Assembly: GCA_030710605.1 (NCBI GenBank)
Contig: CP092886.1
Coordinates: 165,136,573 to 165,200,572, forward strand
Direction: 5' to 3'
Length of the DNA: 64,000 bases
Source: Cordylochernes scorpioides
Taxonomy: Eukaryota > Arthropoda > Arachnida > Pseudoscorpiones > Chernetidae
In this document: piece after piece, positions 1 to 64,000 of the stretch
How the letters are laid out: each line of letters starts with the position of its first letter
Position numbering within the stretch: position 1 is the first letter of the stretch
The notes under the pieces: model-generated
The model's database searches: none
Seen by the model: the letters and a program-made list of their open reading frames with translations, nothing else
What the model was told of the DNA's origin: nothing
Translations under genes and position numbers: made by a program

Positions 1-11
1 CCATCCGGCTT

Positions 12-260
12 ATGGCCCAAAGGTCTGGGAAGCCATCTACTTATAGAATGTTAGTGCACCACATGTCTAAACATGTAGAAATCAGTTCGAATTTTGCATT
101 TACAAGTGTTCCAGGATTCTTTTGGTTACTTGAACTCACTGGTGGGGTTGAAACTTTCCCAGAATCGAGAGCCATTGAAACAGTTTTTTTGTTTAGAAAA
201 GAGTACTCCATGTGGGGTTCGATTCCGAGTCGTGGCTGTCGACACTCCTCCACCCGCCTG
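12..260. repeat. Dispersed SINE-like repeat, copy 1
   Basis: The body resembles sequences near 9.3-9.55 kb, 41.2-41.4 kb and 59.7-59.94 kb, sharing phrases around 'ttgcatttacaagtgt' and 'ttgaactcactggtgggg'. A Pol III B-box match (ggttcgattcc) lies at 216-226, and the 59.6-kb copy has a tRNA-like head in the same relative place. I infer a tRNA-derived SINE. Open frames here have no recognisable protein. Confidence 0.5.
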
Positions 261-1720
261 TGGTAAAATTCACCCGTTGAGGTATTCAAGGAAATCTCTA
301 AATCTGTGCTGGCCTTGGCGGATGTTGACTGAGTGTGGGGCTAAACAGGGTGTCAAGAATGATTGGGCAATGGTAAACTTTCATGATGAAAAATCTCCCA
401 TTGTTTTTTCTCAAGGTCTCGTTCTAAATATAGCATGCTCTTGCTGCGTTTCTTCGGCAACATTGCCTAGCAACCCACACCTGGGCCTAAGGTGGAAACT
501 ACCGGTATACCTGCGCACTTTGCTGCTGTTAGACTTTTTCTACTTATTCACATCAATTCCACCCTATCTAGTAGCCAATATGTTGCCAATATAATCATTA
601 TTCCTCAGAAATAGCCACTTTTACCTGAATAGATCCATTACCAAAATCGCACAAGCCATGAAGAATATCGAAGATTTGAAATAAAACATTGCAACTAAAT
701 ACAATTCTTGTTCCAAGATATAATTTCAGTATTCAATATATAGAATAACTTATTTAAAATAATATTGGGAATTTTCTAGTGTTTTCTGTCAACCCTTTTA
801 CATCTAGTAAAGATGCATGTCTCAAGGTTTACATTTCTTGATAAATCCCAGGTTTACAAATTCATAGAAGAAAGAGAGGTCTTCTATAAACATTTCAAAA
901 TACCTATAAATTAAGACTCGCTTAGAATTAGACATATTTAATTATATTTCTAGTTAAATAAGAAATTTTGCTAATATTTCCTAAAATAGTAAAATAAATT
1001 CGAAGTATTTAGAAAGTTTAGTATGGCCAAATTACCGTTTAGTTGCTACTTAAAGACTTTACTATCAGTTATATGCACTTTGTACTTAATGTAGAGTAAA
1101 GAAGAATATAGAAAATTTAACAAGTTCTGTAGACTCTATCTCAAATGCCGTGGACTTGAATTACATTAAGAATTGAAATTTCTAGTTTTAATTAAGATAT
1201 TTGTACCACTGGTTTAGTGGTTGTAATTCTAAAGATATATTGAACTTTTGATAATATGTATGTGAATAATAATTGTTTCTTGTATAATTTATTGTTCTAA
1301 AATGTAAATTTAAATAACCTTTACTCTCTCTCTAAATTTGTATATATATATTTAGAAACTATGTACATTTAACATTAACATGCAAATATCCCCATAGGAT
1401 ATAGCGTGTGTTTTGTAATAAATAAATAAATAAAAAATGTAAATGTATTTTCTCACTCTACATATATTTATCTTTACACATACTCTTAATATACACCTAC
1501 TTTAACGATTTAATATATATTTTGTATGTATTTTATACGCACTTATATAGGTTCTTAATGCATGTTATAGGTGTATATTTTATACTTTATACATAGTGTG
1601 TGTGTGAATATGCAACTTATTCTCACTCTAACTGTATTCTACTTCAACTGTCTGTTTACATTTGATTGGCCTAAATAAACCTTTAATACAATATACTTAC
1701 ATAACTCTCTCTCTGTATTT
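261..1720. other. Intergenic, no gene recognised
   Basis: About the first 300 bases are less AT-rich but no protein or RNA gene is recognised. The rest is AT-rich with short microsatellite runs (taaa near 1420, tg near 1600). Confidence 0.5.
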
Positions 1721-2104
1721 ACTAGATAAATATGAATATTCGAAATTATTTTAGACGCGTAAGATTCTTTTAAAAATTAAACAATTTCTACTGCCCTTAC
1801 TGCAATGGAAAAATTATTGGGAGGGCCTGGCTCATCAGTGGTGAACCCTCCCAGCGGTTTTGCCAGTTCAATCTACCATACCGCTGTTATATTGCATTTT
1901 TCGATCTTCCTTTTATAGTGATACTGTTGCTAGACTCTTGGAATGGGTATTTTAGATGAACTATGAACATAAGCTTTGAGAACAATAGAATTACATACAA
2001 TTATAAATATAAATTGTTTAATTTCAAAAAGAATCTTACGCGTCTAAAATAGTTTCGAATTTCCATAACAGATGCGCGTTAGTGCATCATAACTAGATAA
2101 ATAT
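1721..2104 (-). mobile_element. Foldback hammerhead-type element, subfamily 1, with 13-bp TSD
   Basis: A 358-bp insert (1734-2091) lies between two identical 13-bp direct repeats, actagataaatat (1721-1733 and 2092-2104). Inverted arms of about 50 bp, containing 'ttttagacgcgtaagattc' and its complement, flank a core that holds the permuted hammerhead-like motif on the minus strand. One end carries an extra tail ending near 'gtgcatcat' that the other lacks, so this is not a simple terminal-inverted-repeat transposon. Duplications of 11-13 bp recur in three other copies, which suggests reverse-transcription-coupled insertion. No protein is coded, so it must move with enzymes from elsewhere; Penelope-like elements are my guess. 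Confidence 0.75.
1819..1885 (-). ncRNA. Permuted hammerhead-like motif, copy a
   Basis: Read on the minus strand: AGCGGU + A, UGGU, CUGGC, then AAAA where GAAA is expected, CCGCU, GGGAGGG, CACCA, CUGAUGA, GCCAG, CCCUCCC. All pairing segments are intact, but the first core base of GAAA is mutated, which should abolish cleavage. Confidence 0.4.
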
Positions 2105-2600
2105 ACTTAATATATTCTATTATAGTTCTTTCTAGATAAACGTATTTACGACTCAAACTCACGACTTAGAGGTGCGTTTTGGTAGTGCTGCTAGTCTATT
2201 GCTTTGTATTCTGGATTTAGGCTGCTTTAATCATTCTTCAAGTAACATTTCAGCTACAGGGGATTTTATAAACTAAATTCATTATTATAAATTGGTTTGT
2301 GTTTCTGGGATGTCGATTGATTCGGGGATGCGGTAGTTTTTTTCTTAAGTGTCTGCTGTTTCGGTAGCTGATTAATATGCTGTGTCACTTGAGAACCAAT
2401 GCAATTGTCTCCACACCATGACTGTAGGAAAGATGGCAGAAGCTGTTTTGCGCAGGATTTGGATGGTTTACTGTAGTGTTGGGATTGCAGGAATGCTTCT
2501 TAATAAAGTTGATTGGGTTGCCGTTTATAATTAAAGTTTTAATTACCAATCTGTGTCAAAAGTTTGTTCCCATAAATAAGATTTTATTACAAATTAAATG
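2105..2600. other. Intergenic, nothing recognised
   Basis: AT-rich sequence with no open frame, repeat or RNA motif that I recognise. Confidence 0.4.
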
Positions 2601-2609
2601 TAATATGTG

Positions 2610-3640
2610 TGTTGAACAAAATATATTTATTCATTGAGGCGTCAGTTTCAATAACAGCCAGTCATCTTTTTTCCAGGTTTTCAATTTGTAACGATACCGT
2701 TCTCGGAGTTTGGAGTCGAAAAACACGACAGGCAATTTCGACGTCTTGTAATGTTTCAAAGTGTCTTCCCCTTAGAAATGTAGCCATGGACCGAAATAAT
2801 GCATAATCCGATGGCGCAATATCCGGGCTATAACAGAGTGAGGTAGAACTTCAATACCATCCAAATCCTTTATTCTATTCGTTGTTAACCTAGTTCGATG
2901 AGCTGGAGCGTTGTCATGTTGCAGAAGTACTCTCTTTCGGTTAATCAAAGCAGGGTATCGAGGCTGAGTCTTTCTGGGTAGAGATCGGTATTAGCTGCAC
3001 GACCATCAGGAACAAGTTTGTTGTGTACAATACCATCGATGTTCCACCATACAGTCAACATCACTTTATGACCAAAGCGATCCTGTTTAACGACAGGTTT
3101 AGCCTCTTGATCACACGGTAGCCAATTGTCTTCTTGTGTCCGGGTTACGAAGATAGATCCACTTTTAATACCCAGTTACAATCCGCTTCCAAAACAGAAG
3201 ATCTTGAGGATTTTCTAACAATCGTTTACAGATATCGACTCGCCTCTGGGACTGGGCTATAGTCAGATCGTGGGGATCTTGTCTTGGGCGTTTCTTAACA
3301 AAGTGCAGCTTGTGCACAGTTCGGTTGATCGTATCTTTAGATAGTCCAAGTCTGGCTGACATTTCACGAGTCGATTCTTGTGGGTTGTTTATCACCAGAA
3401 ATCATAGGGTCTAAATATCCGTCACATGTGGTCGTCCCATTCGAGGTTTGTCCTCAAGGCTGATGTCTCCTTCTCTAAATCTCTTGAACCCTTTTGAAGC
3501 TGCTCTTCTATTGACTATTTCTTTCCCTTCCACATCGTATATTTCTTTTACGGCCATATTTACATTTAACGCTTTTTTCCAAAAGAAGCCCAATAGTTCA
3601 AGGATCGTTATTTTTTGATCAGACATTTTTTAACTCTCTA
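2610..3640 (-). pseudogene. Mariner-family transposase relic
   Basis: Minus-strand fragments in changing frames together cover a mariner transposase. The N-terminal part (3411-3626) has the paired helix-turn-helix style with 'FREGDISLEDKPRMGRP'. The next (3165-3395) has 'LGLSKDTINRTVHKL' and 'RRVDICKRLLENP'. Between about 3170 and 2640 follow 'WWNIDGIVHNKLVPDG', 'HDNAPAHRTRL' with the second catalytic Asp, and 'MATFLRGRHFETLQDVE'. Frameshifts and stops break every segment, so it is inactive. No clean inverted repeats were found, so the element ends are approximate. Confidence 0.85.
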
Positions 3641-3724
3641 CTAGAATACTGAAATGTTATTCTAACCCCTATTGCATTATTTCAATCACGTGGACACGCT
3701 CATCCACCGTGAGACCGAACCTTT

Positions 3725-4130
3725 ATTTATTTAAAATTTATTTATATTGTTTTTTTTTATATTACAATATAATGCGGCTTGTGATTGTAGAAACGACATT
3801 TGACAATTATCCCGCAAATGTTCCTTTTGAACGAAAAATCGAAATTTATTTTGAGGAGAAATAACGATTATTTCTAACCTTAGAGATGAAGTATGAAAGG
3901 ATGAATTGTGAAGAGTAATAATAAACGGAAAAATAAAGTGTTCAGGGACCAAGGGTTCCCATTCCTGGACACTTTATTTTTCCGTTTATTATTACTCTTC
4001 ACAATTCATCCTTTCATACTTCATCCCTAAGGTTAGAAATAATCGTTATTTCTCCTTAAAATAAATTTCGATTTTTCGTTCAAAAGAAACATTTGCGGGA
4101 TAATTGTCAATATTGGTATTTATTTAAATA
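3725..4130. repeat. Palindromic SINE-derived foldback, degenerate
   Basis: Two near-complementary arms of about 190 bp meet near 3952. Each arm ends in the tail shared with the tRNA-derived SINE copies at 13.4-14.0, 40.5-41.0 and 56.6 kb ('tttatttttccgtttatta', 'atttctaaccttagagatg'). The tRNA-like part is reduced to 'ttcccattcctggacactt' beside the centre. Confidence 0.7.
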
Positions 4131-5027
4131 ATTTGATTTTATATTGGGCTTTCGCTTTAAAAACGAAATTTTGATATAGCCTGGTAGTTTGTATTGTTCG
4201 TTTTTATTTCCTGTATTCTATTGCAATGAGAATGGACTAGTTTTATGAGCGTTTTGACTATGGTGATATTTGACTGATGGGGTCCAAATGAGTCAAAATG
4301 TTGATATTTTTCTGTAGTCTTCTGGTAGATACTGGAGTGAATCCGGCCACAGTAGTGCGTGTTTAACATCGAAGAACGGTAGTGAGAGAGAGGATGTTCT
4401 CTTCATTTTCCACTTTGGATTCCTGACTTTGCTCTCAACGATGTTTTCATTTTCTCTAATATTATTATTATTATTGCGTATGATATTGTTTTTTACAGCA
4501 CAATACAACAATGTTGGCAAGTTTAGTGCTGTAAAGACCAGGATATCCTAAATTTGGCACAATGACTGAAATAAGAACAATACAAAGACAATTTTAGGAA
4601 CCTTCGAAGTTGATTATATAGGCGTTTTGATATCCGGAAAAATTAATTTAAAAAGCAAATGGCTAGTGAGGGTGATTATTTGAGGAATTTATAAATATTC
4701 ACGATACTTTTGTATTTATTTATATATATAACATTCCTAGAAATTATTGATTAGATTATGTATATAAAAACTCTCATATTCTCTATACAAAGTTTCTTTA
4801 TCAAATTATTCCCAAACTCTCTCTCCAGCGAGATATCAGGTAAAGTTATTCTTCTATTGCCGTCAGACTACCAGGTGTTAGAAATTCTATACATCTTCTG
4901 ATACGCGGTTAGTCAAAAATGATATGTCTGTATAAGAGTAACTATTCGAAATCTTTAATTCTGTAAATAATATGATAAAGAAACTTTATATGCGCAGATA
5001 ACGTAAGTCAATAAACATACACCAATA
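4131..5027. other. Intergenic, no gene recognised
   Basis: AT-rich sequence; minus-strand open frames at 4157-4520 give no recognisable protein. Confidence 0.4.
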
Positions 5028-5302
5028 CCTCGCTTTGCGTCGTTTCGTTTTGCGTTTTTTTCGAAGTTGCGTCGCTGCTTAATTTTTACTGATTTTCACT
5101 GTACGTCGTTAGATTTTCGAAGTTGCGTTGTTTTGGATTCGAGTCTTAATTTTTTTTTTTTGAATTTTCTTCCTAAAATATGGCAACACCTTTGTTTTTG
5201 ATTGCGCCATGCCATCGAAATTTTATTTTCACTTTGCGTTGTTTCAATTTGCGTCGTGGTTTTTTGGAACGTAACCCCGACGCAAAGCGAGGTATGGGTG
5301 TA
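5028..5302. mobile_element. MITE with TA target duplication
   Basis: A 271-bp element (5030-5300) is flanked by TA on both sides and bounded by inverted repeats of about 25 bp (caccaatacctcgctttgcg and its complement ending gcgaggtatgggtg). The interior has no coding capacity. TA flanks point to the Tc1/mariner superfamily. Confidence 0.75.
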
Positions 5303-5674
5303 TATTATGCTTGATAGTATATTGTAAATGGATTATATATGGGTGAACACCATGAATAACACAGTTTAGTTCATAAAAATTAGTATATATTTATAATGTA
5401 ATAAAATGTAAAGACTTTTTTATGCATCTGGTTTGATGAGCAAAATGCAACAATATTTTTAACTTTTTAACCATATCAATAAGCAATTCAAGGCCAGATC
5501 TCTTTTAAAAGAGAATAGATTGTTAATTGATTTATTTAAATTCTAAAGGCAGGGATGCAATATTTTTACTACTAATTTGAAAATTATGTCACTTGGAAGG
5601 GGTTAGCGGAAGGAAAGGAGAACTCTCTGTTGGCAGAAGTGAACGAAGCAAAGACCTCTGGACCAGATTACACT

Positions 5675-6071
5675 TTTAAGAAAATATTTTTCTTCTTTCT
5701 TATCTCCATTTAATCATATTAGGTTATCAAGTTGTGACCCTTAATGGTGTCTGTTTGACAACCATCATAATTGGGTGAAGTAGAATGCGTCTGCCTTTGT
5801 CATTAAGACTGGGAGCACTACTCAGTGGCAGGCCGACTTAGCTCCAAAAGAAATAGCCGCCTCTGACATGAGGAACATATGCCATGTGCAGCGGCTCCTA
5901 ACAAGGAGTACAAACGCTGCTCATCCTGTATCCCTGGATTAGGAGCCCTTACAGGGTACTATCAGCAGGGCCAGCTGAGCTCAGGTTTTTTACTGAGCTT
6001 GTTACTGCTCCCCCTCCTCCTTTTTCATCTGAGCTTGGGACCGGCAGAGGTGGAGTTCCTTTAAGAAAATA
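5675..6071 (-). mobile_element. Non-coding retroposon, copy 1, 12-bp TSD
   Basis: A 373-bp insert (5687-6059) sits between two copies of tttaagaaaata (5675-5686 and 6060-6071). The second copy, at 43.9-44.3 kb, is about 90% alike and has its own duplication. Read on the minus strand the element ends in an AAG/AAGA-rich tail, as a retroposed RNA would. It contains GC-rich blocks ('gggagcactactcagtggc', 'ggagcccttacagggtact'). It could be a SINE or the 3' end of a non-LTR element; no reading frame is conserved. Confidence 0.75.
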
Positions 6072-6146
6072 AATAGATTAACTATTTTATTAAGTATTTG
6101 TTTCATTATATATAGCTTTTCTTAACTCCTATTTGTATTTGATGGG

Positions 6147-6238
6147 GACGAAACAAGCTCAGGAAAGATTAAAAAACGAGTGAAGAAAAAATTAAGGTCG
6201 ATGACGCAGCAAAACTGCAACCCGGCGTAACAATATAA
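6147..6238 (+). other. Homologue of the candidate cassette exon at 61.9 kb
   Basis: About 90 bases align at roughly 75-80% identity with 61890-61976, best over 'aaggtc..acga...gcaa.ac.gcaacc.gg.g.aacaatat'. In one frame both read a KV-[DN]-[DE]-x-x-A-[KR] x QPG-[VA]-TI peptide followed at once by a stop. A 10-bp insertion and frame differences argue against both copies being coding. It may be a pseudo-exon copy or an uncharacterised repeat. Confidence 0.35.
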
Positions 6239-6622
6239 TGTGTGTGGAATTTTTTTAAAATATTGAAGTTATATGCTGAATGAGTAATGATTTGGAAGTA
6301 GAAAGCTAAGCCTTTTTAAAGTGTCTATTTTGAGGTTGTCTTTTATATCATTTCATAACCAGTCCTGAAGAGAATTTACCTAAATACTACTTTACCAAAC
6401 ACTTCTCATTTAGGGAGTATTGCGAAATATTGAGAAATTCTCGATAAGATTGTTCTATAGAAAATCTAATGAAATACGATCGCTTCAATGTGTGAAGCAC
6501 GGAGGAATAAGTGATTATCGGTAGCTGAAGGCCAAAGAATAGGCCACGTAGGGCTGACGATCGATCCTATAGAATGAAGGAAGCTGAAGAAATCTAATCT
6601 ATTGGAACCGAGAATCGGGATC

Positions 6623-7598
6623 GCTATTGAGGTGGCTTAAAGATCAGAAATGGTTTTGGTACAGGTGTTTATAGGATATCTGGTTTGTATGGTACTCCTG
6701 TTCTTCATTTCTTCTCTATTTTTTAGGATTGATATGGCAGACCTGCTGGGCAATCTTCACATCGTAAATCCAGTCTCTCCCTCAAGGACTTAAAATGTAC
6801 TTTGCATATTAGCCTTGATAATAAGCCTTTTCTTTAGTCAGAAGCTGATTGGTTCCCTAATATCACATGACCTGAATCAGATTTGATGCAGACAATGAGC
6901 AAGTCTGTTTCTTAGCTCAGTGGTTACTCGTTTTAAATCTGTACATTCAGGTAAAATGCACTTGGAGAAATCCCGAACATTGTACAAGTCATTTGTATAG
7001 TGATATATGAATAATATATTTTAATATTATACTATTATATACACATTTTAAAAATTGATTTGTTTCTTCTATATATGACTAGATAGGAGAACTATAAGTT
7101 AGTATTCATTGAAATTATTATGTTTAATGTGCAGGCGGCATTCCGTTATAATGTTAAAGAAACGAGCAAGTTACGTGCGTTGAATCACATAACAAAAAAT
7201 AATTACCATTCTTCTGTTCAAAAAAACCATTGCTTCTTTAAGTTCTTTAACGGAATCTTCATACGTTTTCCGCTTTGTATTTACAGGCTGGATTTGTTCA
7301 AAAATGTCAACATGAGTAGTAATTCAGATGCTCAAGGTTACTTACTCCGAGGAGCCCCGCTCCGAGTGCGTTCTTGCAGTTGGATTCGACCTTGGTGCCT
7401 TTCTCCCAGTCCAGGTTCAGCGCCGTGCCGAAGGCGGACTGCAAGGGCTGTAGCTCCTACGAGAACCGTTTAGAAAATCGTTTGGTAAAATATGAATGAA
7501 CTTACTTTCTCAGTGGGCGGCACTTGCGTGGATTGAGATAGTTCTTTCATGTTTTGCGCATAGTCCTTCTCTATAATCAACACCCCGCCATCACACTT
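6623..7598 (-). pseudogene. Inverted partial duplicate of the F-BAR/RhoGAP gene (exons 6-8)
   Basis: The minus strand here matches 48523-49390 plus 54205-54307 at roughly 95%, interrupted in the other copy only by the BEL/Pao element. It contains exon equivalents at 7506-7570, 7346-7456 and 7207-7287, each with intact AG acceptor and GT donor sites and identical lengths (65, 111 and 81 bp). The encoded F-BAR peptide is unchanged: three differences in the first exon and five in the second are all synonymous, and the third exon is identical. Exons 1-5 and 9 onward were not found nearby, so this piece alone cannot make the protein. It could belong to a partial gene copy, a tail-to-tail transcript, or a misplaced haplotype. 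Confidence 0.85.
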
Positions 7599-7794
7599 AT
7601 TCTATATACAGTTACGAGCGTCATTCCTCATCTCCTAATCAATCAGTCAGTTTTCATCTCTGTCACCGTTTGCCTTTTTTTGGAATGGCGCCCTCCTATT
7701 GGTTGGCTACGGTCACGCCACCTTTGCCCCCCCTCATCATGCCCCCCCCCCACTCGCTATTTCGTCCTTGTAACTATTGTGTTGGAGCGGGTCG

Positions 7795-7953
7795 CTCCTT
7801 AAATAAATGCATATATTAGTTAATAACTAAATGGAATCCTCTCTTTCTTTTTCCCAGTAAGAGACGCCTACGGGAGCCAACAGTACATAGACAGATAAAG
7901 CACATAGGCTATAGTTATTAACTAATATATGCATTTATTTAAGGCGCCAATTT
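7795..7953. repeat. Inverted repeat, 34-bp arms
   Basis: Arms 'ttaaataaatgcatatatta' onward and their complement ending 'atatgcatttatttaagg' enclose about 80 bp of non-repetitive sequence. Function unknown; possibly a small MITE. Confidence 0.6.
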
Positions 7954-7959
7954 ATAATT

Positions 7960-9265
7960 GTAACAAATAGTATTTGAATAAAAACATTCAATCGGGTAAA
8001 ACACGGGCGTTAATGATCCAACAGGTCCACGTGTCTAAATTAAAACACGGGCGTTGCCCGGGTCATTCGGCTAGTATTTATATATGTACCGCGAAAGGTC
8101 TCTTTAACCATCACGCTGTTAATTTGTAGGTGGGGACGAAATATTTTTATAATTGCCCTAGATAACGGCAACTTTTAAATTTCCTTAACAAAACTTCGAG
8201 TTAACAAGCCTGATTTGTAAATACACATTCTAAATTCCGATAAAACTTTCAGTCATCATATTCGAGTTATGCAATGATAAGAAACTTTCTTTTTATATGT
8301 TTTAAAATATATATTATTTTAACTTTCCCAATTTTTTCTTTGTGGGAGGCGTGCATTGTGCAACTGTCACGATTTGAAAAAAGTATTTTGCAAATTTGAG
8401 GCGATGAGAAGATTCTAATAACTTTCTGTATTCCTAAATCAATTTATCTGATTGAAGCAGAGAAACGGATAAAGGTGTTCAATGATCCTGAACCCCAATA
8501 TAAGGTCTGCGACTCCACGTGACACCCTAGGCACGATATGTCGTGGAAACGCGGATCTAAAAATACAGCGGGGGCGTTAGGCAACTGGCGCTGCGCTCTA
8601 GCCAGGCATACCTTAGGATCTTGAGTGGTTCAGTGGCAGCTGTGAAGCAAGAGTACAATGGAGTGAAATACCACTTTCTATATAGTAGAAAAACTAAATT
8701 ACTGCTATCGTTTCCTAAATTATTTTTCCCCAATTAAGAGCTTAGATTATAAATTCGGGCTACTTTCAGTATTTTATTAGAAAAAAAAAAGATATTTGAA
8801 ATCTCTTTTGAAAATGTAGAAAAATAGGAAATATTGTGTTATTGGTTGATTCAGATCTTATATAGTCATTTTAATCGAAGGTGCTTCAATATATACACAT
8901 CATTGTAAGACGAATTAACCGAAGAGTTCCTTGGCGGTGGAATCGGCCAGAAGACATCGTGCGGTGAGTACAAGGGGAGGTAGGTGGATTTCAAACCGCC
9001 CTTGTATTCATCAGATTCTCCGGCTTTTCAAAGGTTTAGTTTGGAAGCGATATTAACTAGAACAAATCAGAAGATGATATAGCCTAATTATTTATTTAGT
9101 TGAAACTCGATGACATTTACAGGAAATAATCCTTTTCCTTAGGTCAAAAAACACAATGATAATACGAAATATATAGATTAAAATCAAGATTCAAGGTATA
9201 ATTTGTCAACTAAAATCAAAATTATGAAGCAATATAGAGGTAGAGAAAAATTCATTTAGTGTTTT
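7960..9265. other. Intergenic, no gene recognised
   Basis: Contains a short direct repeat of 'aaaacacgggcgtt' near 8000-8050 and a GC-richer block at 8480-8660. No protein or structured RNA recognised. Confidence 0.4.
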
Positions 9266-9269
9266 CATC

Positions 9270-9545
9270 GATAATTTCATTTTTATTTTACTTGATGTTG
9301 GTACTTATCCAGTATGCCATAATTATCATGATGTGTACTGATATTTCACTGTAAGCTCATCACATGTCTACATATCTAGAAAGTATTAGCTCGACTTTTG
9401 CACTTACAATGTGACAGAGCACCGTTTTGATACTTGCACTCACTAATGGAGCTTTACTTTATTTAAGAATCGAGGGCTATTGAAACAATTTTATTTCAGA
9501 AAAAAATCGAGGGTTTATATACCACTCCTCCACCAAAAACTCGAT
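9270..9545. repeat. Dispersed SINE-like repeat, copy 2
   Basis: Same family as the first 260 bases: shares 'cacatgtctac', 'cttttgcacttacaatgt', 'actcactaatgg' and 'tccaccaaaaactcg' in the same order. Degenerate, no coding. Confidence 0.55.
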
Positions 9546-9859
9546 TTCACTTAGTCTTAGCATGAAACTATATTTTATTTATCGTTTTTCCTTATCACAT
9601 ACGAACAAGGTCCTCGGCAGGTATTGTGATTAGGGTGCACGGATCGATCTGATCTGCTCCATGGACAAGACACCACCACCTGATCACATAATTTGACCCG
9701 AAAAAAAGTATCCTAACTGAAAGGTCGCCGAGTAAAGGAATATTTTGTCAGGTGTCATCCGCTGACTTGCCGTGTAGTTAGCTGAACAACTACTTGATGG
9801 CGCCTTCTTACAGAAAGGACGAGAAACTGAGACAGATCGCCTTAGCCATGGCCACTGTC

Positions 9860-10200
9860 CACAAATATCATAGAAAACTATGGACATAAGCTTTAAGAAC
9901 AGTAGAATTACATATGAATATTGGCATCGAGCATTTCTCGATGCCAATATTCATATGTAATTCTACTGTTCTAAAATCGTATGTCCATAGTTTGCTTGAA
10001 TACCATTTCTGAGATTCCACCCTTCACTGTAGCATATATAAGTAGAATCGTCCAATACAGTATTAGAGCTCTAAGAAGCGGTCTGGTAGATTAAATTGGC
10101 GAAACAAATGGGAGGGTTCACAATATATAAGGCAAGCCCCAATATATTTTCATCGCAGTAAGGACAGTAGAAATTTATTTTGTTTATAAAAAAACATTCG
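9860..10200 (+). repeat. Degenerate foldback hammerhead-type element, subfamily 2
   Basis: Contains an inverted pair ('attggcatcgagcatttctc' against its complement) followed by the subfamily 2 body: 'gcatatataagtagaatcg', AGCGGUC, UGGUAG, UUGGC-GAAA. The strand corresponding to CUGAUGA has decayed to 'aatatataaggcaag'. No target duplication found. Confidence 0.6.
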
Positions 10201-10484
10201 TGCTTAAATGATTAATTTCCTATTTTAAAATTCTCATTGTAATGAGATCTATACACTTCGTTAATTTATAATAAATAAAATTAGTGCGTTTATTTGTGTT
10301 TATATAAATCCAATTTAGCATATTATCCATTTATATGAATATGTCTGTGTTTGTCTCACAAACGCTTCCTCAATATTTAATCAGGATATAGTTATGTCTG
10401 AAAATTAGAAACTATTTTAGACGCGTATGATTCGTTTTAAAATTAAACAATTTCTACTGCCTTTACTGCAATGGAAAAATTAAA

Positions 10485-10551
10485 GGGAGGGCCTGGCTCA
10501 TCAGTAGTGAACCCTCCCAGCGGTTTCGCCAGTTTAATCTACCATACCGCT
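10485..10551 (-). ncRNA. Permuted hammerhead-like motif, copy c
   Basis: Minus strand: AGCGGU + A, UGGU, CUGGC, GAAA, CCGCU, GGGAGGG, CACUA, CUGAUGA, GCCAG, CCCUCCC. The stem I partner is CACUA instead of CACCA, which keeps pairing with UGGU through one G-U wobble. All core bases are intact. Confidence 0.45.
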
Positions 10552-10607
10552 GTTATATTGCATATTTCGATCTTCCTTTTATAGTGATACTTTTGCTATA
10601 CTCTTGG

Positions 10608-10674
10608 AATGGTATGGTAGATTAAACTGGCGAAACCGCTGGGAGAGTTCACCACTGATGAGCCAGGCCCTCCC
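10608..10674 (+). ncRNA. Permuted hammerhead-like motif, copy d (damaged)
   Basis: The CUGAUGA and GAAA strands with stems I and II are intact, but the AGCGGU segment is replaced by GAAUGGU at the palindrome centre, so stem III is shortened to about three or four pairs including a wobble. Confidence 0.35.
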
Positions 10675-11059
10675 TTTAATTTTTCCATTGCAGTAAGGGC
10701 AGTAGAAATTGTTTAATTTCAAAAAGAATCTTACGCGTCTAAAATAGTTTCTAATTTTCATAACAGATGGCGCGCTAGTGCATCGTAATAGTTATGTCTG
10801 GAAGAAATTTTTTCCCACTTTCAACCAAGAAAATTTTATATTATCCAAGTATTAGACTGATTTACTTACGTTTAGTCATAAAATAATATTTCTGCATCAT
10901 GCTTGAAGGGCAGAAAAAAAGGTTTCGGTGAAACGTCCATTCGAGAAGAACACATTGATTTAAATCTTCTGGATATATACCTCAAACAATACCACAGGTT
11001 TCTGGTGATGAGTTTATTTCATCTTTGATTTGATTTTGATATATATATATTAAAAATAA

Positions 11060-11350
11060 AAGATGGCATATCCTGACCAGGAGCACATGTGCTTTTCAGA
11101 AGGCAGAGCGCCATCTGGTGGAACAGAAATCAACTAAACATTGATTTAGCCTGTTCCCTGATATTTGACCAGCCCAATTTCTTGATAAATCAAGAAAAGC
11201 CATCCACGAACGCGTTTCGCGCTGTTGGCGCTCGTCTGCGTGGAGTAGGCTGTACCACTGCGACCAAAAATATTTGGTCCCAGTGGCTTCTTGAGAAACC
11301 ATGAAATGGGTATTTAAGGCCAAACTTGCGTAAATACGCTTAACACACAT
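11060..11350 (-). repeat. Penelope-associated hammerhead repeat, copy 1
   Basis: About 290 bp, beginning with the conserved 'tggcatatcctgaccaggag' and ending near 'gcgtaaatacgcttaacaca'. Further copies lie at 11.85-12.13, 12.19-12.25 (partial), 12.29-12.61, 12.65-12.97 and 19.0-19.4 kb in both orientations. It lies on one side of the Penelope-like endonuclease relic with an inverted copy on the other, so it may be the terminal repeat of that element. Confidence 0.65.
11203..11244 (-). ncRNA. Type I hammerhead, copy 1 (core mutated)
   Basis: Stem I UCCACG/CGUGGA, stem II GCGC/GCGC, GAAA and the ACGCGU palindrome are intact, but CUGACGA reads CAGACGA, so cleavage is not expected. Confidence 0.5.
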
Positions 11351-11464
11351 ATATATATATATAATTATATAATTACAAAGGCATATATATATTGGATTAA
11401 GAATAATTTATATATATATATATTTTTTTTTATGATGAATCAATCCACAATAAGCAAACAGTAA

Positions 11465-11760
11465 AACAAAAGCAATGTAATTTACAAAATTCCATGCAGA
11501 ACCTGTCCAGCCACTTACATTGTAGAAACCAGCAAACAATGGGAAGAACGCTTTAACCAGCACAGAGCAGCTCTACATGTCCACCATAAACCATTATCTA
11601 TCCTAGTAGACCACGCACTAAACAATAGTCATATACCCGAATTTGACATCTATTTTATACCAGAATATGAAACAAAAACACTGCAGATTATTTTTCGAAA
11701 TCTGGGCCTCTATAGTAGATAGAAAAGCATAAATAGAAAATTGACCTACCAGAAGGGTAT
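11465..11760 (+). pseudogene. Penelope-like element GIY-YIG endonuclease relic
   Basis: The + frame reads NVIYKIPCRTCPATYIVETS, then KQWEERFNQHR and 'LSILVDHALNNSHIPEFD', then 'FRNLGLYSR' and a stop, and continues in frame with 'KSINRKLTYQKG'. This matches the GIY-YIG endonuclease domain at the C-terminus of Penelope-like reverse transcriptases: the CxxC pair, a Y-I-x-E-T in place of the usual Y-x-G-E-T, the Arg in ERFNQHR, and the downstream HA-x-x-N-x-H. In this family the domain nicks target DNA for reverse transcription. The catalytic Gly is replaced by Val, the reverse transcriptase is missing and there is a stop, so it is a dead fragment. It shows that Penelope-like enzymes have been active in this genome. 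Confidence 0.8.
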
Positions 11761-11810
11761 AGAGAATTTATATATACCTAAATTATTTATTTATTATTTT
11801 ATGTGTGTGT

Positions 11811-11842
<32 letters not shown>

Positions 11843-11844
11843 TA

Positions 11845-12133
11845 AATGGCATATACTGACCAGGAGCACATGTGCTTTACAGAAGGCAGAGCGCCATCTG
11901 GTGGAACAGAAATACACTAAACATTGTTTTAGCCTGTTCCTTGATATTTGGCCAACCCAATTTCTTGATAAATCAATAAAAGCCATCCACGAACGCGTTT
12001 CGCGCTTTTGGCGCTCGTCAGCGTGGAGTAGGCTGAACCACTGCGACCGAAAAAGATTTTTTGGTCCCAATGGCTTCCCGAAAAACCAAGAAATGTGTTT
12101 TTAAGGCCAAAATTGCGTAAATACGCTTAGCAC
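11845..12133 (-). repeat. Penelope-associated hammerhead repeat, copy 2
   Basis: About 90% alike to the copy at 11.06-11.35 kb and in the same orientation, on the other side of the endonuclease relic. It carries the best-preserved hammerhead of the set. Confidence 0.65.
11986..12027 (-). ncRNA. Type I hammerhead ribozyme, intact core
   Basis: Minus strand, in canonical order: UCCACG (stem I), CUGACGA, GCGC-CAAAA-GCGC (stem II hairpin), GAAA, then ACGCGUU, then CGUGGA (stem I). Stem III would be only two pairs with a two-base loop. ACGCGU is self-complementary, so two RNAs could share a six-pair stem III. The cleavage triplet is GUU. Hammerheads with very short stem III are known from the terminal repeats of Penelope-like retroelements, where they process transcripts. 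All core bases are present; activity is untested. Confidence 0.7.
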
Positions 12134-12189
12134 ATTAAAAACGAAGGAAAAAATAAAAGATAAAAAGATCAGGTGTTGGAATCAATATT

Positions 12190-12610
12190 AAAAATGGCAT
12201 ATCCTGACCAGGAGCACATGTGCTTTACAGAAGGCAGAGCGCCATCTATTGATTTCAACACCTGATCTTTTTATCTTTTTTTTCCTTCGTTTTTTTAATG
12301 TGCTAAGCGTATTTACGCAAGTTTGGTCTTAACTACCCATTTCTTGGTTTTTCGGGAAGCCATTGGGACCAAAAAATCTTTTTCGGTCGCAGTGGTTCAG
12401 CCTACTCCACGCTGACGAGTGCCAAAAGCGCGAAACGCATTCGTGGATGGCTTTTCTTGATTTATCAAGAAATTGGGTTGGCCAAATATCAAGGAACAGG
12501 CTAAATCAATGTTTAGTTGATTTCTGTTCCACCAGATGGCGCTCTTCCTTCTGTAAAGCACATGTGCTCCTGGTCAGGATATGCCATTTTTAATATTGAT
12601 TTCAACACCT
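12190..12610 (+). repeat. Penelope-associated hammerhead repeat, inverted copy 3 with partial copy
   Basis: A 60-bp stub of the repeat in one orientation (12190-12250) is joined to a full copy in the other orientation (12290-12600). The junction shares 'tgatttcaacacctgatctt', which recurs at 12.9 kb, so the group grew by local inverted and direct duplication. Confidence 0.6.
12406..12447 (+). ncRNA. Type I hammerhead, copy 3
   Basis: UCCACG, CUGACGA, GUGC-CAAAA-GCGC (one U-G wobble), GAAA, ACGCAUU, CGUGGA. The core is intact; the stem III palindrome is broken to ACGCAU, leaving two pairs at most. Confidence 0.55.
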
Positions 12611-12649
12611 GATCTTTTTATCTTTTATTTTTTTTCCTTCGTTTTATAA

Positions 12650-12970
12650 TATATATATTTCTTGGTTTTTCAAGAAGCCACTGGGACCAAAAAATATTTT
12701 TTGGTCGCAGTGGTTCAGCCTACTCCACGCTGACGAGCGCCAAAAGCGCAAAACGCGTTCGTGGATGGCTTTTCTTGATTTATCAAGAAATTGAGTTGGC
12801 CAAATATCAGGGAACAGGCTAAATCAATGTTTAGCTGATTTCTGTTCCACCAGATGGCGCTCTGCCTTCTGTAAAGCACATATGCTCCTGGTCAGGATAT
12901 GCCATTTTTAATATTGATTTCAACACCTGATCTTTTTATCTTTTATTTTTTTCTTTCGATTTTATATATT
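12650..12970 (+). repeat. Penelope-associated hammerhead repeat, copy 4
   Basis: Direct repeat of the 12.29-12.61 kb copy. Its hammerhead region (12724-12765) has AAAA in place of GAAA and is expected to be inactive. Confidence 0.6.
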
Positions 12971-13059
12971 ATTTATCATTATCTCTCTCTATTTATTTAA
13001 TTAAAAGTTATTTATTTATCCTTTTAAAAGTTATTATTACTAATGGAAATTACTGGTTT

Positions 13060-13320
13060 AAATGTAATTCTACTGCCCTTTAAGATTATGTCTATAGTTT
13101 TCTTGAAACCCATTTCTGATATTCCACCCTTCAGTGCTGCGTATATAATCAGAATCGTCCAATACAGTATTAGAGCTCTGAGAAGCGGTCTGGTGGATTA
13201 AATTGGCGAAACCGCTAGGAGGGTTCACCACTGATGAGCCAAGCCCTCCCAATATATTTGTTCATCGCAGTAAGGAGAGTAGAAGTTTGTATTGTATATA
13301 AAAGAAACATTCGTTTTTAC
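13060..13320 (+). repeat. Hammerhead-type element, subfamily 2, 5'-truncated
   Basis: Contains the subfamily 2 body from 'tgtaattctactgcccttta' through the core to 'gtaaggagagtagaagtttg'. No matching inverted arm or target duplication was found around it. Confidence 0.65.
13184..13250 (+). ncRNA. Permuted hammerhead-like motif, copy e (all segments intact)
   Basis: AGCGGU + C, UGGUG, UUGGC, GAAA, CCGCU, (G to A change in the G-run), CACCA, CUGAUGA, GCCAA, CCCUCCC. Stem III is six pairs, stem I five, stem II five. Relative to subfamily 1, stem II has changed C-G to U-A on both strands. Confidence 0.5.
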
Positions 13321-13329
13321 ACTGATCCC

Positions 13330-13740
13330 AACAGACATACCATTTAAAGTTTCACCGCATAAGTTTCTTTTCTGTGAAAAAATCAATATTTATTTCAAAG
13401 AGAAATATTTACTATTTCTAACTTTTTAAAATGAAGTATGAAAGGGTGAAAATATGAAGAGTAATGGCGAACGGAAAATAAAAGTGACCAGGGGCGGGAA
13501 TCGAACCCACAACGTTCCGCTTACCGGGCAGATGCTATGTCCACTAGAACGTTGTGGGTTCGATTCCCGCCCCTGGTCACTTTTATTTTTCCGTTCGCCA
13601 TTACTCTTCATATTTTCACCATTTCATACTTCATCCAAAAAAGTTAGAAATAGTAAATATTTCTCTTTGAAATGAATATTGATTTTTCACAGAAAAGAAA
13701 CTTATGCGGTGAAACTTTAAGTGTTGTTTTATAATCATAC
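13330..13740. mobile_element. tRNA-derived SINE, head-to-head foldback pair
   Basis: Two copies of the SINE body ('ccgttcgccattactcttca', 'ttagaaatagtaaatatttc') meet at their tRNA-like heads around 13540, so the region is palindromic. The left head includes a complete minus-strand B box (ggttcgattcc); the right head is truncated to the B-box half. Same family as the next copy. Confidence 0.75.
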
Positions 13741-13802
13741 GCCGCAGTCCTTTATAATGTATTATAAGTTACTTTAAGTATTATTTACGAACGGAAAAAT
13801 AC

Positions 13803-14060
13803 GTCCAGGGTAGCCTAGTGGACATGGCATCTGCCCGGTAAGCGGAACGTTGTGGGTTCGATTCCCGCCCCTGGACACTTTTATTTTTCCGTTCGCCATT
13901 ACTCTCCATATTTTCACCCTTTCATACTTCATCCAAAAAAGTTAGAAATAGTAAATATTTCTCTTTGAAATAAATATTGATTTTTCACAGAAAAGAAACT
14001 TATGCGGTGAAACTTTAAGTGTTGTTTTATAATCATACGCCGCAGTCCTTTATAATATAC
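13803..14060 (+). mobile_element. tRNA-derived SINE with complete tRNA-like head
   Basis: The head (13803-13876) folds as a tRNA: acceptor stem GTCCAGG/CCTGGAC, D stem GCC/GGC, anticodon stem TCTGC/GCGGA with loop CCGGTAA, and T stem GTGGG/CCCGC. A box TAGCCTAGTGG and B box GGTTCGATTCC are both present. The anticodon would be GGT (threonine), but position 33 is C instead of U, so it is a SINE promoter rather than a working tRNA gene. The body runs to the shared end near 'catacgccgcagtccttt'. Confidence 0.8.
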
Positions 14061-14429
14061 CATTTAAATTAAAACGCTTGCAGTTTTACTGCGCGTATCG
14101 CTTTCGCAATAACTATCAAGTATTTGGGATAGATTTGGAGAATCCGTGCTTTTAACGCGTCGGAAAACCTTCTCGTTTATTTGTGTGTGCGCCAAAACGG
14201 AAAATATAAAAAATATTATCCACAAGTACTAGAATAAATATCGTGAGTTGAATCAATTTCAATTTTCTTTCTTCCTAGATCGGAGCACCGCGCGACAGGT
14301 AAGCTATATATATAAGCTTCAAAGAAGCCACTTTCACACACACACTATTTTCTATATTAAAACCACTAATAAAAATTAATAGATTTAACATGTATAGATA
14401 TTATATATTAATATACAATTTTATATTTA

Positions 14430-14625
14430 ATTAAAAAGGCATATATTGGATCAAAATATCATTTATTTTACCAATATTTGAGTTGGCTGAACGCCAACCT
14501 TTATCAAGGTATTAATATTTTTGTTGTAATGTTATAACACCTTGATAAAGGTTGGCGTTTAGCCAACTGAAATATTGGTAGAATAAATGATATTTTGATC
14601 CAATAAATGCCTTTTTAATTAAAGA
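14430..14625. repeat. Palindromic repeat with hammerhead-like hairpin
   Basis: Inverted arms of about 85 bp around 14515. Each arm contains the order UUGAUAA, a GUUGGC/GCCAAC hairpin, GAAA (or CAAA) and the self-complementary AAUAUU. A close relative lies at 17.95-18.15 kb. Confidence 0.7.
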
Positions 14626-14861
14626 TTTATTCATGGATTGCTCTATTTTCAAAACAATTTTATATGTATAGACAAATGTAAAGGCATACATGTATGGCAA
14701 CGAAAGTGTCCCTAGGGGGACATAGCGCTTTAAATTGAAATAAAATAAAATATACATAAAGTTTAAAAAATAAAATATAGGCTATTCAACGCCTAAACAA
14801 TAATTAAACTAATAACTAATTTATATATTTTCTATGATAGGATAAAGATGAGAGATGTATT

Positions 14862-15115
14862 AATGACATTTTGATGAATATTCGAAACTATTATAGACGC
14901 GTATGATTCTTTTGATAATTAAACAATTTCTACTGCCCTTACTGCAATGGAAAAATTGAAGGGAGAGCCTGGCTCATCAGTGGTGAACACTCCCAGTGGT
15001 TTCCATTGCAGTAAGGGCAGTAGAAATTGTTTAATTTTCAAAAGAATCATACGCGTCTATAATAGTTTCAAATATTCATAACAGATGGCGCGCTGATGCA
15101 TCAAAATGACATTTT
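14862..15115 (-). mobile_element. Foldback hammerhead-type element, subfamily 1, internally deleted, 11-bp TSD
   Basis: A 232-bp insert between direct repeats aatgacatttt (14862-14872 and 15105-15115). Left arm 'ttatagacgcgtatgattct' and its complement on the right. The core stops after the GGGAGUG segment, so the substrate and GAAA strands are missing. The tail 'gatggcgcgctgatgcatca' is present at one end only, as in the other copies. Confidence 0.7.
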
Positions 15116-15289
15116 TACAACTACTGATAAGATGCCATTGTTAAAATAATGTTCGTAGGCAAATTTTCACTCGTGTAAAACCCAGGCGAGCAGAGTACAT
15201 TACTTACTGAAATATATCACACACACTACATACATTTATTTAACTATAAATTTCCTCCATAGCTATTTACTTCAATTTCGATTGATTTC

Positions 15290-15640
15290 TTTCATTTAAC
15301 ACGATTGATTTCTCCCATTAATGATTGACTTCCCCAATTAACAAATAATTACCTACAATTAACGATTGATCACTTCCAGTTAACTAATGATTACCTCCAA
15401 TTAACGATTGATTTCCCTAATTACCGAATACTTTCTTCCAATTAACAATTGATTCCCCTAATTTACGAATACTTTCTTCCAATTAAAAATTGATTTCCCT
15501 AATTTACGAATACTTTCTTCCAATTAACTATTGATTACTTTCAATTAACGAATGATTGCCTCCAATTGAGTATTGATTTCCCTAATTAAATAATGCTTTC
15601 TTCCAATTAACGATTGATTTACTCCAATATTTGATTTTTT
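15290..15640. repeat. Minisatellite, about 31-38-bp unit
   Basis: Around ten degenerate tandem copies of a unit like 'ttccaattaacgattgattt' plus 'ccctaatttacgaatacttt'. Non-coding. Confidence 0.75.
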
Positions 15641-15940
15641 CATTCAACGCGCTTAAAAGGTTTTCTCCATTTAAAGAAAGATGAATGTCCGCCACTTGAA
15701 GATAAAATCCTCCCTCCCCCAATTGATACTCTAAAGCAAATATCTATTACCTCCCGAAAATCCATAAACCAGAAATTCAATTAAGACCAAACATTGATTT
15801 TCATCTTTCCCCGTCAGCTCTAAGTTTATCGCAGCTTATCTTAAACCATTATTGAAGGATCATCCGTGTGTTCCACATCTATTCCTTCAATTCCTCTTTT
15901 TATAGAAGAAATTCACAGGATCTCTCCGATCTAGAATTGG

Positions 15941-16160
15941 TTACGGTGCCATTTGGTGTTTTCGCACTGTAATCAAGTCTACCTCATTATTTGATTCTAG
16001 AATGTTCTGAAGCATTTCTATTGAAAATTTTGATAGACCCCAAAACATCCTAAAAATAGCCAAGTTGATTTCGCTTTGTCTACAAGTTGGCATATTTGCT
16101 TTCAATCCAAGTATCGAGCAGATAACGGAATCTCCAATGGGCTGCTCCCTTTCCAAAGCT
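15941..16160 (-). pseudogene. Unrecognised coding-like fragment
   Basis: The minus strand is open for about 70 codons with a natural-looking composition ('DSVICSILGLKANMP', 'CRQSEINLAIFRMFWGLSKF', 'IEMLQNILESNNEVDLI'). I do not recognise the family. It lies 170 bp from a second coding-like stretch on the same strand; both may be exons of one gene or pieces of a retrocopy. The low confidence reflects the lack of any homology call. Confidence 0.3.
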
Positions 16161-16329
16161 ATTGCTGAAATTGCTATGGAATCTATATAAAGATAAAGAG
16201 TAAAAACACTTTATTAAACGATTTAAAAGAGTTATAAAAAGCGGTGGTAAGTGAACATAAATTTTAATTGGGTCATCATAGGTAGGTCATTATACAATGC
16301 ATACACAGTTAGGTTGTCTCGTTGATCCC

Positions 16330-16505
16330 TCAGAGATATCCAAAGTCTAAATCATCAGGTAGAAGTAGGTTGTATAGATCTTCTAATCTTCCATGTTTAG
16401 CAATCTCTTCTTCTGATCTTGTGCTATCACTCTCATTCCCAGGAACTTTATACCATCTTTGAATTTTAATCAGAAGGAATGTATCTCTTTGCTGTAGTGG
16501 TCCTG
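16330..16505 (-). pseudogene. Unrecognised coding-like fragment, possible terminal exon
   Basis: The minus strand after a possible acceptor 'ccactacag' reads about 50 codons rich in charged residues ('IQRWYKVPGNESDSTRSEEE', 'AKHGRLEDLYNLLLPDDLDF') and ends at a stop. The composition is protein-like, but no family is recognised. The neighbouring MITE starts just beyond its upstream side. Confidence 0.3.
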
Positions 16506-16547
16506 GCGTCACTCCATATATATTTGCCTTACTGTTTTCAACAATTA

Positions 16548-17032
16548 CACTCATGGACAAAACTTAAGGATGTGGAGTGTTTGATGTCGCCGGTGGTCTC
16601 TTTTTTTAAGGAGACAGAGAAAATTTTGTTAACACTTAGTTTTATCGTTTTTCTTCAATGAAGGTCACTGTAATATCTTTCAGATTTATTGTCTGAATCC
16701 GGATATATCTGCTAAGAGGTACAACTTCCTTAAGTTTTGTCCATGAGGGTATATTGATCACTGTAATATCTTTCAGATTTATTGTCTGAAACCCGATATA
16801 CATGCTGAGAGGTACAACCTCCTTAAGTTTTGTCCATGAGGGTATATTGGTCACTGTAATATCTTTCAGAGTTATTGTCTGAATCTCGATATACATGCTG
16901 AGAGGTACAACTTCCTTAAGTTTTGTCCATGAGGGTATATTGGTCACTGTAATATCTTTCAGAGTTATTGTCTGAATCTCGATATACATGCTGAGAGGTA
17001 CAACTTCCTTAAGTTTTGTCCATGAGTGTAGG
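16548..17032. mobile_element. MITE with internal 93-bp tandem expansion
   Basis: Bounded by the inverted ends 'cactcatggacaaaactta' and 'ttaagttttgtccatgagtg' that also bound the MITEs at 35.5, 39.7 and 40.2 kb. One arm has been amplified into about 3.7 tandem units of 93 bp (31 codons), each ending in the same 'gttttgtccatgag' terminus. Because the unit is a multiple of three, the minus strand stays open for 115 codons of 31-residue repeats. I treat that frame as a by-product. Confidence 0.8.
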
Positions 17033-17790
17033 TATGTGGGATAGACAGGCAGACGTGTCTATATAAGAATCAGTGAACACAATTGAAGTATCAGAAATCA
17101 TGACCTTGAGATCCTTCCTATATTAGTACACATCAAAGACCCCCGCCATTCTTTTAACCTACCAAATCCTACTAAACATTACTCCCAAATAAACACTAAT
17201 TCTGGAAGCTTTAGTAACCTGAATGTTTCATTCCATTAATGGATCTATAGATATACCCGGAATTTATAATAACATATATTGCCTTATAATTAATAATAGT
17301 TTAGAGTATTTTTTTAACAACAATGGTGATAATAATAGATTATAGTGCATAGATATTAATTATCACGATTGTAATACCAGATATCCCCCTTAATTTATAG
17401 CAATTACAAATAGAGTCACATTTACCAAAATAGCATTGTAGTTAAATGCTTAAGTCCTTTTTTATTATAATCATTTTCTCATATTTTGAATTTTTTTAAA
17501 TAAAAATATGCAACTTTAGTTTTATTTGAAATATATAAATAATATAAAGGTATTTATTTATATAATAGGCGGCAGTAAATTTAGTCAGTTTTTTTTTTAT
17601 TTCTTATTTTTTATGTGCTTATGTTTTTTTTAATTTTTATAGTCCTTTTATTTTTTTATTTATTAATTTAAAATGTTATTTTTGTTTTGTTTGTTTTGTA
17701 TATACATATGTTAAAAAAGCTTCTCTCCATTTTTAAAAATGCATTAAAATAATGTAATTTGTTAATCATATCTGCGCATAATACATATAT
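17033..17790. other. Intergenic, AT-rich, no gene recognised
   Basis: Poly-T and poly-A rich; no coding frame or repeat family recognised. Confidence 0.4.
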
Positions 17791-17799
17791 TCAGTTCTT

Positions 17800-17895
17800 A
17801 AAAATAAAAGACACTTCGAACAGAAACATTTTTATTTTTTTCGACATTTCGACAAAAATTATTTTGTCCTCTTCAGCAAAAAAAATAAAATAATA
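17800..17895 (-). repeat. Penelope-type terminal fragment with hammerhead-like core
   Basis: Minus strand: CUGAAGA, a hairpin built on GACAAAA/UUUUGUC, GAAA, then AUGUC. This is the same layout as the copies at 27.0 and 45.2 kb, with the stem III palindrome ACGU changed to AUGU. Confidence 0.5.
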
Positions 17896-17949
17896 AAACT
17901 TTTTTGGCGTAAATATATCTAAATTTTGAAAATAGAGCAATCCATAAAT

Positions 17950-18155
17950 AAATCATTAATTATAAAGGCTTATATATTGTATCAAAATATCATTTATTTT
18001 ACTAATATTTCAGTTGGCTGAACGCCAACTTTTATCAAGGTATTAAAACATTACAACAAAAATATTAATACCTTGATAAAGGTTGGCGTTCAGCCAACTG
18101 AAATATTGGTAAAATAAATGATATTTTGATCCAATATATGCCTTTTTAATTAAAA
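17950..18155. repeat. Palindromic repeat, relative of 14.4 kb
   Basis: Arms of about 95 bp, centre near 18050, with the same UUGAUAA, GUUGGC/GCCAAC hairpin and GAAAUAUU order as at 14.4-14.6 kb. Confidence 0.7.
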
Positions 18156-18179
18156 ATATATTTAAATATATTATTTAAA

Positions 18180-18660
18180 CATGCTTATTTTGGATCATAA
18201 AGTTTAATTTTCCAATATTTCGTGAGGTAACTCGCCAAACTTCTTCAGGGAACAAGATTGTTTTGAGATGCTCGCGTATCAATTCACGAGTATATACAAC
18301 TGCTATAAAATTTAAAATATCTAAAACCTACAATATTCATGTTTATTAAATATAAAATATTTTATATTTAATAAACATGAATATTGTAGGTTTTAGATAT
18401 TTTAAATTTTATAGCAGTTGTATATACTCGTGAATTGATACGCGAGCATCTCAAAATATTTTATATTTAATAAACATGAATATTGTAGGTTTTAGATATT
18501 TTAAATTTTATAGCAGTTGTATATACTCGTGAATTGATACGCGAGCATCTCAAAACAATCTTGTTCCCTGAAGAAGTTTGGCGAGTTACCTCACAAAATA
18601 TTGGAAAATTAAACTTTATGATCCAAAATAAGCATGTTTAAATAATTTATTATATGGATT
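18180..18660. repeat. Large palindrome with repeated inner segment
   Basis: Arms starting 'atgcttattttggatcataa' and the complement pair over about 180 bp. One inner segment (about 105 bp, 'ttttagatattttaaatttt' region) is additionally repeated in direct orientation. The left arm, on the minus strand, holds CUGAAGA followed 20 bases later by CGAAAUAUUGG; the right arm has lost the G of GAAA. Confidence 0.7.
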
Positions 18661-18989
18661 GCTCTATTTTCAAACATTTAAATATATGTATAACGCCTTG
18701 CGTGCCAACATTTTTTATTTGACGAGAACAAAATATTTTCTGTCGAAATGCCGAAATAAAAAGAACTTCTCTGTTTGAGAAAAGTGTCTCTTATTTTTAA
18801 GAACTATGTGTGGATACCGGCCAGGTAACCTCTATCCTCAAGTTACATATTCAGATCAAGGAATAAATAAAAAAACTTGGCACAATTTGTCAGTTTTTTC
18901 AAAATATAGTGTTTTGTGGCATATTCTGCCATACATATCTTCAGGGAAAAATAAGAAAAAAAGAATAGAACAAAGGCTAGAGATATTGA

Positions 18990-19400
18990 TATTGAAAACA
19001 AAAAAGGCATATCCTGACCGCTTACATGAGCGTTTAAATAGCAGGGCGCCATCTAGTGGAACAAAAATGAATTAAATGCTGATTTAGGCTTGTTCCTAGA
19101 TATTTGGCCAACCCATTTTCTTGAAAATCAAGAAAAGCCAACCACGAACATGTTTCGGGCTGTTGGTCCTCGTTAGCGTGGTGCCGACTATACCTCAACG
19201 ACCAAAGTTTTGATCCAACAGGTTCCTGAGAAATCGAAAAATGATCATTTAAAGCCAAATTTACGTAATTACGCTGATTATGTGAAAAAATGAAATAATC
19301 AGGTTTTGATATAATAAAACAAAAACGTTTAGTTGATTTTGTTAAACTAGGTGGCGCTCTGCATCTGAAATGCTCATATGAGCGGTCAGGATATGCCTTT
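18990..19400 (-). repeat. Penelope-associated hammerhead repeat, diverged pair
   Basis: Starts 'aaaaggcatatcctgaccgc' and ends with the inverted partial 'agcggtcaggatatgccttt', so the insert has inverted ends. It is about 70-75% alike to the 11-13 kb copies. It carries a diverged hammerhead at 19141-19182. Confidence 0.65.
19141..19182 (-). ncRNA. Diverged type I hammerhead (covarying copy)
   Basis: Minus strand: ACCACG, CUAACGA, GGAC...GCCC, GAAA, ACAUGUU, CGUGGU. Compared with the 12-kb copies, the last pair of stem I changes from U-A to A-U on both sides. The stem III palindrome changes from ACGCGU to ACAUGU, again self-complementary. The core has one change (CUGA to CUAA), so this copy is probably inactive. 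Confidence 0.5.
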
Positions 19401-19900
19401 TTAGTTTTTAATAAATCTATATGTTCTATAAATAGATGTGCAAAAAAACATATTGTCTTAGCGAAGTTTAAAAGAGAGAGCTAACTCTAACGCCGCGCAT
19501 GGATATATAATCTCAAAATTACTTTTTCCAGTGGAAATTTTGCGGGAAGGAGATGTTCAAGCTGTAAAAGGTTCAGTTCTCCCGTTTGAAAATTCATCAG
19601 AAACATATATTGCATTGTATCGCTTAGCGCATCGATTCAGGTGAAAGAATTTGCTACAACACCAGCTTACCACTGTTGAGAACCATAGCCCGAAACCATC
19701 ATGAACCAGATGGTTTTCTATCTGAATTTATCAAAGTTGGTGTTGAAGTAGATTCTATCATTCGAATCTGTACGTTCTCTCTGTGAAGAGATGATGAACA
19801 AAATTCGTTGTTTTATTGCATTTTTAAACGGAAAAGGAGCCCTGAAGCATATGTAAATATCTTAAATATTGTCAGTCGCTGATTCCTATATACACAGCAG
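19401..19900. other. Upstream region of the F-BAR/RhoGAP gene
   Basis: No repeat family recognised. A plausible 3' splice site (tatacacagcag) ends at 19900, so the first coding exon may be preceded by a spliced 5' UTR exon outside what I can identify. No TATA box or initiator could be assigned. Confidence 0.4.
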
Positions 19901-19914
19901 GTTGAAGAACGGCC

Positions 19915-20146
19915 ATGGAGCGCCGCAAAGACCGATCGGACGTTTCACTGGAGCTTCTTTTTCAAAACATAAAGGGGATAGAGGGTCTTTTGAAGCAGAT
20001 ACACTTGTGCCCCCCGGATAACCAAAACCTACGATCTGCTCTCAAAGACCTGCTGTCCCAGCTGCGCAGGTTGGCATCCTCAAACGACTTCTTCAAGACC
20101 CCGCAGCTGATCGCCGCAGCACAGAACATTGTCAAATATCTTTCAG
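19915..20146 (+). CDS. Exon 1 (start codon)
   Basis: Begins MERRKDRSDVSLELL after a strong start context (ggccATGGag). An in-frame TGA lies 12 bases upstream, which fixes the start if the exon opens at the 19900 acceptor. It encodes two amphipathic helices ('FQNIKGIEGLLKQIHLCPPD', 'LLSQLRRLASSNDFF'), ending 'AAAQNIVKYLS'. The donor is cag|gtagta; a second donor three bases later (gtaagt) would add one Ser. Confidence 0.85.
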
Positions 20147-23100
20147 GTAGTAAGTATTACCCTCTTGTATTTTCTTTTCTTGTCTTAGACATATCCATTG
20201 AGGTAAAAAATAAATGTTATTCCCTACACCAATCATAGTTGTTACCACACACATAAACATTAGAATAAATACATCTTTTAAATATAATATTTATTAAACT
20301 TCACACACACAGACAATCACAAAATATCATTTATATAGATTTACAAAGAAGTGAATCTCAGAGAGGTAAATCGCTCTAAGAGGTGAAACTGAGGAGAGGT
20401 GGTGTCGCTCAAGAAAGTGAAGCTCAGACAGGTGGTTTCGCTCAAAGAAGTGAAGTTCAGAGAATGGGTGTGGCTCAAGTGCGTGAAGCTCAGAGAGGTG
20501 GGTTCGCAAAAAAATAGGGAGGTCGCAAAAGGAGGTGATGTTCAGAGATGTGGCGTCGCTAAAGAAGGTGAATCTCATAAATGTGGTGTCACTAAAGGAG
20601 GTGATTTCATAGAGTTGTTTTGCTAAAGGGTCTGAATCTCATAAATGTGGTGTCACTTAAGGAGTTGATTTCATAGAGTTGTTTTGCTAAAAGGTCTGAA
20701 TCTCATAAATGTGGTATCACTTAAGGAGTTGATTTCAAAGAGTTGTTTTGCTAAAGGGTCTGAATCTAATAAATGTGATGGCACTTGAGGGGTTGATTTC
20801 ATAGAGTTGTTTTGCTAAAGGTTCTGAATCTCATAAATGTGGTGTCACTTAAGGAGTTGATTTCATAGAGTTGTTTTGCTAAAGGGTCTGAATCTCATAA
20901 ATGTGGTGTCACTAAAGGAGTTGATTTCATAGAGTTGTTTTGCTAAAAGGTCTGAATCTCATAAATGTGGTGTCGCCTGAGGAGATGAAGATCAGATAGG
21001 AGTTGTTGCTCAAGGAGCTGAAGCTCAGAGGTGGTGTCGCTGAGAGCGATTGAGCTCAGAGAGGTTGGGTTCCTCGAAGAGGGGAAATTAAGAGAGGTGG
21101 TGTATATCAAGGGGTTGAAGTTTTGATAGGTACTGGTTCTTAAGGAGATAAAGCTCAAGAAGCGGTAAAAGTGGTGAAACTCAGAGAGGTGGTTTCTTTA
21201 AATGAAGTAAAGTTCATATAAATGGTGTTGTTTGAATAGAAATGGTGAAATTTAAAAAGGCGGCGTCTTTCAAGGAGATGAAGCTCAGTGAGATGAAGGC
21301 GTTCAAGGAGATGAAACTCTGAGAGTTGGTGCCGTCCAAGGAAGTGAAGTTAAAAAAAGAGGGTTCGCTCAAGGATATGAAGCTCAGAGAGGAAATGTCA
21401 CTCAAGGTGGTGTAGTTCAAGGATGTTAAACTCAGAGAGGTGGTGTCGCTTAAGGATGTGAAGGTCATAGAGATGATGTCACAAAATGAGGCGAAGATCA
21501 AAGAGACGGTATCGATCATAAAGGTAAAGCTCAGAGAAGTGGTTTCGCTCAAGGAGGAGAAGTTAGAGAGGAGGTGTCTTTCAAAGAGGTGAAGATCAAA
21601 TAGGTAGTGTGGCTAAAGGAGGTAAGTTTAGAGAGATAGGTTCGTTAAAGAGTTGAAGTGCAGACAGGTGGTGTCGATATAGTATAATAAGTTTATAAAG
21701 ATGGCGTCGCTTAGGGAGGTGAAGCTCAGAGATGTGGGTTAGCCGAAGGAAGTGAAGCTCGGAGAGTTGGTATCACTCAAGGAGTTTAAGCTCAGAGAGG
21801 TGGCATCGTTCAAGGAGGTAAGGTTTAGAGAAGTATCGCTCTTGGAGGTGAAGTTAAGAGCTTTGTTGTCGCCTAGGAGATAATATTCAAAGAGGTGGGT
21901 TTATCAAAGGAGCTGTCACTCAAGGAGGTGAAGTTCCGAGAAGTCGCAAAGAAAGTGATGTTCAGAGAAGTGGTGTTATTAAAGGAGTTAAGCACATAGA
22001 AATAATTTTCCTCTAATAATTGAAACTCAAATAGGTAAGTTCGCTAAAGAAGGCAAAGTTCAGACAGATAGTGTCTCTAAAGCCGCTGATGTTCGGATTT
22101 GTGGTGCTGTTAAAAGAAATAATACTCAGAGAGGTGATGTCGTTAAATAAGGTAAAGCTCAGAAACATAGTATCTTTCTCAGAGGCCAAGCCCAAAGAAG
22201 TGGTGTCGCTCAAGGAGTTGAAGCTCAGAGAAGTGGTAGCGGTCTATGAGGTGAAACTCAGATAGGTAGTGTGCTAAAGGGAGTGAAGCTTAGTGGAGTA
22301 GTGTTGTTCAAGAATACGAAGTTTTGAGAAGTGGTGTCGCTCATTGAGGTAGAGCTTAGAGTGATGAGTCGCTCTAAAGGAACTGAAGTTTAGAGAAATG
22401 GTGCCGATAAAGGAGTTGAAGTTCAGAGAGGTGGTGCCGCTAAAGGTGATAACTTTTACACACATTATTTTTTTTTTCAAATATAGTACTAAATATAAAA
22501 TATTCTAACTAAAATTTTACAGTTTACGTAATATTCTTTATTAGAAAAAGACAAGCTAGAAAATCAAATAGAAGAATGTTTATTTCATTGAAAAATATTT
22601 TAGCTTTTCTAAGAGATGTTCGGTTTTTAGGCGAAATGTACAAATTTCCAGTTTGTTTTGAATGGCATCAAGAAATTGCTCAAATTATTAAAAATATATT
22701 GGCGTCAAATTTTCATATTTAAAACAAAAAACGGCACTTAAGCAAAAAAACACTATCTATATCATACGAAATAAATACCTAACATTTTATAAATATCTAT
22801 TCATGATATAATTTTGAAAAACGTTTTAAAATTGCAAAATATTTTCTCACAATGAGTATCTTTTTAAAATAAAAAGAAACTCATTGTGAGAAAATATTTT
22901 GCAATTTTAAAACTTTATAGATATACTAGCATAAATGAATCTTGTTTTATGAAAGCGCAAGGAATAAATTTATTTAGGATAAAAAAGACACCTTTCTCTT
23001 TTAATTAATCAATTATAATATATATTTAGAATATACGTATATACACACCAAAAGAAGGAATTTTACATTATTTATGAGCAGAAGCCATGATTCTGACGAA

Positions 23101-26100
23101 TTTTGATACATTTATCGACAACAAGATGTACAAGTTTTGCACATGAACCCCCTGTATGTGTCCTACATGTGAAACTCTTGCACCAGACTAATTAATGAGC
23201 AGGCTACGGCTACGACTACCGGACCAACATGGCGCCTCTCTACGAGAACTTAAATCTCCTGGCGCATCACATCACTGCCAAGTAAGTCTCCTGTATTTTA
23301 CATATGATTTCTTTTTGATACAATATATCCAATGTTAACGTAATGTTACCTATGCACCAAAAGAGACACTTCTCCCTTTAATTGTGCATCAGAATTGTGT
23401 ATCACCCTGGTAAAAACTTGACTTTTATTTGTACAATTATATTATGGTACAGTAAGGGCAGTAGAATTTGTTTTATTTTTAAACGAATCATACGCGTCTA
23501 TAATAGTTTCGAATTTTCATAAAAACTTTCCTATTGATAATGAAGAATGAGACCAGGTTTTTGGATAATTAGAAAAAATCCAATCTGTTTTCTTTATGAA
23601 AGTATATTTTATGATGTACTAACGCGCCATCTGTTATCAAAATTCGAAACTATTTTAAAGGCGTATATATATATAAGATTATTTTTTAAATTAAACAATT
23701 TCATTGCAGTAAGGGCAGTAGAAATTGTTTAATTTCAAAAGGAATCTTACGCCTTTAAAATAGTTTCGAATTTTGAAAGTATATTTTATATATAACTATT
23801 CAAAATAATTCCTATAGTTTTATATATTTTCTCTATTAAAAATTTAAACTATATATAGCTGGAGGATGAATATTTTTAAATAAGCAATTTTCAACTGAGC
23901 AATGATAAAATGAGCCCCCTCCCATTATTTTTATCATTGTAGTAAGAGAGATAGCAATAAAAAAGTCATTTTTTAAAATCCATGCGCGTTTCAAATACAG
24001 TAGTTTAAAATGTTAACAACAAATAGCAGACTAATACTTCATAGATATTATTATATTTAAAATTCGAAACTATTTAAAGGCGTAAGATTCTTTATCAAAT
24101 TAAACAATTTCTACTGCCCTTACTGCAATGGAAAAATTAATGGGAGGGCCTGGCTCATCAGTGGTGAACCCTCCCAGCGTCTATAATAATTTCGAATTTT
24201 CATAAAAACTTTCCTATTGAAGATGGTGATAACAGAGAGTGCATCATATTATTATATTTCTATATTAATATTATTATTTGAAGATACAAATCAAGGGCAG
24301 CACAAAATTGTATCGTTTTACTTTATAATATATTGAATTTTATAAATATTCTCGTTAATGGAAACCTATTATATAAAAAAACAGCCATTGTATGGCTTGC
24401 AAAGAAGAATGTTTGAAAAGTATAACAATAGAAATAATTCAATTATATCTGTGATGCATGCCAGCTGTTTGGGTTTGGCAAATTTCATTCTTAGTTTTAT
24501 CTCGAAACGCTTAACTTTTTCAAAACTCCCTCTAGCGTCTAAGAAAGCTAATTAAGTTTTAAAAAATAAAATTAACTTAATTAACATAAAAATAGAGTAC
24601 TATTAATCTATTTACATATTATATTAAAATAGATCATATATAAATTGTATTTTTGAATAAAAACCTTTCTTTTTCTATAATTTTAATATAGTGGAAATCA
24701 AACCTCTAGCGTCTAGGAAAGCAAATTAAGTTAAAAAAGAAGAAAATTAACTTAATTAACATAAATATAGAGTACTATTAATCGATTTATATATTCTATT
24801 AAAAGAGATCATGTTTAAAGTGTATTTTTGAATAAAAACCTTTCTTCAAAAAATCAAAGATTTGAAGCATCCTAAACTCTTCTATTCAACATAGAACGAG
24901 AGCTGCCTTTTCTTTCTCTATAATTATCAGTAACCATAAAATGCTCTGTATATATATTCTCTATGAATGTTAGGGTCAATATTTGTGTAAATATATTATT
25001 GATATATGATTATGATGCACTAGCGTGCCATCTGTTATGAAAATTAGAAACTATTTTAGACGCGTATGATTCTTTTTGAAATTAAACAATTTCTACTGCC
25101 CTTACTGTAATGAAATAAAGAAATTAAAAATGGGAAATATACTAAACTCTTTTATTCAAAATAGAGCGACAGCTGTCTTTTCTTTCTCTATAATTCAGTA
25201 TACCATAAAATGTTCTGTTTATATATTTTCTAAGAATGTTAGGGTCAATATTTGTGTAAATATATTATTTATATATGATTATAATATAAAACATTGAAAT
25301 GACGCATGTAATATAAAACTATAGCTCATCAATATATCATTAATAATATTAAAAACTCTTATTTTTTTATCTCAATATGGAAGAAATGAAAGATGGGAAG
25401 TAGCCTAAAGTCTTCTATTCAAAATAAAAAGGGAGCAGTATTTTCTTTCTTTATAATTCAGTTACCATTAAATGCTCTTTTTCTATGTTCTCTATTAATT
25501 TTAGGGACAATATTTGTGTAAATATATTATTTAAATATGATAATAATATTAAACATTGAAGTGACGCATGTAATATAAAACTATAGCTCATCAATATATC
25601 ATTAATAATATAAAAAATTCTATTTTTTATCTCAATATGAAAGAAATGAAAGATGGTAAGTAGCCTATAAAGTCTTCTATTCAACATAAAAAATATCAGT
25701 CTTTTCTTTTTAATTCAGTATACCATTAAATGCTCTTTTTGTAAGTTCTCTATAAATGTTAGGGTCAATATTTGTGTAAATATATTTTTTATATATGATT
25801 ATAATATAAAATATGGAGGGAATGTGGCGAGTATACACTATATCTCATTAATATATCATTAATAATATGAAATTTCTATTTTTTACTCAATATGGAAGAA
25901 ATGAAATATGGGAAGTACCCTAAGGTTTTCTATTCAACATAAAAAGAGAGCTGTATTTTCTTTCTTTATAATTCAGTATACCATTAAATGCTCTGCTTAT
26001 GTATTCTCTATTAATGTTAGGGTCAATATTTGTGTAAATATATTTCTATATATGATAACAATATAAAACATTGAAGTGACGTATATAATATAAACTATAG

Positions 26101-29100
26101 CTCATCAATATATCATCAATAATATTTTTTTAAAAACTTATTTTTTTATCTCAAATTGGAAGAAATGAAAGATGGGAAGTAGCCTAAAGTCTTCTATTCA
26201 ACATAAAAAGACAACAGTGTTTTCTTTCTTTATAATTCAGTATACCATTAAATGCTCTGCTTATGTATTCTCTATGAATTTTAGGATCAATATTTGTGTA
26301 AATATATTATTTATAAAGTAAATAAAGCTTCCAGGGTTAAGTTTCTTGTTCAAATTTTCATTTTCAAGCTTTCGGACTTGTTAGTCCTTCTACAGGAGTA
26401 TCACGATAATAAATTGATGATATATATACTATATTGTATATATAAAAATAGTATATATATCATAAATTTATTATCGTGATACTCCTGTAGAAGGACTGAC
26501 AAGTCCGAAAGCTTGAAAATAAAAATTTGAACAAGAAACTTAACCCTCTGGAAGCTTCATTTACTTTATAATATTATAAATCAGGGAAGAAGGTTTATAA
26601 ATATATTATTTATATATGATTATAATATAAAATATATTGAAGTGACGCGTATAATATGAAACTATAGCTCACACACATAAATTTATTTATAATTACTAAT
26701 AAAAACCTTTTATTTATATTTTAATATGGAGATGATAAAATATGGGAAGTATATACTAAAAGCTTCTATTCAACATAGAACGAGAGCTTCTTTTTTATTT
26801 CTCTTTAATTCAGCATACTATTAAATGCTCTGTTTGTATATTCTCTACAAATAGTAGGTTCAATATTTGGGTAAATATATATTATTGATATATGATAATA
26901 ATATTACATATATATTGATGTTTTTCACAAATGAATTTACTGGCAATATGTTTCTTTTACTTCTTCAAATAAAAGACACTTCGGCCAGTAAATCTTTTTA
27001 TTGTCTCGACGTTTCGACAAAATTATTTTGTCCTCGTCAGGTGTTTCTTTTAAATATCATGAACTATTATCTCTACAGACCTTACTGCAACTGAGTTATT
27101 GAATCAAAGATATGAGGTATCTCATTCAATGACTCATATCATTGCAGTAAGGTCTGTAGAGATAACATTTGATGATATTTAAAAGAAACACATAGCCAGT
27201 AAATTTAATTGTGTAAAATTTTAACGATAGATGGCAATTAAATTTATAAATATATTGATGCGTGACGCGTGTAATATAAAACTATAGCTAATACATTTAG
27301 CATTAATAATAAAAACCTCTTATTTTAATATATATGTTATGAATAAGAAGATTTCTGTTGATTTTTGATTATCTTGAGGATTATGCTATGTTAATGCAGT
27401 CGTGGTTAAAATCTTGAAACTATAATAATAAAAATAATGAAGATTAGAAATAGCTTTAATTGAGCTTATGGGATATATAAAAAACATAATTTGATAAAAG
27501 TACTGACTGTCTTTAGGCGAGTAGAACAAGGAAAACAAAATATTATTTACATAATTACATATGGTTTGAGCCGGCCATCGGGAAACAACAACAATGAGTT
27601 TTTATAGGGGAAGCGTGACCTCTGGCGGTCGAACCAACAGAGTAATTTTTTTCTATAAATTTTAATTCCAAAATTAAATAAAATTTTCTATAACATTTAA
27701 TATTATATATATTGAATAAATAAAAGATAAAGAGTAATACCTAAAGTTTTTTTATTCAAAATAAAAAAAGATAACTGTTTTTTTTTTCTTTCTGTATAAT
27801 TCACAGTATACCATTAATTTTGATAACAGATGGCGCGCTAGTACATCATATTATAAATGTTCTAATAAAAGAAACAATTTGATATTTGCGAAAGAGCTAT
27901 TGCTCGAAGCATATTATATATTTATAAATGTATGTAATTCTACTGTCCTAAAAGCTTATGTCCATAGTTCTTCTAAAATACCCATTCCAAGAGTCTATCA
28001 ACAGTATCACTATAAAAGGAAGTTTAAAAAATGCAATAGAGCCTTAAAATGCTTATCAGATAGCATGTAGAAGGCGGAATAATTGTTACTAAAAAATGCA
28101 ATATAACAGCGGTATGGTAGATTAAACTGGCGAAACCGCTGGGAGGGTTCACCACTGATGAGCCAGGCCCTCCCATTAATTTTTTCATTGCAGTAAGGGC
28201 AGTAGAAATTATTTAAAATTCAAAAAGAATCTTACGCCTTTAAAATAGTTTCGAATTTTGATTGATTACTCTGTTTGTATATTCTCTACAAATAGTAGAT
28301 TCAATATTTGTGTAAATACATTATTGATACACTGCGTGACATTGAAAATGGAACACCAAGAAATAGTGGCCAAAAAATTATGCAAATTTCAGGGTAGACG
28401 CGCCTAACCGAGTTATGCAAATGATGTAAAATGCGCAGCTCTCGTGTGCACATGGAGTAAGATATAAGGGAAGGAACTTGCAGAAAGGACAGTATTCGTG
28501 TCGTTATTTCTTCAAGGAATATTATTGTAGAAATTTTTTTCTTGTGTCAAAAGACAAGTGTAATAACAGAGACTGCCAGGTCATCGTAAACGGAGGCAGT
28601 TCAAGCAGACAGACGCTTTTACGAGGGGCATGGTGATCGGACTGAAAAGGGCAGGTTGGTCCATACGTCAAATCGCAGCTGATACACACCTTGGTGCGTC
28701 CACGGTGCACCGACTGTGGAGAAGATGGTTGGAACAAGGAAATGTGGCAATTTATAGGAAAGCCTGTGCAACCAGAGTGACGTCAGCACGTGTGGATCGG
28801 CGTATCCTTCGACAAGCAGTGGCGGCCCAACAAGCCACTTGTACCGCCATCCTGCAACATGTGCAAGACACCCTAGATCATTCCATCTCGACCAGAACCA
28901 TTTCCCGTCGATTGGTTGCTAATGGCTTGCACTCATGCCGTCTTCTAAGAAAACTGCCATTGACCCCACCGAATAGGCGCAACGTTTGGAATGGTGCCGG
29001 GCTAGATCGACGTGGATGACAAAATGGCACAGGGTCGTGTTCTCAGATGAGTCGCGTTTTTGCTTGTCCAGTGATAGTCGCCGTGTACGCGTGTGGCGTC

Positions 29101-32100
29101 GACGTGGAGAAAGGTCCAATCCGGAAGCAATTGTGGAACGCCCCACCGTGCGACAACGTGGAATCATGGTTTGGGGCGCAATCGCGTATGATTCCAGGTC
29201 ACCTTTACTTCGTATTCAGGGCACTATGACGGCCCAACGATACGTTGATGATGTGCTGCGACCGGTGACACTCCCCTACCTTCAGGGGGTACCCAATGCC
29301 TTTTATCAGCAGGATAACGCCCGACCGCACACTGCTCGCATTAGCCAACAAGCTCTGCAAGATGTACAGATGCTTCCCTGGCCACCGTACTCTCCTGATC
29401 TCTCACCAATCGAGCACGTCTGGGACATCATTGGACGCCGTTTGCATGCCTTGCCACAGCCGCGTTCAGAAGACGAACTGTGGCAAATTGTTGAGAGGGA
29501 ATGGAGAGCCATCCCTCAGGACGCCATCCGTACTCTGATTGGCTCTCTACCTAGACGTGTTGCTGCGTGCATCGCCGTCCGCGGTGGTCCTACTTGCTAC
29601 TAAGCCGACGCCGTTCTCGCTCTGTATTATGACTATCATTTTGAAATAAAGATCACTTATTGTTCGTCCCTGTCTCTCTCTGTCTGCCGAGTTTCATCAC
29701 TTTCTGGCCACTATTTCTTGGTGTTCCATTTTCAATGTCACGCAGTGTATATATGTTATGATTATAATGTTTTGATGTTGAAATGATAAAGAATTGGAGG
29801 TGCAATCGTGAAAAAGTAAAGATAATTATTTACTTATCAAGTAGTTTTTATTCTCAATTACTTGAAACGAATTACACATTAAATATTTTTCACGGTAATA
29901 TAGAATTCATAAAATAATCCTATATTCGTGAATTAAAAAAAAATAGGTAGGCTAACTATACATATAAACAACAATATTCAAAAGTGCTATCTTCTAAATC
30001 TATGGTCAAAAATAAAAGAATAGTCAATGATCAATATAAAATATATGTTATTAAAAAATAAAATATTTGCATTTTTAGATTATATAATATACATAGTGTG
30101 ATCAATAATTTCCAGGAATGCGAAATATTTTTAAAAATACAAAAGTATAATAAAGTTTTATTTAAAATTTCTCAAAATAATCATCGTCACTATCTACACA
30201 CTTGTTCCATCTTTTTTTCCCGATATCAAAACACACTTCTGAAAATCCTCATCTTTCAGGCTTCTCAAAATATTCTTCGTATTCTCCTTTATTTCAGGTA
30301 TTGAGTCAAATCGACGTCCTTTTAAGACTTTTTTAATTTTAGGGTAAAGGAAAAAGTCGTTGGGAGCAAGGTCAGGAGAATAGGGTGGCTGTAGTAGTAA
30401 AGCAATTCCGTGTTTAGTCAAATAGAGTTGTACAGTGACAGCCGTATATGGCCGTGCGATGTCATGATGCAAAAGCCAATTTTTCTGGTGCCATTTTTGG
30501 GTCGTTTCTGACGCACAGTCTTCCTTAAACGTTTCAATACATCAATATAGTAATGTTGATTAATGGTCTGACCCTCGGGCACAAATTCATAGTGCACCAA
30601 TCCCTTTACATCAAAGAAAGTGAAAAGAAGACACTCAAGCTTCGATTTGATCATCCTTGCTTTCTTGAATCTTGGTTCTCCAAGCTCTAGCCACTGGCTT
30701 GATTGCCTCTTAGTCTTGGATCATATATCCGTACACACATGTTTCATCTATCGTGATAACATTTTTGAGCCAATGGGGATCAGAATTAAACATTACGACC
30801 ATGTTTTTGCACGTTTCTTTTACGATGCTCTTTCTGCTCATTCGTTAAGAGATGTGGGACAAATTTAGCCTGTGATCGTTCAAGATGCATATCATTCTTT
30901 ATAATGGTTTGGCATGTTACAAAAGAGATATCCGAGTCTTCTGATAGCTCTCTGATAGTTATTCTTCGGTTTTCTTTGATCGATGACTTGATTTTGAGTG
31001 CATTTTCGGGGTTTCTTATCGATAAAGTTCTGCCAGTGTGTAGATCATCCTTGACGCTTGTTCAACCAGCTTTAAATCGTGCAAACCATTCAAATGTCCT
31101 CGATTGTGATAGGGCATCTTCTTTAAAAGCCTGCTTCAACATTTGAAATGATTCGGAAGCTGGTTTCCCTAATTTAAAGCAAAACTCTCTGCAGACTCGC
31201 TGTTTTTCAATACAGTCCATACTGAAGTTAGAAAATGTTCTGATATACTGGAGCTTATAAATTCGAAAAAACATAAGCGCGTGCGTCTGTGTGATCGATT
31301 TTTTTTCTACGTGTTGATAATATTTTTTATCTATAAGGTCCTTATACAATTATTTCATTATTTTGAATATTTTACGTGATCCAGTCTCATTCCTGGAAAT
31401 TATTGATCACACGTTGTACCGGTATATATATATATATAATAATATAAAACATTGAAGTTTTAATGCCTGTAATATAGAATTATAGCTCATTAATTTATTT
31501 GTCATTACTATTATTTATTTGGTAAAGCCAGGTTACCTGAACGTACAGAAGTCGCCAGTTACCCGGATTGTCCTTCAGACTTAAGTATATGTCATCATAG
31601 TATCATATATATATATATAAAGAGACAAGGGTCGCCTCTCCCGTCAAAATAGACGTAAAAAAATCTCCATCTATATATATATATATATATGAAATGTAAA
31701 TAATAAAATTTATCTAATAAAAATTAAAATCTTAAATATAACTTAAATTAAGTTGATATCATAGAGCAGAAAAAAATTATTAACTCTTATTTCCTATTTT
31801 TAATTTAGATTTAGCTTGTTAATCTAATACAATTCCCTATTTACCTAAAATAATACTATTATTTCAAGTTTTAAATATAGTTTTGTCACTATATATATAT
31901 ATAAACAAAAAGAAACGCATATTGCACCTAAATTTTAAAGTCGGTGGACGAGTGGGTAACACCCTCGATTCCCGACAGTCATGAACCGGGATTTAATCCC
32001 GCGTTAACCTTTTGTTTAATATGTGAAAATCTCACATATTATTCATTGTTTCAATTATCATAAACTAGGTTGCTCTTGTTGAGCGGTACCTAATAAAGTG

Positions 32101-35100
32101 ATTTTGAACCGAATCCCAATATAATTTTCTTATTTTACTCTTTGAATGGGTATCGTTATGTACTTCAAGCTGTTGTCAGAGACCAGATAGGGAGAAATGA
32201 CAATAGCTCGGTCGAGCAGGTCGGCATACCTTATTTCCCAAGATCCAAACCAATATTTGAACCTTAACAAGCCGGGAATAAGTAAACTTCCTTTCTCCTC
32301 TTTTTCTCCAATTATTTGTTGCGCCGCCCAGGTTTCAATGTTTGGCATCAAAATAAAATGTGTTTTGCGCTGTGTATATATAAACAGTAATCGACACGGC
32401 CCAAAGGTTTCATAAATACGCTCTCTGAAAAAAATGATTATCTGGGAATATGATCGAATTTAAATAAATATTTTAGTAAATATCATTTAAAATATCTTTT
32501 ACTAGGGTGGTAGCATCGATAATTATCCATTGTATATTGAATTAGATAAATGGGACATCTAAATTTGCTCAGCTTTCCATTAAAGTTTATTGACTACCGA
32601 TTTTTTTTTTAACTTCATTTTCTCTTTTTTTTTTCAGGTGAGATTTAAATTTTTTAATTGAATATTTTATCAACACTTTTTAAAGCTTTACCGATTAAAG
32701 ACAAATAGAGAGAAACTATACTATTTATCGTTAAAAGGAAAAGTTCTTAATTCCAGTATAAAAAGTTATCCCGTGCCGTGATATATGCATTTTTAATAAC
32801 CTGTGTGTGATCATTTAGTATTTAATTTGAATATGAATTTCTAACTCTTTATTTTCAATTGAATGAGGGGGAGAGAGAGAAAGACTAAAACAATCAAAGT
32901 TTATTTGTAACTAGCGGATGTACCCGGCTTCGCCCGGATTTTACCCGAGTAAAGGTTTGTCTAACGAATCTCTCGATAAAGTGAACATTTTCCTCGGTCC
33001 CTTGAAAAATACTCGATAAGTTGAATAAAATCAATATTAATTGGTTCCCTCGGTAATTGGAAGTTAAAGGAATAGTATCTTGCCTTGGAATTGTATCATT
33101 ATTCTTGTATGGATGTACCCGGCTTCGCCCGGATTTTACCTGAGTAAAGGTTTGTCTAACGAATCTCTCGATAAAGTGAACATTTTCCCCCGGTCCCTTG
33201 AAAAATACTCGATAAGTTGAATAAAATCAATATTAATTGGTTCCCTCGGTAATTGGAAGTTAAAGGAATAGTATCTTGCCTTGGAATTGTATCATTATTC
33301 TTGTATGGATGTACCCGGCTTCGCCCGGGTTTTACCCGAGTAAAGGTTTGTCTAACGAATCTCTCGATAAAGTGAACATTTTCACCCGGTCCCTTGAAAA
33401 ATACTCGATAAGTTGAATAAAATCAATATTAATTGGTTCCCTCAGTAATTGGAAGTTAAAGGAATAGTATCTTGCCTTGGAATTGTATCATTATTCTTGT
33501 CTCAAATAAATTGCCGTGTCATCCTGAATTTTGTCTTTCCTAATTTTCTACGTTACAAAATCATCGTATCATCATGATAATATTTAGAGCAGATTGATGA
33601 ATTATAACAGATAAATTAGAACATTTATCTTGATTATTTTTAGGCGAAAAGTTATTTTAAAAATTTTATTTGCTAGAAACCTTCCCAGTACTATACTAAA
33701 TAACTTCCCAAAGTTCCATGGCGTTCCAATGAGTAGTTTGTTCAGGCATAAAGGACACACACACATACATTCATTTATATATATATATATATATAGTAAT
33801 AAATAGTTATTTAATTTTATAGTCCAGTTTTGTATTAAGATTATCTTCACTATTATGATCATTTAAATTCAAATTATAAAATTTGTAAAATGTTATTAAT
33901 TTGTAGATAGAGAAAAAAAAATCCTTTACTTCTAATACCTCATCAAGTTAATTATATATTTATAATTGATAACAATAAAAATTAACAACGTAACGTCTTT
34001 TGCATCGGCTTTTACACGTCATTTAGACATACTCTATCCTATATATAGAATAATAGAAGTGATAATATATTTAATATTATAAATTTTAGTAGTTAGAGAA
34101 AAGAGAGAAAGACAGAACCATGCACTTTTAATCAAACTAATAATAAGGAAAAAAAAGGTTTGTAAAGAAGGTAGATAAGATTGTTAGTATATATATATAT
34201 ATTTTTATAATTTTATATTTTATCCTTTTTTTTTTTTTAAAGATTTTTTAAGGTTTTTTTTATTTTATAATATGATTATAAATAGTTGTATTTAGTAAAA
34301 TATCTATAGTATGAATTAACATTTGTTATAAGTTTGGTTAATATGTTTTGAAACCCTAATGGTAGACCAGACATACACAAAAAAATTTTAAATTGAAATA
34401 AATTGGAAAAAGAGATCTGCTGGACCGGGGATCTTCAGATAAAAGCCCAGCTGACATATTATCTACCTTCTTTACAAACCTTTTTTTTCCTTATTATTAG
34501 TTTGATTAAAAGTGCATGGTTCTGTCTTTCTCTCTTTTCTCTAACTACTAAAATTTATAATATTAAATATATTATCACTTCTATTATTCTATATATAGGA
34601 TAGAGTATGTCTAAATGACGTGTAAAAGCCGATGCAAAAGACGTTACGTTGTTAATTTTTATTGTTATTAATTATAAATATATAATTAACTTGATGAGGT
34701 ATTAGAAGTAAAGGATTTTTTTTTCTCTATCTACAAATTAATAACATTTTACAAATTTTATAATTTGAATTTAAATGATCATAATAGTGAAGATAATCTT
34801 AATACAAAACTGGACTATAAAATTAAATAACTATTTATTACTATAATTAATTTAGATTTAGCTTGCTAATCTAATCAAATCTAATTGATATGAGTTATCA
34901 TTCTTATCAGTTTGCTCCTTAAGTTTTAAAAGTAGAATCACTGTTATAATTTTGTTATATATTTTCTACACTATATATATATATATATATAGATTACGAA
35001 AGGTAATCTCTGAAGATGGAAAATGGAATTTTTACAGATTTATAAATCAATTTTAGCTTGGGCTTGGTATTGTTAAGTGTATATATAATGTGGGGCTGGT

Positions 35101-38100
35101 TTTATACTGTATAAACGGTCTTCACGCTGTATGTCATACTTTCCATCACGAAACTTATCATATTTTTATGAGGTCTTAGTCAATTACAGTCAATGTCGGA
35201 GTACCATTTACCCTTTTCTATTATCCCTAGTACATGTGATGGAGACCAGGATAATTATGGAGGGTAGTCATATTTTCTTCTTGAAAAAAACACACATTTC
35301 CTTACTACACTACTGCAATGAAACAAATATAGGGAGGGTCTGGCTCATCTGTGATGAACCGCTAATTTCCTATAGAATTATTTATTTTTTGAAGAGAAAA
35401 ACATACGCGTAAATAATTTATAATTCTGTGTGTGAATATTGTATATTAATTAAAATTATATCCATGAACAAAACTTAAGGAAGTTGTACCATTTTATAAT
35501 ATATCGGGATTCAGGCAATAACTTCGAAAGATATTTGATACACAATGACCTTTATTGAAGACATGCTAGATAACTAAGTGTGAACAAAATTGCCTCTGCC
35601 TCCTTTAAAAAATAATAATAAACGACTGGCGACATCAAAGACTTACCACTTCCTTAAGATTTGTTCGTGAGTGGCATTTTAAAATATTATACAGTCTAAC
35701 TTGGATAATTCGAAATCGAAGGGACCAAAAAAATCGAATTATCCAAAAATTCGGATTAAAAACGGAAATTCTATTTCTAGGAAATTCTAGGGACCAAGAT
35801 AAATTTTCGAATTAAAGACCTTAGAATTATCCAAGTTCTACTGTATAAATGAATTTATTGTTTAAAATAAACATGCATGTAAACGTTGCCCATTTCTCTA
35901 AAGCAGGCCGTAAAATGGCCTCCTCAGCCGATAGGGATCTTAACATTGCATTCTTCACGCTGAAATATTTCAAATTGTAATTAATTCATAGAACAATTTA
36001 GGTTACATATTTTATTATCAGCTGAAACATATCTATCCAATTTATAATAACGTTGCCGAGTCAATTCTAACAAAGCACCGAGCTAATTACCACAAAAGGT
36101 TTTTTTCTCTCTATCCACTAAAAGGAATTTTTCCTAATGTTGCTCACAACACACCGCCCGCGCTCTTTTTAATTGGATATCATTTACTTAATGCATCAAT
36201 ACATTGTTAGTTTCTGGTCCTTAATTAGCAATTAGCATGTCGGCGAGCCGAGCGCCTAATGAGGGAGAATCCTAAGCGCATTGATCATTTCCTACATTGC
36301 TTACTTAGGAGATCTAAGGAAGCCGTCTTGGTTTTCGTTACTATGGACATCGAGATATTTTAGGAATATGTCTCGAGCCCGCAACTGATCTCTTGCGTCA
36401 GGAGAAAGGCCTATCGCATGGAATAATCATACAAGTAAAGAAAAGGATCCAAATTAGCACTTCCTCTCTGTCCATAACTATTATATTTATCAATAAACTA
36501 AAATAGCTGGTCTAGCTTGAATTATATATATTACCAATTTCAATAGAAGTATGATTATTTATTAGATATACACTCATGGACAAAACTTAAGGAAGTTGTA
36601 CCTTTTAGCATGTATATCGGGATTCAGACAATATCTCTGAAAGATATTTTATATACAGTGAGCTTTATTGAAGACACACGAGATAACCATAGTGTGAACA
36701 AAATTGGCCCTGTCTCCTTAAAAAAAAGACATGAGTGTAATTCTAGCAAACTTTCAGCAATAACGTTCCTGCCAAAATAAAGAAGTGGTGATAACAACGC
36801 TTCTCTCGAAATGTATTGCATAATTCACTCATTAGGAATTACTCTTTTTACTTCTTTGTATTGATCTGTATTCTTAATTGGTCTCAAAATGTAGGAAGGC
36901 ATTGTTCGATTTAGGAAATAATTGAAGGATACGTTTATAATGGTGAAGATGACAATATAGAAATGATTAAAGGTGACATCGAGCGTTTGGCCCAACCGTG
37001 AAGGCCTCCTGTTGGGCTCTCTGAACTGTCATCTACTCACAAAAAGGACCGCGAATCCATTAGATATTTTATCATAAAATAACATAGTAATGTTGATGTA
37101 ATATACCTTATAATAATATTATAAAATACTCTGTTTAATTAATTTATTTTTGATTGTTTGGATTTGGCATCACTGTAATTATTGTTGTTATTATGAATAA
37201 ATTAAAAAGTGTATGTTTGACATTAGAAAGATATATAATTAAAATATGTTTCTTAATTTGGTAAAGCATTTTTATTTATTTAATCGAAGGAACATTACAG
37301 TTGAAAAAAGGAATTGAAAATAGAAAAGAGTTTTGTCCATGAGTGTATTTGGGATTGCTTATGAGTAAACAGCTCTTACACAGGACCATTGTGAAAATAT
37401 TTAACCTACAAGACTAGTATATTATGGAAATCTGCAACAAATACCTCCAGTGTTTTTACATGGATTATTTGGATTCACATTGCTATCTTTGTGATAATAA
37501 CAAGGATCCTCAAATCTATATATAATGAATCGATATTAGAAAATATTTATTTTATATATGTAATTCAATCTAAGGTATTTTTAAAAAAAGAATGTTTTCA
37601 TATCATTTCCGACTTAACGACTGCATATCAATTCATATATTTTGGGTAAGAAGTATATTAATATTTTAAAATCAAGCTAATTAATATATTTTAGCATTTA
37701 TATTTAATAATATATTAATAATAATATTTTTTTTTCGGAAACTATTCGAATTCGTTTATTCTATAATGGCTTGCATAAAATGTTAATTTTTATTATTAAA
37801 CTATCAGAAGCATTCTTTTAAAAAGCATAACTGTTCTATAAATATAAAATATTATTTCGCTCACTCTTTTCAGAAATGAATAGAAGCGATTGCAAAATCT
37901 TAGTAGGGAAATATAGTTCTCAATTTTAAGATACAAAACAGAGCTCATTAAGCTTCTCAAGTTTACAAAGCAACATCAAGACATTCCTAAATTTCCTTAA
38001 GATCCATTGAAATATTCAACGCCAAAGAACCCTCAGTATTCAGAGCAGAACTTACTGCAGTGCACGAAGCATAACTAAATATCCATAAAGAAAATCCAAT

Positions 38101-41100
38101 CAAGGCTTGCATATAAATTGACTCTAAAGCAGCCATTTATGCTTTTAAAAACTGTTACAAAAGCCACGACGCCCTGCTTAAAAATATAGCAAAAGCTATG
38201 AATGACCTCAATCCTGAAAGTTCAATAACCTTCCAATGGATCCCATCACATGTGAGAGTACCTGGCAATGAAAGGGCTGACTCATTGGCTAAAGCAGGAG
38301 CATCTAAAGAAAATATCCCAAAAATATCCTCAACCCTTCCAACAGCAAATGATCACTCTAACAGACTGAAAATCAAATTTAATAAAGATTGGCAAAATAA
38401 AACATCAAACACCGCTGGTTCAATGGAAAAACTCCCCTCCTGAAAACCAACTCACAACTTAACAGATCAGACTTCACCATGCTTTCCCGTCTTAAAACAG
38501 GCCATCTACGTCCAATGATTTTCACAAGTGGATCCAAAACCGTTCCAAATTGCACCAAATGTCAGGATTCTGCAGCGAGCCTAGAACACATCATGCAATG
38601 CATCGGGCATTGCCGAACGGACATCTACACCGATCCAACTGTGGTCATCGAGGTGATAAAGAGGCATGGCCTTCAGGATCTGGTCTAGACTTGAAGTCCA
38701 GACTTGGGACAAGAAAAAAAAACTGAATGCAAAGCTGATAGCGTTAGTCTCCAACATTTCCTTATTGCATTCGAGCCACAAAAAATAAAAGAACCGTTGG
38801 GAATTCCAGCAAAACTCATTAAACTAACTTATGGAGTTGGACTAATTTTCCATATAGTCTTTTTATAGGAATAAGAAGCAACATTTTAATACTAGCTCAT
38901 TACTGAAAGGCCTATATATCTCGAAAGAAATGAAATATGGGCGGTCGAATTTACCTGAAACTGTTGTTATGAATATCAATGATATGAATCTGCACGATCT
39001 GGTCAGAAATGACCCAAACTAGGCATTGGATCGCTTTCTCATAGCGGGAGCTGTGCCAGTTGTACAATGGCTATAGGCCATTTATAAAAGGAAGAACTAA
39101 GAGACGATATGGCGGAACGCTACACCCAGCAGATTGAAGCATATTAGTGCATAGAGAGATTTCAAAATAGCCCCGGCGGCGGAAGACGGATATTTTAAAG
39201 AGAGCGTCTGCTGGCGCCCTGCCAGCCCTACCGGCGCTCGCGTAAATGGCCAATTACTCCTTCAGTGCCCCACCTGTGGTCTGTGACGGACATTCTTCTA
39301 TCCACTCAACAGCACACAGTAACAATTCCAGGCACCAATTTTTCTTTTTCAAATAAAACAAACGTTTTACTCTCTTATTACGATGAAAGACTATTGAATG
39401 GGCTTGGCTCATCAGTATGGAACCCTCCCAGCGGTTTCGCCAAATTAACCCACCAGACCGCTTTCAGACCTCAAATACTGTATTGGACAATTATGCATAT
39501 ATATGCGACACTGAAGAGTGGAAGCAAACTATGGATATATAAGCTTATAGAACAGTAGAAATACATATAAATATTTGCATCGAGCAATGCTCTTACAAGG
39601 ACAGTTACGCAAAAATTAATTATAAAGCAATATATATTTATATGGATAAAATATAATATTTAACCACACACCATTAAATTAGACTCATGAACAAAACTTA
39701 AGGAAGTTGTATACCTTTTAGTATGTATATCGGGATTCAGACAATAACTCTGAAATATATTTGATACACAGTGACCTTTATTGAAGACACACGAGATAAC
39801 TAAGTGTGAACAAAATGCCTGTTTTTCCTTTTAAAAAAATAGGCGATCGGCGACATCAAAGACCTTCCACTTCCTTAAGTTTTGTCCATGAGTGTATGTC
39901 CATAGTCAGCTTAATTACCACAACCAAGATTCTCTATTCAGTGTTCGATATATAAACCCAATGTATTATTAGAGAGGTCTGGTAGATGAAACAGGCGAAA
40001 CCACTTGGAGGGCTCATCACTGAGCTTACCATGGTGTAAAATACCGCTGAGGTGAATGGAACGCCAACCGCCTTGATGTCATCAGACCGACTCTCGGCAA
40101 ACTTGGTGCTTCAAAGCAAAGCAGAGATTTATTCACAGCTCACAAATCACCATCACGACAAATTATAAGAATTAGCATTGCAAATATTATAAATTGAAAA
40201 GTACCCTTATGGACAAAACTTAATAAAGTGGAAAGTTGTCTTTGATAACGCCGGTCGTCTGTTTTTTTTTTTTTTTAAGGAGACGGAGGCAATTTTGTTC
40301 ATACTTTGGTATCTCGTTTGTCTTTAATATAGGTCGCTGTATATTAAATATTTTTCAGAGTTATTGTCTGAATCCCGATATACATGCTAAAAGGTACAAC
40401 TTCCTTAAGTTTGTCAATGAGTATTTGCAGTAATAAGTACTTTTGTAAAACGCCACTTGAAGTTACACCGCATGAGTTTCTTTTAAATGAAAACTCAAAA
40501 TTTATTTCAAGGTGAAATATCGACTATTTCTAACCTTTTTGGATGAGGTATGAAAGGGTGAATTATGAAGAGTAATGATGAACGGAAAAATAAAAGTGTC
40601 CAGGGATGGGAATCGAACCCACAATGATCCACTTACCGGGCAGATGCCATGTCCACTAGGCTACCCTGGTCGTATTTTTTCGTTCGTAAATAATACATAA
40701 AGTAACTTATAATACAATATAATGCACTGCGGCAAAATACATCCAGGGTAGCCTAGTGGACATGGCATCTGCCCGGTAAGCGGATCATTGTGGGTTTGAT
40801 TCCCATCCCTGGACACTTTTATTTTTCCGTTCATCATTACTCTTCATAATTTACCCTTTCATACCTCATCCAAAAAGGTTAGAAATAGTTTATATTTCAC
40901 CTTGAAATAAATTTTGATTTTTCGTTTAAAAGAAACTCATGCGGTGTAACTTCAAGTGTCGTTTTACAATCACAGGCCGCAGTGCATTATATTGTATAAT
41001 AAGTACTTTTATTATTTATATAAAAGCAACGGGTCTATTGAAATGAAGAGCTTAGGTTCTCAAGTTTGCCTTTTTTATTGCACATAATTAAAATGATAAA

Positions 41101-44100
41101 GATTTCACGATCAGATTTTTTTAAAATTAGAAATGCCATATTTCTAGTGAGAATCGTTCTCGGGATGAATAAACTAAAACATTAACCATATTTATACCTA
41201 GGACTAGTCTAACTCCACCAGCGAGTGCAAGTAACCAAACGGGACTCTGGCACATTTGTAAGTGCAAAAGTCTGATTTTTACATGTGTAGACATTTGGTG
41301 AACTTACAGTAAATAGCAGTCGTCAACTTCTACCCACCATGATTATCATGGCCTGTACCACGTGTACTAGGGATAATAAAAATAATAATAACTAGGAATG
41401 TTTCACAAGTGTTTTTTACATAAACCTGTTGGAGATGGATTTTGGTTTGAAAACTAGCATTTCTAATAAAACGAAACTCATTGTGTGAAATCTTTATTAT
41501 TTTAATTACGTTTCACACAATTTAATTGTAAATCATTGTAAATGATTGCTCAAACATACCGATAATTATACGACAATATTCAGAACGGTAACTCATTATT
41601 ATCTGTAAGAAGTTCTAGGTATTGGATGTTGTCGAAATATTCTATAATCCGAAACTATTTTAATACGAAATATTTTCCATGTCCCGGAATCATCTCTTTA
41701 AGAAAGTAACCGGAGCTCCACTAGAAAACTTCTCTCCAACTCTATTTAAAATATTTGATGTTGTAATATTTTTAAAATATGATAAATAAAAAAAGTCCTA
41801 AAATATCGTTTAAATGTTCGTTTAAAACTTTTAAGATCAATATTCCAGTATTTATTCGATATTTTAATTTCGTTATCACAAAAACACAACCAAAAGAATA
41901 TATTTTAATGACCTAATTGGTGGTGGTGTCTTGTTCTTTCCTTGGAAAGGGGGGTGCCATTGCCCCGTTAGTCAGCCACATTTCAGATGGCCTGTAGGCC
42001 TTCACGATTACCGTTGCGGCTCAGGGCTCACGACACTGTACTTCGCCCTACAGGGCAGTCCCTTACTTGTGCTGCTTCTTCCGCCCGCCACGTAGAGGAG
42101 GACTTCGGGGCAGGAACGACCTAATTAAAAACATGTTGAGGGAGTTATTAGACATTTAAGTTTTTTTTATTATTTAAAACGAATGCACATGTGAGATTGT
42201 AGAGAAGTGAGGAAATATACAAGTGAACAATATTGCAATTTCCAACACGATTGATTATTGAAAGGGCTGTGTCGCGTGAAATTTCGCCATCTCAGTCTCA
42301 AGAGCGCTTCAACTATTGCACTGACTTGTCCTGCTTATCAACAAGATACGTTCTTCCGTATCAGAAGAACATGTTGGTGCCAGAGTAAGATTTTGTTCAT
42401 AAGGAGGATCCACCTCCTGTTTTATAAGGCAGAACTTTTATATTGTTGCAAGTAGCTAATATACCCGGCTTCGCCCAAATTTTACTTGAGTGAAAGTTTG
42501 CCTAACAAATATTGTTTGAACTATGATATATGTTTTATATACATATATATAAGGCGTCTCTCCCGTCAAAATAGACGCTAAAACTAAGCGCCATCTATTG
42601 ACCGTCTCAGAAAACTAGCGGACTCAATTCGGTAAGAAAGTCACGACACCAGTTTTGGAAAACTGAGAAGCGTTCACCTAGAGACCTTGGTTCGGGTTAA
42701 TGTACTCGTCAGTATAGGGTGGGCTTTATTCCATGAGATCCACATAAGGGATCAAATGAAATCTTCACAATCTCAAAAAGAGGTGTTTAGCTGGTAGAGT
42801 GGCTAGGTCAAATCTATGGCCAAAATATAGATGAAAACTTTGACGGGAGGAGATTAAGCTCTAAAAATGAAGGTCGCCTCTCCCATCAAAATATAAACGT
42901 TAAAGCTAATTATACTAATTAGCTAACCTATTAGCCCGAAACTACGGTCTCTAGGTCGGTGTTTCTCAGTTTGCCAAAGCTGGTGTCGTGGCTTTCTCAC
43001 CGACCTAAGTCCGCTAGTTTACGGAGTGTTCTGCTGGAGTGAATTTTTTGCCGAGATATCTTGTTTCAACCCATCAAACATAGTGCGACAATATTATTAT
43101 AATTTTCTGACTAAAAATGAGTTAACTAGTCTAATAATTGGTTAATTTGAATTTTAATTGGTTAAAAATGTGACAAAAATACCTTCCAGACTTAATTATA
43201 TATCCTGTTAAAATTTCATCCAGATTAGTTAAATATTTAGGAAACAAATGTGGGACAAACAGACATGTAATCTTTATACAATAAATATAAATTAAAGATT
43301 GATTCTCTCAAGGTATTCATAGTATTCTATTAAGGTCAAGGAAATGGTAAAAAAAACCGAAGCTATCAGTAAAATATATAAAATAGGCCGCAAAAACCAG
43401 GAAAGTAATATTGTTTCTCTGTAAACTCTAGCGCTTGGAGCGCCGCTTGTTGGGTGATCAGTGTTGCTATTTCTCTTTTATAAATAACTGAATCGTAACT
43501 CCAACCTACACACAAGGACAAAATCTTAGAAATGGTATTCAACCAAACGATGGACATAAGCTTTTAGGACAGTAGAATTACATTCAAAAGATTCCACCCT
43601 TCAGTGCAGCATATAAAAGCAGAATGATCCAATACCGTATTGGAGCTCTAAAGAAGCGGTCTGGTAGATTAAATTGGCGAAACCGCTGGGAGGGATCACC
43701 ACTGATGAGCCCATCCCTCCCAATATTTTTTCATCGCAGTAAGGACAGTAGAAGTTTGATTTATTTGTGAAAAGAAATAATCACGTCTTAATGTATTCAT
43801 TAGTTATATATAGATGGCGCGTTATTGCTTTGTATTAATTGTAGAGTCTATTTTAGCGGTTTAACAAGTTACCTTGTATATCAATATCTCTCTTCTTCTT
43901 CTTCTTTCTTATCTCCACTCAATCATATTAGGGTATCAAATTGTTTCCCTTGATGTGGTGTCTGTTTGACAACCATCATGACTGGGCGAAGTAGAATGCG
44001 TCTGCCTTTGTTATTAAGACTGGGAGCATTACTCAGTGGCAGGCCGACTTAGCTCCAAAAGAAATGGCCGCCTCTGACATGAGGAACAGACGCCATGTGC

Positions 44101-47100
44101 AGCCGCTCCTAACATGGAGTACAAACGCTGCTCATTCTGTATTTCTGGATTAGGAGCCCTTACAGGGTACTATCAGCCGGGCCAGCTGAGCCCAGGTTTT
44201 TTAGCGAGCTTGTTACTGCTCCCCCTCCTCCTTTTTCATCCGGGCTTGGGACCGGCAAAGGCGGAATTTCAATATCTCTTATTTATATAAATTGAACGAC
44301 TCCTCTCACTACATGACAACATTACACAATAAGATATAGTATTGGGAATCTTCTATCAAAGTACCTATGGAAGTCTACTCGTATAACACAAATCTGTTTC
44401 AGAACGGCTCTCTATCTGAAACTGGATGAGTCTCAAGGCGATGAACAAGTAAGCACCCCATTCCCATTAAATATCTCATACTGTTAGAGCCTTCTTGGAG
44501 TTTTGTATTAGCATGCTTTCTTTCAGAAGGCATAGCGGAGACGATCTTATTCGATCTTAAATTGAAAAGAATGAACTTCTCCTCCACGTTAGAGTAATCA
44601 AAGAAATGTTTTTATTGAAATCGACATGTTAAGTTATGATTAAATTAAAAAAAAAATACTAAGCATTGCGTTTTTTTTTGTTTTTTTTTTTTATTATGAA
44701 GCGAGAAGTTTTCTATCATCCTGAATTCAATTAAATACTTAGCTAGTTAACTCTTTCCTGTGTTGCGACAGGTGGTAGAAATGGACGTTAAAGAAGACAC
44801 AGTAAAGGCTGATGAAGGCGACCAATTCGCAAGCAAGATGCTCTGTTCCACCGAGAGTGGCCCAAGGCTCGGCGCGGAGGGTCTGGACGACATTGAAGAA
44901 TTCAACGGAAAGATTGAGAGGGCAGATTCTTCGTTTTCTCGAGGTATCAATAATTTGTTTCTTATCTAATGAGGGTGAAGGGTTTTCACCAAAACGTCGT
45001 TAAAATAAAGAATTTCACCTTGCCGAGGTTGCTTCTCATCCAGGCAGAGTCCATCTTTAATTAAATATTGCTCTCATTCTCTCTAACTCTCTTCTCGTAA
45101 CCTAACTGCCCCATCTGTATAAGAAACCTCTTTCTTCTTGAAAATAAAGATACTTCTTCCAGTAAATCTTTTTATTACCTCGACGTTTCGACAAAATATG
45201 TTGTCCTCGTCAAAAGTAAACGAAAATTAAAACATTTAGCAAGGCGTTAAATTGCTCCTGACGAGGACAAAAGTTTTTGTCGAAACGTCGAGGTAATAAA
45301 AGGATTCACTGGCCGAAGTATCTTTATTTGCAAGAACTATAAATGCCGGCCAGGCAGCCTCTATCTTTACGATAAACCTCTCTCTGTACAAATAGAAACC
45401 TCTCAATTTTTCAAACATCTCAAATTAAATAGCGATATATTTCCTCATCATCATAATCTATGGGCCCTCTATCGATGAAATTTGAGACAAATTTTAACGC
45501 TCTCTCTCTCTCTCTCTACTTTAAAAAATAATAATTATTTATACAGACCTTAGAGAGTACAATGATATGAAGAAGACATGGCCATCAGTAATGAACCCTC
45601 CAAGAAATCGCTGAAAAATGGTTCACCATAAATAAACCTTACCTAATTTTTAAAAATAATTTCAGCATAAGGTTGGTATATGAATTGTTTTTATAAAAAA
45701 ATATCCGTTAAAATTAGCTTCAAACTTAAATTGTAAAATTATATCATTGCTATATATAAACATTCTTTAATAATGGAAACAGCGTCTATAGATTTTACTG
45801 CAATAAGAGAAAAATAATTTAAAGGAATTAGCTAATCGGTAGCGAAATCTCTCAGCGCGCGGTTTTGCAGATTAATCTCTAGAATATTTTATTATTGGAT
45901 CAGAAAAAGAGAGCAATAGAGCGATAACATAGCTTCCTGGCCTATCGCCAACTATCCGGTCTGAGCTACAAACTATAAGAAGGTTCTAGTCATCATCGGA
46001 CTAAATTGTTGAGAACAATTAGTTGACCAGATAGTTTCAGGCTGGGAACAAGTCTGGTTGGAGGGCGAGTGATGGAGGTTTGGAGTCTTGTGCTCCAAGA
46101 AGTAGCACCGTCTACGCACTGCATCATAGAAAAGCCTGTCAGTAAAAACGTAGGCAGTTTGTGGCTCTTCCAAGAATTGGGGACAGTTTGTATGGATATA
46201 TTTGTGTCAGGCTGTCTAATCTTCCAGGAAACCAAAAAAAAAAAGCAGTCTCTGTTTTGTCAGTTTAGTCTGTCATTTCGTTCATTTCCTGAAATTCCGC
46301 TTTGGCCCCAGATCTATCATAAGTTGACTTAGGGGATCGATCTAAGGCGAGTAATATTTCCGAAATAAGAGCTGATTAGGCTTGTTGAGACATGCCAATA
46401 GCTCCAGGGCAGATCTGCAGTCGGAGTCAATAGCCCCTCCAGGCTTGACAAGCATGCTTTCCGCTAAGCGAATTGCCCAGAGAATCGCCAATAGTTCAGT
46501 TTGATATGCCGAGCAATCAGGACGAAGGCTGAGAAGTATTAATTGGTTTTGGGATGGGGGATAATTTAAGTCTCCCGATACCAGAGTCACAGATTGGGAT
46601 CTGTTGGTAAATTTGATGGGNNNNNNNNNNNNNNNNNNNNNNNNNNNNNNNNNNNNNNNNNNNNNNNNNNNNNNNNNNNNNNNNNNNNNNNNNNNNNNNN
46701 NNNNNNNNNNNNNNNNNNNNNNNNNNNNNNNNNNNNNNNNNNNNNNNNNNNNNNNNNNNNNNNNNNNNNNNNNNNNNNNNNNNNNNNNNNNNNNNNNNNN
46801 NNNNNNNNNNNNNNNNNNNNNNNNNNNNNNNNNNNNNNNNNNNNNNNNNNNNNNNNNNNNNNNNNNNNNNNNNNNNNNNNNNNNNNNNNNNNNNNNNNNN
46901 NNNNNNNNNNNNNNNNNNNNNNNNNNNNNNNNNNNNNNNNNNNNNNNNNNNNNNNNNNNNNNNNNNNNNNNNNNNNNNNNNNNNNNNNNNNNNNNNNNNN
47001 NNNNNNNNNNNNNNNNNNNNNNNNNNNNNNNNNNNNNCCCCAACGACTACCGATTTGAATATACGGTTTCCAACCGTTAAAGAGGTCTAATTTTCTTGGG

Positions 47101-50100
47101 ATTACAATTGTGAGACGGGGAGGAATAAAACGGCATCGACGTAATTTCTGAAGATTATAGACACAATTTATTCGGTTGAACTCGATCCACAATATGAGTA
47201 TTTGATGGCCTTTGATAATAAACTGCATAAGGATATTAATAATGTGGCTAGGGTTGAGGCGAATCCTCTACCACTTGAAGATAAAGGCCTATGCGCTCCC
47301 GGGGGATTAGATGGAGACAATTATAAACAGACCAAGCAGCCACTTTCTCTTAGAATTCGTTGAAAGCTCTGACTAGAAATATGCCACGAACCTGTATTAG
47401 GAGAGTGGGATCATCCGCAAAAGCCACATGGAAATTCCCCTTGGTTTTGAAGAATAAAAATTGGATTGGAGGGACCACAATTCGAAGTAAAGGGCTTAAC
47501 AACGAGAGGTGGTGTAGTCTTCATAAAGAACTGTAAACCTCTATTATACACTTCTCAGCATTACCTTCTGAATGTGTTGGAAATGTGTTTCCGCAGAAGA
47601 TGAACGCGTGGAGAGCCATAAGAAGGAACTGGACGACGCCTATTTCGCCATCAAACAGAGGATCGCACTGGCCAACTCCTTCACGGAATATATTGAAAGG
47701 CGTTTGGGCATCGGTGAGGCTTTTGTCTTTAAATAATAAATTTTTCTCACATGGAATCAAATCACATAGGGTCTTAGTGATAATGGATATCATTTATGTA
47801 AAATAACCTGACACACCTTGAATAATGAAACCTTAAGCTGCAATGATAAAACTATAAATAAGTTGCTTTTTCATCTTAAATATTATATATTTATATTTTT
47901 TTTAAATAAGGGTCGTCGTTTTTTTTACCCGTTAAAATAGGCGCCAAAAACTAGGCTCCATATATTGACCACCTCCGTATAATAGCAGACTCAGATGGGG
48001 GGACAAACCACAACACCAGTTTTATTTTTACATATCATTATCTTCTCGGCAAAAAATATCCATCTATATTTTAATTGTAAATATAGATGTTTAATAATTA
48101 TATATATATTGTTTGTTTAACTTCTTATCAATTTTTTATTCGATTTTTAATAAAACTAGCAAATGCTGTCATAATTTATAGAATACATAAAATTTCAGAA
48201 ATACTGTTTCTTTTATTAGCGATATTATCAAAATGTTAAACGATAAATTACAAGCACAGGAGCTCTTCCTCGGAACTTTATGAATCTACTTGAAAATTTA
48301 GGAGATTTTGATAATATACATACATTAAGGAAGTTATACCTGTTAGCATGTATATCGGAATTCAGACAATAACGTTCAGTACAGGAGTGATGAGCTAAAT
48401 TGTATTGTTTTATTTACTTTTTAAAAGGGTAAGGTGCCTCTTTTAGCTACATATATACACATATTTGTTTGGTTCTCTCCCTTAAATGGAAATATATATT
48501 ATAGTAATATTTTTTTTTTTCAAGTGTGATGGCGGGGTGTTGATTACAGAGAAGGACTATGCGCAAAACATGAAGGAACTGTCACAATCCACGCAAGTGC
48601 CGCCCACTGAGAAAGTAAGTTCATTCGTATTTTACCAAACGATTTTCTAAACGGCCCCGTAGGAACTGCAGCCCCTGCAGTCCGCCTTCGGCACGGCACT
48701 GAACTTGGACTGGGAGAAAGGCACCAAGGTCGAATCCAACTGCAAGAACGCACTCGGAGCGGGGCTCCTCGGAGTAAGTAACCTTAAGCATCTGAATTAC
48801 TACTCGTGTTGACACTTTTTGAACAAATCCAGCCTGTAAATACAAAGCGGAAAACGTATGAAGATTCCGTTAAAGAACTTAAAGAAGCAATGGTTTTTTT
48901 GAACAGAAGAATGGTAATTATTTTTTTGTTATGTGATTCAACGCACGTAACTTGCTCGTTTCTTTAACATTATAACGGAATGCCGCCTGCACATTAAACA
49001 TAATAATTTCAATGAATATTAACTTATAGCTCTCTTATCTAGTCATATATAGAAGAAACAAATCAATTTTTAAAATGTGTATATAATAGTATAATATTAA
49101 AATATATTATTCATATATCACTATACAAATGACTTGTACAATGTTCGGGATTTCTCCAAGTGCATTTTACTTGAATGTACAGATTTAAAACGAGTAACCA
49201 CTGAGCTAAGAAACAGACTTGCTCATTGTCTGCATCAAATCTGATTCAAGTCATGTGACAATAGGGGACCAATCGGCTTCTGACTAACGAAAAGGCTTAT
49301 TGTCAAGGCTAATAAACAAAGTACATTTTAAGTCCTTGAGTGAGAGACTGGATTTACCATGTGAAAATTGTCTAGCAGGTCTACCATATCTGAATCGAAT
49401 TGGCTTTGGCCTCCTGGCACTAAGGAGGAATCACCGCCTATATTCTTATTTTAACGCTGGTTTTAATTCTACGCTCCTTAACTCAGCGAGCTAATTATAA
49501 CTCCTTCAAACTTGACTGACTGCTATTGTCTTGTCTCACCAACTCTAATGACTCAACCACGTATACTTTAATAAATAACTTTATTTTCTAAAATCAAGTG
49601 TATATACATTTCTAAAATTTACATAATTTAACAATAATTAACAAAGTAAATTCTAACAATTTTGCATATTTAAGGCTGGAACATACTCCCCCCGGCCGCT
49701 GAACCCTGGTTCAGATTTGAAGGGAAGCGGAGCCATCTTCGTAATAGGTCGTAGGTAGACTCCGGTAGCAGCCCGAACTTGGGCAACTCGCACCTTCTGG
49801 TCAGAGCCCGGATATACCTCGAGGATCCTGGCCAGACGCCACTGTAGAGGTGGAAGGTTATCTTCTTTTATTAGCACTAACTGATTAGGCTTCAAATTGT
49901 CTTGTGACAACCTCCATTTATTTCTCTGTTGCAAAGAGTTAATGTACTCTCTTGTCCATCTTGACCAGAAAGAGTTCCTCAGACCTTGTACCATATTCCT
50001 TAGATCCTGCATTTCTTCTCCGAATTCGTCCTCCTGAATCCATCCAATAATCCTAATCACTGCACTTTCTAACTCCTTCTTCGACAATGTTCCAATTTCT

Positions 50101-53100
50101 CTTTTCTTCAGCGACACCCGACAGTTAGTGATGAATCTCAAACACCAGGCTATGATTCGCCTCGTCTTGATAAAAGTGGAATATTTTGTTACAATTTCTG
50201 GACAGACTGAAACTCGGGACTGGCAAGCTAAGGCTACTTTTTCTTCCTCATGGTATTCTCGGCCATAGCAATTATCCTGATTCTGAACAAAGTTGTTATC
50301 TTTCAACCAAGTCGGTCCTTGCCACCACAGTGTATGTCCAGATAACGCAGCAGGCATTATTCCCCTAGAGGCACAATCGGCGGGATTATCCTTCCCAGAC
50401 ACGTGACGCCATGAGTTTCTGTCAGACAGTTGCTGTATTTTCACAACTCTATTGTGTATAAAGGTCTTCCATCTTTTAGGATCCGATTTGATCCAACTCA
50501 ATGAGATCTGAGAATCTGACCACAAATATGTCCTGCCAATATCAATCTTCAATGAATCAACAACAGATCTGTAGAGCTGAGACAGGAGGAGAGCCGCGCA
50601 CAATTCCAATCTTGGTAGAGTTAGAGACTTACATGGGGCAACTCTGGTTTTTGCTGCAAGCATTGATATATGGACTTGTCCATCCAGAGAGACTGTTCTT
50701 AAGTAGCACACAGCCGAATAAGCTACACTTGACGCGTCACAAAATCCGTGGAGTTGAACATCTCGATCCTTTTCACATGCCCATACGTATCTTGGGATAC
50801 TCAAATCCTCTAATTTTAGTAATTCGGCTCTAAAATTATTCCACTTTTCCTTGATGTCGTTCGAAATATGCTCATCCCAGCCTGTCCCACCTCTCCATAA
50901 CTCCTGCATTATTATTTTCAAAGCCACTGTAGTAGGTGAGAGGAAACCAATTGGATCGAAAATCCTCGCAATATTGGAGAGAAGATCTCTTTTGGTAACA
51001 ACTTCTTCAGGAAGAGTTATATTAACTCTAAACGTATCTTGTACATGATCCCATACAATTCCTAAAATCTTGGATATGGCTCCTTTCTCCAAGTTAATTT
51101 TCTTCTCTTCGTTCATTTCCTCGACATGAGACACTATCTCGTGGCAATTTGAATTCCACTTTCTTAAGTGAAACCCTCCCTTTTTCATTAAGTCCTTTAA
51201 TTGGTCTATTAGTTCTTTGGTTTCAGCAATCGTTTGAGCTCCTGTTAGCAGATCATCGACATAGAAATCATTCAAGGTCACCCTAGAAGCTTCAGGATAA
51301 TTTTGGCCTTCATCTTCTGCTAACTGTTGTAATGTTCTCATTGCCAAAAATGGAGCCGAAGTTGTACCATAGGTAACAGTCAGTAGTCGATAGTCCACCA
51401 CAGGCTCTTCTGGCGATGGTCTCCACAATATCCTCTGATAGTCCGCATCTTCTGGATGAATTCTTATCTGGCGGTACATCTTTTCTATATCAGCAGTTAT
51501 GGCGACAGGATACGTTCTGAATCTGAGGAGAATGAAGAATACATCCTGTTGGATTTTTGGTCCCTTGTGCAAAAATTGATTTAAAGAAACATTATTTTCA
51601 GATTTAGCTGATGCATCAAACACAACTCTCATTTTGGTTGTAGTGGATTGCTCTCTAATTACTGGATGATGAGGCATGTAATAGCATCTGCACAATTCTC
51701 GCTTCACTTCTGCAATTGGGACCCTTTCCATGTGGTTTAAGTGTTCATATTCCTTCATGAATCCCCGGTATTGGTCATATAATTTCACATTCTTACACAA
51801 TTTTCTTTCCAACAAAAGGAACCTTCTTAAAGCCTTTTCTCTTGATTCACCCAGAAGCGGTCGATGTTGTCTGAATGGCAATTTTACCCAATACCTTCCA
51901 TGGCCATCTCTGCCATGGTTATTCGAAAATAAACTTTCACAATCTTCGTCCTGTGTACAAAGATCCGGTGACGGCACAGATTCAGTTTCCCAGAATCTTT
52001 TCAATACGAATTCTAGTTCTGGTTCAGATTGTAAACTCAGGTTACAGACTTCTTTATTACTCTCCGATGTTCCCATGAGTTTTCCTAGAAGTACCCAACC
52101 TAGTCTTGTATTAATAGCCATTGGCAATCCTTCTCCGAGAGATATAGGGCCATTCAACATAAGTTCAGTGTATATATCTGCTCCCAATATCATATCTATT
52201 GGGGCTTGTATGTAGAACTCTGGGTCTGCCAATTTGAGGTTCTTCAAAGTTGGCCAATTAGGGTCTTTAAACCTGAATTTCGGAATTTCTGAAGTGAGCA
52301 CTCACGTGACTACTGCCTCTACCGAGAATTCCTCAGAATTATTCAGTGGAAAAAATGTCACACTTACTGTCGATGAAGAATGCTGCACTGGTGTGTTTCC
52401 AACCCCTATAATCATCCGATCTGATTTCCTTTGGACAAGTCCCAATCTTTCGCAGCATCCTTTTGTTATCATGGTGACTTGGGAACCGCTGTCCAGTAGG
52501 GCTCTGCAGGTGCATAACTTTCCGAGTCCATTTTTTATCTTGATTCCAGCTGTTGCGAGTAGTACGTGGCTATCATTGCAGTTTGCCTGTTGAGTATTAG
52601 TCAAATTGATAGCACTTTCATGTTCCTTCGGAGTTGTGTTCTCCACTTGGGCCGAAGCGCCTTCCGTGCTCGGTTTATCATAATGAATCATCGTGTGGTG
52701 CTTCCCCTTGCATACTTTGCATCGTTGGTTCAGCCTACAATTCCATGAGAAATGGCCTTTCCTCAAGCAATTGAAGCACAATTTATGACTCTTTACTACA
52801 TTTAATTTTTCTTTTAAAGGCATTTTTCAAAATAAGTTGCACATGTATAGTGGATGATGCTTAGATTTGCATAATATGCAAGTGTCCGAACTCTCAATTA
52901 GCATCCCGTAGCTTTGGCATTTGGGAAATCTCGATCCGGTGGTTTCTTCCTTTTTTGAACATTCCTTGACAGCACAAGACATGCTTCTCGCATGTCTGGA
53001 AATGAACGCTATGAACTTGTCATAAGATGGAAGAGTGTTGTCCACTGACAGTTCCCAATCCAACCTTAGATTTTCACTCAACTTCTGCTGGAGGAAGTGC

Positions 53101-56100
53101 ACCAGGATCACATCCACTAATTGATTTCTTTTCAATTCCAGCGTTTCTAAGTTTCTTATGGCTTCATTACAAACATCCATGAATTCATGGAGACACTTAG
53201 CCGATGGATTCTTAATTGCCCGGAGAGAAAAGATTTTTGACACCTGGGCATAAGCTAGCTCTCTCGGGTTATCAAATCTTGATAACAGTGTACTCCATGC
53301 TTGGCCATAATTTTCACTTAGTAAAGGGAAACCCCTTATTAATCTGGTCGCTTCGCCTTTTACTGCAGAATTCAAATATTGTAACTTCTGTATATTAGTT
53401 AACCCTGGATGTGCATCGATGGTGGTGAGGAATAGCTCTTTGAAGTTGATCCAAGTGCCCATATCTCCATCATATATCGGCAAGTCAAATTGAGGCAATT
53501 TTATATTTGCCTGAGAGCCATTTGGCTTTATGTCCGCCAGTTTGTTTTTGAGTTTTCTTTTATTTTCTATTTTTACCCTCAAGCTTCCAATCTTGTTCAT
53601 TGAACTATCATATGCCTCACTTTCTTTATCTATATCAACCTCATCCAAAGAAAACAGCTCATCGTAGAGTTTCTCAATTTTTTCTTTGATCTCCTTTAAT
53701 TCTTCACCCATTATTTCTAAGCGTACTGTTTCACCTGCCTCAATAATTGAATCCACAGTTTCAATAAATCCATCAATTCGCCTTATCTGGCAACTTAACT
53801 TTCTTTGGAGGATCCTCTCGTCTCGAGACATTTCGCAATTGTATTCTCGCTGAGTTTTTGCCTAAATTTCTTCTGTTTCAAATCCTAATCAGGCTCGAGG
53901 GACCATGAATCGAATTGGCTTTGGCCTCCTGGCACTAAGGAGGAATCACCGCCTATATTCTTATTTTAACGCTGGTTTTAATTCTACGCTCCTTAACTCA
54001 GCGAGCTAATTATAACTCCTTCAAACTTGACTGACTGCTATTGTCTTGTCTCACCAACTCTAATGACTCAACCACGTATACTTTAATAACTAACTTTATT
54101 TTCTAAAATCAAGTGTATATACATTTCTAAAATTTACATAATTTAACAATAATTAACAAAAGTAAATTCTAACAATTTTGCATATTTAAGGCTGGAACAA
54201 TATCAATCCTAAAAATTAGAGAAGAAATGAAGAACAGGAGTACCATACAAACCAGATATCCTCTAAACACCTGTACCAAAACCATTTCTTTAAGCCACCT
54301 CAATAGCGAATAACATCAACGATTGAATTTAAAAGGATTTACTTTAACCTTTCTTTATAATTTACTTCGAAGTTTAGGAGAGCCACTGCCACCTTTTTTA
54401 AAGAAAACTTTTGTTAATTCTTAAATACACTTGGGACCAAATTTCAATTATTTAAAGTTTTCCTTGATAAGGATGACAGTGGGTCACCAAAACGTCGAAA
54501 TATTTATTTTTTAAAATTGAAATAAATCATTTTAAACTCAATTATAAAGCCAACCTGGAAATGGTGTTTTTCATCAACGATTGGGTTAGATGAAGTGCTA
54601 CTGAGCAGTAAAAAGGAGGAATATTTGTGTTTATATTCAAAAAGATGGCTCGCTAGGAAAGGCAGGTTAGATAACTTCTTCTATATGCAGATACTAATAC
54701 ACTCTTGCCTTGATTTCCAAGTCGAATGGGAAACCCTGCAAAGTGTTAGTAGTGCAGCACTGTTAGAGGTTTTAAATCATCTACAGGATAAGTCACTGTG
54801 TATCAAATATATTTCAGAGTTATTGTTTGAATCCCGATATAAATGGTAAAAGGTACAACTTCCTTAAGTTTTGCCCATGAATGTAAATCTAATAAATTAT
54901 GAAAGTCTACTAGAACGAAAATAGAAGCATTTCTCTTGGATTTCTGATTTCTAACATCAATTTTAATTTGTTAGAAATGCATGGGTTAACTAACAGTTCT
55001 TGGAGAGAGTCCTGTGAGACTATAACAAGAACTAATATAATGTTTATTATTGATTTTTTACCCTATTAACTTCGCTTAACTATCATCGTGGCAGTAATCT
55101 TGTTAACGCCTTGCAAATAGATTTTTACCTGCATGCAAAATTGTTCTGCGGAGAATTTATGTCTTCATCATCTGAGATGCAAGTATGGTTGCTGCAAGGT
55201 GCCTTTTCAGTTTAGGGCAAAGGTTATAATCTATGGTGAGTATGGAGTTCAAGTGAGTATGAAAAATTCTGAACAATTTGAGAAGCCCATAATTATGAGC
55301 GTTTTCCATATCATCAAGTTTGAATACACGAATGCAACCTCGGAATCTGATAGCATTTTTTCCCAGGATTCCATTAATATATTTTTTAAACATCCTTTAC
55401 ATGTTTTGGGTAGGTTAATTATAATGTATATACAGGGTGTATATCAAGTAAATTGTAAATAAATTTGGCACTCTATAAGATAAATACTACTGTAGATTTT
55501 CAAAAAATTGCATTCTTTCATTCCATAGCTATATTTATGTAAAATGTAACAACACATCTGTGCGCAGTGTAGTGATGAACATTTATCCAAAATTCAAAAT
55601 TCGAGCATCCATTGTCGTTGCTCCGCATGCCTGGAGGAGCCCCAAAGAGATAGTGGATTTTCTTAAGTTGCACAAAATCACTGTGTATCATGTCAAGAAG
55701 CAGTTTGATGAGGCCGTCAGTGACAAAGAGGAAATGGCTGCAAGGAAAAAGTATTCGCAACGATTGGACAGGGTAATAGGCGAATAATTTGTCAAAAATG
55801 CCAAGGAGAATATTTATGGAAGCCCTGGGAAGATCATGAGGGCCATAGCCAAGGAAATGGATGTTGGCCCAATGATAATTGTCAGAACTATCCATGAAAA
55901 TTTTGGTCTCAAGTCCTATGCCCTTCGAAAAGGGATCAGTAACTGTAATCCTGATATTTGGCCCTCTAACTCTCTATATTGCAACTCCCTCGACTACTAC
56001 GTATGGGGCGTTGTTGAGAGAGATGTCAACAAAGTTCCCCACAACACCATTCAGTCTGTCAAGAAAGAGGTTCACCCGGTGATGATCCAAATGAATAAGG

Positions 56101-59100
56101 TCATCGTCGCCAAGGCCTCTGCTTCATTCCGCACTCGCCTCGAGACTATTGTAACTAATAATGGAAACTACATTGAATAAATCAAAACTATATCCTTCAT
56201 CCACTACTGTGCCAAATTTCATAATATTTTTTTCAATTCACTTGCAACAAATTTCAGTTAAAATATTCCTTTGTGGTTATTCCCAATTTACTCGGTACAC
56301 TCTGTATATAAAAATAAACGTTAAAAGATAATTTTCAAACAAAATCTACATATTCAAATAGGAATTGCCAATAAGAGAGTAGTATTACTTATATATAAAA
56401 ATATACAGTTTTAATTTTATTCAATGTGTGTGTGTCTTCCTTATTCTGAGCTAAGAAAGACTCGTGGCCAGTACGGAAGAAAACACGGTGTTTTTCTTTG
56501 CAGCCACCCCTTCCTTGTGGCTATCAGCCTGATAGAACTGCCCCCATTTACGATAAACAGTTTATATCATGGTTGGAAGTGGGGAAAGAAAGCCCTATAT
56601 AAATAATTAATAACATAAAAAGAAACAGTGGACATGGCATCTGCCCGGTAAGCGGAACACAGTGGGTTCGATTCCCATCCCTGGACACTTTTATTTTTCC
56701 GTTTGTCATTACTCTTCACAATTCATCCTATCATACTTCATCCTTAAAGTTAGAAATAATCGCTATTTCTCTTTAAAATAAATTTCGATTTTTGTTTAAA
56801 AGAAACATTCGCGGTATAATTGCAAATTTCGTTTTACAATCATCAGCCGCGTTATATTGTATTTTAAGAAACAAATTATTCGATAGATTAATTGGGATTT
56901 GATTTTTAAATATCTTAATTTTACTTTGACATTTTTTTCTCTCTTTGGTATTTAAGATTTGGGAACCAACCAACCCAGGACTCAACGTGATGACACTTTC
57001 ACAAAGCTAGAATATTGTATAAATATAATGGTATTTTATGGATATGATGTGTTGGTCATTCAAAATTATATTGATAATTTTAAGCAGTTTCTGAACATGT
57101 GTGGTTTGTCGTCTAGCTCCTCATTACAACGATCAGAATTTGTGGCAACCATTTTTAAACAATTGCGCATGAAAGATTGTTATCCCAACATTGCTACCTC
57201 CCTAGGTTGATGGTCACAGCTCTGTTTGCACGTTCTTCATCCAGAAAACTTATTCCACTTACTTCTCGTCAAAGGCTCCTAAAAGCAAAATATCATCTTT
57301 CGTAAAATCCATCCCCACACACTATTGAAGAATTAATAAAGACATGTGCTAGGTTTCGAGCCAAAATTTCTATTATTTTTATATCTGGAGCTCTTTAAAC
57401 TTAATCATATCTTATAGTTAAGGAATTGCAAAAAGTCGAATATTTAAATTGACCGTTTTGCGCTCTATTATTAAACTATAGAAGTTTTAATGTGAAATTG
57501 ACATTTAAAGACAATATACATTTAATATCCAAGGCTCAATAAAGAGTATAGACTTGGCGAAATAGCGCATCTTTTTCAGTTCCAGATTATAGCGGAGCTC
57601 AATGCGAGGCCGGAGTCTCGCATGGAACAAGCTAAGAAAAGAGCTGAGAAGGATTCTGGGATGGATGAGAGTCGATGCCTTGAAGAGCTTCGAAAGTTTA
57701 AGCAAGCAGAGGTACGAGGTTCATAAGACATTTATTTTTCTCTTAAATATATATACAATGGAATGTTATTTGCTCAGGTGAATCTTTATAACAAGTTGAT
57801 GTCACTGAATAAAGAATATGAAAACTTGCTGAGAGAGGCGTCACTGGCATTTCTCGGTATCCAGTACCAGAACATGAGCTTTATGCGCCGTCAGGTATGT
57901 AGAAGTCATGGAATGTCTGGAATTCTCTTTGTGTTCTTTTATTTAAGTAAAATACTAATTACTAACAATCAATTATGATTTGTAAGATGCGTTATACCTA
58001 AAATGGGACTTTTTTATTTCTAATCATACGGAGGAGCAATAAACACAGAGATTTTTGAATATTTTCGTCTGATTTTTATCCTAGTATAAAACTTCTCTAT
58101 TCGGATATTTTAAAGTGCTATTTCTTTAAAATTCTAGCATTATTCACACACTAGATCGCCGTATGATAATAATTTTCGCATATAAGTATTTCAACAGGCG
58201 TGGATCACACAATAAGCCATTTTATAATACTAAAGACTTTCAAAAAGTATTATTAATAATCTATGATGGTGGTTGTAGTATTCTAAAGTACCAATGGTAT
58301 AGCTTGCGATTTTCTTGGCAGGTAGGGGATGGTGATTGCGTCATTCTAGGTAACAGATAGAATTTGTACTTACAAGATATCCGATAGCTTTATTTTATTA
58401 CTTTCACTGACTAGCGTGGTTGGAATTTTGCAAAAGTCGGACATATTGACATCCTTCATCAAATTAAAAACAGATCAATGCGAGTTTTGATCCCAGGTTT
58501 TGGTTTTGGAAAACCGATAGCTTATAATACTACGCCACACATCTCCACTATAACGGGCTCTTTATAAAAACTGTCGTTTTCACAGTATCCACACAGGTCA
58601 AACGGTGAAGTTGTTGCTGAGTATGTACAAACATCGTTTTTATCAGGTTCACTTGACCTGATACAAGGCGATTGAAAAAAAACCGCATTTCCTACAACAA
58701 CAAAATTTTAAGACCGAAAATGATTTCATTTGTGGCATATTGTTGTCTTTGTGTTCTTATTTCATTTTAATGGTAGGTAGTTAGCGACTGCTACTGCTAC
58801 CAGGCTACATATGAAGGAGTTCGACTTTGAACCTTCAAGGTGCCTAGTCACTGGTGAGGTTGGAATTTTGAAAAATCGGGGATCAATGAAGAAATATAAA
58901 AATATTTCTCAAAATAAAGTCTCAATGAAAGGGAGGGCATTCAGCACTCTCTCTATTACAGGTTTCATATAAAAATAGTGGATATATACACATGTGTATA
59001 GGCAAAACAATGGAATTGTCTTACATAGAAAATTGTTACAAAGCAATAACGCGCCATCTATACATATAAAATAAAAGGATTTAAAGCGCGAATGTTTCTT

Positions 59101-62100
59101 TTATACATAATACGAACTTCTACTGTCCTTACTGCGATGAAAAAATATATTGGGAGGGCTTGGCTCATCAGTGGTGAACCCTCCCAGCGGTTTCGCCAAT
59201 TTTAATCCGCCAGACCGCTTCTCAGAGCTCTAATATTGTATTGGATCATTCTGCTTTTATATGCTACGCTGAAGAGCATTGCTCGATGCAAATATTAGAA
59301 TATAATGCTACTGTCCTATAAGCTTATGTCCATAGTTTACTTGAAAACCATTTCTAAGATTCCATCCTTCAGTGTAGCATATAAAAGCAGAATGATCCAA
59401 TACAATATTAGAGCTCTGAGAAGCGGTCTGGTGGATTAAATTGGCGAAACCGCTGGGAGGGTTCACCACTGATGAGCCAAGCCCTCCCAATATATTTTTT
59501 CATCGCAGTAAGGACAGTAGAAGTTCGTATTATGTATTAAAGAAACATTCGCGCTTTAAATCCTTTTATTTTATAGAAAATTGTCTTTAAACATTTTGTG
59601 TGTGAGTAAAATAATGATCTTTTTGTAGTGATATAATATACAATGGAATATGTTTGTGTGCGGACGAGTTACAAACCGTTAATTTTTGATAGTCACAACT
59701 CGGGATCGAATCCCGCATTGGTCACTTTTTCTGAAAAGAAAATTGCTCCAATGGCCCCAGATTCTTTCGGAAGTCAACTTCGCCAGTGAGTGCAAGTAAA
59801 CAAACTGGGTTCTGGCACACTTGTAAATGCAAAAGTCGAAATGTTTATATTTGTGGTGCACTTACAGTTATATATAAGCAGTTGCTAACTATTACCCACC
59901 ATGATTACCATGACCTGTACCGCGTGTACTAGCGACAATAATGAAAATTCACAAAAGAATATTCTGTAAAACTTAAATCGTTCAAATTTTGGGGTAAAAT
60001 ATATATCGCGAAATAAAAAGCATTGAATACTAACACGATATTAACACTATATCGAACTACATAAATTTTAAGAGAAAAATTAACCTGCCGACAATTTTTA
60101 GAACCCTCCCTAATCAACCCAAAACAATCTGTGCCATCCTATACGACAGGTTTTGTGCAGTGGAAAAACCTGATGGAGGTCTTCACCCAGCATGAGTCGG
60201 AGGGAGCCTCGGGCATCTCTGTGGAAAATCAGACGTCAGTCAAAACAACGGGACCTGCAGCCGGCTGCATGTATGTACAGCACATTCAATTTTACATCAC
60301 CTAGAATAGATGCTTATGAAAGAAATATATATATGTCATACCACAAGCACTAGCAGTCATTGGGGCTAAAGTGGTTCCAAGCGTCTTTCTTTATACCCGC
60401 TTTAAGTTCTGTACTGGAGTACTAGATTTATATATCCACTTTTCTATTTTTCTACTGCATATACTTCTTTAATACTCTCAAATCTACATTGATAGAATGT
60501 ATATAGTCTCGTGTCGTACTGAAATAGTAAATAAATCATAATTATATAGCATATATTTCCTCATTTTTGTAAAGTTTTTATTTTTATTCACTACATATGC
60601 GCAAGCGATTATACATTGCCCCCTCTCTTGCCACACTCTCACACACACACACAAATATATATTTAAAATAAAAAAGATGTAAAATAATTCTTATCTTAAT
60701 TATCATATAATTTATTTCTTCTTTCCAATGTCTTCTTCTCTCGACTTCCCTCTAACTTTTTGCTCTACCGTTCTTGTCTGTCTTCTTCAATTAATTTCTT
60801 ATCTTTTATTTAATCCTAACATTTCATTTTCTTATCTCTATCATATCATTAGGCATTTAAATCTTTACATCTCTATATGACCCTTTATAACACTTTCCTA
60901 TCTATATTTATCTATATTTCTGAATTTAATATCTCTCTATTTTTAAATTGACATATATATGTCTATTTCTTTTAGAAGACAGAAGTAATTTTGTACACAC
61001 TTAGTTATCTTTAGTGTCTTCAATAAAGGTCACTGTGTATCAAATATATTTCAGAATTATTGTGTGAATCCCGATATATATGCTAAAAGGTAAACTTCCT
61101 TAAGTTTTTTTATGAGTTTGGTTAAAGCATTTTTAAATAGAGAGATGCCTCTTCCAGTACATATTAGTATTAAGACTCATAGTATTAAGTTAGTATTAAT
61201 ACTCATAGAGTGTGTCTATATGAAATTAAAAACGTAGAAAATGAAATGATTAATGCGCGAATGTTTCTTTCAGACATAAATCAAACTTCTGCTGTCCGTA
61301 CTGATATGAAATAATATAAAACGTGTTTTTAAATAGTAGAAAATTACATAATGAAAATATAAAGATCTGTTACACGAAACATATTTAGTACTTTATTTCA
61401 TGTCTTAAATGTATTGTGAGAGATATGTGTCAACTCCCCGCCATTACTGCGTGAAGGAAAGAGACGAAGAGGGCATCGGAGAGCGCCGACGAGGCCTCCA
61501 GCCGCGACCATCCCTCGGGCGCGGTGCCCAAGCAGCGCATTCCCCGCTGGCTGCCCACGGACTCCGACAGCGGCCGATCTAGTCCAGCCACCAAGTCCCT
61601 CGCACTCAGAACCGACCCAAATTCTGGTAATGTGACGTTGATGTTTCTTTAGTGGGAAAACGACAACATATTTCGTTAACAGATTTTTTCCGATCATCGG
61701 ATTCTGGAGTGCCTCCTAAGGAGTCTTCTTCCAAACCGGCCGATGAGGACCAGAATGCCGACATAAAAGTAAGCCGCCAAATGTACTAATATCAAGGCTC
61801 TTACGATATAAATTCCAGAGAAAGAGTATTAAAATAAAATTTTAAATAATTTGGAGTAGATTGCTTTGTCCTCTTCCCTTGTTTAGTTTTTATTATGGTT
61901 GAAGCACGCTCTGGAAAGGCGGAAGACATCTCCAAGGTCAACGAACCTGCAAGACCGCAACCTGGTGCAACAATATGCTAATTTTGTTTCTTTAAATAAG
62001 TCGATAATTTTGCAAATTATTATGTTAACAATTTATTTCTCCCCACAGCTACTGTATATATATATATCCTACAGCCTTTTCACTAATCATTTATATTGTT

Positions 62101-62415
62101 AAGGCGAGGTATTGAAATGAAATTCCATATAGATCCAAGATGCGCCTCTTTTATTGAGAGTATACTCTATGGATTATATTATACACTAAAATTTATACCA
62201 TCAATTAATCCTACATAGCAGAGTGGTCGTTGCAGAGATTGCAGCGGGTGTACCGGCCGTCCACGCCGCCCGAGGGGAAGCGACCCCGCCTCGATGGCCC
62301 GCGGCCCATCTTCGGCAAGAGTCTGCGTGAGCTCGCCAAGTCTACCGGCTTCCCCGTCCCTAACATCATCATCAGATGTAAAGAGGAAATTGAGATGCGA
62401 TGTCTCAGCGTGGAA
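19915..62415 (+). CDS. F-BAR and RhoGAP domain protein (ARHGAP29/45/GMIP-like), 3'-incomplete
   Basis: Fourteen exons join without any phase conflict into 566 codons; the gene continues past the window. Residues 1-176 are an acidic, helical N-terminal region. An F-BAR domain follows, with the FCH signature SFTEYIERRLGIEKDYAQ (about residues 202-220) and helical exons to about residue 390. Residues 420-505 are Ser/Pro/Asp-rich, and the RhoGAP fold begins at 'FGKSLRELAKSTGFPVP' (about residue 531). Proteins of this type bind curved membrane through F-BAR and switch off Rho GTPases through the GAP domain. The domain order fits ARHGAP29, ARHGAP45, GMIP and worm SPV-1, but their C1 zinc finger is not visible here. 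The GAP arginine-finger exon lies downstream. Exons are markedly more GC-rich than introns. Another F-BAR/RhoGAP family remains possible. Confidence 0.85.
20335..22470. repeat. Minisatellite of 33-bp units in intron 1
   Basis: About 2.1 kb of degenerate tandem units like 'gtggtgtcgctcaaggaggt' plus 'gaagctcagagag'. Within it, around 20570-20990, about six copies of a longer unit near 63 bp ('tgaatctcataaatgtggtg', 'gagttgattt', 'catagagttgttttgct') are themselves tandem. The 33-bp unit equals 11 codons, so both strands show long patchy frames (LKEVKLREVVS-like on plus, SDTTSLSFTSL-like on minus). No start, splice or conservation argument supports coding. Confidence 0.85.
22480..23200. other. 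Intron 1, 3' part
   Basis: AT-rich. It contains a short inverted repeat near 22810-22915 ('aaaattgcaaaatattttct' and its complement). Nothing else recognised. Confidence 0.4.
23203..23281 (+). CDS. Exon 2
   Basis: 79 bp between atgagcag and gtaagt. Encodes GYGYDYRTNMAPLYENLNLL then AHHITA, continuing the N-terminal helical region; takes one base from exon 1 and leaves two for exon 3. Confidence 0.8.
23440..24240. repeat. Cluster of broken hammerhead-type element arms
   Basis: At least four arm fragments of subfamily 1 ('aaacaatttctactgccctt', 'ttacgcctttaaaatagttt') in both orientations, with one truncated core at about 24143-24178 that keeps GGGAGGG, CACCA, CUGAUGA, GCCAG (minus strand) but lacks the rest. 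This looks like nested insertion and recombination. Confidence 0.6.
26310..26570. repeat. Foldback insert with hammerhead-like hairpins
   Basis: Arms of about 115 bp ('cttccagggttaagtttctt' and complement) around a tatata centre near 26440. Each arm holds, in the sense ending at 26560, CUGUAGA, a GGACU/AGUCC hairpin, GAAA and the self-complementary AGCU: the hammerhead layout with a changed first core. Confidence 0.6.
26940..27205. repeat. Foldback Penelope-type insert with hammerhead
   Basis: Outer arms ('aaatttactggc', 'cagaccttactgcaa' and complements) flank a segment with a minus-strand CUGACGA, GACAAAA/UUUUGUC hairpin, GAAA, ACGUC order at about 27001-27050. Inserted in the 262-bp array. 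Confidence 0.6.
27815..28265 (+). mobile_element. Hammerhead-type element, subfamily 1, sense copy
   Basis: Runs from 'tgtaattctactgtcctaaa' through a TATA-like 'actataaaagg' and the intact core to the arm 'aatcttacgcctttaaaata'. A 52-bp segment (28039-28090) flanked by 13-bp direct repeats (aaaaaatgcaata) interrupts the region between the TATA-like box and the core. A tail fragment of another copy lies at 27815-27850. Confidence 0.65.
28108..28174 (+). ncRNA. Permuted hammerhead-like motif, copy h (intact)
   Basis: AGCGGU + A, UGGU, CUGGC, GAAA, CCGCU, GGGAGGG, CACCA, CUGAUGA, GCCAG, CCCUCCC. Stem III six pairs, stem I four, stem II five. The cleavage-site base is A, permitted by the NUH rule. 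Confidence 0.5.
28330..29747 (+). mobile_element. Tc1-like DNA transposon, complete ends
   Basis: A 1418-bp element with perfectly matching 43-bp terminal inverted repeats (28330-28372 and 29705-29747, beginning cactgcgtgacattg) and TA on both sides. It carries one transposase gene broken by a frameshift. It sits in the 262-bp array, whose uninterrupted units supply the empty-site sequence. Perfect repeats imply a fairly recent insertion. Confidence 0.95.
28573..29603 (+). pseudogene. Tc1-like transposase, frameshifted
   Basis: The first frame (from 28573, first ATG 28630) encodes the N-terminal DNA-binding helix-turn-helix region ('AGWSIRQIAADTHLGASTVH'). Near 28983 a single-base shift moves the gene into the frame that encodes the catalytic domain: FSDESRF with the first Asp, YQQDNARPHTA with the second, and SPDLSPIEHVWD with the Glu. 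I count 32 residues between the second Asp and the Glu, two fewer than in classical Tc1. The expected first codon reads CTG in place of ATG. It ends 'VRGGPTCY' plus a stop. Catalytic residues are intact, but this copy cannot make a whole enzyme. Confidence 0.9.
30090..31418 (-). mobile_element. Mariner element with inverted repeats, dead transposase
   Basis: Ends 'gtgtgatcaataatttccag' (30096 on) and the complement (ending near 31414) match over about 25 bp. Minus-strand fragments include 'KQRVCREFCFKLGKPASESF', 'LSQSRTFEWFARFKAG', 'VHYEFVPEGQTINQHYYIDV', 'QPPYSPDLAPNDFFLYPKIK' and 'VLKGRRFDSIPEIKENT'. These cover the N-terminal helix-turn-helix and DDD catalytic regions of a mariner transposase. 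Several frameshifts occur, and HHDNAPAH is changed to HHDIARPY, so the element is inactive. The degree of decay suggests an older insertion than the Tc1 copy. Confidence 0.9.
31930..32035 (+). repeat. tRNA-like SINE head, second type
   Basis: 'gtcggtggacgagtgggtaa' holds an A-box match (TGGACGAGTGG) of serine/leucine tRNA style. A degenerate B box (ggatttaatcc) lies 50 bases on, followed by 'cgcgttaaccttttgtttaa'. A related head begins near 59640. Confidence 0.5.
32916..33500. repeat. Three tandem copies of a 195-bp unit
   Basis: Units start at 32916, 33111 and 33307 and are more than 95% alike, each opening with 'ggatgtacccggcttcgccc'. A diverged single copy of the opening lies near 42465. 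The phrase 'cccggcttcgcccg' is common at ends of dispersed repeats in many animals. No coding frame. Confidence 0.85.
33797..34843. repeat. Large inverted repeat, about 380-bp arms
   Basis: Arms 33797-34178 and 34459-34843 are nearly perfect complements around a 280-bp spacer. No coding sequence, terminal motif or target duplication was seen. The transcript would form a very long hairpin. Confidence 0.85.
35458..35680. mobile_element. MITE (cactcatggacaaaac family)
   Basis: Ends 'catgaacaaaacttaaggaa' and complement 'cttccttaagatttgttcgt'; about 215 bp, same interior as the 39.7-kb copy. Non-coding. Confidence 0.75.
35690..35845. mobile_element. Pogo/Tigger-like MITE
   Basis: A 152-bp element (35692-35843) begins CAGT and ends ACTG, has inverted repeats around 'aacttggataattc' and is flanked by TA. 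The pattern is that of short pogo-family MITEs. Non-coding. Confidence 0.75.
36571..37347. mobile_element. Larger element sharing the cactcatggac termini
   Basis: Termini match the short MITE family, but the 740-bp interior differs after the first 150 bp. It could be a longer relative of the MITE or two half-copies brought together. No transposase frame is visible. Confidence 0.45.
37350..37940. other. Intron 2, AT-rich, nothing recognised
   Basis: No coding, RNA or repeat signal that I recognise. Confidence 0.4.
38000..38690 (+). pseudogene. Non-LTR retrotransposon RNase H and C-terminal CxxC tail
   Basis: The + frames read 'FRAELTAVHEA', 'IDSKAAIYAFK', then 'SITFQWIPSHVRVPGNERAD' and 'SLAKAGAS', which hold the RNase H acidic residues (E, D, D). 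After a stop and a frame change comes 'LSRLKTGHLRPM', 'CTKCQDSAASLEHIMQC', a cysteine-rich tail usual after RNase H in these elements, ending 'IKRHGLQDLV' and a stop. RNase H removes RNA from the cDNA hybrid. In-frame stops and lack of reverse transcriptase show a dead 5'-truncated copy. Confidence 0.85.
39380..39590 (-). repeat. Hammerhead-type element, subfamily 2, partial
   Basis: The minus strand holds AGCGGU + C, UGGUG, UUGGC, GAAA, CCGCU, GGGAGGG, CCAUA (stem I weakened), CUGAUGA, GCCAA (about 39399-39472). It ends near the arm 'aagcttatagaacagtagaa'. Confidence 0.55.
39687..39896. mobile_element. MITE (cactcatggacaaaac family), full copy
   Basis: A 210-bp element with inverted ends 'actcatgaacaaaacttaag' and complement. 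Its interior contains 'gtatatcgggattcagacaa', which is also the seed of the 93-bp tandem at 16.7 kb. Confidence 0.8.
40203..40426. mobile_element. MITE (cactcatggacaaaac family), full copy
   Basis: Opposite orientation to the 39.7-kb copy, with a long poly-T in the interior. Non-coding. Confidence 0.75.
40440..41000. mobile_element. tRNA-derived SINE, inverted pair
   Basis: Two SINE copies face each other with about 60 bp between the tRNA-like heads (minus-strand head near 40607-40676, plus-strand head near 40743-40816). Both heads keep the A box TAGCCTAGTGG; the B boxes are GGTTCGATTCC on the minus copy and GGTTTGATTCC on the plus copy. Both bodies have the family sequence to the 'ggccgcagtgcattatattg' end. 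Confidence 0.75.
41200..41400. repeat. Dispersed SINE-like repeat, copy 3
   Basis: Matches 59760-59940 closely ('ccaccatgattatcatggcc', 'gtaccacgtgtactag'). Confidence 0.6.
41910..42126. mobile_element. GC-rich 199-bp retroposon with 9-bp TSD
   Basis: The insert (41919-42117) is far more GC-rich than its surroundings and lies between identical repeats gacctaatt. It contains 'ccttggaaaggggggtgcc' and 'cgattaccgttgcggctcag'. No tail, Pol III box or protein is clear. I do not recognise the family. Confidence 0.6.
42540..43040. repeat. Foldback repeat (ctcccgtcaaaatagacg family)
   Basis: The left part ('gtcaaaatagacgctaaaac', 'cagttttggaaaactgagaa') has a complementary counterpart on the right ('ctcagtttgccaaagctggt'). 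Related short pieces occur near 31630 and 47910. Confidence 0.55.
43540..43835 (+). mobile_element. Hammerhead-type element, subfamily 2, sense copy
   Basis: Runs from the arm 'gacataagcttttaggacag' through a TATA-like 'gcatataaaagcag' and the core to the tail 'atagatggcgcgttattgc'. 5' end incomplete. Confidence 0.65.
43655..43721 (+). ncRNA. Permuted hammerhead-like motif, copy k
   Basis: AGCGGU + C, UGGU, UUGGC, GAAA, CCGCU, GGGAGGG, CACCA, CUGAUGA, GCCCA, CCCUCCC. Stem II has one C/U mismatch; the core is intact. Confidence 0.45.
43882..44279 (-). mobile_element. Non-coding retroposon, copy 2, 10-bp TSD
   Basis: A 378-bp insert (43892-44269) between direct repeats caatatctct. On the minus strand it ends in (AAG)n. 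About 90% alike to the copy at 5.7-6.06 kb. Confidence 0.75.
44403..44448 (+). CDS. Exon 3
   Basis: A 46-bp exon between 'aatctgtttcag' and gtaagc. Completing the split codon gives KTALYLKLDESQGDEQ. It exactly restores the phase between exons 2 and 4, which is the main support. Confidence 0.75.
44772..44943 (+). CDS. Exon 4
   Basis: Encodes an acidic linker (VVEMDVKEDTVKADEGDQF ... LDDIEEFNGKIERADSSFSR) just before the F-BAR domain. Acceptor gcgacag, donor gtatca; one base is carried over. Confidence 0.8.
45130..45345. repeat. Foldback Penelope-type insert
   Basis: Inverted arms ('aaataaagatacttcttcca' and complement). Both arms carry the CUGACGA (or UUGACGA)...CGAAACGUC block. Confidence 0.6.
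45251..45297 (+). ncRNA. Hammerhead-like ribozyme with palindromic ACGU stem III
   Basis: AUUGCUC, CUGACGA, a hairpin around GACAAAA/UUUUUGUC, GAAA, ACGUC, then GAGGUAAU. Stem I pairs GAG/CUC and AAU/AUU around an internal loop. Stem III is only the self-complementary ACGU, so cleavage would need a dimer. All core bases are present. Confidence 0.5.
46340..47470 (-). pseudogene. Non-LTR retrotransposon (RT plus RNase H), interrupted by assembly gap
   Basis: Upstream on the minus strand the RT box C reads 'AFADDPTLLIQVRG' (near 47420), followed by 'WIEFNRINCVYNLQKLRRCR' (about 47185). After the gap comes an RNase H region with 'CSAYQTELLAILWAIRLAES' and 'DSDCRSALELLACLN'. The order and motifs fit an R1/I/jockey-type element. 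Stops within the RT part indicate a dead copy. Several apparent long frames here are only runs of N. Confidence 0.75.
46621..47037. other. Assembly gap
   Basis: A run of N about 417 long, inside the non-LTR retrotransposon; the true length may differ. Confidence 0.99.
47597..47713 (+). CDS. Exon 5 (F-BAR start)
   Basis: Encodes EDERVESHKKELDDAYFAIK, then QRIALANSFTEYIERRLGI, the first half of the FCH motif. Acceptor tttccgcag, donor gtgagg; phase continuous on both sides. Confidence 0.9.
48550..48614 (+). CDS. Exon 6
   Basis: Uses the acceptor 'gttgattacag'; the split codon gives E, then KDYAQNMKELSQSTQVPPTE and K, completing the FCH signature IEKDYAQNMKEL. An alternative reading from 'ttcaag' further upstream breaks the phase. 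Confidence 0.88.
48663..48773 (+). CDS. Exon 7
   Basis: 111 bp, acceptor ccccgtag, donor gtaagt; encodes ELQPLQSAFGTALNLDWEKG, then TKVESNCKNALGAGLLG in the F-BAR helices. Contains five synonymous differences from the inverted duplicate. Confidence 0.9.
48833..48913 (+). CDS. Exon 8
   Basis: 81 bp, PVNTKRKTYEDSVKELKEAM then VFLNRRM. Identical in the inverted duplicate. Intron 8, which follows, is 8.7 kb and holds the BEL/Pao element. Confidence 0.9.
49391..49683 (-). repeat. LTR (3' LTR of the element)
   Basis: 293 bp; tgaatcgaattgg ... ggctggaaca. Just inside it lies a purine run on the minus strand (ggccggggggagta, complement of 49684-49697), the likely polypurine tract. Confidence 0.95.
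49653..52301 (-). pseudogene. BEL/Pao pol: RT and RNase H, integrase core missing
   Basis: An open frame of 882 codons, starting right after a TGA. The reverse transcriptase has FYVDD (about residue 346) for the catalytic Asp pair and 'KMYRQIRIHPEDADYQRILW' upstream. RNase H follows with 'HGFCDASSVAYSA' and 'YLWSDSQISL'. At about residue 772 'DLRNMVQGL' is followed at once by 'RNSFWSRWTREYINSLQQRN', a C-terminal integrase region that normally lies about 300 residues further on. The HHCC and DDE modules are therefore deleted in frame. The end overlaps the LTR. The rest is open and undamaged. Confidence 0.92.
52302..52823 (-). pseudogene. BEL/Pao zinc knuckles and aspartic protease
   Basis: Starts after one in-frame TGA and ends at another, in the same frame as gag and pol. 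It holds a CCHC knuckle (CFNCLRKGHFSWNC), a second CxxC...H..H knuckle (CKVCKGKHHTMIH), and the retropepsin site ALLDSGSQVTMI. In an intact element it would be the middle of one polyprotein. Confidence 0.92.
52827..53831 (-). pseudogene. BEL/Pao gag
   Basis: 334 codons from a Met 75 bp inside the 5' LTR. An N-terminal coiled-coil is followed by the BEL-type gag core ('LPQFDLPIYDGDMGTWINFK', 'YLNSAVKGEATRLI', 'LLSRFDNPRELAYAQVSKIF') and a first cysteine cluster (CILCKSKHHPLYMC). It ends at a TGA just before the knuckle region. Gag forms the particle that encloses the RNA. Confidence 0.92.
53888..53905 (-). promoter_or_regulatory. Primer-binding site
   Basis: Directly inside the 5' LTR the minus strand reads TGGTCCCTCGAGCCTGAT; the leading TGG pairs with a tRNA CCA end. 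I could not assign the tRNA with certainty. Confidence 0.7.
53906..54199 (-). repeat. LTR (5' LTR of the element)
   Basis: 294 bp, same as the other LTR except one A/C substitution and one extra A. Confidence 0.95.
54205..54307 (+). repeat. Segmental duplicate, copy B, right part
   Basis: Continues the match to the inverted copy (6623-6735) up to 'caatagcga', where similarity stops. Confidence 0.85.
54310..54795. other. Intron 8 sequence, no gene recognised
   Basis: Contains 'gatgacagtgggtcaccaaaacgtcgaaat' style Penelope-type end sequence near 54470-54510 only. Confidence 0.35.
54798..54882. repeat. Half MITE (cactcatggacaaaac family)
   Basis: Only the end containing 'tcagagttattgtttgaatc' and 'cttaagttttgcccatgaat' remains. 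Confidence 0.6.
55431..56306 (+). mobile_element. Internally deleted mariner-like transposon
   Basis: An 876-bp element with imperfect inverted ends (tacagggtgtatatcaagta and complement ending ggtacactctgta), TA-flanked. The first + frame encodes a helix-turn-helix region ('APHAWRSPKEIVDFLKLHKI'). The second runs from 'MRAIAKEMDVGPMIIVRTIH' straight into 'NPDIWPSNSLYCNSLDYYVW' and 'GVVERDVNKVPHN'. The catalytic middle with the first two Asp residues is deleted. The LDYYVWG style suggests the mariner branch with wider D-D spacing, but the motif cannot be counted here. Confidence 0.8.
56620..56865 (+). mobile_element. tRNA-derived SINE, 5'-truncated
   Basis: Starts within the tRNA-like head ('gtggacatggcatctgcccg'), keeps the B box ggttcgattcc and the full body ('ccgtttgtcattactcttca', 'tcagccgcgttatattgtat'). 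Confidence 0.7.
57580..57711 (+). CDS. Exon 9
   Basis: 132 bp, acceptor ctttttcag, donor gtacga. Encodes FQIIAELNARPESRMEQAKK, then RAEKDSGMDESRCLEELRKF and KQAE, a highly charged coiled-coil helix of the F-BAR domain. Confidence 0.9.
57778..57894 (+). CDS. Exon 10
   Basis: 117 bp after a 66-bp intron. Encodes VNLYNKLMSLNKEYENLLRE, then ASLAFLGIQYQNMSFMRRQ, the end of the F-BAR helices. Acceptor tgctcag, donor gtatgt. Confidence 0.9.
57895..59020. other. Intron 10, 5' part
   Basis: No repeat family or gene recognised apart from short similar phrases near 58400 and 58860 ('ggttggaattttgcaaaagt', 'ggttggaattttgaaaaatc'). Confidence 0.35.
59152..59219 (-). ncRNA. Permuted hammerhead-like motif, copy l
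   Basis: Minus strand: AGCGGU + C, UGGCG (one mismatch to CACCA), then UUGGC, GAAA, CCGCU, GGGAGGG, CACCA, CUGAUGA, GCCAA, CCCUCCC. Core intact. Confidence 0.45.
59422..59488 (+). ncRNA. Permuted hammerhead-like motif, copy m (all segments perfect)
   Basis: In order: AGCGGU (59422-59427), C (cleavage base), UGGUG (59429-59433), UUGGC (59441-59445), GAAA (59446-59449, its last A also opening stem III), CCGCU, GGGAGGG (59455-59461), CACCA (59464-59468), CUGAUGA (59469-59475), GCCAA (59476-59480), CCCUCCC (59482-59488). Stem III, I and II pair six, five and five bases. In a normal hammerhead the CUGAUGA strand comes before the GAAA strand when read from the substrate; here it comes after. Confidence 0.5.
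59640..59940 (+). repeat. tRNA-derived SINE, second type, most complete copy
   Basis: Head with 'tgcggacgagttacaaacc' and B box ggatcgaatcc at about 59702-59712, then a body 'ccccagattctttcggaagt', 'ccaccatgattaccatgacc', shared with 41.2 kb and, more distantly, with 9.3 kb and the window start. Confidence 0.6.
60161..60270 (+). CDS. Exon 11
   Basis: Acceptor ttttgtgcag, donor gtatgt. Encodes WKNLMEVFTQHESEGASGIS, then VENQTSVKTTGPAAGC. Choosing this acceptor, and not the AG ten bases earlier, keeps the frame. Confidence 0.85.
60275..61455. other. Intron 11 with MITE half
   Basis: Contains a half copy of the cactcatggac MITE family at about 60980-61115 and microsatellite runs (ac, ta). No exon recognised. 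Confidence 0.5.
61457..61626 (+). CDS. Exon 12
   Basis: GC-rich. The split codon gives M, then KETKRASESADEASSRDHPS, GAVPKQRIPRWLPTDSDSGR and SSPATKSLALRTDPNS: a disordered Ser/Asp-rich linker with likely phosphorylation sites. Acceptor gcgtgaag is weak, but the phase fits on both sides. Confidence 0.82.
61683..61768 (+). CDS. Exon 13
   Basis: DFFRSSDSGVPPKESSSKPA then DEDQNADIK; acceptor cgttaacag, donor gtaagc, a 56-bp intron before it. Continues the Ser-rich linker. Confidence 0.85.
61885..61970 (+). other. Candidate cassette exon
   Basis: After 'cccttgtttag' or the later 'ggttgaag' there is a phase-0 frame ('HALERRKTSPRSTNLQDRNL') with a possible donor gtgcaa that would join exon 14 in phase. 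A different frame reads 'KAEDISKVNEPARPQPGATI', ends at a stop, and is the one conserved with the homologous sequence at 6.15-6.24 kb. Exon 13 also joins exon 14 directly without it, so it is optional at best. Confidence 0.3.
62236..62415 (+). CDS. Exon 14 (RhoGAP start)
   Basis: 180 bp, acceptor gtcgttgcag, donor gtaatg. Encodes RLQRVYRPSTPPEGKRPRLD, GPRPIFGKSLRELAKSTGFP and VPNIIIRCKEEIEMRCLSVE. The last 36 residues match the beginning of a RhoGAP domain (FG..L..L......VP..I..C...IE.R.L...). The next residues, with the catalytic arginine, would be on the following exon, outside the window. Confidence 0.9.
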
Positions 62416-64000
62416 GTAATGTTTACATATTTCTCTATTCGTTAACTAACAGTGTTGACTAACCTGTACTTGATATGTCTTGTGTAGCTTATATAAAAGG
62501 AACATTTAACCCCATTCAATATAAACATTTATAAATTTAAAAAAAGTAAATTAATCTTCATAAAATATATTTCAGTGTTAATTAACACGATTTCTCTGAT
62601 AAATGTGGACACAAATTTAACATCTTACTAATGTCAAAAGGAGTGCTCAGATTGCTTGTTCTACCTTTAATCCCTTTTTGCCCTTTAGCTCAGTGCATAA
62701 AGTTTAAATTCACATTAACCGTGTAGTTAGTAATACATTTCACCCCGAAATTAAATCAAATATGAATGTGAGGTAATGTAAATAGTATACCAAGTCACAC
62801 ATCACCAAATTCCTCGCCGATTCGTTTAATTATAGAGGAATATATTATAAAAGTCCTTCCACAGCAATAAAAAATGCAATACGTAGCTTATTTAAGGTCA
62901 TACATATAAAGCTTGGGGTTAGAATAATATAATGAATCAAGTTAAACATTATTTTGTTAGGTGAGAGAGAGAGAGAGAACAACAAGAATAATTGAATTAG
63001 CTAAAATAAATAAACTTGGTAGACAACCTCGACCACAATTGACATGTTCATTAGGCTTAGAGATGTGTTATGGTTATAGAACAGGACGCCTGGAAAGGAC
63101 ATGATGCAACATCGTAGTTGAAACAATCCCCAGTTAACCATTAATAACAGCTTACAGAAATCATAAACACATTACCATTATCACCTTTTCTCTAGAGATT
63201 AAAATTGCTAAATTTGCGCTCTTCCATATTAATAAAATCACGCAAACTATATCTCTAGGCATAAAAACGTAGAGTGAAAACAATGATAATAAAAACTATG
63301 AATTAGATTACAAAAGTTTTGTACAATATTTGCATCACTCTCCTTTTATATGTAAATAACAAACAATAACACGATAATGTTTTATAATGTATAATTAGGA
63401 TTCTCAAGAGTGTGAAAGTGTTCGCGTTAAAAAGGAAAGACCATCAAAATGATGCAGAATATTTATGTTAAAACTGTGTGTTAATGCACAGCTTACACAT
63501 CTTCAGATGATTCGATGGAAAGAAGCATAAAGCAAGTAGCAACCTCCATAGTTTGTGCCATTGATTAAATCCACTTATTGCGCTTGATTTTACAGTTTTG
63601 GCTTAATATTTGGAGCAAGATGATTGTAAGAGAGAGAGTGTATTGTTTTAATAATGAAGTCTATCTGAATTTTGTATCATTATCATCTATTTTTTAATTA
63701 TCAATCGTGAAATATAAAACTTCGTGGTTCCTCTGGAGATATTCTTGGAAGAATTTAGAACTGAATATTCTAAATAGTAATCAGGTTGGAGATTACTGGG
63801 AAAATTGTCTAGTGATGTTATAAGGGGATCCATGAAGCTTTCTTATAGTTATTAAATTATCTTTGAGATGCATTGGGAAGTAGGATAAGGTGGAGAGAGA
63901 GAGTTCTGATAACAGAGGAAAATGGTCATTTCCAATACGTTTCAAGGTGCTATTCTAATCAACTGTGCCATAAATGGAAAGGTTATACTAAGAACTAGTA
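62416..64000. other. Intron 14, to the window end
   Basis: AT-rich with short GA microsatellites (62970, 63890). No exon with a RhoGAP arginine finger (G-[IV]-[FY]-R) was found. Confidence 0.5.

Follow-up and report, generated by a model that had tools for sequence, protein, structure and literature searches.

A type-SGC hammerhead amplified in a probable retrozyme-like retroelement of the pseudoscorpion Cordylochernes scorpioides

The three conserved blocks of the hammerhead ribozymes of types I, II and III, namely the substrate strand (S), the CUGANGA strand (C) and the GAAA strand (G), follow one another in the circular order S-C-G. A different order, S-G-C, was described by Eckert, Friedrich, C. 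E. Weinberg and Z. Weinberg (NAR 2023, PMC10085705), who named it type SGC. In their description a linker leads from stem I to stem II and an additional helix lies between the other two sides, with 0-44 nt separating stem III from this fourth helix, a join of 0 nt being called structurally unresolved. For the type-SGC examples reported there, in vitro cleavage at the predicted site proceeds at rates of 0.007-0.19 per minute, and compensatory mutants proved four stems, the fourth helix included, in one example. Hammerheads are also found in mobile elements of animals. Metazoan non-LTR retrozymes are described as low-GC units of 150-450 bp, arranged as dimers to multimers, flanked by target-site duplications of more than 4 bp and expressed as small circular RNA (Cervera and de la Pena 2020, PMC7229834).

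Here we report on a repeat found in a window of 64,000 nucleotides (the whole stretch of DNA that was analysed) of the nuclear genome of C. scorpioides. An earlier note on this DNA had proposed that the repeat carries a complete hammerhead core in a non-circular and undescribed strand order. The repeat consensus reads, 5' to 3', AGCGGU-H-UGGUR, linker GAUUAAA, YUGGC-GAAA-CCGCU, GGGAGGG-UU, CACCA-CUGAUGA-GCCAR, one base, and CCCUCCC. The blocks therefore stand in the order S (substrate), G (GAAA), C (CUGAUGA) and not in the circular order of types I, II and III. To look for hammerheads in an unbiased order, we scanned 288 kb of the genome for the three blocks in any arrangement. All 21 matches (19 when the overlap of loci L006 and L007 is removed) had the S-G-C order and every one came from this repeat family, whereas three Markov controls of the same 288 kb yielded 1 match, in an order other than S-G-C. 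Likewise, the window has 12 occurrences of CTGATGAGCCA with at most one mismatch, where 0.68 would be expected. The complete core and its non-circular order were thus borne out, but the order itself is not new, because it had already been named type SGC (PMC10085705).

The copy at 59422..59488 (+), which was identified by sequence and by the any-order scan, has the consensus of what we call the C lineage. Its S block (59422..59433, +) consists of AGCGGU-C (the 5' strand of stem III, U16.1 and H17) followed by UGGUG (the 5' strand of stem I); its G block (59441..59454, +) of UUGGC (stem II), GAAA and CCGCU (stem III); and its C block (59464..59480, +) of CACCA (stem I), CUGAUGA and GCCAA (stem II), all three read from the sequence. 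Folding and alignment add a fourth helix, with its 5' strand GGGAGGG at 59455..59461 (+) and its 3' strand CCCUCCC at 59482..59488 (+), which surrounds the C block and bridges stems I and II at their far ends. By analogy with the type-SGC examples of PMC10085705, cleavage is predicted between 59428 and 59429. The core elements CUGANGA, GAAA, A15.1-U16.1 and UH are all present in the sequences of the C lineage and of two others, A and D, with decay in single copies. In the C lineage, stems I, II and III have 5, 5 and 6 pairs. The stem I of the earlier note (UGGUG/CACCA) holds with its five pairs in this lineage but is reduced to four in the A lineage, where the fifth position is A.C; the D lineage has one internal mismatch in stem I (A.A at pair 4) and a GAGAGGG/CCCUCUC version of the fourth helix. 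Pseudoknot-free RNA folding of two sequences, both of which behaved alike, gave two adjacent hairpins (z about -2.5), one being stem III (S with G) and the other the fourth helix round the C block, with stems I and II crossing between the hairpins.

The repeat resembles type SGC, as represented by the HRIMA-1 motif and its variants in PMC10085705, in block order, core letters, stems I-III and predicted cleavage site, and also in the fourth helix joining stems I and II and in the short or absent spacer from stem III to the fourth helix, which is 0 nt in the repeat. The linker between stems I and II is 6-7 nt long in the repeat and typically 3 nt in the published examples. Cleavage of type SGC has been shown in vitro (PMC10085705), whereas that of the repeat is predicted from its sequence; and the type-SGC examples described there are environmental sequences outside any genome of a known organism, whereas the repeat lies in the nuclear DNA of an animal, apparently as a retroelement. 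On its parts and their order, the ribozyme of the repeat is a real, intact and massively amplified type-SGC hammerhead, that is, a known permutation in a new kind of home, an animal retroelement. Our search of the literature by title and abstract found no animal retroelement with a type-SGC hammerhead, and the two other papers that we found citing PMC10085705 deal with structure-alignment tools. The earlier note had offered two modes of action. One, a pseudoknotted hammerhead that benefits from the proximity of stems I and II, corresponds to the model published for the S-G-C order (PMC10085705); the other, action between two RNAs, is not required. The fourth helix, the unit, the arrays and the retroelement nature of the repeat had escaped that note.

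Nine copies in the window had been named previously, and five of these pass the any-order scan. Besides 59422..59488, they are the ribozyme of its inverted partner (59152..59219, -), A-lineage and C-lineage copies with intact cores at 10485..10551 (-) and 13184..13250 (+), and the A-lineage consensus copy at 28108..28174 (+). The two partners belong to an inverted-pair insertion at 59030..59575, which holds two unit copies with arms (59065-59202 and 59438-59575) that are 99% complementary. The other four are damaged. AAAA replaces GAAA in the A-lineage copy at 1819..1885 (-); the 5' junction of the A-lineage copy at 10608..10674 (+) lies within the S block, the start of which is absent; stem I is broken in the C-lineage copy at 39396..39462 (-, corrected from 39399-39472), where CCATA replaces CACCA; and a C-like copy at 43655..43721 (+) has a fourth helix extended as GGGAGGGAU/AUCCCUCCC, a mismatch in stem II and A.C closing stem I. 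The window also contains a degraded copy (10077..10143, +), a partial copy (39973..40039, +), two 5'-truncated copies made up of the C block and fourth helix (14961..15003, -, and 24142..24179, -) and one copy that is both 5'-truncated and degraded (35332..35360, -). Among the loci collected, several copies (L001, L005, L046, L047, L051, L054) represent a variant with S-block-like and C-block sequence that lacks the G block, a possible non-cleaving relative that spread.

The genome comprises 2.62 Gb in 24 contigs and holds 79,020 occurrences of CACCACTGATGAGCCA, a 16-mer from the C block (reversed control, 0). The exact consensus ribozyme was counted 10,069 times for the C lineage, 5,863 times for A and 5,622 times for D, with 0 for the reversed controls; a D word carrying the linker TTTAAT has only 3 occurrences. 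Seventeen stretches of 10 kb picked irrespective of the repeat (L026-L042) contained 18 copies or fragments, which extrapolates to roughly 280,000 copies per genome, an estimate from a small sample (17 x 10 kb). Most of these unselected copies are degraded, and only two copies, both of L038, pass the any-order scan. Rfam assigned no hammerhead family to the SGC copies of the window at either threshold and gave no match up to E 1 for loci L124 and L125; one microRNA match (mir-653), below threshold, overlaps with a truncated copy. As for relatives elsewhere, the 16-mer matches 14 viral contigs, and in 0 of the 14 is there a GAAA among the 40 preceding bases; a gapped G-C pattern matches two contigs, a matching S block being absent from both as judged by eye; and one exact 37-mer has 0 matches in GTDB genomes.

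The ribozyme is the most conserved part of the unit. Over 67 positions, the consensus ribozymes of C and A show 4 differences, while outside the ribozyme an alignment of one C unit with one A unit has 196 identical positions out of 320. Ribozyme identity in that single alignment is 59/67, below the consensus figure because the aligner misplaced S-block letters and one copy has a private change. Another conserved stretch of the unit reaches 90% in one 30-column bin. Across 147 copies, 89 span the full ribozyme without length change, and the S block is kept in 74 of these 89. The invariance of the C block is by construction, since L001-L008 and most of L043-L122 were chosen for an exact C block.

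We then assessed covariation in an alignment of all 51 distinct ungapped copies, which are related to each other. Pairing holds in 87.5% of the cells of the four stems against 85.8 in shuffled alignments, with 0 of 500 shuffles as high, and structures slid by 1-3 columns pair in 34.9-53.2% of cells. A first alignment of 41 of the 51 copies had given 91.2%, a figure that favours pairing because 10 degraded copies were left out. The covariation score (0.141) and the number of doubly changed cells (30) were each equalled in 0 of 500 shuffles; the 7 pairs with a double change were matched in 93 of 500 shuffles (slid structures, 5-10) and the 22 pair types in 181 of 500. Most double changes represent one event, U-A to C-G in stem II (28 vs 22 copies, 1 unpaired, n=51). 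Stem I has no double change among the 51 copies, and its last pair is non-standard in 37 of them. Between lineages, pair 2 of stem I and pair 2 of the fourth helix have both changed from G-C in C to A-U in D, which brings the compensations at lineage level to three, one each in stems I, II and IV; the lineages also differ by two unpaired positions in stem I.

The unit is 367-373 bp long (A and C, 371-373 bp; D, 367-368 bp), has a GC content of 0.345-0.391 in 3 units and is non-coding, with no ORF of 100 aa in 59030-59575. It occurs as single copies, as frequent inverted pairs and as head-to-tail arrays of up to about 16 units per insertion, with periods of 372 bp and of 367-368 bp. For example, at about C1:7156.3-7162.1 kb one insertion carries 10 exact minus-strand ribozymes, spaced at multiples of 372 bp, followed by 4 on the plus strand, or about 16 units when two gaps at equal spacing are counted. 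The same 15 nt, TATGTTCGTTTATAT, stand at both of its ends (read by eye from the sequence of the two ends). Similarly, locus L125 contains three minus units and one plus unit flanked by copies of TATGATATTTTTA. End repeats of at least 10 nt, with lengths of 11-19 nt, flank 18 of 90 merged elements, and the other 72 have none of that length; in the shuffled-ends control 0.9% reach 10 nt. Some overlap between loci persists in this end-repeat and array set (L004/L122; L118-L120 with earlier ones). Units within an array are 98.1-100% identical (19 pairs), against a mean of 82.6% and a maximum of 98.7% between arrays (134 pairs). High identity within arrays, the arrays themselves and the end repeats are what would be expected from the copying of one circular or multimeric RNA. 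A circular fold of three units showed self-pairing that was not unusual (z about -0.8). Two words of the unit, AGGACAGTAGAA and TTCTACTGTCCT, are complementary and lie 83-94 and 250-261 bases after the cleavage site in the L024 unit and 82-93 and 261-272 in the L023 unit, with AGGACAGTGGAA and TTCTGCTGTCCT as their counterparts in the A unit; they may form a long-range helix.

If RNA were cut at the predicted site and then reverse transcribed, truncated copies should start at +1. We therefore surveyed the 5' junctions of the 147 copies, omitting overlapping and viral loci. A junction was readable in 105; of the 42 others, 36 are full, 1 lies at an edge and 5 are unmapped. Five junctions lie upstream of -110, 47 at -110..-3 (0.44 per nt), 12 at -2..+2 (2.4 per nt), 11 at +3..+9, 8 at +10..+19, 17 at +20..+30 and 5 at +31..+41, in a sample that favours junctions near the C block, since an intact C block was the criterion by which most loci had been selected. 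Among the 59 copies with at least 85% identity, 8 junctions fall at -2..+2. The commonest single junction is +26 (7 copies of mixed kinds), followed by +1 (5) and +22 (4, one repeated junction of one subfamily). The five copies starting exactly at +1 are L053, L093, L096, L067 and L102, although the start of L093 could be a microhomology fold-back. In the D lineage, the second unit of L135 begins exactly at +1, and five truncated copies (L029, the first unit of L135, L136, L137 and L138) begin near +6, after stem I, a start favoured by sampling because four of the five were picked by likeness to L029. This preference for the predicted site or its near downstream side is suggestive, and would fit either cleavage or a reverse transcriptase stopping at the folded ribozyme.

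How does this element compare with known hammerhead carriers? The repeat shares with the metazoan retrozymes, as described in PMC7229834, a non-coding, low-GC tandem unit within the 150-450 bp range, dimers to long multimers, target-site duplications of more than 4 bp (here 11-19 nt, in 18/90), a huge copy number and the co-occurrence in the genome of a repeat family with a type-I hammerhead. However, those retrozymes themselves carry type-I hammerheads (PMC7229834) whereas the repeat carries type SGC, and unlike them it frequently forms inverted pairs. We call it retrozyme-like, and not a retrozyme as defined, because it has no type-I hammerhead. Penelope-like elements with small type-I hammerheads (PMC11167929) are similar in their tandem organisation, but differ in block order and in having a coding region; no reverse transcriptase or GIY-YIG region was found in the unit of about 372 bp, nor an ORF of 100 aa in 59030-59575.

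A second family in the window does carry a type-I hammerhead, CCACG-CUGACGA-GCGC..GCGC-GAAA-CGCG-UU-CGUGG, in four copies with some variation (11189-11254, -; 11972-12037, -; 12396-12461, +; 12714-12779, +), which Rfam matches to HH9 below the gathering score. Stem III is palindromic (ACGCGU) in most copies, which we take to mark the dimer type. Adjoining this family is an open stretch at 11474-11719 (+) that looks GIY-YIG-like and presumably resembles the GIY-YIG end of a Penelope-like element; Pfam gave no GIY-YIG match for this piece. The type-I family and the SGC repeat have the tail AGATGGCGC in common, and GATGGCGC lies downstream in both at a similar distance. Of 10 SGC C blocks, 3 have it 113 or 115 nt from the first base of CACTGATGA and the other 7 have none within 500 nt; in the type-I family, 4 of 4 copies have it 127 nt from the first base of CACGCTGACGA or CACGCAGACGA. 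Allowing one mismatch, we counted 10 occurrences of AGATGGCGCTCT in the window (0.16 expected). By analogy with SINEs and LINEs, the common tail suggests a common enzyme for the two families.

The window contains other repeats and ribozyme-like sequences. A Twister-P1-like ribozyme with CCGGUCCCAAGCCCGG lies at 44219-44273 (-; 41.9 bits against a gathering score of 67.2) and a weaker match at 6008-6067 (-). BEL/Pao elements are known from animals, and one such frame, with two in-frame stops and Pao peptidase and DUF1759 domains, occupies 49653-53831 (-). A Tc1/mariner-type transposase is spread over two overlapping frames at 28630-29603 (+). Matches to tRNA-Thr(GGT) at 13803, 40596 and 40742, of which two lie head to head at a distance of about 70 bases, are possibly SINE-derived.

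What the motif, its three amplified lineages, the arrays, the partial end repeats, the conservation peak at the ribozyme and the compensatory pairs most probably reflect is a retrozyme-like, non-autonomous retroelement, in which the type-SGC ribozyme would cut multimeric RNA to units that are then circularised and reverse transcribed. We infer cleavage in this species, circularisation and the mobilising enzyme. Transcripts spanning at least two units would be cleaved after AGCGGUH within each unit, and the resulting unit-length RNA, with a 5'-OH and a 2',3'-cyclic phosphate, would be closed into a circle by a host ligase. The circle would be copied more than once round by a reverse transcriptase, probably that of Penelope-like elements in the same genome, and such over-round copying together with fold-back could give rise to head-to-tail and head-to-head inserts with target-site duplications.

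Could the blocks instead act in the ordinary circular order, with S and C of one unit or RNA joined by G of another, like the dimeric hammerheads of Penelope-like elements and newts? The arrays would place several S-G-C units on one transcript, so the canonical order can be drawn across units, and action as a dimer has been published for axolotl retrozymes (PMC7229834). Nonetheless, we think this unlikely: S and G together lie within 33 nt in one hairpin and C in the next, an arrangement far more local than a partner some 300 nt away, type-SGC RNAs cut in vitro at the predicted site (PMC10085705), and a fourth helix round the C block is expected for SGC. It is also conceivable that the retroelement structure is right but that the former hammerhead is now without catalysis, its two hairpins being kept for reverse transcriptase binding or packaging. 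The variant without a G block exists in several copies and the two hairpins fold well alone (z about -2.5), as such a role would allow, but the core letters and the complementarity of stem II, which two hairpins do not need, have been kept in three lineage consensuses, and there are compensatory pairs in stems II and I; we therefore hold this to be very improbable.

The many insertions that are inverted pairs with long arms, such as 59030..59575, also recall a DNA transposon of the MITE kind, bounded by long terminal inverted repeats. We give this reading next to no credence and rejected it on the end repeats, the lengths of which vary from 11 to 19 nt, and on the arrays; moreover, the element exists in single, inverted and head-to-tail forms, and its 5' ends vary in position.

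To conclude, type-SGC hammerheads previously came from environmental sequences, and their biology was hardly open to study because the owners of those sequences were unknown. With 21,554 exact consensus copies from three lineages in one host genome, type SGC becomes testable in a real animal. If our reading is true, a hammerhead permuted into a pseudoknot is able to sustain a very successful element, and the retrozyme cycle extends beyond type-I and type-III ribozymes. The chances seem to us evenly balanced that a class of animal retrozymes is the genomic home of non-circularly permuted hammerheads, in which circular RNA would be excised by a type-SGC ribozyme and Penelope-like machinery borrowed through a common tail; some environmental type-SGC RNAs may then derive from such elements.
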